Below, piece after piece: positions 1 to 64,000 of a stretch of DNA of 64,000 bases. The first letter of the stretch is position 1. Each line of letters starts with the position of its first letter. The notes below the pieces were generated by a model. It worked only from the letters and a program-made list of their open reading frames with translations, had not been told where the DNA came from and ran no database searches. A program made the position numbers and the translations under genes. This stretch comes from Undibacterium umbellatum (GTDB lineage: Bacteria; Pseudomonadota; Gammaproteobacteria; Burkholderiales; Burkholderiaceae_D). Location of the stretch: the NCBI RefSeq assembly GCF_014284125.1, contig NZ_JACOFX010000010.1:1-64000 (forward strand), in the 5' to 3' direction.

Positions 1-124
1 CTTTTATAACCGCCAGCGACGTCACTCGCGTCTTGGCAATATATCGCCAGCCTTGTTTGCTGAAAATTTTAATCGGCAGTCACAGGCAGCTTAGAACATG
101 AGTGTCCGCTATTGACAGTACACC
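1..124. other. Window edge, no gene recognised
   Basis: These first 124 bases lie downstream of the RelA/SpoT-like gene. On the minus strand no frame continues that protein past its stop, and no plus-strand gene is evident. The base composition looks less AT-rich than the neighbouring gene. Confidence 0.4.
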
Positions 125-796
125 TCAAACATTCTCATCAAATAATTTTTTTCCGCTGACAAGACGTTCAAAATCGCTTGCAACCTTTTGGAATTCATAT
201 CCTGCAGGTAGCAAGTAGGTGTGCATTATCTTCTTCAATCGCATGTTGATGCTATTGAAAAATTCTTCTCCAAAACCATCTAATGTAGGTTGCTTATAAC
301 CAATGTCATGCTCCATCTCGGACCACGCATGATTCAAGATAGTTTGAATTTGCAGTTCGAACCGCATATTACTAAAATGCGCATACTCAATTAAAGCAAG
401 TCGTTCAGGTCTAAACTTAAGTACAAAATGCTGCGATATATACAGCGACCCATCGTTACTTTCATCATTCTTCGGATAATGCAATCTTGCTTCAAGCACT
501 TCAAAATTATCTTGAATCAATCCAGAATGCACAAAACGCGTTACATCGGAATTCGTATAAAAAATTGCTCGGCATCCAGCAAGATCTTTTATTTCGTTTT
601 CTAAATTCAGCGTATCGAAATTTTTTTTCGCAAGCAATTTCTTCTTCAAAGATTTCGAGCTCTTTGCGCGAGCCTGCACTTGCTGAAGTCTCAGACTTGG
701 ATCTGACGCAATTCCAACAGTAAGAATCTTAGATGCCATTTCTGCAAATTCAGCATACTTAAAGATCGCTTTCCGCTCATAAGTGTCAAAATCCAT
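125..796 (-). CDS. RelA/SpoT-domain protein, putative nucleotide pyrophosphokinase
   Basis: A 223-residue protein with a RelA/SpoT synthetase-like core. Visible family motifs are an R-x-K-S-S-K-S-L-K-K-K basic stretch (about residues 40-55), DLAGCRAIFY, a Y-x-S-x-H segment that corresponds to the GYRSxH G-loop, and ELQIQT followed by HAWSEMEHDIGYK, which carries the expected catalytic Glu. Proteins of this kind transfer pyrophosphate from ATP to a guanine nucleotide or, in toxic relatives, to other RNA or nucleotide targets; which applies here is unknown. The start at 796 is chosen because GGGGAG lies just upstream; an in-frame start 30 bases earlier lacks such a site. The gene is clearly more AT-rich than its neighbours, suggesting acquisition. 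It has no hydrolase domain and ends about 55 residues after the synthetase motifs, so it may be a short alarmone synthetase or a truncated longer protein. Confidence 0.75.
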   Translation of the reverse strand: MDFDTYERKAIFKYAEFAEMASKILTVGIASDPSLRLQQVQARAKSSKSLKKKLLAKKNFDTLNLENEIKDLAGCRAIFYTNSDVTRFVHSGLIQDNFEVLEARLHYPKNDESNDGSLYISQHFVLKFRPERLALIEYAHFSNMRFELQIQTILNHAWSEMEHDIGYKQPTLDGFGEEFFNSINMRLKKIMHTYLLPAGYEFQKVASDFERLVSGKKLFDENV

Positions 797-829
797 ACGC
801 TCCCCAGCTTTACAAAAAAAACCCACAAA

Positions 830-865
830 AAAACCCCTGCAAGCTACTCACTTGTCAGGGGTTTT
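830..865 (-). terminator. Rho-independent terminator of ssb
   Basis: A 10-bp perfect stem (AAAACCCCTG / CAGGGGTTTT) with a 16-base loop lies 20 bases beyond the ssb stop. On the minus strand it runs into a long T-rich stretch (813-829). The start of the RelA/SpoT-like gene is only 33 bases further on, so that gene either depends on read-through or uses a promoter in this small space. Confidence 0.8.
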
Positions 866-885
866 ATCAATCCAATTTAAGCATT

Positions 886-1389
886 TTAAAACGGAATATC
901 ATCATCCATATCCGAGAAATTCGGTGCCGGGCGTGAGGCTGGGGCCTGGCGTTGTTGTGATGGGGCTGCCTGTGGACGTGGTGCTGGTGCACCTCCACCG
1001 CCGCCACCACCGTAGCCTCCACCATCATCCATCCCTGCGCCGCCGCCCATGCCCTGGCGGCTGCCCAGCATTTGCATGCTGTCGGCTTTGATATCGGTTG
1101 CGTATTTTTCTACGCCGTCTTTGTCGGTGTACTTGCGGGTGCGCAGGCTGCCTTCAACGTAGACTTGCGAACCTTTTTTCAGGTATTGACCGGCGATTTC
1201 TGCCAGTTTGCCGAAAAAGGTGATGCGGTGCCATTCTGTCTGTTCTTTCTTTTCACCGCTGGACTTGTCTTTCCAGCTATCGGTGGTTGCCACGGTGATG
1301 CTGGTCATTGCATCGCCTGATGGCATGTAACGGGTTTCCGGGTCTCTCCCAAGGTTGCCGACGATAATGACCTTGTTCACTGATGCCAT
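886..1389 (-). CDS. ssb: Single-stranded DNA-binding protein
   Basis: SSB coats single-stranded DNA in replication, recombination and repair and recruits partners through its C-terminal tail. The 167-residue protein begins [18 protein letters not shown], typical of the OB fold (about 1-110), followed by a Gly/Pro/Gln-rich linker with a run of glycines (about 113-155) and the acidic tip DMDDDIPF. Length matches proteobacterial SSB. AGGAG sits upstream of the ATG. It lies 34 bases after the MFS gene on the same strand and is closed by the hairpin at 830-865. Confidence 0.97.
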
Positions 1390-1423
1390 GTAATTCTCCT
1401 CATTTTTCCTGATACAAATTAAT

Positions 1424-2665
1424 TTATGCCTTGACCGTAGCCGCAGTTTTGCTGCGCTTGGGTATGTTGGGCATATTGATAGCGATTATAAGCCAGACCG
1501 CTGTCAGCACTGCACTTACGATGAACACCGAGTTCGATGCCATATTCTGTTTAATCCATCCGCCCAGCAAACCGCCACAGAACAGGCCCAGGGCCTGCAA
1601 GGTGTTATACACACCCAGTGCTGCACCTTTGGCGGCAGGTGGGGCGATACGCGATACCAGGGATGGCTGGCATGCCTCCAGGATATTGAAGGCGATAAAA
1701 AATGCAAACAGCAAGCCTACCAGCATGGCTGGAGATTGCAAGTATTGCCACAAACCAAGCTCTACCACCAGCAAGAGGGCGATGGCGGCAACAAAGACTT
1801 GTTTCATCTTGCCAAATTTTTCACCGATGAAAATCGCTGGCAACATGGCGATGAAAGAGGCGAACATGACTGGCAGGTAGACTTTCCAGTGCGCGGCCAC
1901 GGGCAGGTCGGCATATTGCACCAGCGCCGCTGGCACGACGACGAACATGGCCATCTGTGTCAGGTGGAGGGCAAACACGCCGTAATTGAGGCGCATGAGT
2001 TCAGTATTCTTCAAGACCACCGACAGGGGCACGGGTGCGTGGCGTATGGCGGGTGCTTCTGGCGTGATGAACAAGACAACGGCGATGCCCAGCAGTGACA
2101 AGACGCCAGTCATGGCGAAAATGCCACTCATGCCTATGCTTTGATACAGCAAGGGGGCTGCCACTAGTGAAAACGCAAAAGTCAGGCCGATGGAGCCGCC
2201 GACCATGGCCATGGCCTTGGTGCGGTGCTCTTCTCTTGTTGTATCGGCAATCAGGGCGGTGATGGCGGCAGAGATCGCGCCTGCGCCCTGTATGCCGCGG
2301 CCAATGATGACGCCCACCACCGTGGTTGCGGAAGCTGCAACAAAAGCGCCGATAGCGAACAGCAGCAGACCAATGACGATGATACGCTTGCGCCCAAACT
2401 TGTCAGATGCTATCCCAAACGGGATTTGCCCAAACGCCTGGCTCAGGCCATACATACCCATGGCCAGGCCAACCAGCATGGCATTATCACCATCAGGCAG
2501 GGTCTTGGCATGAATAGCGAATACCGGCAGGATGAGGAACAGACCCAGCATGCGCAAGGCAAAGATGGAAGCAAGAGACGCGCTGGAGCTAATCTCCTCG
2601 CGGCTCATGCCAGCAGGCTCTTGCTCACTCAGTGGGGATGCATCGGAAGATGTTGCAATAGTCAT
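1424..2665 (-). CDS. MFS transporter
   Basis: A 413-residue major facilitator superfamily protein of the inner membrane with about 12 hydrophobic segments. The loop between segments 2 and 3 has the MFS motif [11 protein letters not shown], and a second GEKFGKMKQ motif marks the N-terminus of the other half. The substrate is not readable from sequence; relatives are proton-driven drug or metabolite exporters. The ATG at 2665 is preferred; a TTG two codons earlier is possible, and neither has a strong ribosome site. It is divergent from uvrA and probably cotranscribed with ssb. The uvrA / MFS / ssb order is familiar from Burkholderiales. Confidence 0.9.
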
Positions 2666-2797
2666 ATTCAAAAAACTCGTCTGATCAGTTTAGTTTGCGC
2701 AAAGCAAAGACGAGCCCGCGATAATTTTCAAAACCCGTTATAGTATCAGGTTGCACGCCTACTTCCCCCAATTCGGCCCAAATTCAGCACAGAGATT

Positions 2798-5737
2798 ATG
2801 ACCACACGCACAAAAGCAGCAAAAGCGCCCAAACCGGCAGAAATCGACTTTGATGCCAGTGATGTTCAATTGGCACAAAAGCGTGATTTGATACGCGTAC
2901 GTGGCGCACGCACCCACAACCTCAAAAATATCAGCATTGATTTGCCGCGCAATAAGCTGGTGGTCATCACTGGGTTGTCTGGTTCTGGCAAGTCTTCACT
3001 GGCTTTTGATACCCTGTATGCAGAAGGCCAGCGCCGCTATGTAGAATCGCTGTCGGCCTATGCGCGCCAGTTTTTGCAGTTGATGGAAAAGCCGGATGTG
3101 GATTTGATCGAGGGTCTGTCACCTGCCATCTCCATCGAACAAAAAGCCACCTCGCACAATCCGCGTTCCACTGTTGGTACGGTCACCGAGATTCATGATT
3201 ACCTGCGTTTGTTATATGCACGTGTGGGAACACCGTATTGCCCTGATCACCCGGAAAACCCACTGGCAGCGCAATCGGTATCGCAAATGGTGGATGCCGT
3301 GCTGGCCATGCCTGACGACACCAAGCTGATGATACTTGCGCCTGTGGTGGCCAACCGCAAGGGTGAGCACATGGATTTGTTTGAGCAGATGCAGGCCCAG
3401 GGCTTTATTCGCTTTCGCGTGCAGAGCGGCACGCATGAAGCAAAAATCTATGAAGTCGATGATCTGCCGAAGTTGAAGAAGACTGAAAAGCATACAATTG
3501 ACGTGGTGGTAGACCGCGTCAAGGTCAAGGCTGACATCAAGCAGCGTCTGGCAGAATCATTCGAGACTTGCTTGCGTCTGGCCAATGGCCGCGCTCTGGT
3601 TGTGGACATGGATAGCAATCATGAGCAATTATTTTCGAACAAATTTGCCTGCCCTACTTGTGGCTATTCATTGCAAGAGCTGGAACCGCGCCTGTTCTCT
3701 TTCAATAACCCCATGGGTGCCTGCCCAGAATGTGATGGGCTAGGGCATATAGAATTTTTTGATCCCAAGCGCATTGTCGCCTTCCCCAACTTGTCGCTGG
3801 CCAGTGGTGCCGTCAAGGGTTGGGACAGGCGTAATCAATTCTACTTCCAGATGCTGTCCAACCTGGCGGCATTCTATGAATTTGATATTGATATGCCTTA
3901 TGAACAATTACCGGAATCGGCACAGCAAATCATTTTGTATGGTTCAGGCAAACAGCAAATACCGTTTACCTATATTAATGAAAAAGGCCGTACTGTCATC
4001 AAGGAACACAGCTTTGAAGGCGTGGTCACCAACCTGCAACGCCGTTATCGCGAAACTGATTCCATGGCCGTCAAGGAAGAGCTGGCCAAGTTCATCAATG
4101 AAAAGCAATGCCCTTCTTGCAACGGCGCACGCCTGCGCATAGAAGCGCGTTATGTCAAGGTGGGCACAGGCAAGCAAGAGAAGGCGATTTACGATATCAG
4201 CGCCATGCCGCTGCGCGAAACCCTGCATTTCTTTGAGCACCTGAAACTGACAGGTTCCAAGCGCGATATCGCGGACCGCATCATCAAGGAAATCACGGCA
4301 CGCCTGACTTTCCTGAACAATGTCGGCCTGGATTATCTGTCGCTGGAACGCAGTGCCGACACCCTGTCTGGTGGCGAAGCCCAGCGAATACGCCTGGCAT
4401 CGCAAATCGGTTCTGGCCTGACTGGTGTCATGTATGTACTGGATGAACCATCTATCGGCCTGCACCAGCGCGACAATGACAGGCTGATCGATACGCTCAA
4501 GCATTTGCGCGATATCGGCAACAGCGTGCTGGTGGTTGAGCATGATGAAGATGCGATACGCTGTGCCGACTTTGTGGTCGACATGGGGATAGGTGCGGGT
4601 GTGCATGGTGGTGAAATTATTGCCCAGGGTACGCTGGAAGATATCATGAGCAACAAGCGCTCACTGACGGCTCAATACCTGAGTGGCGCACTGGAAATTG
4701 CAGTCCCAAAAACACGTACCAAGTTTGACCCGGCCAGGCAATTATTGATTGCTGGTGCGCGTGGCAACAACCTGAAAAAAGTGTCGATGAAATTGCCAGT
4801 AGGCTTGCTGACTTGCGTGACGGGTGTATCCGGTTCAGGCAAATCGACGCTGGTGAATGACACGCTGTACCACGTCGCTGCGCGCCACTTGTATGGTTCA
4901 CAAACCGAACCGGCAACGTTTGACCATGTCAGTGGGCTTGAGCATTTTGATAAAGTCATTTCTGTCGACCAGGCACCTATCGGTCGCACACCACGCTCCA
5001 ACCCGGCGACTTATACAGGCTTGTTCACGCCTATACGTGACCTGTTCGCCACCGTGCCTACAGCCAAGGAACGTGGCTATAGCGCAGGCCGTTTCTCTTT
5101 CAATGTGAAAGGTGGTCGTTGCGAAGCCTGCCAGGGTGATGGCGTGATCAAGGTGGAGATGCACTTTTTGCCCGACGTCTATGTGCCATGCGATGTCTGC
5201 CACGGCAAGCGTTATAACCGCGAAACCCTGGAAGTGCATTACAAGGGCAAGAACATCAATGAAGTGCTGGGCATGACGGTGGAAGATGCGTTTGAATTCT
5301 TCAAGGTCGTCCCTATCATTGCGCGCAAACTGCAAACCCTGCTGGACGTGGGCCTGGGCTATATACGTCTGGGGCAAAGTGCCACTACCCTGTCGGGTGG
5401 TGAAGCGCAACGCGTCAAGCTGTCGCTGGAATTATCCAAACGCGACACTGGCCGCACCCTGTACATCCTGGATGAACCTACCACTGGCTTGCATTTCCAT
5501 GATATCGCGCTGTTGTTGAAGGTGATACACAGGCTGCGTGACCAGGGCAACACCCTGGTCATCATCGAGCATAATCTGGATGTGATCAAGACTGCCGACT
5601 GGTTGATTGATCTTGGCCCAGAAGGTGGCGCTGGTGGCGGCAAGATAATTGCGACTGGCACACCGGAAGAAGTGGCAGCCAATCCTGAAAGTGTGACGGG
5701 CAAGTATCTCGCACCGTTGCTGAAGAAATCCAAATAA
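2798..5737 (+). CDS. uvrA: Excinuclease ABC subunit A
   Basis: UvrA is the ATPase that finds bulky DNA lesions and loads UvrB in nucleotide excision repair. The protein has 979 residues, about 40 more than E. coli UvrA; part of the excess is a polar Lys/Ala-rich N-terminal extension (about 1-28). Two ABC modules are seen: Walker [10 protein letters not shown] (59-67) and GVSGSGKST (about 675-683), and two LSGGEAQR signatures. Zinc-binding cysteine pairs occur as CPTCGYS...CPEC and CEACQGDG...CDVCHG. No CTGT-N8-ACAG-like LexA box was seen in the 130 bases upstream. A clear terminator follows. Confidence 0.98.
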
Positions 5738-5754
5738 GCCTTTGAAATAATTGG

Positions 5755-5788
5755 AGCGCTATTTCCTTCTTGGGAGTAGCGCTTTTTT
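5755..5788 (+). terminator. Rho-independent terminator of uvrA
   Basis: A 7-bp perfect stem (AGCGCTA / TAGCGCT) with a 15-base loop is followed by six T residues, 18 bases after the uvrA stop. Confidence 0.85.
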
Positions 5789-5903
5789 ATTTACGTTGTA
5801 TAGGACATTGTTGATTTTCATGACAGCACTTTCGGCTTGGTTATAATAGCCTTCAATCCGCAGAACAGTGGTTCTGCAAAAATATCAAGATATACACTTA
5901 GCA

Positions 5904-6476
5904 ATGACCATACGCCTGATCGTTGGCCTGGGTAACCCCGGCCCTGAATATGAACAAACCCGCCACAATGCTGGCTTCTGGCTGGTAGACCAATTGCCAG
6001 CCAGCCTGCAAAGAGATAAGAATTTTAATGCTCTGGTTGGCAAGACCCGTATAGCCAACCAAGAGGTGTGGCTGCTGGAGCCACAAACTTTCATGAACCG
6101 CTCCGGGCAATCAGTCGGGGCGATCTGCCGCTTCTACAAGATCACGCCGGATCAGGTGCTGGTGGTGCATGATGAACTTGATATCATGCCTGGAATTGCC
6201 AAGCTCAAACTGGGTGGCTCATCTGGCGGGCATAATGGTCTCAAGGATATTACTGCTGCGCTGGGCACCCAGGATTACTGGCGTTTGCGTATAGGCATAG
6301 GCCACCCGCGTAGCCTGAATTTAAACCAGGGTGTTGCCGACTTTGTCTTGCACAGACCACGCAAGGAGGAACAGGGGCCGATAGACGAGGCCATCGCCAA
6401 TAGCCTGGCCGTGTTACCCTTGCTGGTTGAAGGTAAATTCCCTGAAGCGATGATGCAACTCCACACAACAAAATGA
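5904..6476 (+). CDS. pth: Peptidyl-tRNA hydrolase
   Basis: Pth cleaves the ester bond of peptidyl-tRNAs released from stalled ribosomes. The 190-residue protein starts [16 protein letters not shown] and carries the family active-site residues N11, H21 (TRHNAGFW), N65 (TFMNRSG), D93 (VHDELD) and N111 (GGHNGLKD). The ATG at 5904 fits the family N-terminus; a GTG at 5868 would add twelve atypical residues. Its stop overlaps the start of the patatin-like gene (ATGA), implying translational coupling. Confidence 0.96.
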
Positions 6477-7576
6477 GTTCAGCCATACAAATCCATGCTG
6501 GTCGCAAAGCCTATGCGCATCTGCGCGAGCATGGCTTGCGTGCGCAGGATGTGGCCATCATCCCGGCAGCGGCTGGTGGCCCCAAGGGTTTGATATTGCA
6601 GGCGCTGGATCAATGGATATTTGGTGAATGGTTGCCAACAGCACCGCGTGAACGCACGCTGATCGGTGCCTCTATCGGTGCCTGGCGCATGGCGGCTGCC
6701 AGCCATGCCGACCCGGTTGCAGCCTTCCAGCGGCTGGGTGATTTGTATTGTGAACAGCGCTACCCTGAAAAACCTTCTGCTCTATATGTCACGCGGGAGA
6801 TCCAGAATCTCTTGCATGATTTCATCGGTGGGCATGAAGCAGAGATCGTGAACCAGCCTTTGCACAGGCTGCATTTATTGGCTGTGCGTGGCCGTGGCTT
6901 GTTGAGCGCGCCAAAATCCGTGAGCAAGGCCAAGGCTGGTTTTGTGGCTGCGACATTTGCCAACCTGGCTTCGCGTTCGCGCCTGGCGAAACATATGGAC
7001 CGTGTGGTGGTTGGCGATGCACGTGACCCGCTGTTCTGGCTGAAAGCCAAGTTCGATGGTTTTGATACCCACTTTTGCCCGTTGAAAACAGATAACCTGG
7101 GCTGGTCCTTGCTGGCATCTGGCACCTTGCCATTGATCATGGAACCAGTCGCGCATATCCCGCATACGCCCTCAGGCACTTACTGGGATGGCGGCATCAT
7201 TGATTATCACCTGGCCCTGCCCTATTCACGCGTGGCCGGCAGCAAGGATGGCGACCTGGTGCTGTACCCACATTTTACCGATCACATCGTACCGGGCTGG
7301 CTGGACAAGCCCCTGCCCTGGCGCAGGGCTGGCATGGGTGTCAATCGTGAGTGGCTGGACAATGTCGTCATGGTGTCACCGTCGCCGTCTTTTCTGAAGA
7401 CGCTAAGCCGTGGCAAGCTGCCTGACCGTAAAGACTTTTTTTACTACGGCACGAATCATGACTTTCGCATCCAGAACTGGAAGCTGGCGATCAGCGAAAG
7501 CGGGCGCATGCGTGACGATTTTGCGGCGTTTGTTGAAAAACCAAATCTTGATCTGGTGCAGGCACTAAATTTCTGA
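6473..7576 (+). CDS. Patatin-like phospholipase
   Basis: A 367-residue protein with the patatin hallmarks: an oxyanion-type glycine-rich segment AAAGGPKG (32-39), the nucleophile elbow GASIG (65-69, Ser67) and the catalytic Asp in DGGIIDYH (Asp239). Patatin enzymes are Ser-Asp dyad acyl hydrolases acting on phospholipids or other lipids. No signal peptide is evident, so it is probably cytoplasmic or peripheral. It overlaps pth by four bases and is therefore probably cotranslated with it. It converges with acpH, leaving only five bases between the stops. Substrate unknown. Confidence 0.85.
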
Positions 7577-7581
7577 GTTGG

Positions 7582-8178
7582 CTAGCCTGGCATTTGCCTG
7601 CGTTGCTCAGCAACGTAGTGTATGAGTTCTGGAAAAAATTCCTGAAATCCCTCTGACAAAGCCACATAGTTACTTTGCAAATCATCCAGACCTGAGCGCA
7701 ACAAATCACCATTCTTTGACAGCCTTTGCGAAGTGCGCTCTACCGCAATTCTAACGCCATCAAATTCATGATAAGACCCCAGCCAGTCCTGGCTGAGCAT
7801 GCGTGGCAAGGCGGCCTGCAGATTGTCGGGCAAGACTATTTTTGATTGTTCTTGCAGGGCGGCATAAAAGCGCGCTATCAATTCCTGGCGATGAGCCGTG
7901 CTATGTTGTGGCCAATGCTGACTCAGGACATGATCATAGAAAATATCCAGCAAGATACCTGAATAACGGCGATGCTGATCCTGGAATAAAGCCTTCGCCT
8001 GCAACACGATGGGGTGGCTGTCGGTATAGCTATCCACCAGTCTGTGCATGTGGATATCGGCCTGGATTTCAGGATGGTAGAGTGCGGTGTCTTTCAGTTT
8101 GACAAAGTCACCGAGCAAGGCACCCAGCATGGCTTTATCGCTATGCTGGGCCAGGTAAATGTGGGCAAGGTAATTCAT
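7582..8178 (-). CDS. acpH: Acyl carrier protein phosphodiesterase (AcpH family)
   Basis: AcpH removes the 4'-phosphopantetheine arm from holo-ACP and is related to HD-type metal-dependent phosphohydrolases. The 198-residue sequence starts MNYLAHIYLA and keeps the family pattern GDFVK (Asp24), DIHMHRLVDSYTDSH (His43, His45, Asp49, Asp53) and LDIFYDHVLSQHW. Length matches E. coli AcpH (about 193). It stands alone on the minus strand, convergent with the patatin-like gene. Confidence 0.88.
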   Translation of the reverse strand: MNYLAHIYLAQHSDKAMLGALLGDFVKLKDTALYHPEIQADIHMHRLVDSYTDSHPIVLQAKALFQDQHRRYSGILLDIFYDHVLSQHWPQHSTAHRQELIARFYAALQEQSKIVLPDNLQAALPRMLSQDWLGSYHEFDGVRIAVERTSQRLSKNGDLLRSGLDDLQSNYVALSEGFQEFFPELIHYVAEQRRQMPG

Positions 8179-8233
8179 AAGTAAGGCCAGTATAGCTGGC
8201 TTTGTAATGGCTTGCTGCCAGCTTCAAATTCCC

Positions 8234-8452
8234 TTAGCTTTGCCCGTCTGGCAAAATGTCGTCCTTAATTTCGGCATCTGCAACTGACTTTGCCGGTGGC
8301 ACATGCCGCCCTTGCTGCTTCAATGCCTGCCTGAGCAGGTATTCTACCTGGGCATTGGCACTGCGCAGCTCTTGTGCCGCCATGCGTTCGATCTCGTTCC
8401 ATAGCAAAGGATCGATGCGCAACGGGAAGGATTTTTTTCCTGGGCTGGCCAT
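8234..8452 (-). CDS. Ribbon-helix-helix (Arc-like) DNA-binding protein
   Basis: A 72-residue protein whose first 50 residues fit the ribbon-helix-helix fold: a beta strand KSFPLRIDP, then helix LLWNEIERMAAQEL and helix SANAQVEYLLRQALKQ. RHH proteins bind DNA as dimers through the strand, usually at palindromic arrays. The C-terminal 22 residues are polar. Its ATG overlaps the stop of the upstream membrane protein gene (TAATG). As last gene of the SPFH operon, it is the natural candidate to bind the stacked palindromes at 9867-9895. Confidence 0.8.
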   Translation of the reverse strand: MASPGKKSFPLRIDPLLWNEIERMAAQELRSANAQVEYLLRQALKQQGRHVPPAKSVADAEIKDDILPDGQS

Positions 8453-8907
8453 TATCTGGCATTCAAACGTGGAGTGATGTAACTGAGCAAACGCTGCGGT
8501 TCTTGCGAGCCCAGACGCAAAGTTTGGCCATTGCGCAGCGTGAGACGTATAGCTCCATAACCATGCACGTTATACAGCATGCCTTGTGCAGAACTCTTGA
8601 TACCCCATCCATCAATAAAACGAGTTCTTACTACTTCGCCAGTCTGGATATCCGTCAGTGCGAACTTCCACGCAGGCCAGCCCAGCCATCCAAAACTCCA
8701 GGACAGATGGGTAGCATCAATACGTATGGTAAGGCTGCCAAGGAAGACCAGGACCAGAGTATTCACCGTCAGTATGAGGAGTGCAACCCAGGATGCCAGT
8801 GGCACACCTCCAAAAAACTGCGCTCCAAAGGAAAAGATAGTCACCAGCGGCATGAATATCCACAAAAACTTGAACCACTGCTTTTCTATATAGACTGGAT
8901 GTTCCAT
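8452..8907 (-). CDS. Small two-helix membrane protein of the SPFH operon
   Basis: A 151-residue protein with two predicted membrane helices near the N-terminus (about 12-32 and 38-58) and a soluble C-terminal half rich in beta strands (IRIDATHLSWSFGW, GYGAIRLTLRNGQTLRLGS), reminiscent of small bacterial PH-like membrane proteins. I do not recognise a named family with certainty. It lies 20 bases after the SPFH gene and overlaps the RHH gene by one base, so the three are cotranscribed. Confidence 0.75.
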   Translation of the reverse strand: MEHPVYIEKQWFKFLWIFMPLVTIFSFGAQFFGGVPLASWVALLILTVNTLVLVFLGSLTIRIDATHLSWSFGWLGWPAWKFALTDIQTGEVVRTRFIDGWGIKSSAQGMLYNVHGYGAIRLTLRNGQTLRLGSQEPQRLLSYITPRLNAR

Positions 8908-8927
8908 TTTCTTGTCTCACTACACAA

Positions 8928-9848
8928 TCAATTATACAAAGTGCCAGCATTGATGACAGGCTGGGTTTCCTTGTCTGAACACAGCACCACCAGCAAATTG
9001 CTGACCATGGCCGCTTTTCTTTCGTCATCGAGCTCACATATCTTGCGTTCGGACAAACCTTGCAAGGCAGCTTCCACCATGCTGACTGCGCCATGCACGA
9101 TTTTCTTGCGGGCGCTGATGATGGCTTCTGCCTGCTGGCGACGCAACATGACCTGTGCAATTTCCGCGGCATAGGCCAGATGCGTGAGCTTGGCGTCTTC
9201 AACATCAATACCGGCAGCGGTAAAGCGATTGTGCAATTCATCACGCATGGCACAGGCGACCACATCCATGCCTGCCCGCAAGGTAGTCTCACCTTCCCCC
9301 AGGTCTTCACCATCGTCATAAGCATACTGGGTTGCCAGATGACGTATCGCGGCTTCTGCCTGGATGTGCACAAAACGTTCAAAATCATCGACATTGTAAA
9401 TTGCCAGGGCCGTGTCCTGCACACGCCAGACAATGGCAGCCCCAATTTCTACAGGGTTACCGCGCTTGTCATTGACTTTCAGTGCTGCTGTATTGAGGGT
9501 GCGCGCGCGCAGGCTGAGCTTGCGCTTGGCATACAGGGGATTTACCCAGCGCAAACCTTCACTGCGGTCGGTGCCCTTGTATTGACCAAACAGGGACAAC
9601 AAGGCGGCCTCGTTCGGTTGCAGCATGTACAAACCCGTCAGGAGAAAAATGCCCAGCGCAACAATCGCCAGACGCACCAGCACTGCTAGCAGGCTTGGCT
9701 GACCTGAACCTACCAGATCGATAAAGCTATAGGCTCCGCCTGCTACAAACAGCAGGCCAACAATAATCATGAAATAACCGTCCAGCGACGTAAGTGAACG
9801 TTCTTGTATTAATTTTTTGCCAGTCGCCGACACTGAGGTAGTACTCAT
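8928..9848 (-). CDS. SPFH/band 7 domain membrane protein
   Basis: A 306-residue stomatin/prohibitin-type protein. Two hydrophobic segments (about 25-45 and 52-74) precede an SPFH domain (about 75-270) beginning LQPNEAALLSLFGQYKGT, with the family's GLRWVNPLY, VEIGAAIVWRVQD and GIDVEDAKLTHLAYA elements, then a helical segment starting with LRRQQAEAIISARKKIV. SPFH proteins oligomerise at membranes and organise microdomains or control membrane proteases. It is the first gene of a three-gene operon with a strong promoter and a palindromic operator. AGGAG lies upstream of the ATG. Confidence 0.9.
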   Translation of the reverse strand: MSTTSVSATGKKLIQERSLTSLDGYFMIIVGLLFVAGGAYSFIDLVGSGQPSLLAVLVRLAIVALGIFLLTGLYMLQPNEAALLSLFGQYKGTDRSEGLRWVNPLYAKRKLSLRARTLNTAALKVNDKRGNPVEIGAAIVWRVQDTALAIYNVDDFERFVHIQAEAAIRHLATQYAYDDGEDLGEGETTLRAGMDVVACAMRDELHNRFTAAGIDVEDAKLTHLAYAAEIAQVMLRRQQAEAIISARKKIVHGAVSMVEAALQGLSERKICELDDERKAAMVSNLLVVLCSDKETQPVINAGTLYN

Positions 9849-9866
9849 ACTTTCTCCTGATAGATG

Positions 9867-9895
9867 TCACTTTGAAATCAAAGTGATATCACTTT
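9867..9895 (-). promoter_or_regulatory. Stacked palindromic operator of the SPFH operon
   Basis: Two overlapping inverted repeats share a half-site. TCACTTTGA-AA-TCAAAGTGA covers 9867-9886 with perfect 9-bp arms. AAAGTGATATCACTTT covers 9880-9895 and is a perfect 16-bp palindrome. Their centres are 11 bp apart, about one helical turn, giving three alternating half-sites. The array overlaps the -10 box and start region of the operon promoter, as expected for a repressor; the RHH protein encoded in the operon is the likely ligand (inference). Confidence 0.7.
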
Positions 9896-9919
9896 AGGAT
9901 GAGCAGAGTAAAATGTCAA
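9891..9919 (-). promoter_or_regulatory. Sigma-70 promoter of the SPFH operon
   Basis: On the minus strand a perfect TTGACA -35 box (9914-9919) is separated by 17 bases from TAAAGT (9891-9896), a 4/6 match to the -10 consensus. The start codon is about 43 bases downstream. The -10 box is embedded in the palindromic operator. Confidence 0.7.
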
Positions 9920-9971
9920 GAAAGATTGAAAATCAATGCTGATGGACGGAAACGACCCAAGAATGTCAAAC

Positions 9972-9994
9972 AGCTTGCCCACGCTGGGCAAGCT
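9972..9994 (-). terminator. Hairpin after the MFS gene
   Basis: A perfect 9-bp stem (AGCTTGCCC / GGGCAAGCT) with a 5-base loop lies 30 bases past the stop of the MFS gene. The T-tract after it on the minus strand is short (GTTTGAC), so termination may be weak. Confidence 0.5.
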
Positions 9995-10023
9995 TTGCAA
10001 GGCAAGATGAGGCCAGTATAAGG

Positions 10024-11334
10024 TCAGTAAAAGGGATACAAATTCTTCACGCGGTTACCAGCAAACTGCTTGCTGGCAGCTAACACTGAAAGACAAGTCT
10101 GCGGTTTGCAAACTGCAGGCACAGGTTCAGTCTCACTCGCCTCACTTACATGCTCCTCTGCAGGCTTGCTGCGCGTGCCTGCAAAATACAAGAGTACCCC
10201 CAACAAGGCTGCCGAGATCAAAACCCAGAACATGACATCGCTATGAAAATGCACCAACAGGTAACCGCAGATAACGGGGTTCAGTGCGGCACCAAACATG
10301 GCCAGGCTTTGCGCCCCATAGTAACTGCCGCGCTTGTCAGCCGGTGCAATCATGTCGATGAACATGTATTCGCAGGGGATCACGATGACCTCCCCCACAG
10401 TGAAGACCAGCGTAGCCACTACCCAGCTCACGGCGCTGCTGGCATGCATGAAGCCCAGCAGACCTGCGGCATATAACATGGCACCCAGACTCACCCAGCG
10501 AAACAGGTATTTTTGTTGCATGAGTTTGCCAACAGGATATTGCAAGACCACCACGGTCACCGCATTGGTGATGAGGATGAATGGCAGCAATTGCGCTGTG
10601 GCTTGCGTGCCCTGGCTGACGATCAGGTATTGCGATAAATAGCCAGAGACAAAACGGCCAAACACGAAAGAAGTCAACACGCTGCCCAAGGTAAACAAGA
10701 TCAGCCGGCTGTCACTTCTGAGCACGCGCATGGTTGCCATGAAACCGGCGGGACTGGATTTAATTTCTGATGTCGCCGCCTTGACTATCGCTGCGGGCCT
10801 GCCCAGCACCTGCGATGCCAATAGCGAGAAACCCGCAGCCAGCCATAATGGGCCAGAAACCTTAATGGCAAACAACCATGCGCCCAACACCGGCCCAAGG
10901 GCAAATGCCACATTGATCAATGTATAGTTGAGAGAGAAGGCTTTTGGCCTCTGCTCAGGCGGCAACAGATCAGCCAGAGTGGCCTTCAACGAAATGCCGC
11001 GCAAGGTCAACGCAGATTCTATACACATCAGGGCCAGCAAAGCTGTCCATGCATTCGGTGCTATCGTCAGTGACACCGTGCAGACAGCAACCACGACGCC
11101 CGCCAGTTTCATCAGCAGATTTTTGCTGAGCCGGTCTGCCAGGTAACCGGCATACAAACTGAACAGGGTAGAAAAGAAAATACTGCCGCCGAGAACCCAG
11201 CCTATGGTTTGCTGGTTGATACCCAGATGTTCATGCAGATACAGTGCCATGAAAGGCAGGGCAACTGCGCGCCCCATGACAAAAACAAAAGAACTGAATA
11301 AAAGTCGTATCACGGGTGCGGGAAAGCGGGACAT
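10024..11334 (-). CDS. MFS transporter, multidrug-type
   Basis: A 436-residue major facilitator protein with about 12 membrane segments. The N-terminus MSRFPAPVIRLLFSSFVFVMGRAVALPF and the loop motif GYLADRLSKN resemble MdtH/YdeE-type exporters; the substrate cannot be read. The ATG at 11334 is preferred because AAGGA lies five bases upstream; an in-frame ATG directly before it is an alternative, and the frame stays open for 48 more codons without family similarity. It is divergent from an SgrR-like regulator, which suggests that regulator controls it. Confidence 0.88.
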   Translation of the reverse strand: MSRFPAPVIRLLFSSFVFVMGRAVALPFMALYLHEHLGINQQTIGWVLGGSIFFSTLFSLYAGYLADRLSKNLLMKLAGVVVAVCTVSLTIAPNAWTALLALMCIESALTLRGISLKATLADLLPPEQRPKAFSLNYTLINVAFALGPVLGAWLFAIKVSGPLWLAAGFSLLASQVLGRPAAIVKAATSEIKSSPAGFMATMRVLRSDSRLILFTLGSVLTSFVFGRFVSGYLSQYLIVSQGTQATAQLLPFILITNAVTVVVLQYPVGKLMQQKYLFRWVSLGAMLYAAGLLGFMHASSAVSWVVATLVFTVGEVIVIPCEYMFIDMIAPADKRGSYYGAQSLAMFGAALNPVICGYLLVHFHSDVMFWVLISAALLGVLLYFAGTRSKPAEEHVSEASETEPVPAVCKPQTCLSVLAASKQFAGNRVKNLYPFY

Positions 11335-11476
11335 CATCTTCCTTTTTTTGGTCCATTCAATGCAGGCAGGTACTGATGTCTGACAGTATGGTAAAAAAAG
11401 CAGAAAGGAAAAATGGATATAATTTAAAAAAATTTTTCCCCTTTTATCGATTTGATAGGCGAGTAGACTCTCCACC

Positions 11477-13162
11477 ATGAAACTGCTTGATCACTACCGC
11501 AAACTATATACTTTCCTTCAGCATCAAGAGCAGCAGCCAGGCCTGCCTGCACTGGCGCTCGCCATGCATTGCAGCGAACGAAATATGCGCAACCTGTTGG
11601 CGAAAATGCAGCAACATGGCTGGTTGAACTGGCAGGCAGGACGCGGACGCGGCAATCATTCGCAGCTGGAGTTTTTGCAAACCCCAGATAGCCTGGCGCT
11701 TGATCACCTGTCGCAATTTTTAGCGCGCGGCGATCTGGAACAGGCCTTTGCCAGCCTGGATGATCACCAGCGCCAGCAACTGGCAAGCCGCCTGCCTGAT
11801 TATCTGGGCATGCCGGACAGTGCCTGCCGCAGCTTGCGTATGCCCCTGTTTCGCACCGTAGAAAGCCTGGATCCCTTGAAGGTCTATGGCCGCCTAGAAG
11901 CACATCTTGTGCGGCAGATTTTTTCTCGCCTGACAACTTTTGACCATCAGCAAAATGCCTTGCGCCCGGCAATTGCCCATCACTGGGAAAGCGAAAAGAA
12001 TGGCAGTGTCTGGCATTTCTGGCTGCGTCCCGGATTAAGTTTTCATGATGGCACTGAGCTTGGTGTAGAAGATGTCAAAGCCAGCTTCTTGCGCCTGCGC
12101 GATGAATCTGCCATTTACCAGCGACTGTACCGCCACTTGCAATATGTAGAGACCGGGCCTAGCCAGCGCGTGAGTTTTTATCTGGAGCATTCTGATCAAT
12201 TATGGCCCAATTGCCTTGCTACGGCCAACTCTTCCATCGTACCGCGCCAGCGTGCGGCAGACTTTGAGCGCTTCCCGGTTGGCAGCGGTGCATTTCGCGT
12301 GATACGCAACAATACGTATCAACTGACCTTGCAGGCCTTCAAGGATTATTACCGAGAACGCCCTTTACTTGATGAGATAGATTTGTGGATGTTGCCGCCA
12401 CCATCCGGCCCTTCAGGCTTTGATTTGCAGTTTGGTTATGCCAACCAGGATTGCTCGAAAAAACAAACTATTGCGGGTGCAGAATCTGGCTGCACTTACA
12501 TCATCTGTAATTCTTCGCGCATTTTTTTTAAAACTGCAGAACAAAGACTGGCATTGGCCGACTGGCTGGCACCGGAGACCCTTTTTGATCCGCAAGAGCG
12601 CAGCAGGAAACCGGCCTCTGGCTTGCTGGCGATCTGGAAACACCGCGTCGCAAAAAAACCGAAATGCTGCAGCTTTAAGGCTGGCAGCAAATTACGCATG
12701 GTCAGTGGCCAGACAACGGAAATGTTGAGCCTGGCGCAAGCGGTCAAGCAAAGACTGGAAGCAGGTGGCATCACCGTCCAATGGACCAGCCTGCCCTATG
12801 ACCAACTGCTGGCACGCGAATGGATGAAAGATGCCGACCTCGTCGTCACCCGTGAAGTCATGCATGATGACCAGGATTTTGGTTGTTATGAATGGTTCGT
12901 GGCCGACAGCGTATTCCGCCGCTGGATGCCTGCAAGTGCACTGAAAGCCCTGGATACAGACTTAATGAAAATCAAGGAACTGGCAGATAGCAAGCGCCGC
13001 ATGCTGGCTTATGCGCGCATAGGAAAACGCCTGGTGCAAGAAGGCTGGCTGATTCCCATTTCGCATGAAAACCAGCAAGTCAGCATAGCCCCGCATGTGG
13101 CAGGTGTGAGGATGACGCCGTTTGGTTTTGTGTCGTTCAACGAGCTATGGTTGAAGCGATAA
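11477..13162 (+). CDS. SgrR-family transcriptional regulator
   Basis: A 561-residue protein with an N-terminal winged-helix domain (about 1-80, SERNMRNLLAKMQQHGWLNWQAGRGRGNHS split by family residues) and a C-terminal half resembling family 5 solute-binding proteins (from about 105, including GRLEAHLVRQIFSRL, WHFWLRPGLSFHDG and FPVGSGAFRV). This architecture is that of E. coli SgrR (551 residues), which senses sugar-phosphate stress and activates the small RNA SgrS and a neighbouring exporter. Here it faces an MFS gene with about 140 bases between them. The effector is unknown; the ligand-binding part may have drifted. Confidence 0.85.
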   Translation: MKLLDHYRKLYTFLQHQEQQPGLPALALAMHCSERNMRNLLAKMQQHGWLNWQAGRGRGNHSQLEFLQTPDSLALDHLSQFLARGDLEQAFASLDDHQRQQLASRLPDYLGMPDSACRSLRMPLFRTVESLDPLKVYGRLEAHLVRQIFSRLTTFDHQQNALRPAIAHHWESEKNGSVWHFWLRPGLSFHDGTELGVEDVKASFLRLRDESAIYQRLYRHLQYVETGPSQRVSFYLEHSDQLWPNCLATANSSIVPRQRAADFERFPVGSGAFRVIRNNTYQLTLQAFKDYYRERPLLDEIDLWMLPPPSGPSGFDLQFGYANQDCSKKQTIAGAESGCTYIICNSSRIFFKTAEQRLALADWLAPETLFDPQERSRKPASGLLAIWKHRVAKKPKCCSFKAGSKLRMVSGQTTEMLSLAQAVKQRLEAGGITVQWTSLPYDQLLAREWMKDADLVVTREVMHDDQDFGCYEWFVADSVFRRWMPASALKALDTDLMKIKELADSKRRMLAYARIGKRLVQEGWLIPISHENQQVSIAPHVAGVRMTPFGFVSFNELWLKR

Positions 13163-13243
13163 ATAAAAACCAAATTTTGGTGATAGCAGGAAATTTACTT
13201 TCTACGGTAAGATGCTGGTCCACTCCCTCTTTGTTTGCCCTGC

Positions 13244-14638
13244 ATGAAAACCCGTATCCGCACTGAAGCCGCCATTCTCTGGACCATTGCCTGGCCTGTC
13301 TTAATTGGTCAGCTTGCCACAGTAGGCATGAGTGTGGCCGACGTCGCCATGACCGGCCACCTGAGTGCCGACGACCTTGCCTCTGTATCACTGGGCGCGA
13401 ATGTCTGGGTGATCATCCTGGTCAGCGTGATGGGCATCATGATGGCAGTCAATACCATGATAGCCCATGAAGTTGGTGCAGAAAATCATCAACGTGTGCC
13501 GCATATGGTGCGCCAGTCCTTGTGGCTGGGCCTGGGCGTGGGTTTGATAGGCTGCCTGCTATTGAATATCTCCACCCTGATCTTCAATTACCTGCAACTT
13601 GACCCCGCCATCAATGCCAAGGCTTCAGAGTTCGTGCATGTCATCAGCCTGGGCATGCCCGCCTTTGCCATGTATCGCGCCCTGTATGGTTACACCACCA
13701 GCCTGAACCAGACCAAGCCCGTCATGATGATCGCACTGGGTGGCTTGCTGTTCAATATCGTGATGAACTGGTTATTCATTTATGGCCACCTGGGCTTTCC
13801 CAAACTGGGATCAACCGGCTGCGCGCTGGCAACAGGCTCCGGATTGTGGCTGATGCTGGGTGCAATGATATTCTGGATACGTCGTGCTGAGGCCTATCGC
13901 GAAACTTTCCCCTTCCATCAATATGAAGGACCGAACTGGGCCGAAATCCGCTCCACCCTGCGTCTTGGCTTACCGATAGGCGTCACTTATTTTGCTGAAG
14001 TCTCAGCCTTTGGTGCAGTTGGATTGCTGATTGCACGCTTTGGCGTAATACCGGTAGCAGCAAACCAGATCGCCTTGAATTTTTCCTCACTGGTGTTCAT
14101 GGTGCCCCTGAGCCTGGGCATCGCCCTGACCACACGCGTAGGGCAAACCCTGGGCGAAGGCGATGCAGAGCGAGCGCGCTTTATTTCCTGGACGGGCTAT
14201 GCGCTGTCCACCAGCTTTGCGGTGATATCAGCGCTGGGCATCATGATCTTTCGTGACCTGGTGGCAGCGGCCTATACCTCCGACCCGGCTGTGCAGGCCA
14301 TGGCGTCTGAGTTGCTGTTGTATGCGGCGATCTTCCAGTTATCTGATGCGGCCCAGGTAACCGCATCCTGTGCCATACGCGGCTACAAAGTCACACGTAC
14401 GCCAATGCTGATACACCTGATGGCCTTTTATGGCTTTGCCTTGCCGATAGGTTGCTTATTGGGCCTGGCTCCCTCATGGATGCCGTGGCATCCAGAGCAA
14501 GCCATGGAAGCGCGTGGTTTCTGGATAGGGCTGGTGCTGGGACTCACTGTCGCCGGGATCATGTTGACAGGCTTGCTGCATAAACTCAGCAAGGGCAGGA
14601 TCAAGCAAGCTGGAGGCTTGAGCAATGCCACTGCCTGA
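13244..14638 (+). CDS. MATE-family efflux transporter
   Basis: A 464-residue multidrug and toxin extrusion protein of the inner membrane with 12 predicted helices in two similar halves (TIAWPVLIGQLATVGMSVAD near the N-terminus; LRLGLPIGVTYFAE opening the second half). NorM-like members exchange cationic drugs for Na+ or H+. The ATG at 13244 is preferred; a TTG three codons upstream is also in frame. It follows the SgrR-like gene by about 80 bases on the same strand and may be cotranscribed or have its own promoter. Confidence 0.92.
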   Translation: MKTRIRTEAAILWTIAWPVLIGQLATVGMSVADVAMTGHLSADDLASVSLGANVWVIILVSVMGIMMAVNTMIAHEVGAENHQRVPHMVRQSLWLGLGVGLIGCLLLNISTLIFNYLQLDPAINAKASEFVHVISLGMPAFAMYRALYGYTTSLNQTKPVMMIALGGLLFNIVMNWLFIYGHLGFPKLGSTGCALATGSGLWLMLGAMIFWIRRAEAYRETFPFHQYEGPNWAEIRSTLRLGLPIGVTYFAEVSAFGAVGLLIARFGVIPVAANQIALNFSSLVFMVPLSLGIALTTRVGQTLGEGDAERARFISWTGYALSTSFAVISALGIMIFRDLVAAAYTSDPAVQAMASELLLYAAIFQLSDAAQVTASCAIRGYKVTRTPMLIHLMAFYGFALPIGCLLGLAPSWMPWHPEQAMEARGFWIGLVLGLTVAGIMLTGLLHKLSKGRIKQAGGLSNATA

Positions 14639-14826
14639 ACCAGACAAACCGGGAAAGTGCCATAAACGCAAGATGACAATATCAAATTAACCAGTTAATG
14701 GGCATTATTTTGTCATTGTCTGCTGTATTTATCGGCAAGATTTACTGCAATTCAGACCAGAAACGGTCTGGAGGGCAGGCTTTCCGGTAAAATAGCGGGT
14801 TAATCAAATCCAACTGGCAAAACATC

Positions 14827-15918
14827 ATGAGTCTCAAATGCGGCATCGTCGGCCTGCCTAACGTCGGCAAATCCACTCTGTTCAATGCGCTGACCAAAGC
14901 GGGCATCCCGGCAGAAAATTATCCTTTCTGCACGATAGAGCCGAATGTGGGCGTGGTTGAAGTGCCTGATCCACGACTGAAGCAATTGTCTGACATCGTC
15001 AAGCCTGAGCGTATCCAGAACGCCATCGTTGAATTTGTTGATATCGCCGGTCTGGTTGCCGGTGCCTCCAAAGGTGAGGGTCTGGGCAACCAGTTCCTCG
15101 CTCACATTCGCGAAACTGACGCCATCGTCAACGTCGTGCGTTGCTTTGAAGATGACAATGTGATCCACGTGGCTGGCAAAGTCAGCCCGCTGGATGATAT
15201 CGAAGTCATCCAGACAGAACTGGCACTGGCCGACATGGGCACAGTAGAAAAAGCCATCCATCGCGAAAACAAGAAAGCCCGTTCTGGCGACAAAGACGCA
15301 GCCAAGCTGGTCGCCGTGCTGGAACGCATCATGCCTGCGTTGAATGATGCCAAACCTGTGCGTGCACTGGGCCTGGACGCTGAAGAAATGCTGCTGATCA
15401 AGCCGCTGTGCCTGATCACTGCCAAGCCAGCCATGTATGTTGCCAACGTCTCAGACAGCGGCTTCACCAACAACCCCTTGCTGGACCAACTGACCTCGTA
15501 TGCAGCATCCCAGAATGCACCTATCGTCGCGATCTGCGCCTCGATAGAATCTGAAATCGCTGACCTCGACGATGCTGACAAAGCCGAGTTCCTGGCCGAC
15601 ATGGGCATGCAGGAGCCTGGCCTGGACCGCCTGATACGCGCCGGTTTCAAACTACTGGGCCTGCAAACCTACTTCACCGCAGGCGTCAAAGAAGTACGCG
15701 CCTGGACTATCCATGTAGGTGATACAGCACCGCAAGCAGCAGGCGTGATCCACACCGACTTCGAACGCGGCTTCATCCGCGCCCAGACCATCGCATTTGA
15801 TGACTACATCAATTTCAAAGGTGAATCCGGTGCCAAGGAAGCAGGCAAGATGCGCGCCGAAGGCAAGGAATATGTGGTTAAGGATGGCGATGTGTTGAAT
15901 TTCTTGTTTAACGTCTAA
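14827..15918 (+). CDS. ychF: Redox-regulated ATPase/GTPase YchF
   Basis: YchF (OLA1 family) is an Obg-related P-loop NTPase that associates with ribosomes and often prefers ATP. The 363-residue length is exact for the family. Motifs include GLPNVGKST (9-17), [12 protein letters not shown] (switch I), [17 protein letters not shown] (G3), and a C-terminal TGS domain (about 280-363) ending [11 protein letters not shown]. It is monocistronic, with a 190-base upstream region and a terminator immediately after. Confidence 0.97.
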
Positions 15919-15936
15919 GTACTGGTCAGTTTCAAC

Positions 15937-15964
15937 AAAGAGCCGCAAATTGAGCGGCTCTTTT
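15937..15964 (+). terminator. Rho-independent terminator of ychF
   Basis: A perfect 10-bp stem (AAAGAGCCGC / GCGGCTCTTT) with a 7-base loop ends in TTTT, starting 19 bases after the ychF stop. Confidence 0.88.
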
Positions 15965-16090
15965 GCTTTGCGGTTCCTATCTTCCCTGCCTGAGTCTGCC
16001 AGTTAATTTCACCTTTGGCATATGTGGTGAAAATACCGACATTACTCAGTGGCGGATTCCATGCTAACTGCCCAGGGCATTTGCCTGCGA

Positions 16091-16096
16091 TATAAT
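16091..16096 (+). promoter_or_regulatory. Possible -10 box upstream of a GGDEF gene
   Basis: A perfect TATAAT lies about 100 bases before the start of the membrane diguanylate cyclase gene. No good -35 hexamer is found at the usual distance, so this is a weak call. Confidence 0.3.
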
Positions 16097-16194
16097 GCCT
16101 TGCAGCCCAACATTCCATCCAGCAACACTCACCCACCTTGCGGAGAGCATTTGGCTTATCAGTATTTCCCCCCTGTCATTCGAGCGAGTCAGTC

Positions 16195-17361
16195 ATGAAT
16201 CTTGATGTCCGCACCATCATGCTGATATGGAGCGGTATAAATCTGCTGGGTGCTGGCATGATGGCGCTCATCAGTTTTCATGCGGACAATGTCAGGGGTG
16301 CGCGTCAGTGGGCGCTGGGGCATTGCTGTATGGGCATAGGTATTTTTACCAGCACCCAGATGTCCCCCGAATGGCCTCTGTGGATTATTGCCAGTGTGCC
16401 TTTCATCGCGGGTTGTGGCTTTGGTCTTCTCTTTAACGGGATTGAAGCTTTTAAGGGGAAACGCTGCCATTACTGGGTCCCGGTGTGGGTAGGCGGGCAA
16501 ATGATGCTGCAAAGTCTGTGGCTGGGCATGGTGCATGACAATATCCGCATGGTGGTCGCCACCAATTCCCTGCTGGTCAGCGCCATATTTGCTGCCTGCG
16601 CACTGAGCCTGATCGTCAAAGCCACGCAACCACTGAAAACTGCCTACAACCTGGCTGCAGCATCCTTCTCATTTATTGCCTTGATGAGTTTGCTCAGGGC
16701 TTTGAATATCTTGCTGAAACCGGCTGAAGAGATTTCTCTGTTTGCGCAAGGCAATGTCAATCCGGTGCTCCTGGTGCTCGGTGGTTTGTCACAATTATCC
16801 ATCTCACTGGCGCTGGTGCTGCTGATCACTTTTCGCCTGGTTAGTGATTTGCGTGAACAAGCCACGCATGACAGCCTGACTGGCGCGCTGAACCGGCGCA
16901 GCTTTGAAGATGAATCGCGGCGTTTACTGGCACGCGCGACCCGCACAGGCGATGCCATGTCCATCATCATGATTGATGTGGATTTCTTTAAACGTGTCAA
17001 TGACATGTACGGTCACCAGGCTGGTGATGAAGTGCTGCGCCGCCTTGCTGCTTTGTTACAAACTATCATCCGCAGTGAGGATTACCTGGCCCGCTACGGT
17101 GGTGAAGAATTTTGTATTTTACTCACCGGCACCAATGAGCAGGGCGCAGCCCTGCTGGCTGAGCGCGTGCGCCTGCTATATGCAGATCTGCGCGTAGACT
17201 GGAAAGGCGACAGCTTGCAATGCACGCTCAGTGCAGGCGTGGCAGATTCATCGAGCGTGGGGACAGAGCTGGCTGCGCTGATTGACGCTGCCGACCAGGC
17301 ACTCTACCGCGCCAAAAATGCAGGGCGCAATTGCATCGCCCTGCATTCTGACTCGGTTTGA
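16195..17361 (+). CDS. Membrane-bound diguanylate cyclase
   Basis: A 388-residue protein with six or seven hydrophobic segments (about 1-215) followed by a GGDEF domain (about 225-385). The active-site motif is RYGGEEF (Arg300 to Phe306), and an RSED inhibitory I-site lies just upstream, so it should make cyclic di-GMP from GTP and be feedback-inhibited. The signal sensed by the membrane part is unknown. The ATG at 16195 is chosen because the protein then starts at the first membrane helix; the frame is open 19 codons further upstream. Confidence 0.9.
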   Translation: MNLDVRTIMLIWSGINLLGAGMMALISFHADNVRGARQWALGHCCMGIGIFTSTQMSPEWPLWIIASVPFIAGCGFGLLFNGIEAFKGKRCHYWVPVWVGGQMMLQSLWLGMVHDNIRMVVATNSLLVSAIFAACALSLIVKATQPLKTAYNLAAASFSFIALMSLLRALNILLKPAEEISLFAQGNVNPVLLVLGGLSQLSISLALVLLITFRLVSDLREQATHDSLTGALNRRSFEDESRRLLARATRTGDAMSIIMIDVDFFKRVNDMYGHQAGDEVLRRLAALLQTIIRSEDYLARYGGEEFCILLTGTNEQGAALLAERVRLLYADLRVDWKGDSLQCTLSAGVADSSSVGTELAALIDAADQALYRAKNAGRNCIALHSDSV

Positions 17362-17370
17362 GCTATTGAC

Positions 17371-18015
17371 TCAGACAACCTTGCGCTGGCGTCCTGCCAG
17401 ATGCGATTCCAGCACATTGCTGACTGGCAGTGCCACACCATCTCTTACCGCAGCCAACCAGTTGTCGGTAGAAGCGACAGCCGCGAAATTGGAATGAAAT
17501 ACTACGCTGTAGGCACGATGGATTTCTTCTGCACTGACATAGCCTGCCGCGTTGGCATATGGCAGCGAACCTGTGGCATCGCTCAGGGTTTCGACTTGAT
17601 AGCCATTATGCGCAGCTTCGTAGATGGTGCTGGCATTGCAGTTATGCGTCATATAACCAACGATGCTGAGGGTATTGATTTCATTTTTTTGCAACCAGGC
17701 AGCTGCATCAGTGCCTGTGAATACGCTGGCCATGTTTTTTTCTATACTGTGATCAGCATGGCGGCTGGCGACCACATCATGTAATTCCCAGGATTTGGAA
17801 CCGCGCGCAAAAATCGGCGAGCTTTCTGATGCCGAATGCTGCACCACCAGAACAGGGATGCCAGCAGCTTTTGCGGCATCCATGGCGCGCCCGATATTGT
17901 GCAGGGATACTTTTGGGTCAGGATATTCAATCAGCATATTGCCGATGAAGTATTCATTTTGTACATCGATAACGATGAGGGCGCGTTTGACAGTGTTGGT
18001 GGTCGTGTTGCTCAT
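17371..18015 (-). CDS. Isochorismatase-family cysteine hydrolase
   Basis: A 214-residue alpha/beta hydrolase of the isochorismatase/nicotinamidase superfamily. The catalytic triad is readable: Asp17 (IVIDVQNEY), Lys93 (IEKNMASVF) and Cys126 (GYMTHNCNAS). Such enzymes hydrolyse amides or vinyl ethers; the substrate is not determined. The ATG at 18015 is preceded by AAGGAAA; an earlier in-frame start lacks one. It is divergent from a GlxA-type regulator, an arrangement in which the regulator usually controls the hydrolase. Confidence 0.88.
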   Translation of the reverse strand: MSNTTTNTVKRALIVIDVQNEYFIGNMLIEYPDPKVSLHNIGRAMDAAKAAGIPVLVVQHSASESSPIFARGSKSWELHDVVASRHADHSIEKNMASVFTGTDAAAWLQKNEINTLSIVGYMTHNCNASTIYEAAHNGYQVETLSDATGSLPYANAAGYVSAEEIHRAYSVVFHSNFAAVASTDNWLAAVRDGVALPVSNVLESHLAGRQRKVV

Positions 18016-18148
18016 GGCAGTTTCCTTTTGTGTGGATGATCGAATCAACAGTTTGAATTAGCTTTTGCTCTGTTCATGGACTGTATGATGGGCCATCTGG
18101 TACAGGAATATAAGTGACCCGATTGCCAATATTCGATACAATCAGGCC

Positions 18149-19138
18149 ATGCAGATATCCATACCTGAAAAGATAGTCAATATTGCGGTGCTGGCCTTTG
18201 ACGGCATCAGCCCCTTTCATTTGTCCGTGCCTTGCATGGTGTTTGGTGAGCATCATGGCGGGCTGGCGATGCCGGAATTTGATCTCAAGGTTTGTCTGGA
18301 TCAAACCGGAAAAATTCACAAAGAGGTGCGCACCAATGCTGGCTTTGGCATACTGGTACGGCATGGTCTGACTACGCTTGCCAGGGCCGACATGGTGGTC
18401 GTGCCTTCCTGGCATGATGACTTGCGCCCTGCCCCACCTGCCTTGCTGAAAGCCCTGCGTCAGGCCCACCAGCGGGGAGCCAGGTTAATAGGATTGTGCC
18501 TGGGCGCTTTTGTGCTGGCTGAGGCTGGCTTGCTGGATGGCCGCAGTGCCACGACGCACTGGGCTTTGGCGAAAGCATTCTCTGAACGTTATCCGCAAAT
18601 CAGCCTGGACCCGAATGTCTTGTATGTCGATCATGGTGATGTGATTACTTCGGCGGGTACGGCTGCTGGCATCGATTGTTGCTTGCATGTCTTGCGCACC
18701 GGCTATGGCGCTGATGTCGCGGCCCATGTGGCCAGGCGCCTAGTAGTGGCACCACACAGACAGGGTGGGCAGGCGCAGTATATTGAGCAACCTCTGGCTG
18801 TGCTGGCCACTGATGAGCGCCTGGTCAAAGTGCTTGAATGGATGCTGGCGCACCTGGCGGAGCCTCAGCAACTGGATCACCTGGCGCAAAGAGCCCTGAT
18901 GAGCAGGCGCAGTTTTACCCGCCACTTCCAGCAACAAACTGGCACAACGGTAGGTAAATGGCTCTTGAACCAGCGACTGGCACTGGCGCAACGGCAACTG
19001 GAAACCAGCAAGCGTGGCATTGATGATATTGCTGCGGATACTGGTTTTGGTACGGGTTTATTACTGCGGCGTTACTTCGCCCGGGAATTTGGCATATCAC
19101 CATCAGCTTATCGACGTGAATTCCAGGGCAATGCCTGA
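18149..19138 (+). CDS. GlxA-family AraC-type regulator with DJ-1/PfpI domain
   Basis: A 329-residue regulator with an N-terminal DJ-1/PfpI-like domain (about 10-190, nucleophile-elbow segment GLCLGAFVLAEAG) and a C-terminal AraC DNA-binding domain (about 225-325: LMSRRSFTRHFQQQTG for the first helix-turn-helix and GISPSAYRREF at the end). Members usually activate genes for amide or quaternary amine use. The adjacent divergent cysteine hydrolase is the likely target. The 133-base gap between them must hold both promoters. Confidence 0.88.
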   Translation: MQISIPEKIVNIAVLAFDGISPFHLSVPCMVFGEHHGGLAMPEFDLKVCLDQTGKIHKEVRTNAGFGILVRHGLTTLARADMVVVPSWHDDLRPAPPALLKALRQAHQRGARLIGLCLGAFVLAEAGLLDGRSATTHWALAKAFSERYPQISLDPNVLYVDHGDVITSAGTAAGIDCCLHVLRTGYGADVAAHVARRLVVAPHRQGGQAQYIEQPLAVLATDERLVKVLEWMLAHLAEPQQLDHLAQRALMSRRSFTRHFQQQTGTTVGKWLLNQRLALAQRQLETSKRGIDDIAADTGFGTGLLLRRYFAREFGISPSAYRREFQGNA

Positions 19139-19206
19139 AAGCTCAGCGTGAATGCATGATAGCCATTAAAATAGCTGATACTGAATTTGCTCACTTATTT
19201 TGCACC

Positions 19207-20049
19207 ATGCCCAGCATACTTTCTATCACTCTCTATCCCATCAAATCCTGTGCCGGTATCGCACTGGAAGCGGCTACCCTGAATGAAACCGGCCTCAGCT
19301 TTGAAGGCGTACATGACAGGGAGTGGATGCTGGTAGACCATCAGGGCCTGTTCCTGACGCAAAGAGAATTCCCACGGATGGCCTTGATACGCCCCGAACT
19401 CCGCAGCGATGGCCTGTACATCCATGCCCCCAACATGCCTGTATTGTCCCTGAACCCGCAAGAAGATACCAGCACAGCCAGCGTTACCATCTGGGAAGAA
19501 AGTTTCAGCGCCCTGGATTGCGGGCAAGCAATGGCTGACTGGTTCAGCAAGGCACTGGACACTCCCTGCCGTCTGGTACGCAGTACAGCACAAACCCAAC
19601 GTTTTGCAAATCAGAAATGGACAGGCGACAGACTGGTGGCCACACGTTTTTCTGATGGCTACCCGATTTTACTGACGGCTACTGCCTCGCTTGATGATCT
19701 CAATCAGCGCCTGGAAAAGCAGGGACGCAGTGGCCTGCCCATGAACCGCTTCCGCCCGAATATCGTGCTGGCTGGCATAGAGGCTTTTGAAGAAGACTAT
19801 GCCGCAAATTTTGAAGTGGGCAGCAAGATAAAGTTACGCCCGGTAAAACCTTGTCCGCGCTGCCCCATGCCGTCGATAGACCAGAGTACCGGTGAATTTG
19901 GCCCAGACCCGATGGATATTTTGCAGACTTATCGTGCCAATCCACTGGTCGATGGCGGCATCACTTTTGGCATGAATGTCATCGTCGAACAAGGTGTGGG
20001 ACAGTTATTACGTGTCGGTGATGTCATGGATATGAATATTGCCTTTTAA
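19207..20049 (+). CDS. MOSC-domain protein with N-terminal beta barrel
   Basis: A 280-residue protein with the MOSC N-terminal beta-barrel domain (SITLYPIKSCAGIALEAA at the start, EGVHDREWMLVD) and a MOSC domain (about 140-275) containing NRFRPNIVL and the conserved cysteine segment KPCPRCPMPSID. Members resemble YcbX and mitochondrial mARC, which bind molybdenum cofactor and reduce N-hydroxylated compounds; no ferredoxin domain is fused here. The ATG at 19207 matches the family start. Confidence 0.88.
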   Translation: MPSILSITLYPIKSCAGIALEAATLNETGLSFEGVHDREWMLVDHQGLFLTQREFPRMALIRPELRSDGLYIHAPNMPVLSLNPQEDTSTASVTIWEESFSALDCGQAMADWFSKALDTPCRLVRSTAQTQRFANQKWTGDRLVATRFSDGYPILLTATASLDDLNQRLEKQGRSGLPMNRFRPNIVLAGIEAFEEDYAANFEVGSKIKLRPVKPCPRCPMPSIDQSTGEFGPDPMDILQTYRANPLVDGGITFGMNVIVEQGVGQLLRVGDVMDMNIAF

Positions 20050-20079
20050 CGCAAAAAATACAGACAGATACCAACAGCA

Positions 20080-21225
20080 ATGGAAAGCATGATGCCAGCA
20101 CCTATAGATGAAGAGCCAGACCAGGCTCAGTCTGCGTTGCTGGAATTGCAAATCGAAAACCAAGCTTTGCGGGCCAGACTCGATAGCTTGCTGGAACTGG
20201 CGCACCGCAATCAAAACATCATGGCGCGCCACCAGAGTTTCGATTTGAAGATTATTGGTGCGAATAGCTTTCGTGAACTGATCACGAATATTTTCAGCGC
20301 CCTGGCCGTCACTTCTGAACTGGATGTAGTGTCGCTGGTGCTGTTTGACAAACTGGGCGACTTGCAACAAATGCTGGCTGACCTGAAGATAGATTTGAGT
20401 GAATTTCCACATCTGATTTTCTTGCGGCATGAAGTCGAACTCAGCCAACCAGAAACTGCCTTGCGCAAGCCGCAACTGGGTCTCTATCAAAGCCTGGCAT
20501 ATGCCTCTTATTTCAGCAGTTTCAACAAGAAGCCTGCCAGTATCGCCATCATCCCTATGCGCAGGCAAGGCCGCCTGATAGGTTGTCTGAATCTGGGCAG
20601 TTTCAAGGCCGACCGTTTCCAGCCCAACATGGCGACTGATTTTATTGAGCGTCTGGGCTCCATCATTGCAATCTGTCTGGAAAACGTCATTAACAATGAG
20701 CGCCTGACTTATATAGGCCTGACTGATCCCTTGACGAATGTCAGCAACCGGCGCTACGTAGAGCAGCGCATGCTGGAAGAAATTGCCCGCGCGCGCAGGC
20801 AGAGATACAGCATTGCCTGTATGTATCTGGACATCGATTTCTTCAAGCAAATCAATGACCGCTACGGGCATCAGGGTGGTGACGATGTGTTGAAGGAAGT
20901 AGCAAAACGCATCAAGGATGAACTGCGTCTCAGCGATACCCTGGGCCGTTTTGGTGGTGAGGAATTTGTGGTGGTGCTGGTCAACACCAATTTGCATGAT
21001 GCAATACAGGTGGCGGAACGCATACGCAAAAGTATCGCCAGCCATGAATTCATCTTGAGTGAGTCTGGCACTTGCCAGGCGACAATATCAATCGGCCTCA
21101 CGACCATAGATGAGAACAGCAATTGCGAAGACGCCAGCAGTATCGCCCGCGATCTGGTGTTGCGCGCCGACCGGGCCTTGTACCAGGCCAAGAACGGCGG
21201 ACGCAACCAGGTACGCTGTTTTTAG
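20080..21225 (+). CDS. Cytoplasmic diguanylate cyclase with DUF484/GAF-like sensor
   Basis: A 381-residue protein. A short coiled coil (about 18-45, LLELQIENQALRARLDSLLE) leads into a DUF484/GAF-like domain (about 50-210) and a C-terminal GGDEF domain with RFGGEEF and an upstream RLSD I-site. It should be an active, product-inhibited cyclic di-GMP synthase. Start uncertain: ATG at 20080 or at 20089, the latter with GGAA upstream. It converges with the ferredoxin gene, leaving seven bases. Confidence 0.88.
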   Translation: MESMMPAPIDEEPDQAQSALLELQIENQALRARLDSLLELAHRNQNIMARHQSFDLKIIGANSFRELITNIFSALAVTSELDVVSLVLFDKLGDLQQMLADLKIDLSEFPHLIFLRHEVELSQPETALRKPQLGLYQSLAYASYFSSFNKKPASIAIIPMRRQGRLIGCLNLGSFKADRFQPNMATDFIERLGSIIAICLENVINNERLTYIGLTDPLTNVSNRRYVEQRMLEEIARARRQRYSIACMYLDIDFFKQINDRYGHQGGDDVLKEVAKRIKDELRLSDTLGRFGGEEFVVVLVNTNLHDAIQVAERIRKSIASHEFILSESGTCQATISIGLTTIDENSNCEDASSIARDLVLRADRALYQAKNGGRNQVRCF

Positions 21226-21232
21226 ACTGGTC

Positions 21233-21520
<288 letters not shown>

Positions 21521-21553
21521 TCAGTCACTACATCAGCAGCACCTACTTATATA

Positions 21554-21652
21554 GGGCTTACGCAAATTGTCCCAGCAAGGCGCAGCGCCAAAGACAGTAC
21601 TTTAGTACGGTTAGGAGCTGCGACGCAGCTGAGGGCGTTTTTGCGTAAGTAC
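21554..21652. repeat. MITE-like palindromic element between coaD and the ferredoxin gene
   Basis: About 99 bases bounded by 20-bp imperfect terminal inverted repeats with a perfect 10-bp core: CTTACGCAAA (21557-21566) and TTTGCGTAAG (21640-21649). Inside are three small hairpins: GGCGC-A-GCGCC, GTAC-TTTA-GTAC and AGCTGCG-A-CGCAGCT. It carries no coding frame and no clear target-site duplication. It resembles non-autonomous miniature elements or REP-like sequences. Only one copy is seen in this window. Confidence 0.6.
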
Positions 21653-21665
21653 TATTATATTTACT

Positions 21666-22902
<1,237 letters not shown>

Positions 22903-23012
22903 TGCATGCTTGCTACGGCTAAATCTGTTTACATTGCGCTGTCTGTTAAAATGGCAGCATTCTAATATCAGGGCTGGCATTTTTTGCCGCCCGCACTCCG
23001 AAATATATCCCG

Positions 23013-24089
23013 ATGTTTAGTTTTTTCAAAAAAAAGCCCAAAGAAGAGGCGCCAGTTGTTGTGGCTGAGCCGGCATCCGTTATTACGGAGCCAGCCAGCC
23101 CTGCACCTGTCGCGCCTGCCACTATAGCAGCCACTGTCGCTGCGGCTCCCGTGGCGGAAGTTGTCGCTCCCAAGGCGGCGGAACCTGAGCAAAAACGCTC
23201 TTGGTTAAGCCGCCTGAAAGCCGGGCTCGCCAAAACTTCCTCGAATCTTACCACCCTCTTCATCGGCGCCCGCATTGATGATGATCTGTATGAAGAGCTG
23301 GAAGCTGCCCTGCTGACCTCGGATGCCGGTGTGGAAGCTACCCAATTCCTGCTGGATGGTCTAAAGAAAAAGGTCAAGGAAGACAAGCTGACGGATGCCG
23401 AGCAAGTCAAGGCTGCATTGAAAGTCTTGCTACTGGAACTGCTGACGCCTTTGCAAAAACCACTGGAACTGGGTCGTTATCAACCTTTGGTCATGATGAT
23501 CACAGGCGTGAATGGTGCCGGCAAAACAACGACCATAGGCAAGCTGGCCAAACATATGCAGACCCACCAGCAGTCTGTTTTGCTGGCAGCTGGTGATACT
23601 TTCCGTGCAGCAGCGCGTGAGCAATTGACGATCTGGGGTGAGCGTAATAATGTCACGGTCATTTCACAAGAATCAGGTGACCCTGCCGCTGTGGCTTTTG
23701 ATGCAGTCGCGTCGGCCCGTGCCCGTGGCACCGATGTGGTGATGGTGGATACTGCCGGTCGCCTGCCTACCCAGCTGCATTTGATGGAAGAACTCAAGAA
23801 AATCAAGCGCGTCATTGGCAAGGGCATGGATGGTGCACCACAAGAAGTCTTGCTCATTATCGACGGCAACACTGGTCAGAATGCGCTGACACAGGTCAAG
23901 GCCTTTGATGATGCCCTGCAATTGACTGGCCTGGTCATCACCAAGCTGGATGGCACGGCTAAAGGCGGTGTGCTGGCAGCGATTGCCAAGAACCGCCCTG
24001 TGCCTGTCTACTTCATCGGCATAGGCGAACAGATTGAAGATTTACAACCATTTAATGCCCAGGAATTTGTTGACGCCCTGCTTAGCTAA
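23013..24089 (+). CDS. ftsY: Signal recognition particle receptor FtsY
   Basis: FtsY is the GTPase that docks SRP-ribosome complexes at the inner membrane. The 358-residue protein starts MFSFFKKKPKEE, has an Ala/Pro/Val-rich acidic linker (about 12-65), then the NG domains: GVNGAGKTTTIGKLAKH (G1), DTFRAAAREQL, DTAGRLPT (G3) and TKLDGTAKGG (G4/G5). The A domain is shorter than in E. coli. It heads the ftsY-ftsE-ftsX-rpoH gene order. Confidence 0.98.
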   Translation: MFSFFKKKPKEEAPVVVAEPASVITEPASPAPVAPATIAATVAAAPVAEVVAPKAAEPEQKRSWLSRLKAGLAKTSSNLTTLFIGARIDDDLYEELEAALLTSDAGVEATQFLLDGLKKKVKEDKLTDAEQVKAALKVLLLELLTPLQKPLELGRYQPLVMMITGVNGAGKTTTIGKLAKHMQTHQQSVLLAAGDTFRAAAREQLTIWGERNNVTVISQESGDPAAVAFDAVASARARGTDVVMVDTAGRLPTQLHLMEELKKIKRVIGKGMDGAPQEVLLIIDGNTGQNALTQVKAFDDALQLTGLVITKLDGTAKGGVLAAIAKNRPVPVYFIGIGEQIEDLQPFNAQEFVDALLS

Positions 24090-24151
24090 GTTTGGCCAAG
24101 GGCGGCACAGTAACCAGCACACAATGAAGCTCACAAAGACCAGACGCGACC

Positions 24152-24826
24152 ATGATTGAATTTGAACACGTCAGCAAACAATATTCGCAAGATGCCTACG
24201 CGCTCAACGATGTTTCCTTGTCGATTGCCGCTGGTGAACTGATCTTCCTGGCCGGCCCCTCAGGCGCGGGCAAATCCACCTTGCTGAAAATGATCGCAGG
24301 CATAGAAAAACCGACTGCTGGCCAGGTAAAGGTGAATGGCCAGGACATAGGCAAACTGAAAAGTAGCAGCCTGCCCTATCTGCGCCGCAAGCTGGGCCTG
24401 ATCTTGCAGGATCAAAAACTCCTGACTGACCGCCATGTGCTGGCCAATGTCATGCTGCCTATCATCGTCACTGGTGCCTCGCAGGCAGAAGCCGAAACTC
24501 GCGCACGCATTGCGTTGGAAAAAGTCGGCTTGCCAGACAAGACATACTCAATGCCGTTGGCTTTGTCAGGTGGTGAACAACAGCGCGTGGCGATTGCTCG
24601 TGCCATCGTCAACCGGCCTCAGATCATTCTGGCGGATGAACCGACTGCATTTCTCGACCGCGATAATGCCAACAAAGTTATCACTGCACTCAAGGCTTTC
24701 CAGAGTGCTGGTGTGACCTGCATTATTTCCAGCCATGATGAACAATTTCTCGATCAGGCAAGCCGCGTGATATATCTGAGCCACGGCCGTTTAGTCGATA
24801 CCTGGAAATCCTCGCTGGCAGCCTGA
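24152..24826 (+). CDS. ftsE: Cell division ATP-binding protein FtsE
   Basis: FtsE is the ABC ATPase that, with FtsX, activates septal peptidoglycan hydrolases. The 224-residue protein shows Walker A GPSGAGKST (35-43), signature LSGGEQQR, Walker B IILADEPTA and the switch histidine in ISSHDEQ. It lies 62 bases after ftsY and 31 before ftsX. Confidence 0.97.
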   Translation: MIEFEHVSKQYSQDAYALNDVSLSIAAGELIFLAGPSGAGKSTLLKMIAGIEKPTAGQVKVNGQDIGKLKSSSLPYLRRKLGLILQDQKLLTDRHVLANVMLPIIVTGASQAEAETRARIALEKVGLPDKTYSMPLALSGGEQQRVAIARAIVNRPQIILADEPTAFLDRDNANKVITALKAFQSAGVTCIISSHDEQFLDQASRVIYLSHGRLVDTWKSSLAA

Positions 24827-24857
24827 TCCTGCATCATTAAATATCAAGGACAAATTC

Positions 24858-25772
24858 ATGACCAACTGGTTACGCCAGCACTTGTTTGCCATCAAGACTG
24901 CGCTCACCCATGTGCGCGGCAGTCCCGGCAATTTCCTGTTCAATGTACTGGTAGTCGCAATTGCGCTGGCCTTGCCCATCGCTGGCCTGACCCTGATAGA
25001 AAACATACGTCCAATTTCCTCGCAACTGTCGATAGAACCGGAAATCAGCATCTTTGTCAGCCCTGACACCCCCAGGGCGACTGCCACGGCCTTGTCGATA
25101 CCGCTGAAGAAATTGCTGAAAGAGAAAAGCATTACGGCAAATTTGAGTTTTATCCCCAAAGACAAGGCACTCGCCAGTCTGGAGCAATCATCCAATCTGG
25201 CCGAGGTTTTGTCCACCCTGGGCGGTAATCCTCTGCCAGACGCTTATATATTAGCAATGTCGAACAATGATGCTGGCAAGATAGAGGCGCTGGTAGAAGA
25301 AATCAAACAGATGCCGGATGTCGATGTGGTGCAGCTTGACTCTGCCTGGGTCAAGCGCCTGGCTGCACTGGTGCAGATCATGCAATTGGGTCTGTTATTC
25401 CTTGCCACGACGCTGGGAGTCGTTGTCGTGGTTGTAGTGTTTAATGCCACCCGCCTGCAAGTTATTTCGCACAGAGCGGAAATTTCCCTCACCCGCTTGC
25501 TGGGTGCCACCAATAGCTTTATTCACAAGCCGTATTACTATACCGGTGCGTTGTTAGGATTGCTGGCGGGCGCATTGGCACTGGGCATGATCGCAGCCTC
25601 CCTGCAGCCTTTGAACAAGGCGATTGCCGAATTTGCTAAATTATATGCTTCTGAGTTCCACCTGGCTCCGTTGGGTATCGCACAGAGCGCCATCCTGTTA
25701 GCTGTTAGCATGTTGCTTGGACTGGTGGGAGTTTTTCTCTCGGTCAGAAGGCAGTTGGCAAAAGCCAGCTAA
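24858..25772 (+). CDS. ftsX: Cell division protein FtsX
   Basis: FtsX is the membrane partner of FtsE. The 304-residue protein has a first membrane helix near residues 25-48 (FNVLVVAIALALPIAGLTLI), a periplasmic domain (about 50-170) and three C-terminal helices (about 175-200, 225-250 and 275-295), the family topology. Its start lies 31 bases after the ftsE stop. Confidence 0.95.
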   Translation: MTNWLRQHLFAIKTALTHVRGSPGNFLFNVLVVAIALALPIAGLTLIENIRPISSQLSIEPEISIFVSPDTPRATATALSIPLKKLLKEKSITANLSFIPKDKALASLEQSSNLAEVLSTLGGNPLPDAYILAMSNNDAGKIEALVEEIKQMPDVDVVQLDSAWVKRLAALVQIMQLGLLFLATTLGVVVVVVVFNATRLQVISHRAEISLTRLLGATNSFIHKPYYYTGALLGLLAGALALGMIAASLQPLNKAIAEFAKLYASEFHLAPLGIAQSAILLAVSMLLGLVGVFLSVRRQLAKAS

Positions 25773-25909
25773 TAGCAATTTCATAAGGCCAATGTGGTTT
25801 TGCAACAGCCTCTTACAATTTGCATCGATTTGACTGCAACTTTCAGACTCAGCCAGCGTCTAAGAAATATAAAAACCTTCAATGAATGCTTGTTTTTCAA
25901 TAGATTTAT

Positions 25910-25939
25910 TTGATGAAGTTCATAGAATCTGAGTATTAG
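25910..25939 (+). promoter_or_regulatory. Candidate sigma-70 promoter of rpoH
   Basis: TTGATG (25910-25915) and TATTAG (25934-25939) are separated by 18 bases; each matches consensus at four positions or more. The -10 box overlaps the first four bases of the CIRCE element, a layout that would allow repression. It is about 90 bases before the rpoH start. Confidence 0.4.
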
Positions 25940-25962
25940 CACTCTTCTCAAGAGAGTGCTAA
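25936..25962 (+). promoter_or_regulatory. CIRCE element (HrcA operator) upstream of rpoH
   Basis: TTAGCACTC, nine bases, GAGTGCTAA: both arms agree with the published CIRCE consensus at every position. CIRCE is the operator of the heat-shock repressor HrcA, best known upstream of groESL and dnaK. Here it lies 64 bases upstream of the rpoH start, inside the ftsX-rpoH gap. The hrcA gene is not in this window. Confidence 0.93.
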
Positions 25963-26026
25963 TATAGGAACTTGATAGTGCCGAAAAGAGTAATTGATAC
26001 TCTTAAGGCAGCAATAAGGAGGAAAA

Positions 26027-26923
26027 ATGGCAACTACATCGACACAATTGATCCCTGCAACTGACAGCACAGCTCTGGCCTTGGGCTTTAGTGGCACGCT
26101 GGGTAATATTGATGCCTATATCTCTGCAGTTAATCGCCTGCCTATGCTTACGCATCAGGAAGAGATCGACTTTGCAAACAAATTGCGCAATGAAAATGAT
26201 CTGGCTGCTGCGCAGCAACTGGTTATGTCGCATCTGCGTCTGGTCGTGTCCATCGCCCGTGGTTACCTCGGCTATGGCTTGCCACATGCCGACTTGATTC
26301 AAGAAGGCAATATTGGCCTGATGAAAGCCGTTAAACGTTTCGACCCTGACCAGGGCGTGCGTCTGGTGTCCTATGCCATGCACTGGATCAAGGCTGAAAT
26401 GCATGAGTACATCCTGAAAAACTGGCGTTTGGTCAAAGTAGCAACGACCAAAGCTCAGCGCAAATTGTTCTTTAATCTGCGCAGCCATAAAGAAGGCCTG
26501 GACGCGATGACACCCAAGCAAATTGATGCCCTGGCATCAACGCTGGATGTCAAACGCGAAGAAGTCATCGAAATGGAAATGCGTTTGTCCGGCCACGATA
26601 TCGCCCTGGATGCACCGACGGATGATGACGATGAAAAATTCGCTCCCATCGCTTATCTGAAAACTGAGTCCGACGAGCCTACCCGTGTTCTGGAAACACG
26701 CCAGTATGACCGTCTGCAAAGCGAAGGGCTGGAATCGGCACTTGCCAAGCTGGATGCGCGTTCACGCCACATCATAGAGTCACGCTGGTTGAAAAACGAT
26801 GATGGTACAGGTGCAACCCTGCACGAACTGGCGGATGAGTATGGCGTTTCTGCCGAACGCATACGCCAGATCGAAAGCGCAGCCCTGAAAAAAATGAAGG
26901 GCAGCCTCAGCAGTTTTGCTTAA
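26027..26923 (+). CDS. rpoH: RNA polymerase heat-shock sigma factor (sigma-32)
   Basis: RpoH directs RNA polymerase to heat-shock promoters. The 298-residue protein has region 2 (HLRLVVSIARGYLGYGLPHADLIQEG split across 2.1-2.2, RFDPDQGVRLVSYAMHWIKAE in 2.3-2.4), the diagnostic RpoH box QRKLFFNLR, and a region 4 helix-turn-helix (TLHELADEYGVSAERIRQIE). An ideal AAGGAGG lies five bases before the ATG. Between CIRCE and this site is a weak 6-bp AT-rich hairpin (25986-26004) that might influence initiation. Transcription probably comes from its own promoter under HrcA control. Confidence 0.97.
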   Translation: MATTSTQLIPATDSTALALGFSGTLGNIDAYISAVNRLPMLTHQEEIDFANKLRNENDLAAAQQLVMSHLRLVVSIARGYLGYGLPHADLIQEGNIGLMKAVKRFDPDQGVRLVSYAMHWIKAEMHEYILKNWRLVKVATTKAQRKLFFNLRSHKEGLDAMTPKQIDALASTLDVKREEVIEMEMRLSGHDIALDAPTDDDDEKFAPIAYLKTESDEPTRVLETRQYDRLQSEGLESALAKLDARSRHIIESRWLKNDDGTGATLHELADEYGVSAERIRQIESAALKKMKGSLSSFA

Positions 26924-26946
26924 TCAAAATATGCTGCAGTAATGAC

Positions 26947-26975
26947 AAAGGCACTCGCGAGAGTGCCTTTTGTTT
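26947..26975 (+). terminator. Rho-independent terminator of rpoH
   Basis: A perfect 10-bp stem (AAAGGCACTC / GAGTGCCTTT) capped by a GCGA tetraloop and followed by a T-rich stretch, 23 bases after the rpoH stop. Confidence 0.9.
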
Positions 26976-27301
26976 TTGCTGATCCACCTACCGTTAATGC
27001 TCCAGAATGTATTGCCAGCATGAAAATCCACGCAGAAACCTGATTTTCCATATTAAATTGCCGAAAATAAATAGTGTCACTTAACTAATTTCTCTGGCGG
27101 TGCTACATTGATCCTGCGCAGCTAACAAACTATTTTCGATGAACAGCAGGAAAGATCATCTCACAGATGCTGCGCATCTTCATGCTCATGCAAACCAGTA
27201 GAACTTAGCGTAGCAAGGCTCATCACCTGCTTTGCTCACACTGAGAGTCTGGCTATTTTATACACGATACAGACCATGGATTCTCACCAAGGAGAAAACT
27301 T
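26976..27301. other. Intergenic region before the polysaccharide-lyase-like gene
   Basis: No gene is supported here. A weak promoter candidate, TTGCTC (27232-27237) with 16 bases to TATTTT (27254-27259), sits 43 bases before the next start. A small hairpin AGATGC-TGC-GCATCT lies at 27165-27179. AAGGAG is placed eight bases before the ATG at 27302. Confidence 0.35.
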
Positions 27302-28219
27302 ATGCTGACGTTCAAACAGCTTTCAATGCAAGGCAAAGTGATGAAAAAGAAAACATCAATTTTACTGATTACTATCCTCATGTCATTTAACTGCGGAGCG
27401 CAAGTAAAAACACTCCCGGCCAATGTCAGTTTTGTGGGCGACTGGAGTGCCAAGACCGAGCGGCCTGGCCGTGGCGTATGGCGTGATTTACAGGCATGGG
27501 AAAAAGATCGCATTGTGCCTCGTGACAATGAACGGTTTTCACCTGATATTGCTGTGGCACAAATTCAGGTCAAGCCCGGTGATCAGGTCGGGGGATGGTC
27601 CGGCGAGCGTGCTGAAGTATCGACCATGCAATCACTCAATGCTTCGCCATTATCAGTCAATACAGGTTCCGGGAAAGAGTTTTATGGAATTTCTGTCAAA
27701 TTACCAGCTGACTGGCAACCTCCGGTTGCCACTTCTGTTGATCCTTATCCCTGGGGCATTATTTTCCAGTTGCACGGCCCGGATAACTTGGGAACCAATC
27801 CGGCATTTGCCTTATGTGCAGAAAGCGACTTTCATATTAACCTGCAAACAGGAGATATCCTCGAAGGCGGAACACGTACCAAGCCCAAAAATGCAGTTCG
27901 CGCCCAGTTCAGTAATGGGCAATTGAGCAAGGGTAAATGGGTCAAGTTCATGATAGAAGTCACATGGGCAGCAGATAGCAGTGGTTATCTGGCCATTTCC
28001 AGACTTGACGAAGACCCGTCAGCTCAGTGGACCAAAGTCTATGAAGGCAAGAATATACCTACGCTGCAATATGCTTATGGCCGGGCTGTTGGCGACCACT
28101 ATTGGAAAACGGGCTATTATCGCAACCGTGGTTTGACATTTACCAGCAAGCTGTTGCTGGGGCCCGCGGTGCGGGGAACAAGTTTCGCTGATGTTGCGAA
28201 GGCAGCGTTTGGCAGTTAA
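27302..28219 (+). CDS. Secreted polysaccharide lyase-like protein (heparin lyase I-type fold)
   Basis: A 305-residue exported protein. A signal peptide is readable (KKKTSILLITILMSFNCGA, about residues 15-33). The mature part has features of the Polysacc_lyase family (heparin lyase I/PL20-like jelly roll): FVGDWSAKTERPGRGVWRD, GERAEVS, EFYGISVKLPADW, WGIIFQLHGPD, and a late WVKFMIEVTW strand. Such enzymes cleave acidic polysaccharides by beta-elimination. The substrate is not known and the catalytic residues cannot be assigned by eye. The ATG at 27302 has the best ribosome site; one at 27341 would give a more typical signal peptide. It is a single gene between rpoH and the oxidase locus. Confidence 0.65.
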   Translation: MLTFKQLSMQGKVMKKKTSILLITILMSFNCGAQVKTLPANVSFVGDWSAKTERPGRGVWRDLQAWEKDRIVPRDNERFSPDIAVAQIQVKPGDQVGGWSGERAEVSTMQSLNASPLSVNTGSGKEFYGISVKLPADWQPPVATSVDPYPWGIIFQLHGPDNLGTNPAFALCAESDFHINLQTGDILEGGTRTKPKNAVRAQFSNGQLSKGKWVKFMIEVTWAADSSGYLAISRLDEDPSAQWTKVYEGKNIPTLQYAYGRAVGDHYWKTGYYRNRGLTFTSKLLLGPAVRGTSFADVAKAAFGS

Positions 28220-28282
28220 TGCAAGAACTCGATATTCATAACGAGGTCCGCGCTGCACTCAGGCAGCTGGCACCATGAATAC

Positions 28283-28315
28283 TTCCCGGCCTGGAGGTCT
28301 CAGGCTGGCCGGGAA
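28283..28315. terminator. Hairpin between convergent genes
   Basis: A perfect 9-bp GC-rich stem (TTCCCGGCC / GGCCGGGAA) with a 15-base loop lies between the lyase-like gene and the sco gene, which converge. No T-run follows on either strand, so it may be a pause, processing or stability element rather than a strong intrinsic terminator. Confidence 0.45.
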
Positions 28316-28321
28316 TTGCCT

Positions 28322-28912
28322 TCACTTCAGGAGTATCTTCAGATCATGTGCAACTGGCTCAGGCCCCTGGCCATGGCGCAAGAATAAACGTATGCGTCCC
28401 TGGGGATCAAATACATAACTGCCAGCAGTATGGTCTACGGTATAACTGCCTGGCGTTTTACCAGCCACCTTTTGATAAAACACCTTGAATTCCTTGGCGA
28501 CCTTGGCAGTTGCCTCTGCATTGCCATACAGGCCCAGGAAGCGTTTGTCGAAGTTGGGCACATAATTGGACAATAAAGCCTGGGTATCACGCTCAGGATC
28601 GAGCGTCACGAACAAGACTTGCACCTTGTCGGCATCGGCTCCCAGCAATTTCATGACCCCTGCCATTTCCACCATGGTGGTCGGGCAAACATCAGGACAC
28701 TGGGTATAACCAAAGAAGATCACCACAGCCTTGCCCTTGAAGTCAGCCAGGGTGCGCGGCTTGCCATTGTGATCGGTCAGGGAAAAATCCTTGGCATAAT
28801 CCAGGCCGGTCAGATCCGTGTTGTTGAATTTTTCTTGCGCAGGCATGCAGCCAGATAAGCCCAGCAAACTCAGCGCCATTAACAGACTGGCCAGATGCCT
28901 CAAAATTTTCAT
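28322..28912 (-). CDS. SCO1/SenC-type copper chaperone lipoprotein
   Basis: SCO proteins deliver copper or reduce cysteines at the CuA site of cytochrome oxidase subunit II. The 196-residue protein has a lipoprotein signal (LLGLSGC, lipid Cys22), a thioredoxin fold with C72-PDV-C76 in [10 protein letters not shown], and the copper-ligand histidine H161 ([10 protein letters not shown]). It overlaps ctaB by four bases (ATGA) and is the last gene of the assembly operon. Confidence 0.94.
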
Positions 28913-29793
28913 AGCTTGATATAGTGATCAATCAACAAGGCTGCGAATAGCAGGGAGAGGTAGATGATGGAAAATGTAAAGGTCTTGCGCGCCAGCACGT
29001 CATCGTAGTGCTTATAAATACGCCATGCATACCAGAGGAAGATCAGGCCGAGGATGATGGCACTGACCAGGTAAATCAGCCCGCTCATATGTACCGCGTA
29101 AGGCAGCATGGTGGTTGCAAACAAGGCGATCGTATAGAGCCAGATATGGAAGCGGGTAAATTCCAGGCCATGGGTGATTGGTAACATCGGCAGGCCAGAA
29201 CGGGCATAGTCATCCCGTCTGTACATCGCCAGCGCCCAGAAATGCGGCGGCGTCCAGACAAAGATAATCAGGACTAGCAACCATGCCTGCATTGGCACAT
29301 CATTTGCCACGGCTGCCCAGCCCAGCGCCGGTGGCATGGCACCAGACAAACCACCGATGACGATATTTTGCGGTGTCGCCGGTTTCAGGATGATGGTGTA
29401 TACCACGGCATAGCCGACGAAGGTAATGAAAGTCAGCCACATGGTCAGGGGATTGACCATGGTATACAAGATCCACATACCCATGCCGCCAATGACACCT
29501 GAAAACACCAGGGTTTGCGGTACCGTGATTTCACCCTGGGCCGTCGCGCGGCGCGCGGTTCTTGCCATGCGTGAATCAATTTCTTTTTCCACCAGGCAAT
29601 TTACGGCAAAAGCTGCGCCAGCCAGCAGCCAGATACCCGCAGTAGCGGCCACCACGACACGCCAGTCAGGCAAATCTGGCGTCGCCAGAAACATGCCAAT
29701 AACGGCGCAAAACACGGCGAGCTGGGTAACACGGGGCTTGGTCAACGCCCAGTACTGAGCCAGTCGGTTGGAAGGCAAACTTAAAGTGGTCAT
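28909..29793 (-). CDS. ctaB: Protoheme IX farnesyltransferase (heme O synthase)
   Basis: CtaB (CyoE) attaches a farnesyl group to heme B to make heme O, the precursor of heme A. The 294-residue membrane protein has the UbiA-family prenyl-binding motif in [19 protein letters not shown] and a second polar loop [15 protein letters not shown], and about nine helices. Its start overlaps the ctaA stop by four bases, and its own stop overlaps the sco start. Confidence 0.96.
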
Positions 29794-30881
29794 GATCTAT
29801 CTTTGGCAGCGGCAAGGCTCACATGCCTTATGCGGTAGTTTAACATGGTCAGCAAGAGCACGAGCATGGCGGCCATCCCATTATGCAAAACTGCCAGCAA
29901 CAAGGGCCAGGAAAAAAATACGGTAGAAACACCGATGATGAATTGGACAACGATGGCCAGCAAGAGCTGGCTACCCAGCTTTTCCAATCCGGCAATCTTG
30001 CGTGCTCTCAACGCCGCCCACAGGCAGACAGCAACCACCAGCAGGGCGAAGTTCCTGTGCACCCAGTGTATGGCAACCAGGGCATTGAATGGCAGGTAAT
30101 TGCCATCGACGGTCTGGCCTAGCTGACGCCAGAGGCTGAAACCATGCTCAAAGTCCATCGCTGGCATCAGCTTGCCGTTGCACATGGGGTAGTCATGACA
30201 AGCCAGTGCAGCATAGTTAGTGCTTACCCAACCGCCCAGTGCAATCTGCAAGAAAACTAGCAGCAAAGCCAGGCTGGCTGGCCACAACATGCGCCTGGCA
30301 TCAGTAGCGGCGATATTTACAGTTATCAAAGAAGAACTTTGTTGTTCCAGACTTGCACTCAGTAGTGAAAGCAAGCCCATGCCCAGTATCAAATGGATGG
30401 TGACGATGATGGGTTGCAGCTTGAGAGTCACTGTCCAGGCACCAAAAGCACCTTGCAGGCAAACAAAAAACAGGAGAAAGGTCGACAGCCAGGGGCTGGC
30501 ATTGAGTTGATGGCGACGCGACCAGGCGATGACCATCTGGGCAATAATAAGTATGCCTACACCCATGGCCATGTAACGATGCACCATTTCTATCCAGGCT
30601 TTTTGCAAAGTCACGGGGCCAGTAGGCATGGCGATTTCTGCTGCCTTTATAGCTGCGTGGGACTGCAGCGGGTTGGCCTGGCCATAACAACCAGGCCAGT
30701 CAGGACAGCCCAGACCAGAATCTGTCAGGCGCGTGAATGCACCAAACATGATGAGTTCAAAAGTCAGTGTCACGGTAACTGCGATAAGTTTGCGGTATTT
30801 ATTCTTTTCTTTGGACAAGAAAATAATACTCGCTGGTATCACCGCGACCATTAGTGCTGTTAACGCAAGCTGCAACCACAT
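29790..30881 (-). CDS. ctaA: Heme A synthase (COX15/CtaA family)
   Basis: CtaA oxidises the C8 methyl of heme O to a formyl group. The 363-residue protein has eight predicted helices and four conserved histidines in [24 protein letters not shown] and LHNGMAA. Cysteine pairs in [10 protein letters not shown] and [10 protein letters not shown] lie in the two extracytoplasmic loops expected for the proteobacterial type. It overlaps ctaB. Confidence 0.95.
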
Positions 30882-30886
30882 GACGA

Positions 30887-31492
30887 TTAACCTATCGCAG
30901 ACGCACGCAATAATTTGCTGAGGTCTTTTTTAATCTTGTTGGCATCCGCATCTTTTGGAAAGCGCATCATTAGATTGCCGAGCGGGTCTATCAGGTAAAT
31001 ATGGTCAGTGATCTGGCTATCGCTTTCTGTCGGCAACCAGGCTTTCAATGCCGCAGCATCCACTTTCAGCATGCGCACTCCGTCATGCTGGCGTATCAGC
31101 GAGGTATCTATTGGGGTATCATCAGTAATCAACCAGACGCGTTCTATCCTGTCCATTGCCTTGCCCTGGGCAGTGCGCAACTGACGGATGTCATACATCC
31201 TCTTTTGGCAAACTTCGGCGCAAGCGCCGCTATCTATCTGCACCATCAGCCACTTGCCTGCATAGGCTTCCAGGCCGATCGCCGGATCGGTGGCAGCAGC
31301 TCCCAGCAAATGACCTTGCAGTTTAGGCATGGGGTAATTGCGTGGGTCAAGTATGGTCCCGTAATTGGTGCGGCCGCTGGGCTTGACAACATAATAGGTA
31401 AAGTAGGAAAAAATCATGGGAGCAGCACAAACTGCCACCACCAATAGTAGTTTCCAGCGACCACGCAAAGTTTGCTTATCAGTTTTTTCCAC
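30887..31492 (-). CDS. Membrane-anchored SCO/thioredoxin-like oxidase-associated protein
   Basis: A 201-residue protein with one N-terminal membrane helix (about 13-35) and an extracytoplasmic thioredoxin-like domain with a CAEVC pair in SGACAEVCQKRMY, resembling SCO, and GNLMMRFPKD near the C-terminus. It lies between surf1 and ctaA and is commonly annotated as an oxidase-associated membrane protein in Burkholderiales; its exact role is not established. GTG at 31492 with GGAA upstream is the preferred start and overlaps the surf1 end by 14 bases; a TTG at 31513 is the alternative. Confidence 0.75.
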   Translation of the reverse strand: MEKTDKQTLRGRWKLLLVVAVCAAPMIFSYFTYYVVKPSGRTNYGTILDPRNYPMPKLQGHLLGAAATDPAIGLEAYAGKWLMVQIDSGACAEVCQKRMYDIRQLRTAQGKAMDRIERVWLITDDTPIDTSLIRQHDGVRMLKVDAAALKAWLPTESDSQITDHIYLIDPLGNLMMRFPKDADANKIKKDLSKLLRASAIG

Positions 31493-32192
31493 GACGAATT
31501 CCAGTAACAACAAAAAATAAGAAGGCCATCAAGGCGAGCGCATACCATTGAAAAGCATAGCCCCTGTGCTTGTCAGCTCCCAGTGAGGGCTGGGGCCAGT
31601 CACGCAACAAGCCATCTTCAAAAACCGATGTCTGCTCAAGTACAAAGGGGTAAAAGTCCCAGCCCGTCTGTTTTGCAAGTGCTTCTACATCAACATTTTG
31701 CAAGAGGCTGCCAGGCTTGACTATTTCAGCCTGGCCAAGTTGCATTACCCTGTCGAGCTTGTCCCGCATCATACCCTGCAGCACGATCTGACCTGCGGGC
31801 ACAGGGACATCCGGCATCTGCATCCTGTCACGTCCATTACGTGGATGCCAGCCACGCGCAATCAATACATATTTACTGCTGCCAGCCAGCTTGAATGGCA
31901 TCAGCACATATAAACCTGCCTTGCCTTGCAATGGGCGGTTATCCACATACAAAGGCCATTCGCGTATCAATTGCCCGGTGAGCTGCAATTTTCGAAATGG
32001 TAGTATCTGCTCTGGCAAAGTCTGCGCATTCAAGGCCAGGGCAGGCATCTGCTGGCGCTCAGTCAATTGCGCTGCCAGACTTTCTTTTACCTGCGCACGG
32101 TTAGTCTGCCATTGCGCCAAAGCAATACCCAGGCTGATCAACAGCAGGCTGGCGATAAATGGAATCAGACGGAAGCGGAAGGAAATAGGCAT
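31479..32192 (-). CDS. SURF1-family cytochrome oxidase biogenesis protein
   Basis: SURF1 helps insert heme A into subunit I. The 237-residue protein has the expected two membrane helices, one N-terminal (PFIASLLLISLGIALAQWQ) and one C-terminal (AFQWYALALMAFLFFVVTG), with a soluble domain between them (PLYVDNRPLQGKAGLYVL, LIARGWHPRNGRDR). Position between the oxidase structural genes and ctaA supports the call. Confidence 0.92.
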   Translation of the reverse strand: MPISFRFRLIPFIASLLLISLGIALAQWQTNRAQVKESLAAQLTERQQMPALALNAQTLPEQILPFRKLQLTGQLIREWPLYVDNRPLQGKAGLYVLMPFKLAGSSKYVLIARGWHPRNGRDRMQMPDVPVPAGQIVLQGMMRDKLDRVMQLGQAEIVKPGSLLQNVDVEALAKQTGWDFYPFVLEQTSVFEDGLLRDWPQPSLGADKHRGYAFQWYALALMAFLFFVVTGIRRGKN

Positions 32193-32253
32193 TCAAGTAG
32201 TAAGGTATTACAATGCAGAAATCGATCAATCAAAAGCACCAACAATAAACAGC

Positions 32254-32454
32254 ATGAAAATTCTTGTCGCTATCGCTTTTTTCCTTATTATCTTCAGCAT
32301 GGGATCAGCCTTGGTCTACTTAATGAAAGACAAGGGAAAAAGCAATCGCACGGTGAAAGCCCTGGCGTTCCGGGTCGGTTTTTCCATTACCCTGTTTTTG
32401 CTGATCTTGCTGGCCAATCATTATGGCCTGATTCAGCCTACCGGCATCAGATAG
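32254..32454 (+). CDS. Twin transmembrane protein (DUF2909)
   Basis: A 66-residue protein with two hydrophobic helices (about 3-24 and 42-60) joined by a basic loop (MKDKGKSNRTVK), matching the DUF2909 family found beside cytochrome oxidase genes in Burkholderiales. The ATG at 32254 is chosen from family fit. It is the only plus-strand gene inside the oxidase region, divergent from surf1 and convergent with ctaE. Function unknown; a role in oxidase assembly is a guess from context. Confidence 0.8.
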   Translation: MKILVAIAFFLIIFSMGSALVYLMKDKGKSNRTVKALAFRVGFSITLFLLILLANHYGLIQPTGIR

Positions 32455-32510
32455 ATTTACTGGTAGCGCAATATCTGCAGGGCCAGCCATCCACACACTT
32501 TCATATATGT

Positions 32511-32541
32511 AAAAAAGCCGCACTAACTGTGCGGCTTTTTT
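32511..32541. terminator. Bidirectional terminator between DUF2909 gene and ctaE
   Basis: A perfect 13-bp stem (AAAAAAGCCGCAC / GTGCGGCTTTTTT) with a 5-base loop. It has an A-run on one side and a T-run on the other, so it can stop transcription from both converging genes. Confidence 0.92.
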
Positions 32542-32561
32542 CATGCTACTGAAGCTTGCTA

Positions 32562-33422
32562 TTACAGCCAGTAGACAACAACGTACAGACCCAGCCAGAC
32601 CACGTCAACAAAGTGCCAGTACCAGGCAGCGCCTTCAAATGCGAAGTGATGCTCTGCGGTGAAATGGCCTTTCATGAGACGATACAAAACAACCGACAAC
32701 ATGATCGCACCCATGGTCACATGGAAACCATGGAAACCGGTCAGCATGAAGAAAGTCGAACCATAGATACCAGAAGTCAGTTTCAGGTTCAATTCGCTGT
32801 AGGCATGCATGTATTCATAGACCTGGAAGCCCATGAACACGGCACCCAGCAAGACTGTAGCAAACAACCAGAATGCGGTCTTGGCACGATGACCTTCACG
32901 CAGAGCGTGATGAGAAATCGTCAGCGTCACACCAGAAGTCAGCAACAAGGCAGTATTGATGGTAGGGATAGGGAAAGGACCCATGGTTCTGAAGGCTTCC
33001 ACTGTACCAGCCGGGCCTACGTTACCCCAGGTGGCAGCAAAATCAGGCCACAAGACTTTGTGATCCAGATCAGCCAGCCAGGGCATGCTGATGGCGCGTG
33101 CATAGAACAATGCACCAAAGAAAGCAGCAAAGAACATCACTTCAGAGAAGATGAACCAGCTCATGCTCCAACGGAAAGAGACGTCGATACGGGCGCTGTA
33201 CTTGCCACCTTCAGACTCTGCAATGGCGTCACCAAACCATTTATACAAAACCACCAGGGTCAGGATGATACCGGCAAAATTCAGGTAGGAACCCCAGGCC
33301 AGTCCATTCACCCAGGCAGAAGCGCCTATCATGGTCAGCAATAAGGTGGTGCCACCGAGTACCGGCCATTTGGATGGGCCAGGCACAAAATAGTATGGCG
33401 CATTAGCGTGTTGAGAACTCAT
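32562..33422 (-). CDS. ctaE: Cytochrome c oxidase subunit III
   Basis: A 286-residue seven-helix inner membrane subunit of aa3-type oxidase. Family features include YYFVPGPSKWPVLGG at the N-terminus, FRWSMSWFIFSEVMFFAAFF with the conserved Glu, HHALREGHR, and GFHGFHVTMGAIML. The ATG at 33422 is chosen because GGGAG lies six bases upstream; another ATG two codons earlier abuts this site. It follows the DUF2970 gene on the same strand. Confidence 0.95.
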   Translation of the reverse strand: MSSQHANAPYYFVPGPSKWPVLGGTTLLLTMIGASAWVNGLAWGSYLNFAGIILTLVVLYKWFGDAIAESEGGKYSARIDVSFRWSMSWFIFSEVMFFAAFFGALFYARAISMPWLADLDHKVLWPDFAATWGNVGPAGTVEAFRTMGPFPIPTINTALLLTSGVTLTISHHALREGHRAKTAFWLFATVLLGAVFMGFQVYEYMHAYSELNLKLTSGIYGSTFFMLTGFHGFHVTMGAIMLSVVLYRLMKGHFTAEHHFAFEGAAWYWHFVDVVWLGLYVVVYWL

Positions 33423-33461
33423 TTCCATCTCCCGATGCAATTTAATGTACTACTTGAATTA

Positions 33462-33677
33462 TTATTTCGCGACTACATGTTTGACTATCATGATCAGCAC
33501 GGAGATGAAAATCAGTGCGCCTATGATGCCAGCAATAATCACATGAACAGGATTCAACTGTGCTGCATCCTGCTCGTAATCATTTTTCTTGCGTATTCCC
33601 AAAAATGACCAGAATACGGCTTTCATTGTTGCCAAAAACGAAGCCTTACGCTTACTTGCTTCTTTCAAATCTGTCAT
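33462..33677 (-). CDS. DUF2970 membrane protein
   Basis: A 71-residue protein with a polar N-terminus, the family stretch MKAVFWSFLGIRKKNDYEQD and a single C-terminal helix (VIIAGIIGALIFISVLIMIV). DUF2970 genes are regularly found between ctaG and ctaE in Burkholderiales. It overlaps the ctaG stop by four bases. Function unknown; oxidase assembly or stability is inferred from position only. Confidence 0.85.
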   Translation of the reverse strand: MTDLKEASKRKASFLATMKAVFWSFLGIRKKNDYEQDAAQLNPVHVIIAGIIGALIFISVLIMIVKHVVAK

Positions 33678-34261
33678 GACTTACCCGGCTCTTTACTGGC
33701 AGCAGCTTGAGACTTGCCACCCACTTCAAAGAAAGTATAAGACAAAGTAATCGTCTTAACGTCTTTCGGCAAGGCCGGATCCAGATAAAACATCACTGGC
33801 ATTTGGCGTGCTTCATTCGGTTCCAGTGTCTGTTGCTTGAAACAAAAGCATTCCATTTTCTTGAAGTAGCTGGCAGCCTGTTGTGGAGCATAGCTAGGAA
33901 TCGCCTGCGCATCCATTTTATAAGACTGCTTGTTGACTACTTCATAAACGATTTGTGTCATTTCACCGGGATGCACTTTCATGCTCGCCACAGTAGGACG
34001 AAAACGCCACGGGCCTTGCGTGTTTGCATCAAATTCAACCGTCACTACACGACTTCTGTCGATCTGGGAGTTGGATAGCTCTTCGACTGAAATATCCTTG
34101 GGTGTCAGAATATTCACACCTGTCAACTCACATATCTGTTTGTAGATGGGTACCAAGGCGTAACCGAATCCAAACATCAAAACAGTGATCACCAGCAACT
34201 TGCCCATCATGTTCGCGTTCAGTTTGCGCTTATTGCCTGCACCCTGCTCTTCTTGCGACAT
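33674..34261 (-). CDS. ctaG: Cytochrome c oxidase assembly protein CtaG/Cox11
   Basis: CtaG inserts copper into the CuB site of subunit I. The 195-residue protein has one N-terminal helix (LLVITVLMFGFGYALVPIY) and a periplasmic domain with the copper motif C138-F-C140-F (MECFCFKQQ), plus PWRFRPTVASMKVHPGE and the family ending TLSYTFFEV. It overlaps the DUF2970 gene. Confidence 0.95.
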   Translation of the reverse strand: MSQEEQGAGNKRKLNANMMGKLLVITVLMFGFGYALVPIYKQICELTGVNILTPKDISVEELSNSQIDRSRVVTVEFDANTQGPWRFRPTVASMKVHPGEMTQIVYEVVNKQSYKMDAQAIPSYAPQQAASYFKKMECFCFKQQTLEPNEARQMPVMFYLDPALPKDVKTITLSYTFFEVGGKSQAAASKEPGKS

Positions 34262-34274
34262 TTTTTACACCTTT

Positions 34275-34382
34275 TCAGCGTAACCAGGTTTGCTTGATGA
34301 AGACACCAGCAAAAAACACCAGTGCGACAGAAAACAAGATAATGGCTGTTTTGAAGTTATTCGGTTTGTTTTGCTTACTCAT
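34275..34382 (-). CDS. Cytochrome oxidase small assembly protein, 35 residues
   Basis: A short gene that is easily missed. The protein begins MSKQNKPNNFKTA, has one membrane helix (IILFSVALVFFAGVF) and ends IKQTWLR. It lies between ctaD and ctaG, 13 bases before the ctaG start, where Burkholderiales genomes carry a similar tiny single-helix protein annotated as a cytochrome oxidase small assembly protein. It is preceded by a GC-rich hairpin. Function inferred from position and resemblance. Confidence 0.7.
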   Translation of the reverse strand: MSKQNKPNNFKTAIILFSVALVFFAGVFIKQTWLR

Positions 34383-34392
34383 TTTTTGTCTT

Positions 34393-34411
34393 GCCCCGGC
34401 AAAACCGGGGC
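34393..34411 (-). other. GC-rich hairpin between ctaD and the assembly genes
   Basis: A perfect 7-bp stem (GCCCCGG / CCGGGGC) with a 5-base loop lies 20 bases after the ctaD stop. On the transcribed strand it is followed by AAGACAAAAAA rather than T residues, so it is unlikely to be a classical terminator. It could protect the upstream message or lower expression of the assembly genes. Confidence 0.5.
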
Positions 34412-34431
34412 GAGCCTAAGCCGTACTACTA

Positions 34432-36027
34432 TTATTTGAATACTGGTGGTTCTTCAAAAGTATGGAAAGGAGCAGGGCTAGGCACTGTCCATTCCAGGCC
34501 TTCAGCACCATCCCATGGTTTTGCAGGTGCTGGCTTGCCGCCTTTGATGGACGGGATCACCACAGCCAGGATGAAGTACACCTGCATCAAACCAAAACCA
34601 AACGCACCGATCGTGGCAATCTGATTAAAATCAGTAAACTGCGCAGGGTAGTCGGCATAACGACGTGGCATGCCAGCCAGACCCAGGAAGTGCATAGGGA
34701 AGAAGGTGATGTTAAACAAAATCAGCGAACCCCAGAAGTGAATCTGGCCGCGTGTTTCGTTGTACATGAAACCTGTCCATTTTGGACCCCAGTAGTAGAA
34801 ACCGGCGAACAGTGCAAACAGGGAACCTGCCACCAATACATAGTGGAAGTGAGCAACCACGTAGTAAGTATCCTGCAACTGGATATCAATTGGTGTTACC
34901 GCCAGGATCAGGCCTGTGAAACCACCCATGGTGAACACGAAGATAAAGCCAACTGCAAACAACATAGGCGTCTCGAAAGTCATCGAGCCTTTCCACATTG
35001 TCGCTACCCAGTTAAACACTTTCACGCCGGTAGGTACCGAGATCAGCATGGTGGCATACATGAAGAACAACTGTGCCGTGACTGGCATACCGGTTGTAAA
35101 CATGTGATGTGCCCAAACGATGAAGGAAAGGATCGCGATGGATGCTGTTGCATACACCATCGATGCATAACCAAACAAGGGCTTGCGGGAGAACGCAGGA
35201 ACAATCTGGGAAACAATACCAAACGCTGGCAAAATCATGATGTACACCTCTGGATGTCCGAAGAACCAGAAAATGTGTTGATACATGACAGGGTCACCAC
35301 CACCTGCAGCATTGAAGAAGGAAGTACCAAAGTGACGGTCAGTCAGCGTCATGGTGATCGCACCAGCCAGAACCGGCATAACAGCGATCAGTAGGTAAGC
35401 GGTAATCAGCCAGGTCCAGCAGAACATCGGCATCTTCATCAAAGTCATGCCAGGAGCGCGCATGTTCAGGATGGTCGTGATGATGTTGATGGAACCCATG
35501 ATGGATGACGCACCCATGATGTGGACAGCGAAAATCGCCATATCCATACCAGGGCCCATTTGCGTGGACAATGGTGCATACAGTGTCCAGCCAGCAGCAG
35601 TGGCGCCGCCAGGTACCCAGAAGGAACCCATCAGCAACAGCGCTGCCGGAGGCATCAGCCAGAACGAGAAGTTGTTCATGCGGGCAAATGCCATATCGGA
35701 TGCACCGATTTGCAGAGGAACCATCCAGTTAGCAAAGCCAACGAAAGCCGGCATGATGGCGCCGAAAACCATGATCAGACCATGCATGGTCGTCAACTGG
35801 TTGAAAAACTCCGGTTGCATGAGTTGCAGACCAGGCTGGAACAATTCACTACGAATGCCCAGAGCCATGACACCACCGGCCAGCAACATCGTGAATGCGA
35901 ACCACAGATACAGACTACCAATATCTTTATGGTTGGTGGCAAATAACCAGCGCTGCCAACCATGTGGATGGTCATGCGCGTGGTCGTGAGAGTGATCGTG
36001 AGCGTGATCAGCTGAGGTAGTGCTCAT
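34432..36027 (-). CDS. ctaD: Cytochrome c oxidase subunit I
   Basis: The catalytic subunit of aa3-type oxidase, 531 residues and 12 helices. Metal ligands are readable: His82 ([10 protein letters not shown], heme a), His258 and Tyr262 (GHPEVY, CuB and cross-linked Tyr), His307-His308 (WAHHMF, CuB), His393 (heme a3) and His395 (heme a) in VAHFHYV. The first 22 residues contain a histidine/aspartate-rich stretch ([15 protein letters not shown]), unusual enough to suggest metal binding. CAGGAG precedes the ATG. It lies 24 bases after ctaC. Confidence 0.97.
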
Positions 36028-36051
36028 CTTTTCTCCTGTTCTTCCTGTTTA

Positions 36052-37242
36052 TTACTTGCGCGCAGCCAAAACTTCAGCCGGTTGGACGATGTTTTCAGCA
36101 GCCTTGTTAGACCAGCTATTGCGTGTGTAGGTAATGACTGCCGCAATTTCTGTGTCAGACAAAACACCTTTCCATGCAGGCATGCCTGGTGCTTTACCAT
36201 TCAACAAGATATTGATCTGAGGTGCTTTTGGACCAGTTACCATGGCAGAAGCATCCAGCGCAGGGAATGCACCGGGCACACCCTTACCAGTTGCCTGGTG
36301 ACAGGCTACGCAGTGTTGAGTGTAAACTTTTTCACCGCGTTGTTTCAACTCATCCACAGTCCAGACCTTGCTAGGATCGTCTGCCTTGGCAGCCATTTCC
36401 CTCTTCTTGCCATCTACCCATTTTTTGTAGTCTGCATCAGAGACGACAGTAACAACGATAGGCATGAAGGCATGTTCTTTACCGCACAGCTCTACGCACT
36501 GACCACGGTAAGTACCGATTTTCTCAGCCTTGAACCAGGTATCGCGTACGAAACCAGGAATCGCATCCTGTTTCACGCCGAAAGCCGGAACAGTCCAGCC
36601 ATGGATAACGTCATTGGCAGTCGTGATCACGCGGATTTTCTTGTTGACCGGAACCACAACTTCATTGTCAACTTCAATCAGGTAGTTATCGCCGCGTTTT
36701 TCTGTTGGCTCTACACCAGGCGCACCAACTTGTGTGCGTGGTGTGGAAAGGGTGGACAGGAAGGAAATGCCTTCGCCCTCACCCTTGAGGTAATCGTAGC
36801 CCCATTTCCATTGCATGCCAGTGGCTTTAATGGTGATGTCGGCGTTCGAGGTATCTTTCATCGCCACAACAGTTTTTGTTGCTGGCAAGGCCATGACGAT
36901 AACAATGATAAACGGTACGACTGTCCATGCGATTTCTACCGCTGTACTTTCATGGAACGTCGCAGGTTTGTGACCTACAGATTTGCGGTGTTTCAGTATG
37001 GAGTAAAACATCACACCGAAAACTGCCACAAAAATGACCAGACAGATAACCAGCATCAGGTTATGAATGGAATAAATTTGCTCCGCAATTTGTGTAACAG
37101 GTGGTTGCAGATTCAACTGCTTTATCGCCGGACCGCCCTTCATATCTACCGCTGGTCCATTGACCACCGCCCACGTTGGCAAACTTGCAGCCAAGAGCGA
37201 GGCACCCAGCATGAACGACTTTAATCGCTTAGCATGTTTCAT
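36052..37242 (-). CDS. ctaC: Cytochrome c oxidase subunit II with fused cytochrome c domain
   Basis: A 396-residue subunit II. It has a signal peptide (about 1-25), two helices (about 60-82 and 104-124), a cupredoxin domain with the CuA ligands His214, Cys249, Glu251, Cys253, His257 and Met260 (CVELCGKEHAFM), and a C-terminal cytochrome c domain with C311-VA-CH (heme c) and a probable axial Met354 (APGMPAW). The fused heme domain makes this the caa3-like form. ATG at 37242 follows GGGGAAAG; a TTG four codons earlier is less likely. It is the first gene of the oxidase operon. Confidence 0.96.
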   Translation of the reverse strand: MKHAKRLKSFMLGASLLAASLPTWAVVNGPAVDMKGGPAIKQLNLQPPVTQIAEQIYSIHNLMLVICLVIFVAVFGVMFYSILKHRKSVGHKPATFHESTAVEIAWTVVPFIIVIVMALPATKTVVAMKDTSNADITIKATGMQWKWGYDYLKGEGEGISFLSTLSTPRTQVGAPGVEPTEKRGDNYLIEVDNEVVVPVNKKIRVITTANDVIHGWTVPAFGVKQDAIPGFVRDTWFKAEKIGTYRGQCVELCGKEHAFMPIVVTVVSDADYKKWVDGKKREMAAKADDPSKVWTVDELKQRGEKVYTQHCVACHQATGKGVPGAFPALDASAMVTGPKAPQINILLNGKAPGMPAWKGVLSDTEIAAVITYTRNSWSNKAAENIVQPAEVLAARK

Positions 37243-37340
37243 GTCTTTCCCCAAAACCCGATTAGAATTCTTTTAACAGAGCGCCAGGGACACATATCTA
37301 AAAATCACAAATGCGTACCGGCAACGTCCACAACTGCGAG

Positions 37341-37370
37341 AGTATAAGGCGTAAAGCTGGGTGATATCAA
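37341..37370 (-). promoter_or_regulatory. Sigma-70 promoter of the cytochrome oxidase operon
   Basis: On the minus strand TTGATA (37365-37370) and TATACT (37341-37346) are separated by 18 bases; each matches consensus at five of six positions. The ctaC start lies about 100 bases downstream, leaving a long leader. Confidence 0.65.
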
Positions 37371-37473
37371 GCAGAATACATTTCTTCCAGCCATGATCTG
37401 GCTCAAATGTCACAAAGATTTATGCGGTGATTTTGCAGTTTTTGCGCATTTTTTGATTCGGGCTTGATCTGGA

Positions 37474-38388
37474 TTAAGAAGACTTTTTAGGCAAATCAAA
37501 GCGAACTATGGATTCACCAGCCGCAGTTTTTCGGTTAACCGGACGGAAGGCATGACCATAAACCACTTCCAGAGTCAGTGTCAGGCGACCATCTGCATTT
37601 CTGTTTTTCTCGAGTGCCACCAGCAATCGCTCATAGGCTTTGCGGCCCAGCAAACCTTGTTGGCGTGTCATCAGGGGGTTACCACCGAGTGCACGTACAT
37701 CTTCCAGTAGTTTTTCAGGCTCGCCATAGGTCAGGGTGATTTTTTCCATATCCATAACGGGTGTTGAAAAGCCTGCATTAACCAGCATATCGCCAAAATC
37801 ATGCATATCGACAAAGGGCAACACATGCGGCAAATCATCGACATCAGCAAAGGCTTGCCGCAATTCCATCATGGTATCAGGGCCAAAGCAGGAAAACATC
37901 AGCAAGCCCTCAGTGCGTAACACCCTGCGCCATTCAGCAAACACCAGGTCGGGCTGGGGATGCCAGTGCAGGGCCAGATTTGACCAGATCAGATCGACAG
38001 ATGAATTCGCCATGGGCAAACGGGCAAAATCGGCACATAGCAAATGCTGCCCACCATCCTGGCGCAAGGCTGCGGGCGTCCACTTTGCCAACAAGCGTCC
38101 CATAGCACTTTTTGCTGCCAGTTGCTTGTCCCTGCCTGCCGTCAACATGGACAAAGAGGCATCAACACCGTAAGCCTGGGCTGAAGGATAGTTTTTTTGC
38201 AACTCTGCTATATCATCCGTCTCGCCGCAACCAGCATCCAGAAAGCCAGTGGGCTCGATTTTGACCAGTTCCAGCTTTTCACGCATGCGCGTGGCAATTT
38301 CACGACGCAAAAAGTCGGAAGCACGGATTTTTTCAGCGTCGGCAAACAGGCGGCGTACCAATTGCAAACTGATGGGGGCACTCAACAT
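37474..38388 (-). CDS. SAM-dependent methyltransferase, BioC-like
   Basis: A 304-residue class I methyltransferase with motif I FLDAGCGETDDI, an acidic strand end YGVDAS, ADFARLPMANSSVDLIWSNLALHW and the BioC-like LMFSCFGPDTMMELRQAF. BioC methylates malonyl-ACP to start pimelate synthesis for biotin. The sequence and its position divergent from comF fit BioC of Burkholderiales, but no other bio genes are nearby, so the exact substrate is not certain. ATG at 38388 is preferred over a TTG two codons earlier. Confidence 0.7.
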   Translation of the reverse strand: MLSAPISLQLVRRLFADAEKIRASDFLRREIATRMREKLELVKIEPTGFLDAGCGETDDIAELQKNYPSAQAYGVDASLSMLTAGRDKQLAAKSAMGRLLAKWTPAALRQDGGQHLLCADFARLPMANSSVDLIWSNLALHWHPQPDLVFAEWRRVLRTEGLLMFSCFGPDTMMELRQAFADVDDLPHVLPFVDMHDFGDMLVNAGFSTPVMDMEKITLTYGEPEKLLEDVRALGGNPLMTRQQGLLGRKAYERLLVALEKNRNADGRLTLTLEVVYGHAFRPVNRKTAAGESIVRFDLPKKSS

Positions 38389-38460
38389 AGGCAAAATTGC
38401 AATAAACTGCGATTATAAGTTAAGCTGGCAGTTTACACTGATGTGCCCACGCTTTAGCCA

Positions 38461-39201
38461 ATGATCACAGATAAACTCAAACAAGCCTGGCAAAATTCTA
38501 TTGCGGCCCTGATACCCAATTCGTGTGCCCTCTGCCATCTTGACAGCAGCGATGTGGTTTGTAGCGCGTGTCAACTAGCCTATTTCCAGACTGAGCAACA
38601 TAGGTGTCTGCAATGCGCCCTGCCCTTGCCGCCTGCCAGCGCCAGCCCGCGTTGTGGTGATTGCCTGAGTAATCCGCCTGCTTTTGACAGAACCGTGACT
38701 GTTTGTGATTACGCAGCGCCACAAGACCAACTGGTGCTGTCTCTCAAGTTTGGCCATCAACTGGCCCTGGCACCGTGGTTTGCCCGTATGCTCAGGGATA
38801 GCATCTTGCAGCAGCAAGGCAGTGAACTACCGGATTTGCTTTGTGCCGTGCCTCTGGGGGCCAAGCGATTGGCTGAGCGCGGTTTTAACCAGGCCTGGGA
38901 AATCACTCGCACGCTCTCCAAACACCTGGGCGTTCCTGGCGATGTACACATTTTGCAACGCAGTCGGGAAACCGCCATGCAAAGTGGCCTGCCAACGGCA
39001 GCCAGGGCCCGCAATGTCAAGCACGCCTTCTGCCTTTGTCAACATGACATGGACAGTGTCAGAGATTTGAACCTGGGCATCGTTGACGATGTGATGACTA
39101 CTGGCATGACCATGCATGAAATCGCTACAATGCTGAAGCGACACGGCGCAGCCAAAGTGACTGCTTATGTTTTCGCCCGCACTCTCCCCCACATTCATTA
39201 A
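38461..39201 (+). CDS. ComF-family phosphoribosyltransferase-like protein
   Basis: A 246-residue ComF/GntX-type protein with N-terminal cysteine pairs (CALCHL, CSAC, CLQC, CGDC) that form zinc-binding motifs and a C-terminal phosphoribosyltransferase fold with the PRPP loop GIVDDVMTTGMT. ComF proteins support DNA uptake in competent bacteria; whether this strain is competent is unknown. It is followed nine bases later by trmL. Confidence 0.9.
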   Translation: MITDKLKQAWQNSIAALIPNSCALCHLDSSDVVCSACQLAYFQTEQHRCLQCALPLPPASASPRCGDCLSNPPAFDRTVTVCDYAAPQDQLVLSLKFGHQLALAPWFARMLRDSILQQQGSELPDLLCAVPLGAKRLAERGFNQAWEITRTLSKHLGVPGDVHILQRSRETAMQSGLPTAARARNVKHAFCLCQHDMDSVRDLNLGIVDDVMTTGMTMHEIATMLKRHGAAKVTAYVFARTLPHIH

Positions 39202-39210
39202 GGAATCACC

Positions 39211-39681
39211 TTGTTTCACGTTGTTTTGGTCGAACCAGAAATACCGCCAAATACTGGCAATATCATCCGTCTGTGTGCCAATACGGGTGTACAACTGCAC
39301 CTGATAGAACCCTTGGGCTTTCCACTGGACGACTCCAAAATGAAGCGCGCGGGTCTTGATTATCATGACTATGCGAGCATGAAGGTGCATAAAAACTGGG
39401 CAGTTTTTTGTGCCAGTGAGCAACCCGATACCGGCCGCATGTTTGCCATGACCACTCATGGCTCCACGCCTTTTGCGTCTATGGCTTTTCAGCCTGGGGA
39501 CTACTTTGTATTTGGTGCAGAAACCCGCGGCCTGGCACCTGAATTGCGTGAATCCTTCCCCGCCAGCCAGCGCATACGCCTGCCAATGAGGCCAGACAAC
39601 CGCAGCCTGAACTTGTCGAATACCGTTGCCGTCGTCGTCTATGAGGCCTGGCGGCAACATGGTTACGCAGGCGGCAACTGA
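39211..39681 (+). CDS. trmL: tRNA (cytidine(34)-2'-O)-methyltransferase
   Basis: TrmL methylates the wobble ribose of tRNA-Leu isoacceptors. The 156-residue SPOUT protein starts FHVVLVEPEIPPNTGNIIRL after the initiator and carries the knot motifs FGAETRGLAPEL and MRPDNRSLNLSNTVAVVVYE. The start is a TTG at 39211 with AAGGAA seven bases upstream; no ATG fits the conserved N-terminus. Confidence 0.94.
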   Translation: MFHVVLVEPEIPPNTGNIIRLCANTGVQLHLIEPLGFPLDDSKMKRAGLDYHDYASMKVHKNWAVFCASEQPDTGRMFAMTTHGSTPFASMAFQPGDYFVFGAETRGLAPELRESFPASQRIRLPMRPDNRSLNLSNTVAVVVYEAWRQHGYAGGN

Positions 39682-39682
39682 A

Positions 39683-39711
39683 GTGCGGCATTGACATTTT
39701 CATTGCCGCAC
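39683..39711 (+). other. Hairpin after trmL
   Basis: A perfect 8-bp stem (GTGCGGCA / TGCCGCAC) with a 13-base loop begins just after the trmL stop. There is no T-run after it, so it is at most a weak terminator. Confidence 0.4.
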
Positions 39712-39843
39712 AGCAATTATCCTATTTACCACAAGGTATTTGAAAATTTGCTGCACTTTATGAAAAATCCTTTAGCATGGTCACTTGAGACAATATCCAG
39801 ACAGCCGCTACTACTGTGATTGCCCCCAGGCCAGGACCAGAAC

Positions 39844-42333
39844 GTGCAAAACCCAGTAATTGAGCAATTCGAAGATGACCTTCAGCAGCTACGGCATCTG
39901 ATAGATGCTTTACCTGTCTGCATTTCTTATGTAGATGCAGACTACCGCTATCAATTCATTAACCAGATGTATCACCACTGGTTTGGTATCCCCAGTTCTG
40001 CCATTATCAATAAGCATATGGCTGAAGTGATAGGCGATGCAGCTTTTCAACATATCCGCCCCAAAGTCGAGCTAGCCCTGAGTGGAAAATCCGTGACTTA
40101 TGAAGCCACGGTCCCCTATCTGCATGGTGGCACTCGCCATATTTCTGCTCAGCTATTACCCGTCTTTGACCTCAATGGCAAAGTCAGGGGCTGCTATGCA
40201 ATGATCGTTGATATCAGCCACAACAAACAAAGTGAAGAACAACTGCATCTGCACGAAGAACGGTGGCAACTGGCGCTGGAAGGTGCGGGCGATGGTGTCT
40301 GGGACTGGTATCCACAAACTGGCATAGAAATATTGTCAGACCGCCTGCGCGAAATCTATGGTTACGAAAAGGATGAGATAGAAGACTTGTCTGAAGAACT
40401 CGACAAGCGCACTCATCCAGACGACCTGAAGCAGATGTATCAGGACAGGCAAGACCATTTTGATGGCAAGACGGCGATCTACATCAATGAGCATCGAGTG
40501 CAATGCAAGGATGGCCGCTGGAAATGGATACTGACACGCGGCACCGTCATACAACGCGATGCCGAGGGCAGACCAACCCGCGTGGTCGGCACCCACACTG
40601 ACATTTCAGAAAGAAAGCAGGCTGAAAGTGCGTTGCGTGAAAGTGAAGAGCGCCTGCGCATGGCGCTGTCTGCTACCCATCAGGGTTTGTATGATTTGAA
40701 TGTACAAACCGGAGATGCCATCGTCAATCCGGAATATGCGCTTATGCTGGGCTATGCACATGACAGTTTTCAAGAGAATAAAAAGAACTGGGCAGCCAGG
40801 GTACATCCTGACGATTTCCCCATAGCTGCCCGCGCTTTCACGGAGCATCTGGAAGGCAAGACCAATGAATATCGCGTCGAATTCCGGCAAAAAAAAGCCA
40901 GTGGAGAATGGGGCTGGATACTATCTGTCGGTGCTGTCGTCGAATGGGATAGAGATGGTCGCCCACAACGCATGCTCGGTACAGTACTCGACATCACCGA
41001 AAAGAAAAAAACCGAAGCTCTGGTCTGGCAGCAGGCGAATATTGATACTCTGACCGGTTTGCCTAACCGTCGCATGTTTTATGACAGGCTGGACCACGAT
41101 ATCAAGCGCAGCAAGCGTCATCATCTGGCTTTGGCGGTACTGTTCATCGATCTGGATTTTTTCAAGGAAGTGAATGACACCCTGGGCCATGCAACCGGCG
41201 ATGCTTTACTGATAGAAGCGGCACACCGCCTGCGCCACTGCGTCAGGGAAAGTGATACCGTGGCACGCCTGGGCGGTGATGAGTTTACCGTCTCACTACC
41301 GGAGATGCATGAGCAAAACCGTGCAGAGACGATAGCGCAAAACATCATACGCAGCATGTCCAAGCCCTTCCAGCTGGCTGGTGAAGAAATCTATTTATCT
41401 GCCAGCGTGGGCATTACCATTTATCCGCGTGATGCGGACAATCTGGATGACCTGATCAAGCATGCAGACCAGGCAATGTATGCGGCCAAAGCTCAAGGCA
41501 GGAATCGCTTCAGTTACTTCACACCTGGACTGCAAACAGCGGCGCTGACACGTCTGCGCCTGACCAATGATTTGCGTGCCGCCATTGCCGACAACAGCCT
41601 GCGCGTCTATTTTCAGCCCATCGTCGATATTCATACAGGAAGAATACAGAAAGCTGAAGCCCTGGTGCGCTGGCCCCATGCGCAACTGGGCTTCGTCAGC
41701 CCTATGGAATTCATCCCAATTGCCGAGACCAGCGGTTTGATCGTCGCCATTGGGGATCTGGTTTTCCGCGAAGCAGTGATCTGGGTCAAGAAATGGCGCG
41801 AACTGTATCATCCAGACTTCCAGATCAGTGTCAACCAGTCGCCCATAGAGTTCCAGGGCGACCAGGAACGCTATGTTAACTGGATACATCATCTGGCATT
41901 GCAAAACCTGCCTGGCCAGGCAATTACTGTGGAAATCACCGAGGGATTATTACTTGATGCCAGCCAGAAAATTGCCAGCAAGCTTTTGCAATTCCGCGAT
42001 GCCGGGATACAGGTTGCGCTCGATGATTTTGGTACCGGTTATTCTTCACTTTCCTATCTGAAGAAATTTGATATCGATTATCTCAAGATAGACCAATCCT
42101 TCATCCGCAACCTGGCATCTGATAAAAGTGATATCGCACTGTCTGAAGCCATCATCATGATGGCGCACAAACTGGATTTGAAGGTCGTGGCCGAAGGGGT
42201 GGAAACCCAGCAGCAGCATGACTTGCTGAAGCAGGCAGGCTGCGATTTTGCGCAAGGTTATCTATTCTCGAAACCCGTGCCACCAGAAGAATTTGAAATC
42301 CTGCTACAGCAACAAAACAACTCATCTGCCTAA
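39844..42333 (+). CDS. Triple-PAS GGDEF-EAL protein (cyclic di-GMP turnover)
   Basis: An 829-residue cytoplasmic protein with three PAS domains (about 20-130, 140-260 and 265-385; the last two end in the PAC-like GTHTDISERKQAE and GTVLDITEKKKTE), a GGDEF domain with RLGGDEF and an RESD I-site, and an EAL domain. The EAL residues needed for phosphodiesterase activity are present: AEALVRW, SVNQSP, EITEG, LDDFGTGYSS, LKIDQSF and VAEGVET. It may therefore make and break cyclic di-GMP. The PAS ligand is unknown. GTG at 39844 with AGGA upstream is preferred; a TTG at 39820 is also in frame. Confidence 0.92.
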   Translation: MQNPVIEQFEDDLQQLRHLIDALPVCISYVDADYRYQFINQMYHHWFGIPSSAIINKHMAEVIGDAAFQHIRPKVELALSGKSVTYEATVPYLHGGTRHISAQLLPVFDLNGKVRGCYAMIVDISHNKQSEEQLHLHEERWQLALEGAGDGVWDWYPQTGIEILSDRLREIYGYEKDEIEDLSEELDKRTHPDDLKQMYQDRQDHFDGKTAIYINEHRVQCKDGRWKWILTRGTVIQRDAEGRPTRVVGTHTDISERKQAESALRESEERLRMALSATHQGLYDLNVQTGDAIVNPEYALMLGYAHDSFQENKKNWAARVHPDDFPIAARAFTEHLEGKTNEYRVEFRQKKASGEWGWILSVGAVVEWDRDGRPQRMLGTVLDITEKKKTEALVWQQANIDTLTGLPNRRMFYDRLDHDIKRSKRHHLALAVLFIDLDFFKEVNDTLGHATGDALLIEAAHRLRHCVRESDTVARLGGDEFTVSLPEMHEQNRAETIAQNIIRSMSKPFQLAGEEIYLSASVGITIYPRDADNLDDLIKHADQAMYAAKAQGRNRFSYFTPGLQTAALTRLRLTNDLRAAIADNSLRVYFQPIVDIHTGRIQKAEALVRWPHAQLGFVSPMEFIPIAETSGLIVAIGDLVFREAVIWVKKWRELYHPDFQISVNQSPIEFQGDQERYVNWIHHLALQNLPGQAITVEITEGLLLDASQKIASKLLQFRDAGIQVALDDFGTGYSSLSYLKKFDIDYLKIDQSFIRNLASDKSDIALSEAIIMMAHKLDLKVVAEGVETQQQHDLLKQAGCDFAQGYLFSKPVPPEEFEILLQQQNNSSA

Positions 42334-42347
42334 ACTCATCCGCCTAA
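42320..42347 (+). repeat. 14-bp tandem duplication at a stop codon
   Basis: Two adjacent 14-base units (ACTCATCTGCCTAA and ACTCATCCGCCTAA) differ at one position. The first contains the stop codon of the GGDEF-EAL gene, and the second repeats it just downstream, two bases before the end of the convergent rfaE2 gene. Confidence 0.7.
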
Positions 42348-42349
42348 AC

Positions 42350-42829
42350 TTAGCTACCTGAACGTACCTTGGCCAGCAATTTGCTAGTCGAGCGGTCATG
42401 TTCAAAATCGATCGCCGCCACCGTACCACCGTAAGCCAGCACGGCCTGGCCTTCAGGGATAGACGTCATATCGTAATCGCCACCTTTGACATATACATCC
42501 GGGTGCGCTGCCAGCACGGCTTGCAAAGCCGTGTCTTCATCAAACTCCACTACCAGGCTAACTGCCTCCAGCGCGGCCAGCACAGCCATGCGATCCTCAC
42601 AGCCATTAAGCGGCCTGTCATCGCCCTTGCCCAGACGTTTGACCGAAGCATCGGTATTCACTGCGACCACCAGCGAAGCCCCAAATTCACGCGCATCAGC
42701 AAGGTAGCTGACATGACCTCGATGCAGGATGTCGAACACGCCGTTGGTCATGACCACGGGCTTGGGAAGTGCTAGTACGCGTTCAGCTAGCTCGCTGCGG
42801 GTGGTTAATTTTTTTTCGAATTCTGGCAT
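42350..42829 (-). CDS. rfaE2: D-glycero-beta-D-manno-heptose 1-phosphate adenylyltransferase
   Basis: RfaE2 (the C-terminal half of HldE) makes ADP-heptose for the lipopolysaccharide core. The 159-residue protein has the nucleotidyltransferase motif TNGVFDILHRGHVSYL with HxGH, VAVNTDASVKRLGKG, and the VKGGDYD segment. As in many betaproteobacteria it is a separate gene rather than fused to the kinase domain. Partner heptose genes are not in the window. Confidence 0.95.
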   Translation of the reverse strand: MPEFEKKLTTRSELAERVLALPKPVVMTNGVFDILHRGHVSYLADAREFGASLVVAVNTDASVKRLGKGDDRPLNGCEDRMAVLAALEAVSLVVEFDEDTALQAVLAAHPDVYVKGGDYDMTSIPEGQAVLAYGGTVAAIDFEHDRSTSKLLAKVRSGS

Positions 42830-42858
42830 GGTTATTTATGGATATTTTTTCAAAACCG

Positions 42859-43011
42859 CTCAACACAGAGACACAGAGGGAGCACAAAGGTGGCACGGAG
42901 AAACCTCAAGACTCGGCACAAGAGCGCTATTTACCATCCCATTCCATCAAGCTGTTCTCTTGCTCTTCTCTGTGTCTCCGTGTCTCTGCGTCTCTGTGTT
43001 GAGAGGTCTTG
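42859..43011. repeat. Dispersed CACAGAG-type repeat, copy 1
   Basis: An intergenic segment bounded by inverted repeats: CTCAACACAGAGAC at 42859-42872 and its exact complement at 42990-43003. Both arms continue into degenerate CACAGAG/CACGGAG-like repeats (inner right arm TCTCTGTGTCTCCGTGTCTC). The right end, read on the minus strand from 43011, matches the start of copy 2 (52890-52911) at 21 of 22 positions. It contains no supported gene. Confidence 0.75.
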
Positions 43012-43024
43012 CATTTATAAAATA

Positions 43025-43050
43025 AATCGCCGCTGATATCAGCGGCGATT
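43025..43050 (-). terminator. Terminator of the ferritin-like gene
   Basis: A perfect 26-bp palindrome (arms AATCGCCGCTGAT and ATCAGCGGCGATT) lies 25 bases after the stop. On the minus strand it is followed by TATTTTAT, fitting an intrinsic terminator. Confidence 0.7.
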
Positions 43051-43075
43051 GTAGCTTGCAATTAAACAAGCAGGT

Positions 43076-43939
43076 TCATGCAGCACTAGGCATGCTGCCA
43101 GGCAGAATAACCAGCCTTTGTGCAACTTCCTTGCGATAGCGGTTCAAGTCTTGCACAGTTTCAAAAGTGCGTTCAAACAGCAGAGACATATTGTGCAAGA
43201 TGCGGTCAACGACTTTCTTTTCCCATACGCCATCAAACTTGATCTGGCCATCCAGCCAGCGTTCCAGCCAGTCCGGATCGGGCAGGCGTGACTGTATGGT
43301 ATCGTTCGGGAACAACGCCTGATTGACATGCAGGTTGGTCGGGTGCAGCGGCTTTTCCGTACGTCTGGCGGATGCCATCAGGACACCAATTTTGGAAAAT
43401 GCAGCGCGGGCCACATCGCCAGCTTCTGTCAAGGATTTTTTCATGTAGCGCAGATAAGCACCGCCATGGCGTGCCTCATCCTGGCTGATGATTTTGTAGA
43501 TATGTTTGATCACAGGCTCGGTATGCCAGTCAGAGGCGCAGCGATACCAGTGGTTCAGGCGGATTTCACCACAGAAGTGCAGCATCAGTGTTTCCAGCGG
43601 AGGTGCTGGATCAAACTCGAAGCGTACATTGTCGAGCTCTTTTTCCGTCGGCACCAACTCAGGATGGAAGCGGCGCAAGTATTCCATCAAGACCAGAGAA
43701 TGCTTTTGCTCTTCAAAAAACCAGATGGACATGAAGGCGCAAAAGTCACTGTCTCCACGATTATCACGCAAGAACATTTCGGTCGCTGGCAGGGCAGACC
43801 ATTCAGTGATGGCATTCATCTTGATGGTTTGCGCCTGCTCTGGTGTCAATTTGCTGGCGTCATACTTATCCCAGGGGATGTCGGACTCCATATTCCAGCG
43901 TACTTGCTCCAAAGACTTAAACAATTCAGGGTAAAGCAT
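43076..43939 (-). CDS. Ferritin-like di-iron carboxylate protein
   Basis: A 287-residue helical protein with the paired metal motifs of ferritin-like/acyl-ACP desaturase-type di-iron enzymes: EWSALPATEMFL, EEQKH (E-x2-H), CGEIRLNHWY and DEARH (E/D-x2-H). Such proteins use O2 at a di-iron centre for desaturation, hydroxylation or related chemistry. No ACP- or substrate-specific motif can be named. ATG at 43939 follows AGAGG; a TTG two codons earlier is less likely. It lies 129 bases downstream of cysB on the same strand and has its own terminator. Confidence 0.75.
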   Translation of the reverse strand: MLYPELFKSLEQVRWNMESDIPWDKYDASKLTPEQAQTIKMNAITEWSALPATEMFLRDNRGDSDFCAFMSIWFFEEQKHSLVLMEYLRRFHPELVPTEKELDNVRFEFDPAPPLETLMLHFCGEIRLNHWYRCASDWHTEPVIKHIYKIISQDEARHGGAYLRYMKKSLTEAGDVARAAFSKIGVLMASARRTEKPLHPTNLHVNQALFPNDTIQSRLPDPDWLERWLDGQIKFDGVWEKKVVDRILHNMSLLFERTFETVQDLNRYRKEVAQRLVILPGSMPSAA

Positions 43940-44068
43940 GGTCAACCTCTGATAAAAATTGCGGAAATTAGAATAATTTGCCTAATTTTACCAGAGAGAT
44001 GTGACGCCTTCACGACAGCGCCTGAATTGCTTAAAATTTAGGCTGCAACGCAACAAAAATATGAATTT

Positions 44069-45001
44069 TTAAACTACTTCGTTTTCACTAACCGCCTGCC
44101 TGACCTCATCCCTATCAAGGTTTGGTGCAAACTGCTGTATAAATTCATAAGTATAAGCACGCAGATAAGCACCACGGCGCACTGCCAGACGCGTGACATT
44201 CGATGCAAACAAATGGCTGGCTGAAATAGTTCTCAGACCATGTGCACGTTGCACTTCAATTGCCATCGACGCCACCAGGCCCACACCCAGACCCAGTGCC
44301 ACATATTGCTGGATAACGTCAGAATCCATGGCGGTCAGCACGATATCCGTGCGCAAACCAGCCAGACGGAAAGCATCATCAATATGACCACGGCCAGTGA
44401 AGCCTACATCATAGGTAATCAATGGATAAGTCGACAAGTCTTCCAGTGTCAATTCTTCTTTTTCCAGCAAAGGATGGCCTTCAGGTACGACGACAACGTG
44501 ATTCCATTCATAGCAGGCGAAAGATGCCAGGTCCTTGAACTGCGACAGACCTTCGGTAGCGATACCAATATCAGCCTTGCCGGACAATACCCATTCGGCA
44601 ATATGTTCAGGGGAACTTTGTTGCAAGGCGATGCGCACATCCGGAAATGCCTGGCGGAAACCTTGCACTACCTTGGGCAAGACATAACGCGCCTGGGTAT
44701 GGGTGGTGGCTATCGTCAAGGTGCCTTTGGATTGATCGGAATAATCTTCACCAGCCTGGCGCAGATTTTCTGCCTCCAGCAATAATCTTTCTATGATGGG
44801 CAAAATATCCTTGCCCGGCTCGGTCAGGCCGGTCAGGCGTTTGCCATTGCGCTCAAAAATATCGACGCCAAGCTCTTCTTCGAGTTCACGTATCTGGCGA
44901 CTGACGCCTGGCTGCGAAGTGAACAGCACATTCGCCACTTCTGTCAGGTTATAACCGCGGCGTGACGCTTCACGGATGGAGCGTAGTTGTTGGAAATTCA
45001 T
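44069..45001 (-). CDS. cysB: CysB-family LysR regulator of sulfur assimilation
   Basis: A 310-residue LysR-type regulator. The N-terminal helix-turn-helix has the CysB style MNFQQLRSIREASRRGYNLTEVANVLFTSQ..SRQIRELE, and the effector domain contains the CysB/Cbl stretches TIATTHTQARYVLP and GLGVGLVASMA. CysB activates sulfate uptake and reduction genes when sulfur is limiting, with N-acetylserine as co-inducer. It follows cysA by 27 bases and is probably cotranscribed with the transporter it controls. Confidence 0.94.
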   Translation of the reverse strand: MNFQQLRSIREASRRGYNLTEVANVLFTSQPGVSRQIRELEEELGVDIFERNGKRLTGLTEPGKDILPIIERLLLEAENLRQAGEDYSDQSKGTLTIATTHTQARYVLPKVVQGFRQAFPDVRIALQQSSPEHIAEWVLSGKADIGIATEGLSQFKDLASFACYEWNHVVVVPEGHPLLEKEELTLEDLSTYPLITYDVGFTGRGHIDDAFRLAGLRTDIVLTAMDSDVIQQYVALGLGVGLVASMAIEVQRAHGLRTISASHLFASNVTRLAVRRGAYLRAYTYEFIQQFAPNLDRDEVRQAVSENEVV

Positions 45002-45028
45002 AGGACACCTTGTTTTTTTATTTATTAT

Positions 45029-46093
45029 TTATTGGGAATCAACGAAGACATGCAGGCGCTTGGGACGTACGACGAGCGCTTCACCGACTTTGAGTTTCAA
45101 TTGTTCATAGCGTTCTGTCGAAATCATGGCTTCGACCAGTTCGCCGTTGTCATCTCTTTCCAGTTCCAGTTGAGCCAGCGGGCCTATGCTGTGGACACGG
45201 CGCAATTGCACATTCAAGCCGGTAGCGCCAGGGGAATAACGGTCGATTTCCAGCTCATGTGGGCGCACATAGCCTGTGCCAAAAGCGTCACGGGTTTCGG
45301 CATGGCCAGGTGCCTCAAAAGGAACGCCACCCGCATCGAGTATGCCTTCATGGATGCGGCCACGGAACAGGTTCACATTACCCAGGAAGCCGTAAACAAA
45401 AGGCGTGGCCGGATGATGATATACCTCAGCCGGTGCACCTACCTGTTCCACTTTGCCATGATTCATCAGCACAATCTTGTCAGCCACTTCCAGCGCTTCT
45501 TCCTGGTCATGCGTGACAAAGATGCTGGTGACATGCAATTCATCATGAAGGCGACGCAACCAGCGGCGCAATTCCTTGCGCACCTTGGCATCAAGTGCCC
45601 CGAAAGGCTCATCCAGCAAGAGCACACGCGGTTCCACCGCCAATGCTCGTGCCAGCGCGATACGCTGACGCTGGCCGCCAGATAATTGCGGTGGATAGCG
45701 GTCAGCAAGCCAGTCTAGTTGCACCAGTTCCAGCAACTTGGTGACTTTCTCCTTGATCTCGCTTTCTGATGGACGCACATGGCGTGGCTTGACACGCAAG
45801 CCAAAAGCAATGTTTTCAAAAATCGTCATATGCTTGAACAAGGCATAGTGCTGAAATACAAAGCCAACCTGGCGTTCACGCACATGTTGTGCCGAGGCAT
45901 CTTGCCCATCCAGCAAAACCTGACCACTGTCGGCATATTCCAGACCAGCGATAATGCGCAGCAAGGTAGTCTTGCCACAGCCTGATGGTCCTAATAAAGC
46001 GGTCAATTCACCATTCGGAAAATCCAGCGAGACATTATCCAGTGCAGTGAAACTACCAAAGCGCTTTTGTAATTGATTAACAGCGATACTCAC
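45029..46093 (-). CDS. cysA: Sulfate/thiosulfate ABC transporter ATP-binding protein
   Basis: CysA powers sulfate uptake. The 354-residue protein has Walker [10 protein letters not shown] (35-43), signature LSGGQRQR, Walker [13 protein letters not shown], the switch histidine in [10 protein letters not shown] and a C-terminal TOBE-like domain. The start is a GTG with AGGAG upstream. It follows cysW by 19 bases. Confidence 0.96.
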
Positions 46094-46112
46094 GGTGAAC
46101 TCCTATCTCTCT

Positions 46113-47018
46113 TTATTCTTGTGGTACTTGGCGGTTTTCATTGGTACGCCATTCGACTAATGTTTTAAGCGCGAGTGTCAGCAAGGCCAGCAAGGTCAGC
46201 AATGAGGCGACGGCAAATGCGGCAGTGAAGTTGTACTCGTTATATAAAATCTCGACTTGCAGCGGCATGGTATTGGTCTCACCACGGATATGGCCAGACA
46301 CGACAGACACAGCACCAAACTCACCCATGGCACGCGCATTACACAGGATCACGCCATACAGCAAACCCCATTTGATATTTGGCAGGGTCACGTACCAGAA
46401 AGTCTTCCAGCCAGATGCGCCGAGTACCAGTGCAGCCTCTTCTTCTTCACTGCCTTGTGCCTGCATCAGCGGTATCAGTTCACGCGCAACGAAGGGGAAA
46501 GTCACGAAGATGGTCGCCAGCACGATGCCGGGTACAGCAAACAAAATCTTGATGTCATGTTCACGCAACCATTCACCAAACCAACCCTGCGCGCCGAACA
46601 ACAAAACATAGATCAGGCCAGAAATAACCGGTGACACCGAGAACGGTAAATCGATCAATGTCAGCAAAACATTCTTGCCACGGAACTCAAACTTGGCGAT
46701 AGCCCATGCAGCAGCCACACCAAATACCAGGTTCAAAGGCACGGATATGGCAGCGGCAATCAGGGTCAGTTTGATGGCCGACAAGGCATCTGCTTCTATG
46801 ATGGCCGCCAGATAAACTTCCCAGCCTTTTTTCAATGCCTCAGAAAAAACGGCTGCCAGTGGTACAAATAAAAACAGGGTCAAAAAAGCCAGTGCTATCG
46901 TAGTCAAGACTATGCGTACCCATAGCGGCTCCAGCGTTGCTGCCGGGGTAATCACTGGCTCATGCCTGCGGGTAGCGACTGGTGCCTTGACAGGCGTAGT
47001 GATGGTGGCGCTCGTCAT
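46113..47018 (-). CDS. cysW: Sulfate ABC transporter permease CysW
   Basis: A 301-residue membrane permease with about six helices and the EAA loop [24 protein letters not shown] proline-rich cytoplasmic tail of about 40 residues precedes the first helix. ATG at 47018 has GGAGGG seven bases upstream; a TTG at 47024 would overlap cysT. Spacing to cysT is two bases, so translation is probably coupled. Confidence 0.95.
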
Positions 47019-47020
47019 GA

Positions 47021-47875
47021 TCAATCCCTCCCTGCATTTTGGCGGCTGCGCGTCCAGGCTTGCAGGGCATTGATCGCCAGCAGCAGGCTAAATGACAGTA
47101 GAAGCATGACCACGGCAATCGCCGTCGCCCCGGCATAATCATATTGTTCGAGTTTGGTGATCATGAATAGCGGTGTAATTTCAGAAATCATGGGCATGTT
47201 GCCAGCGATAAAGATCACCGAACCATATTCGCCAGTAGCACGGGCAAAAGCCAGTGCAAAACCAGTCAGCAAGGCAGGCAAAATACTGGGCAAAATGACG
47301 CGCAAGAAAGTTTGCAGATGGCTGGCACCGAGGCTGACTGCCGCTTCTTCCAGTTCTTTTTCTGCTTCTTCCAGCACAGGTTGTACGGTGCGTACCACAA
47401 AAGGCAGACCGATAAAAGTCAGGGCGATCAAAATACCAAGAGGCGTGTAGGCAACCTTAATACCTAGTGGTGTCAGCAATTTGCCTATCCAGCCATTTGG
47501 TGCATACAGAGTCGCCAGGGTAATACCCGCCACCGCAGTGGGCAGGGCAAATGGCAGATCCACCAGTGCATCGATCAGTCGTTTGCCTGGGAACTTGTAG
47601 CGCACCAATACCCAGGCAACGATGCCGCCAAAGAAGACATTGATCAGCGCAGCCAGCAGGGATGCGCCAAAAGTCAGGCGGTAAGAAGCCATCACACGGT
47701 CAGAAGTGACAGTATTCCAGAACGCTTCCCAGGTCATGGTGAAGGTTTTCAGGAAGACGGCAGAAAGCGGTATCAGGACGATCAAGCCCAAATAAAACAC
47801 CGTAAAACCCAAAGACAAGTGAAAGCCGGGTATGACCCGTCTTGACTTTTTATTTGATCCTGGAAACTGCGCCAT
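47021..47875 (-). CDS. cysT: Sulfate ABC transporter permease CysT (CysU)
   Basis: A 284-residue permease with six helices and the EAA loop [42 protein letters not shown] is typical of CysT. It forms the membrane channel with CysW. It is the first gene of cysTWA-cysB and has a 307-base upstream region with its own candidate control elements. Confidence 0.95.
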
Positions 47876-48182
47876 GCTTAGCCTTTATTACAGATATGAC
47901 TATCGATGAGCAATCTTCCCAGTATTTCGTTATATAGAAAACGAATTTTTTCTTATGCTTAAATACGTTTTTCGCATATGGATTGCTATATAAAAAAGCA
48001 AATATAGGCAAAAATTATGAAAACATCAATGAATGGGGATCAGTTTATTCATTTTTTCGCCAAACACTGGGGATAAATATGCGTCTGGCCCCTTATGCGC
48101 GATCAGCATAAGGGGCCAGATAATGAGATCAACGGGTGAATAAGGTATGTATTCTGGCTTGTCCCGTCAGATTGAGCGGAAT
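47876..48182. other. Upstream region of cysT with candidate CysB site
   Basis: No gene is supported. The part nearest cysT is very AT-rich. It contains TATATAGAAAACGAA (AAAACGAA at 47938-47945), which is also found, with similar flanks, upstream of sbp (50135-50142), and a GCATAT shared by both regions. LysR-type CysB sites are AT-rich and loosely conserved, so this pair is a candidate. The hairpin at 48084-48120 is listed separately. Confidence 0.4.
48084..48120. other. Strong hairpin between the EAL gene and cysT
   Basis: A perfect 15-bp stem (TCTGGCCCCTTATGC / GCATAAGGGGCCAGA) with a 7-base loop, about 63 bases beyond the EAL stop. No T-run follows on either strand; on the minus strand the next bases are CGCATATTTATC. 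It may end or protect the sbp-EAL transcript. Confidence 0.6.
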
Positions 48183-49028
48183 TCAAGCCAGCTTGAATTT
48201 TTCCTGATAGTCGAAGACCAGGTGACCTTCATCCCTGCTCAGCAAAGTTGCCTTGGGCAAATCAAATAAAAAGCCCTGCAAAAGATAAGGACTAGCAGTC
48301 TGATTGGCCTCACGCAATGCCAGCAGGCGCTTCTGGTTTTCTATACGACGGAAGATGATATGGCATTGCGCGCGGTCAGCCTGCTCCAGCAAACGCACCT
48401 GGGCGTCCCCGTCATTGGCTAGACTGATATCCACCTTGATGGACGCGGGACGTATGCGTTCCAGCAAGTCTGCTGCCTGTTCCAGGCTGGCAGCATGCAA
48501 GCCTATGCGAAAACCATTGCGCCTGTAATTCTCGGCAACATGGGTCAAGACCCAGCGCTGGCTGGGCGTGATCAGCGGCAATTGCAGGACGATGTCAGGA
48601 TGCGGCAATTCCAGCACATCAAGTATGCGGCGGAAAGCCATGCCATGATTGCCCTCGACTGCAGCCAGCAAGCGGCTATGCACACTGAGGTATAAATCCA
48701 GGTTGGCACTTTCTGGCTGTCGGTAAAAATTCAGAGTATGCAAGAGCCGGCACAATCTATCCAACTCAACCGACTCATCATCATTGGCGGCATTTTCCAG
48801 CAGCTTCCAGATATTCAGCCCCTGGTCGTCACTGGCATAACTGCGCGCATACGCCTCATAGGCTACAATGCGGCCATCGTCACCTGCCCGTATGGCCTGG
48901 AAGGCGCTGGTCAGGGTGGAATTAAAATAACGTCCACGCGCACGCCCTTGTTCATCCAGCCATAAGTTGGTGGTGGCCAGCGTACTTTGCAGACGACTCA
49001 GGTAGTTTTGCAATGCGGGATAATGCAT
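48183..49028 (-). CDS. Degenerate EAL-domain protein in the sulfate transport locus
   Basis: A 281-residue protein with the outline of an EAL domain but without its catalytic residues. The EAL motif position reads YEAYARSY (57-64), the ExTE strand reads DIVLQLPL, and the DDFG loop is replaced by IGLHAASLEQ (175-184). KVDISL (Lys198), RRIENQKRL and QGFLFDLP remain. It should not hydrolyse cyclic di-GMP and may bind it or act as a protein-interaction module, as known for YdiV-like proteins. It lies 35 bases after sbp and before cysTWA, on the same strand, so it is probably expressed with sbp. Confidence 0.75.
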   Translation of the reverse strand: MHYPALQNYLSRLQSTLATTNLWLDEQGRARGRYFNSTLTSAFQAIRAGDDGRIVAYEAYARSYASDDQGLNIWKLLENAANDDESVELDRLCRLLHTLNFYRQPESANLDLYLSVHSRLLAAVEGNHGMAFRRILDVLELPHPDIVLQLPLITPSQRWVLTHVAENYRRNGFRIGLHAASLEQAADLLERIRPASIKVDISLANDGDAQVRLLEQADRAQCHIIFRRIENQKRLLALREANQTASPYLLQGFLFDLPKATLLSRDEGHLVFDYQEKFKLA

Positions 49029-49063
49029 GCCTGCCTCAGTTCCAAATTTTTTATAAACGAAGC

Positions 49064-50071
49064 TTATTTTTTGCCTGGCTGATAAATCTGGTCAAATACA
49101 CCACCGTCAGCAAAATGCACTTTTTGTGCCTTGGTCCAGCCACCGAAAGCTTCATCGATAGTGAACAGTTTCACTTTAGGGTATTGCGCCGCGTATTTCT
49201 TCGAAGCTTTTTCTGTCGTCGGACGGTAGTAATGTTTGGCGATGATATCCTGACCTTCATCGGTGTACAGGAAGTTCAGATAAGCTTCTGCCACCTTGCG
49301 GGTGCCCTTGCGGTCTACCACTTTGTCGACCACGGCAACCGAAGGTTCAGCAAGGATACTGGTAGCTGGTGCAACAATCTCGACCTTGTCCGGGCCAAGT
49401 TCTTTAATAGCCAGCAAGGCTTCGTTTTCCCACGCCAGCAAGACATCACCTATGCCACGCTCAACAAAGGTAGTGGTGGAACCGCGCGCACCGGAATCAA
49501 GTACTGGGACGTTTTTATACAGCTTGGACAAAAATTCTTTTGCCGTGGCTTCGCTACCGCCTGGCAATTTCAGGGCATAGCCCCAGGCTGCCAGATGATT
49601 CCAGCGTGCGCCGCCAGAAGTTTTTGGATTGGGTGTAATCACGGCAACGCCAGGTTTGACGATATCGCCCCAGTCCTTGATGCCTTTGGGATTACCCTTG
49701 CGCACCAGGAATACAATCGTCGAAGAATATGGTGAGGCATTGTGTGGCAAACGCTTTTGCCAGGCTTTGTCGACCAGGCCTTTTTCTGCAAGGGCATCGG
49801 TGTCATAGGCCAGTGCCAGGGTGGCTACGTCTGCATCCAGTCCATCTATGATGGCACGCGCCTGCTTGCCAGAGCCGCCATGGGATTGCTTGATAGTGAC
49901 ATTGTCACCGGTTTTGGCTTTCCATTGCTTGGCAAAAGCTTGGTTCACATCCTGATATAACTCACGGGTAGGGTCATAGGAAACATTGAGCAGGCTGATA
50001 TCCGCTGCCATTGCGACAGACGAAAAAGCCGTGGCAAAGCTTGCTGCAAGAATAAGTTTTTTGATCATCAT
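49064..50071 (-). CDS. sbp: Periplasmic sulfate-binding protein
   Basis: The substrate-binding component of the sulfate importer. The 335-residue protein has a signal peptide ([20 protein letters not shown], cleavage near residue 23) and family motifs [32 protein letters not shown] and [11 protein letters not shown]. It is the first gene of the locus on the minus strand, but is separated from cysTWA by the EAL gene and a 307-base gap. Two adjacent ATGs (50071 and 50068) are possible starts. Confidence 0.95.
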
Positions 50072-50396
50072 CTCTAGTCCTGGTAAGTAATAATTTTTAT
50101 GAGGAGTACAGGATAAAACGGTGCCATATAAATTAAAACGAAGTGTTTCGATGTTTTATATGCGATTTAGGCATATAGAGATGTAGATGCCCTAAAACCA
50201 GAATCTCACAACAGAGGTACCCAGCGGGCACAGAAGCGCACAGAGGCATCCGATGTCAATATAGTACGATTTCCATCACGCTGTCGGTTTATCGACAGAA
50301 ACGCGCTGTCTGTGCTCAACTTAATCACTTAGCCTTCAATCCACATATTTCCTCAAGACTGCGCTAAGATGACATCCTCTTCTTTTGGAGTTAACC
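50072..50396. other. Divergent region between sbp and the glutathione peroxidase gene
   Basis: No gene is supported. The sbp-proximal part has the candidate CysB box AAAACGAA (50135-50142) in an AT-rich setting. Around 50208-50246 is a CACAGAG-like stretch (CAACAGAGG, GGCACAGAAG, GCACAGAGGC) that may be a worn third copy of the repeat at 42859 and 52890. Confidence 0.35.
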
Positions 50397-50966
50397 ATGC
50401 TGCGACGCACACCAATACAAGCTGCTCTTTTTCTGAGTTTGATCACTTGCTCCTTGGGAGCATGGGCAGATACCGGTGATGCCTGCCCGGCCGTGCTGAA
50501 CCATAAATTCAAGCGTCTGCAAGATGAAACCCCGCAAGATCTTTGCCAGTACAAGGGCAAGGTTGCACTGGTCGTCAATACTGCGAGTTATTGCGGGTTC
50601 ACCAAGCAGTACGAAGGCCTGGAAGCCATGTACGCCAAATACAATGACAAGGGTCTGGTGGTACTGGGCTTCCCATCCAATGATTTTGGCAGGCAGGAGC
50701 CAGGCAATGACAAGCAAATTGCCGATTTTTGCTTTAATACCTATGGTGTGAAGTTCCCCATGTTCAGCAAATCTGCAGTCAGAGGCAAAGACGTCAATCC
50801 CATGTACGCGCAGATGATCAAGGCGACGGGCACGACACCGAAATGGAATTTTTACAAATATCTGATAGACCGCAAAGGCAATGTCGTGGCCGCCTATTCC
50901 AGCGACACAACTCCAGATGACAAGAAGCTGGTGGCAGACGTAGAGAAAGCCCTGGCAGCGCAATAA
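50397..50966 (+). CDS. Exported glutathione peroxidase-family protein
   Basis: A 189-residue thiol peroxidase with a signal peptide (about 1-24, AALFLSLITCSLGAWA) and the GPx core: peroxidatic Cys66 in NTASYCGFTKQYEGL, FPSNDFGRQEPG (conserved Gln region) and KWNFYKYL (conserved Trp-Asn). The active residue is cysteine, not selenocysteine. It probably reduces hydroperoxides in the periplasm, with thioredoxin-like reductants more likely than glutathione. The ATG at 50397 is preferred over a TTG four codons earlier. It stands alone and converges with the IclR gene. Confidence 0.88.
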   Translation: MLRRTPIQAALFLSLITCSLGAWADTGDACPAVLNHKFKRLQDETPQDLCQYKGKVALVVNTASYCGFTKQYEGLEAMYAKYNDKGLVVLGFPSNDFGRQEPGNDKQIADFCFNTYGVKFPMFSKSAVRGKDVNPMYAQMIKATGTTPKWNFYKYLIDRKGNVVAAYSSDTTPDDKKLVADVEKALAAQ

Positions 50967-50984
50967 AGTATAAAGCTTTCTCTT

Positions 50985-51779
50985 CTACAGCTTGGGCATA
51001 TGACCCAGCTGACGCGACAAGGAACTGGCACTGGCTCGCAAAGCTTGTGCCAGTTCGCCATTCCAGTCGGTATCAAAACTGCCCTTGGGGCCAGTAGCTG
51101 TAATCACCAGACTTAAGGTGCAGGCATGGTTGAATACCGGCGCGCTGAGGGCATTGATGCCCGGTATGGGCAGGCCCTGTGCCCTCGCCAGACCCTGCAC
51201 ACGTACTTCTGCCAGTACGCTGGCAATATCCCTGCTTGTCAACTGTACACCCGCCTGCCCTATCACCAATTCATCTTCGACTTCCCTGGCGATCACCTTG
51301 TCGACTAGCGCTTGTGGCAAGAAGGCAGAAAACACTAGTCCCGTTGCAGTACCCAGCATGGACATGACAGAGCCCGCATGCATATTCACATGGATGGGGC
51401 GGCTTGATTCTGCGATATACACCACGGTAGGGCCATGGCTGCCCCACACCGCCAGCGCGATGGTTTGATCTGTGGTTGCTGCGAGGCGGGTAATCTCAGG
51501 TATTGCCAGTTTGACGGGTGACATTTGCTGCAGGCTGACCAAACCCATTTGCAAGGCAAAGGGGCCCAGCTGGTAAGCACCAGTCGCCGCATCCTGTTCC
51601 ACCAGACCGAGTTTGCCAAAACTGACCAGATAGGCGTGAGCCTTCGAAGCAGGCATGCCGCTCTCACGAGCCAGATCCCCCAAGGACATGGCACGGCCAG
51701 AACTGACCAGTGCATTCAGGATAAGACCGCCGACTTCTATTGCACCTATGCCGCGTCTTTCCTTGTTTTTTTCAGTCAT
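50985..51779 (-). CDS. IclR-family transcriptional regulator
   Basis: A 264-residue regulator with an N-terminal winged helix (about 10-70, LGDLARESGMPASKAHAYL) and a C-terminal IclR effector domain (about 85-255, TIALAVWGSHGPTVVY, GLARAQGLPIPGINALSAPVF). IclR proteins often control aromatic or organic acid catabolism. It is divergent from the MBL-fold gene, with 135 bases between, and is likely to regulate that module. Confidence 0.88.
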   Translation of the reverse strand: MTEKNKERRGIGAIEVGGLILNALVSSGRAMSLGDLARESGMPASKAHAYLVSFGKLGLVEQDAATGAYQLGPFALQMGLVSLQQMSPVKLAIPEITRLAATTDQTIALAVWGSHGPTVVYIAESSRPIHVNMHAGSVMSMLGTATGLVFSAFLPQALVDKVIAREVEDELVIGQAGVQLTSRDIASVLAEVRVQGLARAQGLPIPGINALSAPVFNHACTLSLVITATGPKGSFDTDWNGELAQALRASASSLSRQLGHMPKL

Positions 51780-51865
51780 GGCTGCCTCTTATTTAATATG
51801 AATTCATTTTACTATTAACAAATGCATTTACAAATAACGAATTAATGCTTATTCTTGTTTTCTGT

Positions 51866-51890
51866 TGCATGCTTCAATTTTAAGCATGCA
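51866..51890. promoter_or_regulatory. Palindrome in the IclR / MBL-fold divergent region
   Basis: A perfect 9-bp inverted repeat (TGCATGCTT / AAGCATGCA) with a 7-base centre, 24 bases before the MBL-fold gene start. It could be the IclR operator or a leader hairpin. No clear promoter boxes can be matched to it. Confidence 0.45.
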
Positions 51891-51914
51891 CTGCACTGAT
51901 TAAAGGATGTTGCC

Positions 51915-52877
51915 ATGACTACCAAACAATTCGCCTCACACGCTGACCTGGAAGAAAAGAAAGTCAGCTTCCAGCAATTATCCGAACATGCCTACGCCTA
52001 TACCGCTGAGGGTGACCCGAATACTGGCATCATCATCGGTGACGATGCCGTCATGGTCATCGATACTCAGGCCACGCCCATCATGGCTCAGGATGTAGTA
52101 CGCCGCATCCGTGAGGTCACTGACAAACCAATCAAATATGTGGTGATGTCACACTACCATGCGGTGCGCGTACTTGGTGCCAGTGGCTATGTGGCTGAAG
52201 GTTTGGAACATATTATTGCCAGCCGCGATACTTTCGACCTGATTGTCGAACGTGGTGATGCGGATATGAAGAGTGAAATAGGCCGCTTCCCGCGCCTGTT
52301 CCGTAATGTTGAAAGCGTGCCTGGACTGACCTGGCCGACGATTACCTTCAAGGGTGAAATGTCGATCTGGCTGGGCAAGCTGGAGGTAAAGCTCATGCAG
52401 GTGGGCCGTGGTCATACCAAGGGAGACACCATCGTCTGGCTGCCACAGGAAAAAGTTTTGTTCTCTGGTGACCTGGTTGAATTTGGCGCGACACCGTATG
52501 CAGGCGATGCCTATTATTCAGACTGGCCGCAAACCCTGAGTAATCTGGAAGCGATGAAAGCCGAGAAACTGGTGCCTGGCCGTGGTGCTGCCCTGACTAC
52601 GCCAGAACTGGTGGCGGCAGGTCTCAGCGAAACCCGTTCTTTCATCAGCGATTTATTCACCAGCGTCAAAGCGGGGCAGCAACAACAGCATGACCTCAAT
52701 ACCATCTACAAGAATACCTACGCCGCTTTGAAACCCAAGTATGGTCACTGGGTGATCTTTGACCATTGCCTGCCGTTTGATGTTACACGTGCTTTTGATG
52801 AAGCATCTGGGCATGTTGATCCACGTGTGTGGACGGCAGAGCGTGATGTGGAGATGTGGAAGAGTTTGGAGGGTTAG
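51915..52877 (+). CDS. MBL-fold protein with a reduced metal site
   Basis: A 320-residue metallo-beta-lactamase-fold protein. The usual HxHxDH motif reads H80-Y-H82-A-V-R85, so the Asp and His of the second metal site are absent. H167 (GRGHTKGD) and D186 (FSGD) are kept, while the late PGHG motif reads PGRG (222-224). One three-histidine metal site therefore remains. My recollection is that close relatives share the HYHAVRV form, so this is probably a family trait rather than decay. AAGGATG lies upstream of the ATG. It is followed by a flavoprotein and DUF2783 gene. Confidence 0.82.
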   Translation: MTTKQFASHADLEEKKVSFQQLSEHAYAYTAEGDPNTGIIIGDDAVMVIDTQATPIMAQDVVRRIREVTDKPIKYVVMSHYHAVRVLGASGYVAEGLEHIIASRDTFDLIVERGDADMKSEIGRFPRLFRNVESVPGLTWPTITFKGEMSIWLGKLEVKLMQVGRGHTKGDTIVWLPQEKVLFSGDLVEFGATPYAGDAYYSDWPQTLSNLEAMKAEKLVPGRGAALTTPELVAAGLSETRSFISDLFTSVKAGQQQQHDLNTIYKNTYAALKPKYGHWVIFDHCLPFDVTRAFDEASGHVDPRVWTAERDVEMWKSLEG

Positions 52878-52889
52878 CATTAAGAGCGT

Positions 52890-53012
52890 CAAGACCTCTC
52901 AACCCAGAGACACGGAGGGAGGAAAGACTGCTTGCAGGCAGACTTCGTTACGCAGGCGAGCGGCATGCTACTCGAATTCCCTGCTACACCACAGAGAAAA
53001 ACAAGAGAAATT
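52890..53012. repeat. Dispersed CACAGAG-type repeat, copy 2
   Basis: The first 22 bases (52890-52911) match the right end of copy 1, read in the opposite direction, at 21 of 22 positions: CAAGACCTCTCAAC, one variable base, then AGAGAC. The rest is more diverged, with CACGGAGG and later CACAGAGAAA plus CAAGAGAA similar to copy 1. Boundaries beyond the conserved end are approximate. It separates the MBL-fold gene from the flavoprotein gene. Confidence 0.65.
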
Positions 53013-53080
53013 CTTTTGCTGTCATGAACCTTCAAATATCTCTGGGTCTTTCGCTTTAATCGCGCCGCAGGAGCCGCATT

Positions 53081-54757
53081 TTGCTTAGCACTTATCAATA
53101 TCAAAAATTCCCTTTCGTGACTCCACCGGAGTTGCAGACCAAGGAAATCACGCGTCGCAAAGTTGTGATAGTCGGTGCTGGTCCCGTGGGTTTGACGGCG
53201 GCGATAGATTGCAAGTTACAGGGACTAGATGTGCTGGTGCTTGATGACGATGATACGGTGTCGGTAGGTTCGCGCGGCTTGTGCTATGCCAAGCGCACGC
53301 TGGAGATACTTGACAGACTGGGCGTGGCAGTGGCGGTACGTAACAAGGGCGTAGAGTGGAATGTAGGGCGTACTTTTTTTCGCAAGGAAGAAGTATTCAA
53401 TTTTAATCTCTTGCCTGCGCCGGATCACAAGCATCCGGGCATGGTGAATTTGCAGCAATACTATCTGGAAGAATTTCTAGTTCAGCGTGCGGTGGAATTA
53501 GGCGTTGAGTTGCGCTGGAAAAACCGTGTCACTGCGATTGAGCGAGATGAAGAATTTTCCACCTTGCAGATAGCCACACCAGAAGGCGATTACAGCTTGC
53601 AAGCCGATTGGCTGATCGCCTGCGATGGTGCGCGCAGCCCCTTGCGCCAGATGCTGGGGCTGGAAGTCGAAGGCAAGGTTTTCATGGATCGTTTCCTGAT
53701 TGCCGATGTCGTCATGAAGGCCGACTTTCCGGCAGAGCGCTGGTTCTGGTTTGATCCACCTTTCCACCCAAATCAATCTGTGCTGCTACACCGTGAAGCC
53801 GACAATGTCTGGCGCATCGATTTTCAACTGGGCTGGGATGCCGACCCGGTGGAAGAACGCAAACCAGAAAACGTGATTCCCCGCATCAAGGCCATGCTTG
53901 GCGATGACAGGGAATTTGAACTCGAATGGGTCAGTGTCTACACCTTCCAGTGCAGGCGCATGGAAAAGTTCCGCCATGGCCGCGTGTTGTTTGCTGGCGA
54001 TGCTGCCCATCAGGTGTCACCCTTCGGCGCGCGTGGTGCCAATTCCGGCATACAGGATGCGGATAATCTGGTGTGGAAATTGAAGCTCGTCGTTGATGGC
54101 AAGGCACCAGCCAAATTGCTGGACACTTATTCAGATGAACGCGTATTTGCAGCCGATGAGAATCTGCTGAACTCGACACGCTCTACTGATTTCATCACGC
54201 CTAAAAGTGCGATCAGCAAGTGCTTTCGCAATGCAGTGTTGAGTCTGGCGCAAGAACATGCGTTTGCCCGCAAGCTGGTGAATTCAGGGCGACTATCTGT
54301 GCCGTCAACTTTATCAACTACTATTTTAAACACACCAGACCACGCCAGCTTTGATACTGCCCTACAAATTGGCGCACCATTTGAAGATGGGCCAGTCAGT
54401 ACTCAAAGTGGAACAGGTTTCCTGATCGATTACTTGCAGCCTGTTTTTCATGGCCTGTATTTCTGTGATGCCGTATCTGACATACCAGCTGCACATCTGG
54501 CTGCGATAAAGACTTTGGAACACGAAGCAATTCCAGTAGTCACGCTCATCATTTGCAAACAGGAAGGCGCGCTTGATGCCCACCTGATCCTGACTGATAC
54601 CAAGGGCTTGCTGCACCAGCGCTATGGCGCAGAAAATGGCAGCTATCACTTGTTGAGGCCAGATCAACATCTGACTGCACGCTGGCAGAAATTTGAAGTG
54701 AATCACATCCTTCGTGCAGTACAAACTGCATGCGGCAACTCATCAGGAGTGGCATGA
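53081..54757 (+). CDS. FAD-dependent aromatic-type monooxygenase
   Basis: A 558-residue class A flavoprotein monooxygenase-like protein. It has the FAD-binding GxGxxG in VVIVGAGPVGLTAAI (about 29-43), the DG motif CDGARSPLRQMLG, the GD motif VLFAGDAAHQVSPFGARG, and a C-terminal thioredoxin-like domain (about 400-558) as in phenol or hydroxybenzoate hydroxylases. Substrate unknown. The start is a TTG at 53081 with GGAG upstream. Its stop overlaps the DUF2783 start by ATGA. Confidence 0.85.
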   Translation: MLSTYQYQKFPFVTPPELQTKEITRRKVVIVGAGPVGLTAAIDCKLQGLDVLVLDDDDTVSVGSRGLCYAKRTLEILDRLGVAVAVRNKGVEWNVGRTFFRKEEVFNFNLLPAPDHKHPGMVNLQQYYLEEFLVQRAVELGVELRWKNRVTAIERDEEFSTLQIATPEGDYSLQADWLIACDGARSPLRQMLGLEVEGKVFMDRFLIADVVMKADFPAERWFWFDPPFHPNQSVLLHREADNVWRIDFQLGWDADPVEERKPENVIPRIKAMLGDDREFELEWVSVYTFQCRRMEKFRHGRVLFAGDAAHQVSPFGARGANSGIQDADNLVWKLKLVVDGKAPAKLLDTYSDERVFAADENLLNSTRSTDFITPKSAISKCFRNAVLSLAQEHAFARKLVNSGRLSVPSTLSTTILNTPDHASFDTALQIGAPFEDGPVSTQSGTGFLIDYLQPVFHGLYFCDAVSDIPAAHLAAIKTLEHEAIPVVTLIICKQEGALDAHLILTDTKGLLHQRYGAENGSYHLLRPDQHLTARWQKFEVNHILRAVQTACGNSSGVA

Positions 54758-54990
54758 TGCCTTTGAACCTGCAAGCGAATTTCCATTACCCCGCCAAATC
54801 TGCGCAGCGCGATTACAGCGCTGGTGATGATTTTTATCAGCTATTGATAGACTCCCATCGCGAGCTTAGTGATGAAGCCAGTGCGGCCCTGAATGCCAGA
54901 CTGATCTTGCTATTGGCAAATCACATCGGCGACATCAGCATCTTGCAGGAAGCCTTGCGCCTTTCAAAAGAAAACAATTCATCAAGCTGA
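54754..54990 (+). CDS. DUF2783 protein
   Basis: A 78-residue protein with the DUF2783 pattern: DDFYQLLIDSHRELSDEASAALNARLILLLANHIGD. It overlaps the flavoprotein stop by four bases (ATG at 54754, AGGAG upstream), and this pairing recurs in related genomes, suggesting a subunit or helper of the monooxygenase. Its function is not known. It converges with the TetR gene. Confidence 0.82.
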   Translation: MMPLNLQANFHYPAKSAQRDYSAGDDFYQLLIDSHRELSDEASAALNARLILLLANHIGDISILQEALRLSKENNSSS

Positions 54991-54995
54991 CTGCT

Positions 54996-55616
54996 TTAGG
55001 TTTTTCTCGCATCATTTGACAAAAAACCACCTATGGTTGCATGTACCATGGCATCGACTATCTGTTCATGTGTCAGGCGCTTGTCGCGCATGAGAAATTC
55101 CATGGTCGGGTCACAAGCGCGTGAATACAGGGTATAGACCAGCACATCATCCGGCACCAGCGGCGTCAATGCGCCCTGCTCTCTGGCTTGCGCCACCAGC
55201 GCATAAAAACGTTTATTGACACGCAGGGCCACCATCACATAATCGAGATTCAGCATCAGGCTGCGCTGCAAGGCCAGGCTGGTGGACGGCAGGTGTGGCA
55301 CGCCCCCCTGCAGGCGCAAGCGCAAGGACCAGGCCAGGATGTGCCTGATCTTGTCTATCGCTGGCATGTCGACCGCCAAGGTATCCAGTTCAGCCTGGGT
55401 TGCTTTCAGCAGCCGCGTCATGGCCGCACCCGCCAGCTTTTCCTTGGATGAAAAATGCTTGTACAGGCTGCCCTTGGCTATGCCCACCGCATCGGCGACA
55501 TCATCCATGGTCATCAAGTCATAACCTTTTTCTGATAAAAGGCGATTGACAGCATCAATGATGGCTTCTTCACGCGCATCAAACTGTTGTTTTTTAAAAG
55601 GAATACGGATTTCCAT
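54996..55616 (-). CDS. TetR-family transcriptional regulator
   Basis: A 206-residue regulator with an N-terminal TetR helix-turn-helix (about 14-60, MDDVADAVGIAKGSLYKHFSSKEKL) and a helical ligand domain. It is divergent from the lipid-modification cluster. Its promoter is covered by a perfect 26-bp palindrome, so it is very likely autoregulated and probably controls the cluster. The inducer is unknown; a fatty acid or lipid product is plausible. Confidence 0.9.
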   Translation of the reverse strand: MEIRIPFKKQQFDAREEAIIDAVNRLLSEKGYDLMTMDDVADAVGIAKGSLYKHFSSKEKLAGAAMTRLLKATQAELDTLAVDMPAIDKIRHILAWSLRLRLQGGVPHLPSTSLALQRSLMLNLDYVMVALRVNKRFYALVAQAREQGALTPLVPDDVLVYTLYSRACDPTMEFLMRDKRLTHEQIVDAMVHATIGGFLSNDARKT

Positions 55617-55645
55617 TATTTTTTCTGCACAAATAAAAACTTTGT

Positions 55646-55673
55646 AGTATATTTTGTGACTGATGAGTCACAA
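55646..55673 (-). promoter_or_regulatory. Promoter of the tetR gene
   Basis: On the minus strand TTGTGA (55668-55673) is separated by 16 bases from TATACT (55646-55651). The start codon is about 30 bases downstream. Nearly the whole promoter lies within the palindromic operator. Confidence 0.55.
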
Positions 55674-55676
55674 AAT
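55651..55676. promoter_or_regulatory. Palindromic operator, probable TetR-family site
   Basis: Perfect 11-bp arms ATTTTGTGACT and AGTCACAAAAT flank a 4-base centre (GATG). The palindrome spans the -35 to -10 region of the tetR promoter and is 225 bases upstream of the divergent FAD oxidoreductase gene. Confidence 0.8.
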
Positions 55677-55901
55677 GAAATTGACGGTCATATTTTAACC
55701 CAAGACGACATTTTTACCAGGTAAATTATTGAGCGAAGCAGATTGAGTGTGGCTAATCGATAAGGCGCATGAATCCAATCAGCCCTTATTTGCGTATCTA
55801 TAGATGTGCATGGATGACACCCAAGGCACTGCCGGGACGATTCCGCTAATAGATTCATCAATATGTGTTACTTTTACTAATATTCTGAACAGATACAGAT
55901 T

Positions 55902-57203
55902 ATGAAAATCGCAGTCATCGGTTCCGGCATCTCCGGCCTGTCTTGCGCCTACGAGCTTTCTAAAGCTGGGCATGAAATCAGCCTGTTTGAGGCCAATGAT
56001 TACTTTGGCGGGCATACGCATACCGTCGATGTCAGCCTGGAAGGCAAGACCTATGGCGTTGATACCGGCTTCCTGGTGTTCAACCACAAGACCTATCCAA
56101 ACCTGGTCAATTTATTCAAGGAGCTTGACATCGCGACTGTTGCGACCGACATGTCTTTCTCTGTCAAAATGCCAGTGAGCAATAATAGGGGCCGCCTGCT
56201 GGAATGGGCTGGAGCCAATCTGGATACGGTGTTTGCCCAGCGCCGCAATCTGCTCAACCCGGCGTTTATACGCATGTTGCGCGATATCCTGCGCTTTAAT
56301 AAACAGACTACTGCGCTGGCAACGACGAAAAATCATCCCGACTTCATGCAGCCTCTGGGCAGCTTTCTCGACCAGCATGGCTACAGTAAAGAATTCCGCG
56401 CATGGTATTTGTTGCCGATGGCAGCCTGTATCTGGTCCTGCCCTACCGAGACCATGATGGCATTTCCGCTATCTTCTTTCGTGAATTTCTGCCACAACCA
56501 TGGCTTGCTGCAAGTAAATGACAGGCCACAGTGGCAAACCGTTCAAGGTGGCGCGAGGCAGTATGTGGAAAAGATCCTGCCTCGGATTGCACACAGGCAT
56601 TTGCAAACGCCGGTGTTAAGTGTGCAAGAAAAAGCACCAGGCGCAATCACAGTCCAGACCGCACATGGCACGCAAACGTTTGAGCATGTAGTGTTAGCCA
56701 GCCATAGCGACCAAAGCCTGAAATTGCTGATTGATGCCGACCTGGCTGAGCGTCAGATTCTGTCGGCGGTCAAGTACCAGCCCAATCGCGCAGTGCTGCA
56801 TACCGATGCCAGTGTCTTGCCTGAACATAAAAAAGCCTGGTCGGCCTGGAATTACCAAAGTGAAAGCGGTAACGAGCCACGTGTCTGCGTGCATTACCTG
56901 ATTAATCAATTGCAACCCCTGCCATTCAAGACACCCGTAATTGTCACCTTGAATCCAATTCAAGAACCGGCAGCGGCCAGTATTATCAATAGCTTTGACT
57001 ATTCTCATCCTGTATTTGACGCGCTGGCAATCAATGCACAAAACCAGTTGGTCAATATTCAGGGCAGGAGAAATATCTGGTTCGCCGGTGCCTGGACAGG
57101 CTATGGCTTCCATGAAGATGGCTTGAAATCTGGCCTGCGTGTCGCAGAGTGCATACTCGCGCGTGCAGAAGCAGCCTACGAACGTATGACGCGTGCGGCA
57201 TGA
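55902..57203 (+). CDS. FAD/NAD(P)-binding oxidoreductase (amine-oxidase fold)
   Basis: A 433-residue flavoprotein with an N-terminal Rossmann motif MKIAVIGSGISGLSCAYEL and EANDYFGGHTHTVD, and a C-terminal FAD signature IWFAGAWTGYGFHEDGLKSG. It belongs to the group often called FAD-dependent amine oxidases that sits with DUF1365 and cyclopropane-synthase-like genes; in furan fatty acid producers a flavoprotein desaturase of this kind acts on methylated acyl chains. That role here is inferred from context. Its stop overlaps the DUF1365 start (ATGA). Confidence 0.85.
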   Translation: MKIAVIGSGISGLSCAYELSKAGHEISLFEANDYFGGHTHTVDVSLEGKTYGVDTGFLVFNHKTYPNLVNLFKELDIATVATDMSFSVKMPVSNNRGRLLEWAGANLDTVFAQRRNLLNPAFIRMLRDILRFNKQTTALATTKNHPDFMQPLGSFLDQHGYSKEFRAWYLLPMAACIWSCPTETMMAFPLSSFVNFCHNHGLLQVNDRPQWQTVQGGARQYVEKILPRIAHRHLQTPVLSVQEKAPGAITVQTAHGTQTFEHVVLASHSDQSLKLLIDADLAERQILSAVKYQPNRAVLHTDASVLPEHKKAWSAWNYQSESGNEPRVCVHYLINQLQPLPFKTPVIVTLNPIQEPAAASIINSFDYSHPVFDALAINAQNQLVNIQGRRNIWFAGAWTGYGFHEDGLKSGLRVAECILARAEAAYERMTRAA

Positions 57204-58009
57204 ACACGCCAGCCACCAAATCTGCTGTCACCTTATGTACAGGCGAAGTCATGCACAAGCGCTTGCGCCCGGCAAAAAACGCATTTCGCTATGGCGTGTT
57301 TTTCATCCGAGTGCCTGTGCGTGACATCGGTCATATGAGCACACCCGCACTGTTTTCCGTGAACCGCTTTAATGCCCTGTCTTTCCATGAACGTGACCAT
57401 GGTGATGCTCGCCAGCCGCTGGCACTATGGATAGATGGATTGTTGCGAAGCGAGGGCATCACAGATGCCGACGGCGAGATTTGCTTGCAATGCTTCCCCA
57501 GGGTGTTTGGCTTTGTGTTTAATCCAGTGTCTTTCTGGTTTTGTCATCACCAGGATGGCAGCTTGCGTGCCGTGGTGTGCGAAGTACGCAATACCTTTGG
57601 TGAGAAGCATTTATACCTGCTAGAGAATGGTGGCAGGCTGGCCAATGGCGAAGAGTTGCAAGCCAGGAAAATCTTCCATGTTTCGCCCTTCTGCAAGGTG
57701 GAAGGTAACTATCGCTTCCGTTTCATGCAAGCCCAGCAAGAGACGGCAGAGACAACTGCAGAACACACGCAGAAAAAATACCTGGCCAGAATTGACTATG
57801 CCGATGCTGAAGGTCCGCTATTACTCACCAGCGTTTCTGGCCGAGAACAGCACATGAGTAACACTCACATAGCCAAGGTCATGTTGCGCTACCCCTTCAT
57901 GACTATCGGCGTGGTGCTACGCATTCACCTACAAGCACTGCGCCTGTGGATCAAGCGAGTACCCTTTATTTCCAAACCTATTCCTCCTTCTGAAGAGTTA
58001 AGCCGATGA
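57200..58009 (+). CDS. DUF1365 protein
   Basis: A 269-residue DUF1365 member. Family stretches include GEVMHKRLRPAKNAFRYGVF, FNALSFHERDHGD, LQCFPRVFGFVFNPVSFWFC and VRNTFGEKHLYLL. Function is not established; it almost always sits between the FAD oxidoreductase and the cyclopropane-synthase-like gene. ATG at 57200 overlaps the upstream stop, and its own stop overlaps the next start. Confidence 0.9.
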   Translation: MNTPATKSAVTLCTGEVMHKRLRPAKNAFRYGVFFIRVPVRDIGHMSTPALFSVNRFNALSFHERDHGDARQPLALWIDGLLRSEGITDADGEICLQCFPRVFGFVFNPVSFWFCHHQDGSLRAVVCEVRNTFGEKHLYLLENGGRLANGEELQARKIFHVSPFCKVEGNYRFRFMQAQQETAETTAEHTQKKYLARIDYADAEGPLLLTSVSGREQHMSNTHIAKVMLRYPFMTIGVVLRIHLQALRLWIKRVPFISKPIPPSEELSR

Positions 58010-59271
58010 GCAGCCTACATCCCACTTTTGCCTCTGGCACTGCAAGCGCTGACAACAACGCCACAGTCAACACCCAACTGAATAGCAAGCATTTTCCAGC
58101 GCAAGCGAGGTTCGTCCTCAGCCTGCTGAACAAACTTGAGCATGGCTGCCTGACCATACAGTTCCCGGATGGACAAACTGCCAGCTTTGGCCGCGCGTCA
58201 GAAGGATGGCAGCACGTTAGCCTGCATTTGAAAGACTGGGAGCTGTATCGTGCGGTACTCAAGTCAGGTGACATCGGCTTTGCCGAAAGTTATATCGCCG
58301 GCCACTGGAGCACCAGCAGCCTGGCTGGCTTGATAGAACTAATCTCACATAATCGCCAGCAACTGGAAAGCGTGATTTATGGCAGTTGGTGGGGCAACCT
58401 TGTCTATAGGCTAAAGCATCTGCTGAACCGCAATTCCCGCACAGGCAGCAAGAAAAATATTCACGCTCATTACGACATAGGCAATGAATTCTACAAGCTG
58501 TGGCTGGACCCATCGATGACTTACTCCAGTGCGATTTATGCTGGCGAGCAAGACCAATCACTGGAAGAAGCACAACAGGCAAAATATCGCCGCATACTGG
58601 AGCAACTGGCATTACCAAAAAACGCCAGGGTGCTGGAAATTGGTTGTGGCTGGGGCGGCTTTGCTGAGATGGCGATACGGGATGCAGGTGCCCACGTCAC
58701 TGGTCTGACGCTCTCTACCGAACAATTGCAATATGCCCAAGCGCGCCTGCACAATGCTGGCCTGCATGCAAAGAGTGATTTGAAGATAGAGGATTATCGA
58801 GACGCGAATGGCAACTATGACGCAATCGCTTCCATAGAAATGTTTGAAGCAGTTGGTGAAGCTTACTGGCCAGGTTATTTTGAATGCCTGCACCGCAACC
58901 TGAAACAGGACGGCCGTGCATGCGTGCAAAGCATCGTCATTGCAGATGAGTTATTCGACCGTTACCGCAAGGGTACGGACTTTATACAGCAATACATCTT
59001 CCCCGGCGGCATGCTGCCATCCATAGAAAAATTTCACGCCATGGCAGCAAACTACGGCATGGAAGTACTTGATACCTTCAATTTTGGCCTCGACTATGCA
59101 CGCACCCTGCTGCACTGGCGTCATGCCTTCATGGAAAAACTGGCGCAGGTCAAGACGCAGAACTTTGATGATGAATTCTTGCGTACCTGGGAATTTTATC
59201 TGGCTTATTGCGAAGCAGGTTTCCGTGCTGGCAGCATCAATGTCACTCAATTCACACTGAGGAAAAAATGA
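58006..59271 (+). CDS. Cyclopropane-fatty-acid-synthase-like methyltransferase
   Basis: A 421-residue SAM-dependent methyltransferase acting on unsaturated acyl chains of phospholipids. It has the N-terminal lipid-binding part (about 30-140), IHAHYDIGNEFYKLWLDPSM, the SAM motif LEIGCGWGGFAEMA, EMFEAVGEAYWPGYF, and the active-site region SIVIADELFDRYRKGTDFIQ with IFPGGMLPS. In related clusters this enzyme makes cyclopropane or methylated acyl chains. Its last bases overlap the start of the chalcone-isomerase-like gene. Confidence 0.92.
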   Translation: MSSLHPTFASGTASADNNATVNTQLNSKHFPAQARFVLSLLNKLEHGCLTIQFPDGQTASFGRASEGWQHVSLHLKDWELYRAVLKSGDIGFAESYIAGHWSTSSLAGLIELISHNRQQLESVIYGSWWGNLVYRLKHLLNRNSRTGSKKNIHAHYDIGNEFYKLWLDPSMTYSSAIYAGEQDQSLEEAQQAKYRRILEQLALPKNARVLEIGCGWGGFAEMAIRDAGAHVTGLTLSTEQLQYAQARLHNAGLHAKSDLKIEDYRDANGNYDAIASIEMFEAVGEAYWPGYFECLHRNLKQDGRACVQSIVIADELFDRYRKGTDFIQQYIFPGGMLPSIEKFHAMAANYGMEVLDTFNFGLDYARTLLHWRHAFMEKLAQVKTQNFDDEFLRTWEFYLAYCEAGFRAGSINVTQFTLRKK

Positions 59272-59846
59272 CTACCCTGCCATTGATACGTAGCTTGTGT
59301 TTGTCGCTGTTGCTTGCAGCGACAGCGATGACTGTGCATGCCGAAGACAAGCCGACAAACTCAGCACCTGCACATATCAGTGAGGAAATTCCGCAAGCCA
59401 GCTTGCAGGGAACAGGCAGTTTTCGCTGGTTTGGCCTGCATATTTACGACGCAAGCTTGTGGTCTGTACCTGAAGGCTATAAGCCGGAAAGTGAGAAGCC
59501 ACAAAAGTTTGCATTGGACCTGGCCTATGCCCGCACTTTGTATGGCAGCAAAATCGCCGATGCCAGCATAGATGAAATAGAAAAGCTCAAGCTAGGCACA
59601 GTCGAAAAGCGGGAGCGCTGGCTAGCACAGATGAAGAAAATTTTCCCGGACGTAAAACAGGGTACACACATCACCGGCATTCATATACCGAATGAAGCAG
59701 CCAGATTTTATCTGAATGGAAAATTGCTGGGTGAGATACGCGATGCTGAATTTGCCCATGCTTTCTTTGCGATATGGCTGGACAAAAAAACCACGGCACA
59801 GAGTTTACGTAACAAGCTGCTAGGCAGCAAATCCGCAGGCAATTAA
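59268..59846 (+). CDS. Chalcone-isomerase-like exported protein
   Basis: A 192-residue protein with a signal peptide (about 1-25, LCLSLLLAATAMTVHA) and a chalcone-isomerase-like domain: QGTGSFRWFGLHIYDASLW, FALDLAYARTLYGSKIAD and FYLNGKLLGEIRDAEFAHAFFAIWL. Bacterial relatives bind fatty acids rather than chalcones, which suits this lipid cluster. It overlaps the methyltransferase gene by four bases. Confidence 0.85.
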   Translation: MTTLPLIRSLCLSLLLAATAMTVHAEDKPTNSAPAHISEEIPQASLQGTGSFRWFGLHIYDASLWSVPEGYKPESEKPQKFALDLAYARTLYGSKIADASIDEIEKLKLGTVEKRERWLAQMKKIFPDVKQGTHITGIHIPNEAARFYLNGKLLGEIRDAEFAHAFFAIWLDKKTTAQSLRNKLLGSKSAGN

Positions 59847-59884
59847 GCACTCCGCCAAAACGAACACTCACATCAGGAAAGCAT

Positions 59885-60436
59885 ATGTTCAAGCAAACTT
59901 ACCGATTATTTTTCTGCAGCCTGATAATGCTACTGACATCCTGTGCCAGCCAGTATGAGCCCGGCCGCTACCGCAACGAAGTCCCCAAATTGGACATGCA
60001 AAGCTATTTCAATGGCAAGCTTGATGCCTGGGGCATATTCCAGGACAGGTCAGGTGCCATCGTCAAACGCTTTACCGTAGTCATGGATTGCCAGTGGTCA
60101 GGTGATATTGGCACGCTCAATGAAGACTTTACTTACTCAGATGGGAGCAAGCAAAAACGCATCTGGACTTTGAAAAAAGTAGGGAATGATCAATTTACCG
60201 GCACCGCCTCAGATGTCATAGGCGAAGCCAAAGGACAGGTGTCCGGCAACACCCTGCACTGGAATTATGTGCTGGCCTTGCCTGTCGATGGCAGCGTCTA
60301 TAACGTGGATTTTGACGACACCATGGTCTTGATGGATGACAAAGTAATGCTGAACCGTGCCATCATGCGCAAATTTGGAGTTGAGCTCGGCAGCGTGACT
60401 CTCTCTTTCACCAAACGTAGTAACACCACACCATGA
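59885..60436 (+). CDS. DUF3833 lipoprotein
   Basis: A 183-residue lipoprotein with lipobox LLTSC (lipid Cys20) and the DUF3833 pattern YFNGKLDAWGIFQDRSG, FTVVMDCQW and RIWTLKKVG. The fold is thought to be lipocalin-like. It would sit in the cell envelope and may carry or bind the modified lipid (inference). It lies 38 bases after the previous gene and overlaps the SDR start by four bases. Confidence 0.88.
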   Translation: MFKQTYRLFFCSLIMLLTSCASQYEPGRYRNEVPKLDMQSYFNGKLDAWGIFQDRSGAIVKRFTVVMDCQWSGDIGTLNEDFTYSDGSKQKRIWTLKKVGNDQFTGTASDVIGEAKGQVSGNTLHWNYVLALPVDGSVYNVDFDDTMVLMDDKVMLNRAIMRKFGVELGSVTLSFTKRSNTTP

Positions 60437-61200
60437 ACCCCGTCATCCGCGACTGGCAGGGTAAACGCATCTGGATCATCGGTGCATCCAGCGGCATAGG
60501 GGAAGAAACTGCCAGGCTGTTGCTGACGCTGGGTGCCAGGGTCGCACTGTCAGCCCGAAAACTGGTGCAACTGAAAAAAATTGCGGCTGACTACCCGATG
60601 GCCGAAGCCATGGCAGTAGATATTTGCGATCACGCCAGCTTGGTCGCTTGTCATGCGCACTTGATTGAAAAATGGGGCAGCATAGACTTGGTACTTGTCG
60701 TTGCCGGTAGCTACAATGAAATGCGGGCAGACAGCCTTGATCTTGCCGCAGTCAACAGGCTGATAGATATTAATGTGCGCGGGGTTTACCAATGCCTGGA
60801 TGCCGTCTTGCCTGCGCTGCTAAAGCAGGGTTGCGGTGGTATCGGTATAGTTGGATCAGTAGCTGGCCTCTCTGGATTGCCCAAGGCACTGGTATACGGG
60901 CCAACCAAGGCCGCCATCATCAATTTGTGTGAATGTCTGTATCTGGATTTACGTCCTAAAAATATTGCGGTGTATATGATTAATCCAGGCTTTGTTGAAA
61001 CACCGATGACAGCAGGGAATGATTTCAAGATGCCCGCCCTGATGAGCGCGCCAGCAGCGGCTCTGGCCATCGTCAAGGGTATGCAGCGAGGCGACTTTCA
61101 CATACACTTTCCCCATCGCTTTACCAACTGGTTGAGGTTGGCGCGCCTGCTACCTTACCGCAGCTATTTTTATCTGGTTCATAAGGTGACAGGTTTATAA
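60433..61200 (+). CDS. Short-chain dehydrogenase/reductase
   Basis: A 255-residue SDR with the cofactor motif GASSGIGEE (about 17-25), the catalytic Ser in GIVGSVAG and the Tyr-Lys pair in YGPTKAA. It probably uses NADP(H) (Arg in SARK), but the substrate is unknown. It is translationally linked to the DUF3833 gene before it and abuts the NTF2-like gene after it. Confidence 0.9.
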   Translation: MNPVIRDWQGKRIWIIGASSGIGEETARLLLTLGARVALSARKLVQLKKIAADYPMAEAMAVDICDHASLVACHAHLIEKWGSIDLVLVVAGSYNEMRADSLDLAAVNRLIDINVRGVYQCLDAVLPALLKQGCGGIGIVGSVAGLSGLPKALVYGPTKAAIINLCECLYLDLRPKNIAVYMINPGFVETPMTAGNDFKMPALMSAPAAALAIVKGMQRGDFHIHFPHRFTNWLRLARLLPYRSYFYLVHKVTGL

Positions 61201-61644
61201 ATGTCGACTACTCTTGATCATCAAGCCAGCCTGGACAAGCTGATAGTTTTCTTTGAAACCATTTCACTGAAGACTTGCCAGAACTTGTCTGGCATCTATA
61301 CAGAAGATGCCTATTTCAAAGACCCCTTCAACGAACTGCGCGGGCTGCCTGCCATCAACCATGTATTCCAGCACATGTTTGTGCAAGTTCGTGAACCGCG
61401 TTTTCGCGTTACTTCATCGGTTTTGCAAAACGATACTGCCTTTCTGGTCTGGGAGTTTTTGTTTACGATGAAAAACTTCAATGCTGCGCCACAATGCATA
61501 CGGGGAGCTACACATATACGCTTTGCTGCTGATGGTCGGGTGAATTTTCACCGCGATTATTGGGATGCGGCGGAAGAGTTGTACGAGAAGCTGCCCTTGC
61601 TGGGCAGCCTCATGCGCTTTTTGAAAAGGCAGGCACGCAAATAA
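61201..61644 (+). CDS. NTF2-like (SnoaL-type) protein, last gene of the lipid cluster
   Basis: A 147-residue protein of the NTF2 fold: IYTEDAYFKDPFNELRG, VFQHMFVQVREPRF and GATHIRFAADGRVNFHRDYWD. NTF2-like proteins are small cone-shaped enzymes or binding proteins. Its start codon immediately follows the SDR stop. Homologues are regular members of FAD-oxidoreductase/DUF1365/methyltransferase clusters. Function unknown. Confidence 0.85.
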   Translation: MSTTLDHQASLDKLIVFFETISLKTCQNLSGIYTEDAYFKDPFNELRGLPAINHVFQHMFVQVREPRFRVTSSVLQNDTAFLVWEFLFTMKNFNAAPQCIRGATHIRFAADGRVNFHRDYWDAAEELYEKLPLLGSLMRFLKRQARK

Positions 61645-61674
61645 AAAGCAACTGGCAGGAAATTCTTCAGCCGC

Positions 61675-62103
61675 CTATTTAGATGCTTTATAGGCTGGCA
61701 GATACTGCGCCAATCTCGCACCCATTTCCTGCCCAAGCGCTTGTAAGCCGCTCATGGGCCTGACCATGACTTCAAAATCAACAATCTTGCCATCGGCATC
61801 AAAGCGTATCATGTCTATGCCTTTGAGTTGCTTGTCACCGACATTGGCACTGAATTCCAGGACGATATTCAAGCCATCATCAGAAGACAACTCGCGATGA
61901 TAAGTAAAATTTTCAAACACCTGGGCCACCGTACTGAGTATCAGCACGACAGCCTGGGCACTGGTATAGGGCTGGTGCGCCATGGGAGAACGAAACACAG
62001 CATTAGCATGCACGATGGATGGCAAGGAACTCAGGTCTTTATTGGCAATCATCTCATGCCAGGTTTGCAGGGAAGCGGCGACAGTTGCAGGTACATTGTT
62101 CAT
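61675..62103 (-). CDS. NTF2-like (SnoaL-type) protein
   Basis: A 142-residue NTF2-fold protein (TVAASLQTWHEMIANKDLSS, VHANAVFRSPMAHQPY, GIDMIRFDADGKIVDFEVMVRP). It converges with the lipid cluster and follows the 2,4-dienoyl-CoA reductase on the same strand, so it is not part of the cluster operon. Three successive ATGs (62109, 62106 and 62103) follow GAAAGG; the last has the best spacing. Function unknown. Confidence 0.75.
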   Translation of the reverse strand: MNNVPATVAASLQTWHEMIANKDLSSLPSIVHANAVFRSPMAHQPYTSAQAVVLILSTVAQVFENFTYHRELSSDDGLNIVLEFSANVGDKQLKGIDMIRFDADGKIVDFEVMVRPMSGLQALGQEMGARLAQYLPAYKASK

Positions 62104-62187
62104 CATCATCCTTTCGGTATTGCATTTAACATTGATCAAACGGGGTCTGAATAAAGTGAGTTCATCCTGAATGGCGATTTGCTATCT

Positions 62188-64000
62188 TCAGATTGTTGCT
62201 GCCAGACGTGTGCCCTGATTGATGGCACGTTTCGCATCGAGTTCGGCAGCCACATCTGCACCGCCAATCAAGTGCACAGGTTTTCCTTCGGCTTCCAGTG
62301 CAGCTTGCAAATCGCGCCTAGGTTCCTGACCTGCACACAGAATCACATTATCGACAGGCAGCAGCTTTTGCTCGCCACCGATGGTGACATGCAAACCAGC
62401 ATCGTCTATCTTGTCATAGCTGACACCAGCGATCATTTGCACTTCGCGGTTTTTCAAACCTGTACGGTGTATCCAGCCCGTGGTTTTACCGAGGCCATCA
62501 CCAACCTTGGAGGTCTTGCGTTGCAACAGGAAAATCTGGCGTGCTGGTTTTTCCAGCTGTGCGGCGCGCAAGCCACCGACGTTTTTATAGTCGGTATCAA
62601 TACCCCATTCTGCGTAGAATTTTTCTGGGTCCAGACTCGGGCTGGTGCCGCTATGGCTCAGGTATTCTGCAACGTCAAAACCTATGCCGCCTGCGCCTAT
62701 GATGGCGACGGATTTGCCTACTGTTTTCTTATCACGCAAAACATCCAGATAACTCAGGACTTTGGCATGTTCTATGCCTTCGATAGGAGGAACACGTGGG
62801 GTGATGCCCGTTGCCAGCACGACTTCATCAAAGTCTGCCAGGTCAGCCACATCGACCTTGGTATTCAACTTGAGCGTGACGCCGGTTAGCTCTATCTGTT
62901 TTCCGAAATAGCGCAGAGTTTCATAAAACTCTTCTTTGCCCGGCACTTGCTTGGCAATATTGAACTGGCCGCCAATTTCAGAACCGGCATCAAACAGTGT
63001 CACGGCATGGCCGCGATTGGCTGCGGTCGTGGCAAAGCTCAAACCGGCTGGGCCAGCACCAACTACAGCAATGCGCTTGGCTTTTTCCAGAGGCGCATCA
63101 ACCAGTTCTGTCTCATGGCAGGCGCGTGGATTGACCAGGCAGGACGTCACCTTGCCGCCAAAAGTGTGATCCAGGCAGGCCTGGTTGCAACCTATGCAGG
63201 TATTGATCTCGTCTGCCCTGCCCTCTTGCGCCTTGCGCATGAACAGCGGGTCTGCCAGCAGTGGGCGTGCCATTGAGACCATGTCGCAATAATCTCCTGC
63301 CAGTAACTGCTCGGCAATTTCAGGAGTATTGATGCGGTTGGTAGCGATCAGGGGAATATTCACCTGGCCTTTGAGCTTTTTCGTCACCCAGGCAAAAGCT
63401 GCGCGCGGCACCTTGGTGGCAATGGTTGGGATACGTGCTTCATGCCAGCCTATGCCAGTATTGATAATCGTCGCACCGGCTGCTTCTATGGCTTTGGCCA
63501 GTTGCGTGACTTCTTCCAGGGTAGAACCACCATCGACCAGATCCAGCATGGACAGGCGGTAGATGATGATGAAGTTGGCACCCACTTTTTCGCGTATGCG
63601 GCGTACGATTTCTATAGGGAAGCGGATACGGTTTTCATAGGCACCGCCCCATTCATCATCGCGCTGGTTTGTGCAGGCGGCGATGAATTCATTGATCAGG
63701 TAACCTTCCGAGCCCATGACTTCGACACCATCATAGCCAGCTGATTGCGCCAGTGCGGCACAGCGGACAAAATCAGAGATGGTTTCTTCGACTTCTTCTG
63801 TCGTCAGTGCATGCGGTTTGAAAGGATTGATCGGTGCCTTGATAGCGCTGGGTGCGACCAGAGTAGGCTGGTAAGAATAACGGCCAAAATGCAAAATCTG
63901 CATGGCGATCTTGCCACCTTCATCGTGTACGGCCTTGGTGACTATCTTATGGTGTTCTGCTTCTGCTTCAGTAGTGAGCATGGCACCGCCATGCATGGGA
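62188..64000 (-). CDS. fadH: NADPH-dependent 2,4-dienoyl-CoA reductase, partial
   Basis: The C-terminal 604 residues of an Old Yellow Enzyme-type iron-sulfur flavoprotein; the N-terminus is beyond the window. Features are the FMN barrel (ILHFGRYSYQP, AGYDGVEVMGSEGYLINEF, INTGIGWHEARIP), the 4Fe-4S cysteines (CIGCNQAC, then a Cys 12 residues later), and an FAD/NADPH domain with VVGAGPAGLSFA and IIGAGGIGFDVAEY. FadH reduces 2,4-dienoyl-CoA during beta-oxidation of polyunsaturated fatty acids. Its position next to the lipid cluster may be a functional link. Confidence 0.93.
   Translation of the reverse strand, partial: PMHGGAMLTTEAEAEHHKIVTKAVHDEGGKIAMQILHFGRYSYQPTLVAPSAIKAPINPFKPHALTTEEVEETISDFVRCAALAQSAGYDGVEVMGSEGYLINEFIAACTNQRDDEWGGAYENRIRFPIEIVRRIREKVGANFIIIYRLSMLDLVDGGSTLEEVTQLAKAIEAAGATIINTGIGWHEARIPTIATKVPRAAFAWVTKKLKGQVNIPLIATNRINTPEIAEQLLAGDYCDMVSMARPLLADPLFMRKAQEGRADEINTCIGCNQACLDHTFGGKVTSCLVNPRACHETELVDAPLEKAKRIAVVGAGPAGLSFATTAANRGHAVTLFDAGSEIGGQFNIAKQVPGKEEFYETLRYFGKQIELTGVTLKLNTKVDVADLADFDEVVLATGITPRVPPIEGIEHAKVLSYLDVLRDKKTVGKSVAIIGAGGIGFDVAEYLSHSGTSPSLDPEKFYAEWGIDTDYKNVGGLRAAQLEKPARQIFLLQRKTSKVGDGLGKTTGWIHRTGLKNREVQMIAGVSYDKIDDAGLHVTIGGEQKLLPVDNVILCAGQEPRRDLQAALEAEGKPVHLIGGADVAAELDAKRAINQGTRLAATI

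Follow-up and report, generated by a model that had tools for sequence, protein, structure and literature searches.

The bacterial genes for furan fatty acids, a class of antioxidant lipid, are a recent discovery, and the control systems described for them respond to light or singlet oxygen. The genes RPA2571-2569 of R. palustris (order FAD-DUF1365-CMAS) are enough for a furan product in R. sphaeroides (PMC7380195). The R. sphaeroides RpoE singlet-oxygen regulon includes both the ufa genes and the fasciclin gene RSP1409 (PMC7074977, Table 1). In the light-induced LitR/PplR region of Pseudomonas, genes for UfaM, a FAD oxidoreductase and an SDR adjoin the regulator (PMC9758184).

We analysed a stretch of 64,000 nucleotides from Undibacterium umbellatum (contig NZ_JACOFX010000010.1, positions 1 to 64,000; hereafter the window). 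The host genome is in 103 contigs and is estimated to be 100% complete. We consider it reasonably probable, from sequence comparison, that the window encodes a furan-fatty-acid operon made up of ufaD-ufaO-ufaM and accessory genes, and that this operon is controlled by a divergent TetR-type repressor whose cassette was inserted within Undibacterium. Since this genome has the enzymes, has no match to LitR or to ChrR, and pairs a simple repressor with an operator predicted for it, the inducing signal becomes testable. The same genome makes it testable how a stress operon switches its trigger.

Enzymes of the predicted operon

Every gene named in the sequence-only reading was found within 54996-61644 by Pfam profile matches. 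Seven genes on the + strand (55902-61644) look like a single operon, and the tetR gene is divergent from them. The operon genes are:

55902..57203, + strand, UfaD-like FAD oxidoreductase, predicted methyl-acyl desaturase (PF01593 amine-oxidase-like, 1.7e-26; 42.6% identity to the L239 FAD protein)
57200..58009, + strand, UfaO-like DUF1365 protein, predicted O2-dependent furan-forming oxygenase (PF07103, 1.7e-79; 38.3% identity to L239)
58006..59271, + strand, UfaM-like SAM methyltransferase (PF02353 CMAS, 3.2e-86; 44.5% identity to L242)
59268..59846, + strand, chalcone-isomerase-like protein, accessory (PF16036 Chalcone_3, 1.6e-16)
59885..60436, + strand, DUF3833 protein, accessory (PF12915, 5.1e-67)
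60433..61200, + strand, short-chain dehydrogenase (SDR), accessory (PF00106 adh_short, 2.7e-40)
61201..61644, + strand, SnoaL/NTF2-like protein, accessory (PF12680 SnoaL_2, 8.4e-13)

The identities are to proteins of L239, a Rhodobacter-layout ChrR locus, and L242; together with L240, these loci of like layout stand in for the characterised R. sphaeroides and R. palustris proteins. The packing by four-base overlaps described in the sequence-only reading holds at 4/6 junctions; a 38-base gap precedes the DUF3833 gene, and the SDR and SnoaL genes are flush.

Because the first three genes belong to the ufaD-ufaO-ufaM families, in the order of RPA2571-2570-2569, we expect the product to be a methyl-furan acyl chain. 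The match also bears out the proposal that this is a lipid-modification cluster. UfaM would act first, methylating 18:1 (or 16:1) phospholipid chains at their cis double bond. UfaD would then introduce a further double bond of trans geometry, and UfaO would insert O2-derived oxygen to close the methyl-furan ring, which scavenges reactive oxygen. In this way the Undibacterium genes probably convert membrane fats to antioxidant furan fats. A literature search returned no relevant Undibacterium fatty acid profile among the matches listed.

The host genome has a single DUF1365 match, the UfaO-like gene. DUF1365 was found in 114/195 genomes of the same family, and the FAD and DUF1365 genes occur together at 100/100 family loci fetched; the gene set is therefore far beyond chance. 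These loci were drawn from 113 other DUF1365 loci, leaving out 13 of the 15 lowest-scoring; by coordinates, each of those 13 lies no more than about 2.5 kb from a TetR match.

Unlike the R. sphaeroides and R. palustris pathway (PMC7380195), where the neighbouring regulator is RpoE-ChrR, the window cluster adjoins a TetR gene. It has extra chalcone-isomerase-like and SnoaL genes, and no transporter gene separates its chalcone-isomerase-like gene from its DUF3833 gene. A transporter gene is present somewhere in the cluster at 73/100 family loci. The four extra enzymes or lipid-binding folds occur in most of the 100 relatives, and could mean that the chalcone-isomerase-like, DUF3833, SDR and SnoaL proteins modify the lipid beyond a simple furan chain, or that synthesis stops at the methylated ene. 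We regard such a product as rather unlikely. The R. sphaeroides operon also contains RSP1087-1089, which are dispensable for the furan product.

Type of methyltransferase

Methyltransferases of the UfaM and cyclopropane synthase (Cfa) types are alike by domain. A conventional cyclopropane fatty acid system, in which cyclopropane rings would be formed by the CMAS protein, with the remaining proteins as accessories, is compatible with the CMAS Pfam match. Cfa models align across most of their length, and Cfa enzymes are the nearest solved structures by sequence. E. coli overexpressing Halomonas UfaM also held cyclic fatty acids, but E. coli has its own cfa. However, the window protein scores 276.6/600, 272.1/400 and 234/650 bits against the curated cut-offs of Cfa equivalog models. 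It has Gln308 and Ser175 at the positions of His266 and Cys139 of E. coli Cfa, which we take to be bicarbonate-site residues; Glu, Ile and Tyr of that site are retained. In a CMAS tree built without L078, L107 and L111, where cluster-linked stand-ins rather than characterised enzymes represent UfaM, it also falls in a ufaDO-linked clade of 169 rows with support 0.947; E. coli Cfa and 13 Cfa-type paralogues lie outside this clade.

Gln replaces His266 in 169/170 rows of the clade count, the sole exception being L234, which scores low and is counted among the 13 paralogues as well. This change may serve as a sequence test for separating ufaM from cfa genes. The window CMAS protein is the only strong CMAS match in the host genome, besides which there are four weak and partial ones. 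By its clade, active site and Cfa scores, the window methyltransferase is of the UfaM type and not an ordinary cyclopropane synthase. The sequence-only reading had left a methylated, cyclopropane or furan acyl chain as possible products. The methyl-furan is the one now predicted, and the cyclopropane product is disfavoured by the active-site residues and the sub-cut-off Cfa scores. A cyclopropane operon as the main reading was rejected on the Cfa scores and the clade and active site of the CMAS protein, and we consider the conventional system highly improbable.

A divergent TetR and its predicted operator

Of the 100 family loci, 42 have a light regulator of the LitR type nearby (leaving out seven weak MerR-like matches of 32-121 bits), like the Pseudomonas region (PMC9758184). 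A divergent TetR is near 19, and ChrR is near 0/100, vs 28/60 phylum loci (hand-picked out of 153 for spread). The suggested kinship with RpoE-ChrR clusters is supported. The tie to RpoE-ChrR noted for several proteobacteria does not extend to the host's own family, where LitR is the commonest regulator at the locus and ChrR is at none of the 100 loci.

The ChrR search proposed in the sequence-only reading was run on the host genome by profile and gave no match; LitR had no match there at E 1e-15. These results speak against a ChrR or a LitR encoded elsewhere in the genome as the regulator. TIGR02451 has weak matches in 57/195 family genomes, all below the cut-off. Unlike the Pseudomonas region, the genus is without a LitR match in 11/11 Undibacterium genomes searched, and no B12- or LOV-based sensor is implied. 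The RpoE-ChrR regulon differs in its sigma/anti-sigma control (PMC7074977), whereas a one-component repressor is predicted in the window. Apparently, an on-site repressor switch runs the window operon and replaces the light and singlet-oxygen regulators seen in many relatives. The regulatory features are:

54996..55616, - strand, TetR-family regulator of the W-type, divergent from the operon (PF00440 TetR_N, 3.4e-16; Undibacterium and Massilia proteins 79-98% identical)
55626..55653, + strand, promoter-like site TGCACA-16-TATATT, pointing rightward to ufaD (in a block that W-type loci conserve)
55646..55673, - strand, promoter-like site TTGTGA-16-TATACT of tetR, pointing leftward and overlapping the operator (consensus match only)
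55651..55676, no strand, predicted operator with 11-base arms, ATTTTGTGACT-GATG-AGTCACAAAAT (palindrome over the divergent promoters)
55686..55690, + strand, extra conserved half-site GGTCA adjoining the operator (alignment of W-type-clade promoters)

The TetR of Undibacterium pigrum DSM 19792 is 98% identical to the window regulator. The AlphaFold model of the regulator has a TetR fold (pLDDT 88.9). The lipid-responsive TetR-family repressors FadR and KstR2 are among its nearest folds, at a TM-score of about 0.6 and 14-19% identity, as are many other TetR proteins, and the fold search with the predicted model indicated no particular ligand. No published link of a TetR to ufa genes was among the matches listed in a literature search that covered few subscription papers.

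The window and 12 named Undibacterium genomes share a single TetR type with the palindrome on both divergent promoters, and it is this position of the palindrome that bears out the TetR gene as occupant of the regulator position. A TetR dimer would bind the palindrome. As this covers the rightward -10 and start as well as the tetR promoter, repression in both directions would follow. A lipophilic signal, likeliest a membrane photo-oxidation product, would free the operator.

The 24-base operator core is unique in the host genome at up to 2 mismatches. At 3 mismatches we identified one A-rich site, vs 3 matches of the reversed control; a shorter core has one occurrence, equal to its reversed control. 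The core is upstream of ufaD at 4/98 other loci, exactly those with a W-type TetR, and TGACY-N4-RGTCA is at the same position in 20/20 aligned W-type-clade TetR promoters. A related B-type core is upstream of ufaD at 9/98 loci, all with a B-type TetR. The B-type palindrome (<=2 mismatches) is present at just 9/15 B-type loci and absent from five B-type-related promoters away from ufa, and no common palindrome was found in B-type fasciclin promoters.

By consensus the rightward promoter is a weak one, located about 250 bases ahead of ufaD, and the site scan by itself is not above chance (2 sites vs a shuffle mean of 1.3). TetR might govern its own gene alone, and the 225 bases that separate the operator from ufaD might contain another promoter from which ufaD is transcribed. 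The long unconserved leader from the operator block to ufaD is consistent with this, as are the TetR-less sister clusters L044/L046, which must be expressed without TetR. However, in Undibacterium and Massilia the conserved block spans the rightward -10 and operator plus the further half-site towards ufaD, and the identical block also faces fasciclin genes. In three older-group rows of the 20-locus alignment the operator is retained and the promoter mostly is not. We judge a separate ufaD promoter to be unlikely.

Alternatively, TetR could answer a xenobiotic or aromatic compound tied to upstream genes. In the window, at L040/L252 and at L261, tetR adjoins genes for a monooxygenase, a DUF2783 protein and a metallo-hydrolase; L251 has two of the three. 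At the remaining W-type loci examined, the available flanks contain none of the three, yet TetR, operator and ufa genes are kept. TetR as part of the upstream catabolic genes is therefore disfavoured, and an aromatic signal seems very improbable indeed.

Histories of enzymes and regulator

In the enzyme tree (169 rows; built without L078, L107, L114, L131, L267 and rows missing one of the three genes) the W clusters are sister to the TetR-less L044/L046 of the same genus. AU tests on 35 hand-picked rows of the 169 rejected the grouping of W enzymes with older W-type (p-AU 1e-97) and with B-type (6e-50). No regulator was found at L044/L046. Loss of tetR there is possible, because the single-gene trees of DUF1365 and CMAS nest these loci inside W. 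A gpx gene is directly before ufaD in L044/L046, and tetR is between gpx and ufaD in L041-L043. The window has a displaced gpx-like gene, relatives of which immediately precede ufaD in the TetR-less sister loci:

50385..50966, + strand, glutathione-peroxidase-like gene (best NCBIfam model 165.5 bits, cut-off 270)

On phylogenetic grounds, the enzymes and the TetR of the window are of different histories. The tetR-operator cassette would have been inserted between gpx and ufaD within Undibacterium, and our best reading is that it took over a resident furan-lipid operon.

Elsewhere, W-type TetR and operator face fasciclin genes (read by eye at L152, L153, L154 and L166; L156 is labelled alike in the TetR tree, unchecked; seven further TetR matches away from ufa were left out of this neighbour reading). 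Both kinds of neighbour of the W-type TetR, ufa and fasciclin genes, are represented in the RpoE-ChrR regulon (PMC7074977, Table 1). This shared-regulon argument is cross-species, because fasciclin is present in just 1/5 W-type genomes searched. FastTree nodes of the TetR tree favour movement from fasciclin to ufa. We do not accept this direction as proved: despite these nodes, an AU test holding W and older ufa-linked TetRs together did not reject that grouping (p-AU 0.151; 36/72 TetR rows).

More speculatively, and with considerable doubt, a betaproteobacterial TetR family may be a one-component sensor of oxidised membrane lipids that replaces sigmaE-ChrR and LitR. It would have been joined repeatedly, own operator included, to genes of the photo-oxidative regulon: the furan-lipid operon, a fasciclin gene and a photolyase. 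If true, the lipid defence would answer lipid damage directly, and not light or singlet oxygen. Near relatives with tetR, without it, or with tetR facing fasciclin are natural controls.

One further gene of the window flanks the cluster in many relatives. It has no NCBIfam match; its protein has a 93% match to the L044 protein, and relative L120 has a PF03405 match:

43109..43939, - strand, desaturase-like protein

A predicted ufa operon and its enzymes

We identified seven genes that look like one ufa (furan fatty acid) operon, with a divergent gene for a TetR protein, and a palindrome in the region between tetR and ufaD:

54996-55616, minus strand: TetR protein gene, divergent from the ufa operon (gene call and domain match)
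55651-55676, unstranded: W palindrome, predicted operator (comparison of promoters of the W-type, i.e., window-like, TetR)
55902-61644, plus strand: seven-gene run, predicted ufa operon (gene calls and domain matches)

The operon encodes, in order, an FAD amine-oxidase-like protein (UfaD-like), a DUF1365 protein (UfaO-like), a CMAS-type methyltransferase (UfaM-like), and chalcone-isomerase-like, DUF3833, SDR and SnoaL-like proteins. Every gene named in the sequence-only reading is present in 54996-61644, and the four-base overlaps that it described occur at four of the six operon junctions; the others are a 38-base gap and a flush junction. The host genome (a 6.46 Mb draft in 103 contigs) has one DUF1365 match and a single strong CMAS match, and four more matches to the window CMAS protein are weak and partial.

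The first three genes are identical in families and order to R. palustris RPA2571-2570-2569. According to PMC7380195, these homologues are together sufficient for the furan product in R. sphaeroides, where UfaM methylates a cis-vaccenoyl phospholipid, UfaD (RSP1091) desaturates the UfaM product, and UfaO (RSP1090, the DUF1365 protein) is proposed to insert O2-derived oxygen, closing the furan. UfaM of a consecutive Halomonas ufaDOM set, expressed in E. coli, gave a peak assigned to 11-methyl-octadec-12-enoate (PMC12089945). For comparison with the R. sphaeroides proteins, two loci arranged as in that species served as stand-ins (L239 and L240, both with ChrR scores above the cut-off); the window FAD and DUF1365 proteins share 42.6% and 38.3% identity, respectively, with their L239 counterparts. 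Judged from gene content, the operon is enzymatically an already known kind of system.

By its Cfa scores, active-site residues and clade, the window methyltransferase does not look like a standard cyclopropane synthase. Three NCBIfam Cfa models, with cut-offs of 600, 400 and 650 bits, give the protein 276.6, 272.1 and 234 bits, respectively. In an alignment of 170 rows referenced to Cfa of E. coli MG1655, Gln occupies the His266 position in 169 and Ser the Cys139 position in 158; we take both to be bicarbonate-site residues. The sole row without Gln (L234) is itself a low-scoring paralogue, and His is kept in 13 of 13 CMAS paralogues. The cluster-type methyltransferases form one clade (169 rows, support 0.947) with no paralogues inside. 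Of the products suggested earlier, a methyl-furan acyl chain is predicted from the ufaDOM families and their order, and a cyclopropane is disfavoured by the Cfa scores and the active site.

A proposed TetR regulator and its predicted operator

DUF1365 is present in 114 of the 195 genomes searched from the host's own family. Among 100 fetched of the 113 other loci, all have both FAD and DUF1365 genes, 42 have a LitR-type MerR/B12 regulator inside the fetched stretch, 19 a divergent TetR and 39 neither; none has ChrR. For each of the remaining 13, coordinates place a TetR match no more than about 2.5 kb away. In the phylum sample (DUF1365 in 153 of 398 genomes), 60 loci hand-chosen for spread include 28 with ChrR inside the stretch, five with strong LitR, seven with weak MerR-like matches only and three, all from the host's order, with TetR of the window kind. 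The kinship with RpoE-ChrR clusters proposed from sequence is supported; of the rpoE-chrR search proposed with it, the ChrR part found no match in the host genome. LitR also had no match there, and is absent from all 11 Undibacterium-genus genomes searched. According to PMC9758184, the ufaM region of Pseudomonas is light-controlled by LitR-type PplR/PmlR.

Overall, the sequence-only observation stands and its reading is supported in part. The TetR gene does occupy the proposed regulator position. The new element, on sequence comparison, is the regulator: the place held by LitR or ChrR in many relatives is taken by a TetR whose operator is predicted. Literature searches with open-access coverage found no published link of TetR to ufa genes. 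At two loci of the same genus (L044 and L046, in genomes G085 and G154), TetR, LitR and ChrR were not found.

The TetR proteins adjoining ufa genes form separate groups. The window shares W-type TetR with 12 named Undibacterium genomes, among them the four of loci L040-L043; the closest among named kin is from Undibacterium pigrum DSM 19792 (98% identity). An older W-type group (61-68% identity) is next to ufa genes in records from Rhodocyclaceae and other betaproteobacteria (L264-L267 and L270, of which L267 and L270 are two contigs from one metagenome genome). The other group, B-type, has 43-48% identity to the window TetR, and the first three enzymes of its clusters have just 40-56% identity to the window's.

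W-type promoters contain the palindrome ATTTTGTGACT-GATG-AGTCACAAAAT or variants, and many B-type promoters contain GCTACT-NATN-AGTAGC close to the tetR start. The 24-base core of the window palindrome is unique in the host genome at up to 2 mismatches. All 20 W-type-clade promoters in the alignment, which takes one per genome, have TGACY-N4-RGTCA at a distance of 57-59 bases from the same TetR codon. In the 17 Undibacterium and Massilia-type rows conservation extends beyond the operator, over a rightward TGNACA-16-TATATT-like promoter and an extra GGTCA-like half-site; this block is looser in two of the fasciclin rows, and the three older-group rows retain the operator with little left of the promoter. 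In a control excluding the window, the W core occurs within 350 bases before ufaD at four of 98 loci, precisely the four with W-type TetR; the B core (up to 2 mismatches, same interval) occurs at nine of 98, and each of these nine is one of the 15 loci with B-type TetR. A simple promoter scan alone was no better than chance.

Histories of regulator and enzymes

W clusters group in the concatenated enzyme tree (support 0.999), with L044 and L046, which lack TetR, as their sister (support 1.0); the enclosing clade holds clusters with LitR or no regulator found. An IQ-TREE repeat (35 rows) left the W placement unchanged, and a grouping of the W enzymes with either the older W-type or the B-type enzymes was rejected (p-AU 1e-97 and 6e-50, respectively; 35 rows). 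In the TetR tree, W-type and the older group are a single clade (support 1.0). By these trees, the regulator and enzymes of W clusters have different histories.

The gene directly 5' of ufaD in L044 and L046 encodes a glutathione peroxidase; in L041-L043 tetR sits between the peroxidase gene and ufaD (L042 also retains the upstream desaturase-like gene). Given this arrangement and the discordant trees, tetR and its promoter-operator were most likely inserted ahead of a resident operon. TetR was apparently acquired within Undibacterium. In single-gene DUF1365 and CMAS trees L044 and L046 fall inside W, so one tetR gain followed by loss is also a possible history. The window encodes, upstream:

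50385-50966, plus strand: glutathione-peroxidase-like gene related to that of L044/L046; further genes intervene before tetR
50985-54990: IclR-like regulator, metallo-hydrolase-like, FAD monooxygenase (PRK08132-type) and DUF2783 genes, between peroxidase and tetR

The intervening genes are likely a catabolic insertion; the last three are also found in the window's close kin.

Possible signals and neighbouring genes

A fasciclin gene lies divergent from TetR (79-83% identity), with a similar operator, in genomes G094 and G170, U. baiyunense and U. nitidum. The singlet-oxygen-responsive RpoE regulon of R. sphaeroides lists fasciclin RSP1409 with ufaM, ufaD and ufaO, and also photolyase phrA (PMC7074977, Table 1). 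A photolyase-like gene directly adjoins tetR at three of the 15 B-type loci fetched. Because one TetR lineage adjoins several members of one stress regulon, a related signal, for example oxidised membrane lipid, is suggested. Fasciclin had no match in the window genome, and the B palindrome is not shared by B-type-related promoters away from ufa. The TetR tree is compatible with either order, ufa-linked or fasciclin-linked first. The AlphaFold model of the window TetR (pLDDT 88.9) resembles many TetR proteins, including lipid-responsive FadR and KstR2, at TM about 0.6, a predicted likeness that points to no particular ligand. At L152, L153, L154 and L166 (other family genomes), a B-type-related TetR is divergent from a fasciclin-like gene, by reading; the B-type palindrome is not present there.

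Other genes near the operon are:

43109-43939, minus strand: desaturase-like protein gene (PF03405 match on a relative; no NCBIfam match)
61675-62106, minus strand: second SnoaL-like gene, convergent to the operon
62188-63996, minus strand: long oxidoreductase, 2,4-dienoyl-CoA reductase-like by reading, convergent to the operon

Of the 16 W-type rows examined, 14 carry the reductase-like gene, whole or in part (10 of 12 genomes), and several have short flanks; the gene was not found in the sisters L044 and L046. The desaturase-like protein may belong to the same lipid pathway. Many family loci have relatives of it close to the ufa cluster; at L115, L117, L120 and L121 the gene is encoded on the same strand as the operon, some 3.5-4 kb past the ufaD start. 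Two loci with B-type TetR (L126 and L133) have another CMAS gene beyond tetR, as seen from the operon, together with genes that read as DUF1295-like and lipocalin-like; ahead of ufaD they have a further chalcone-isomerase-like gene, also by reading.
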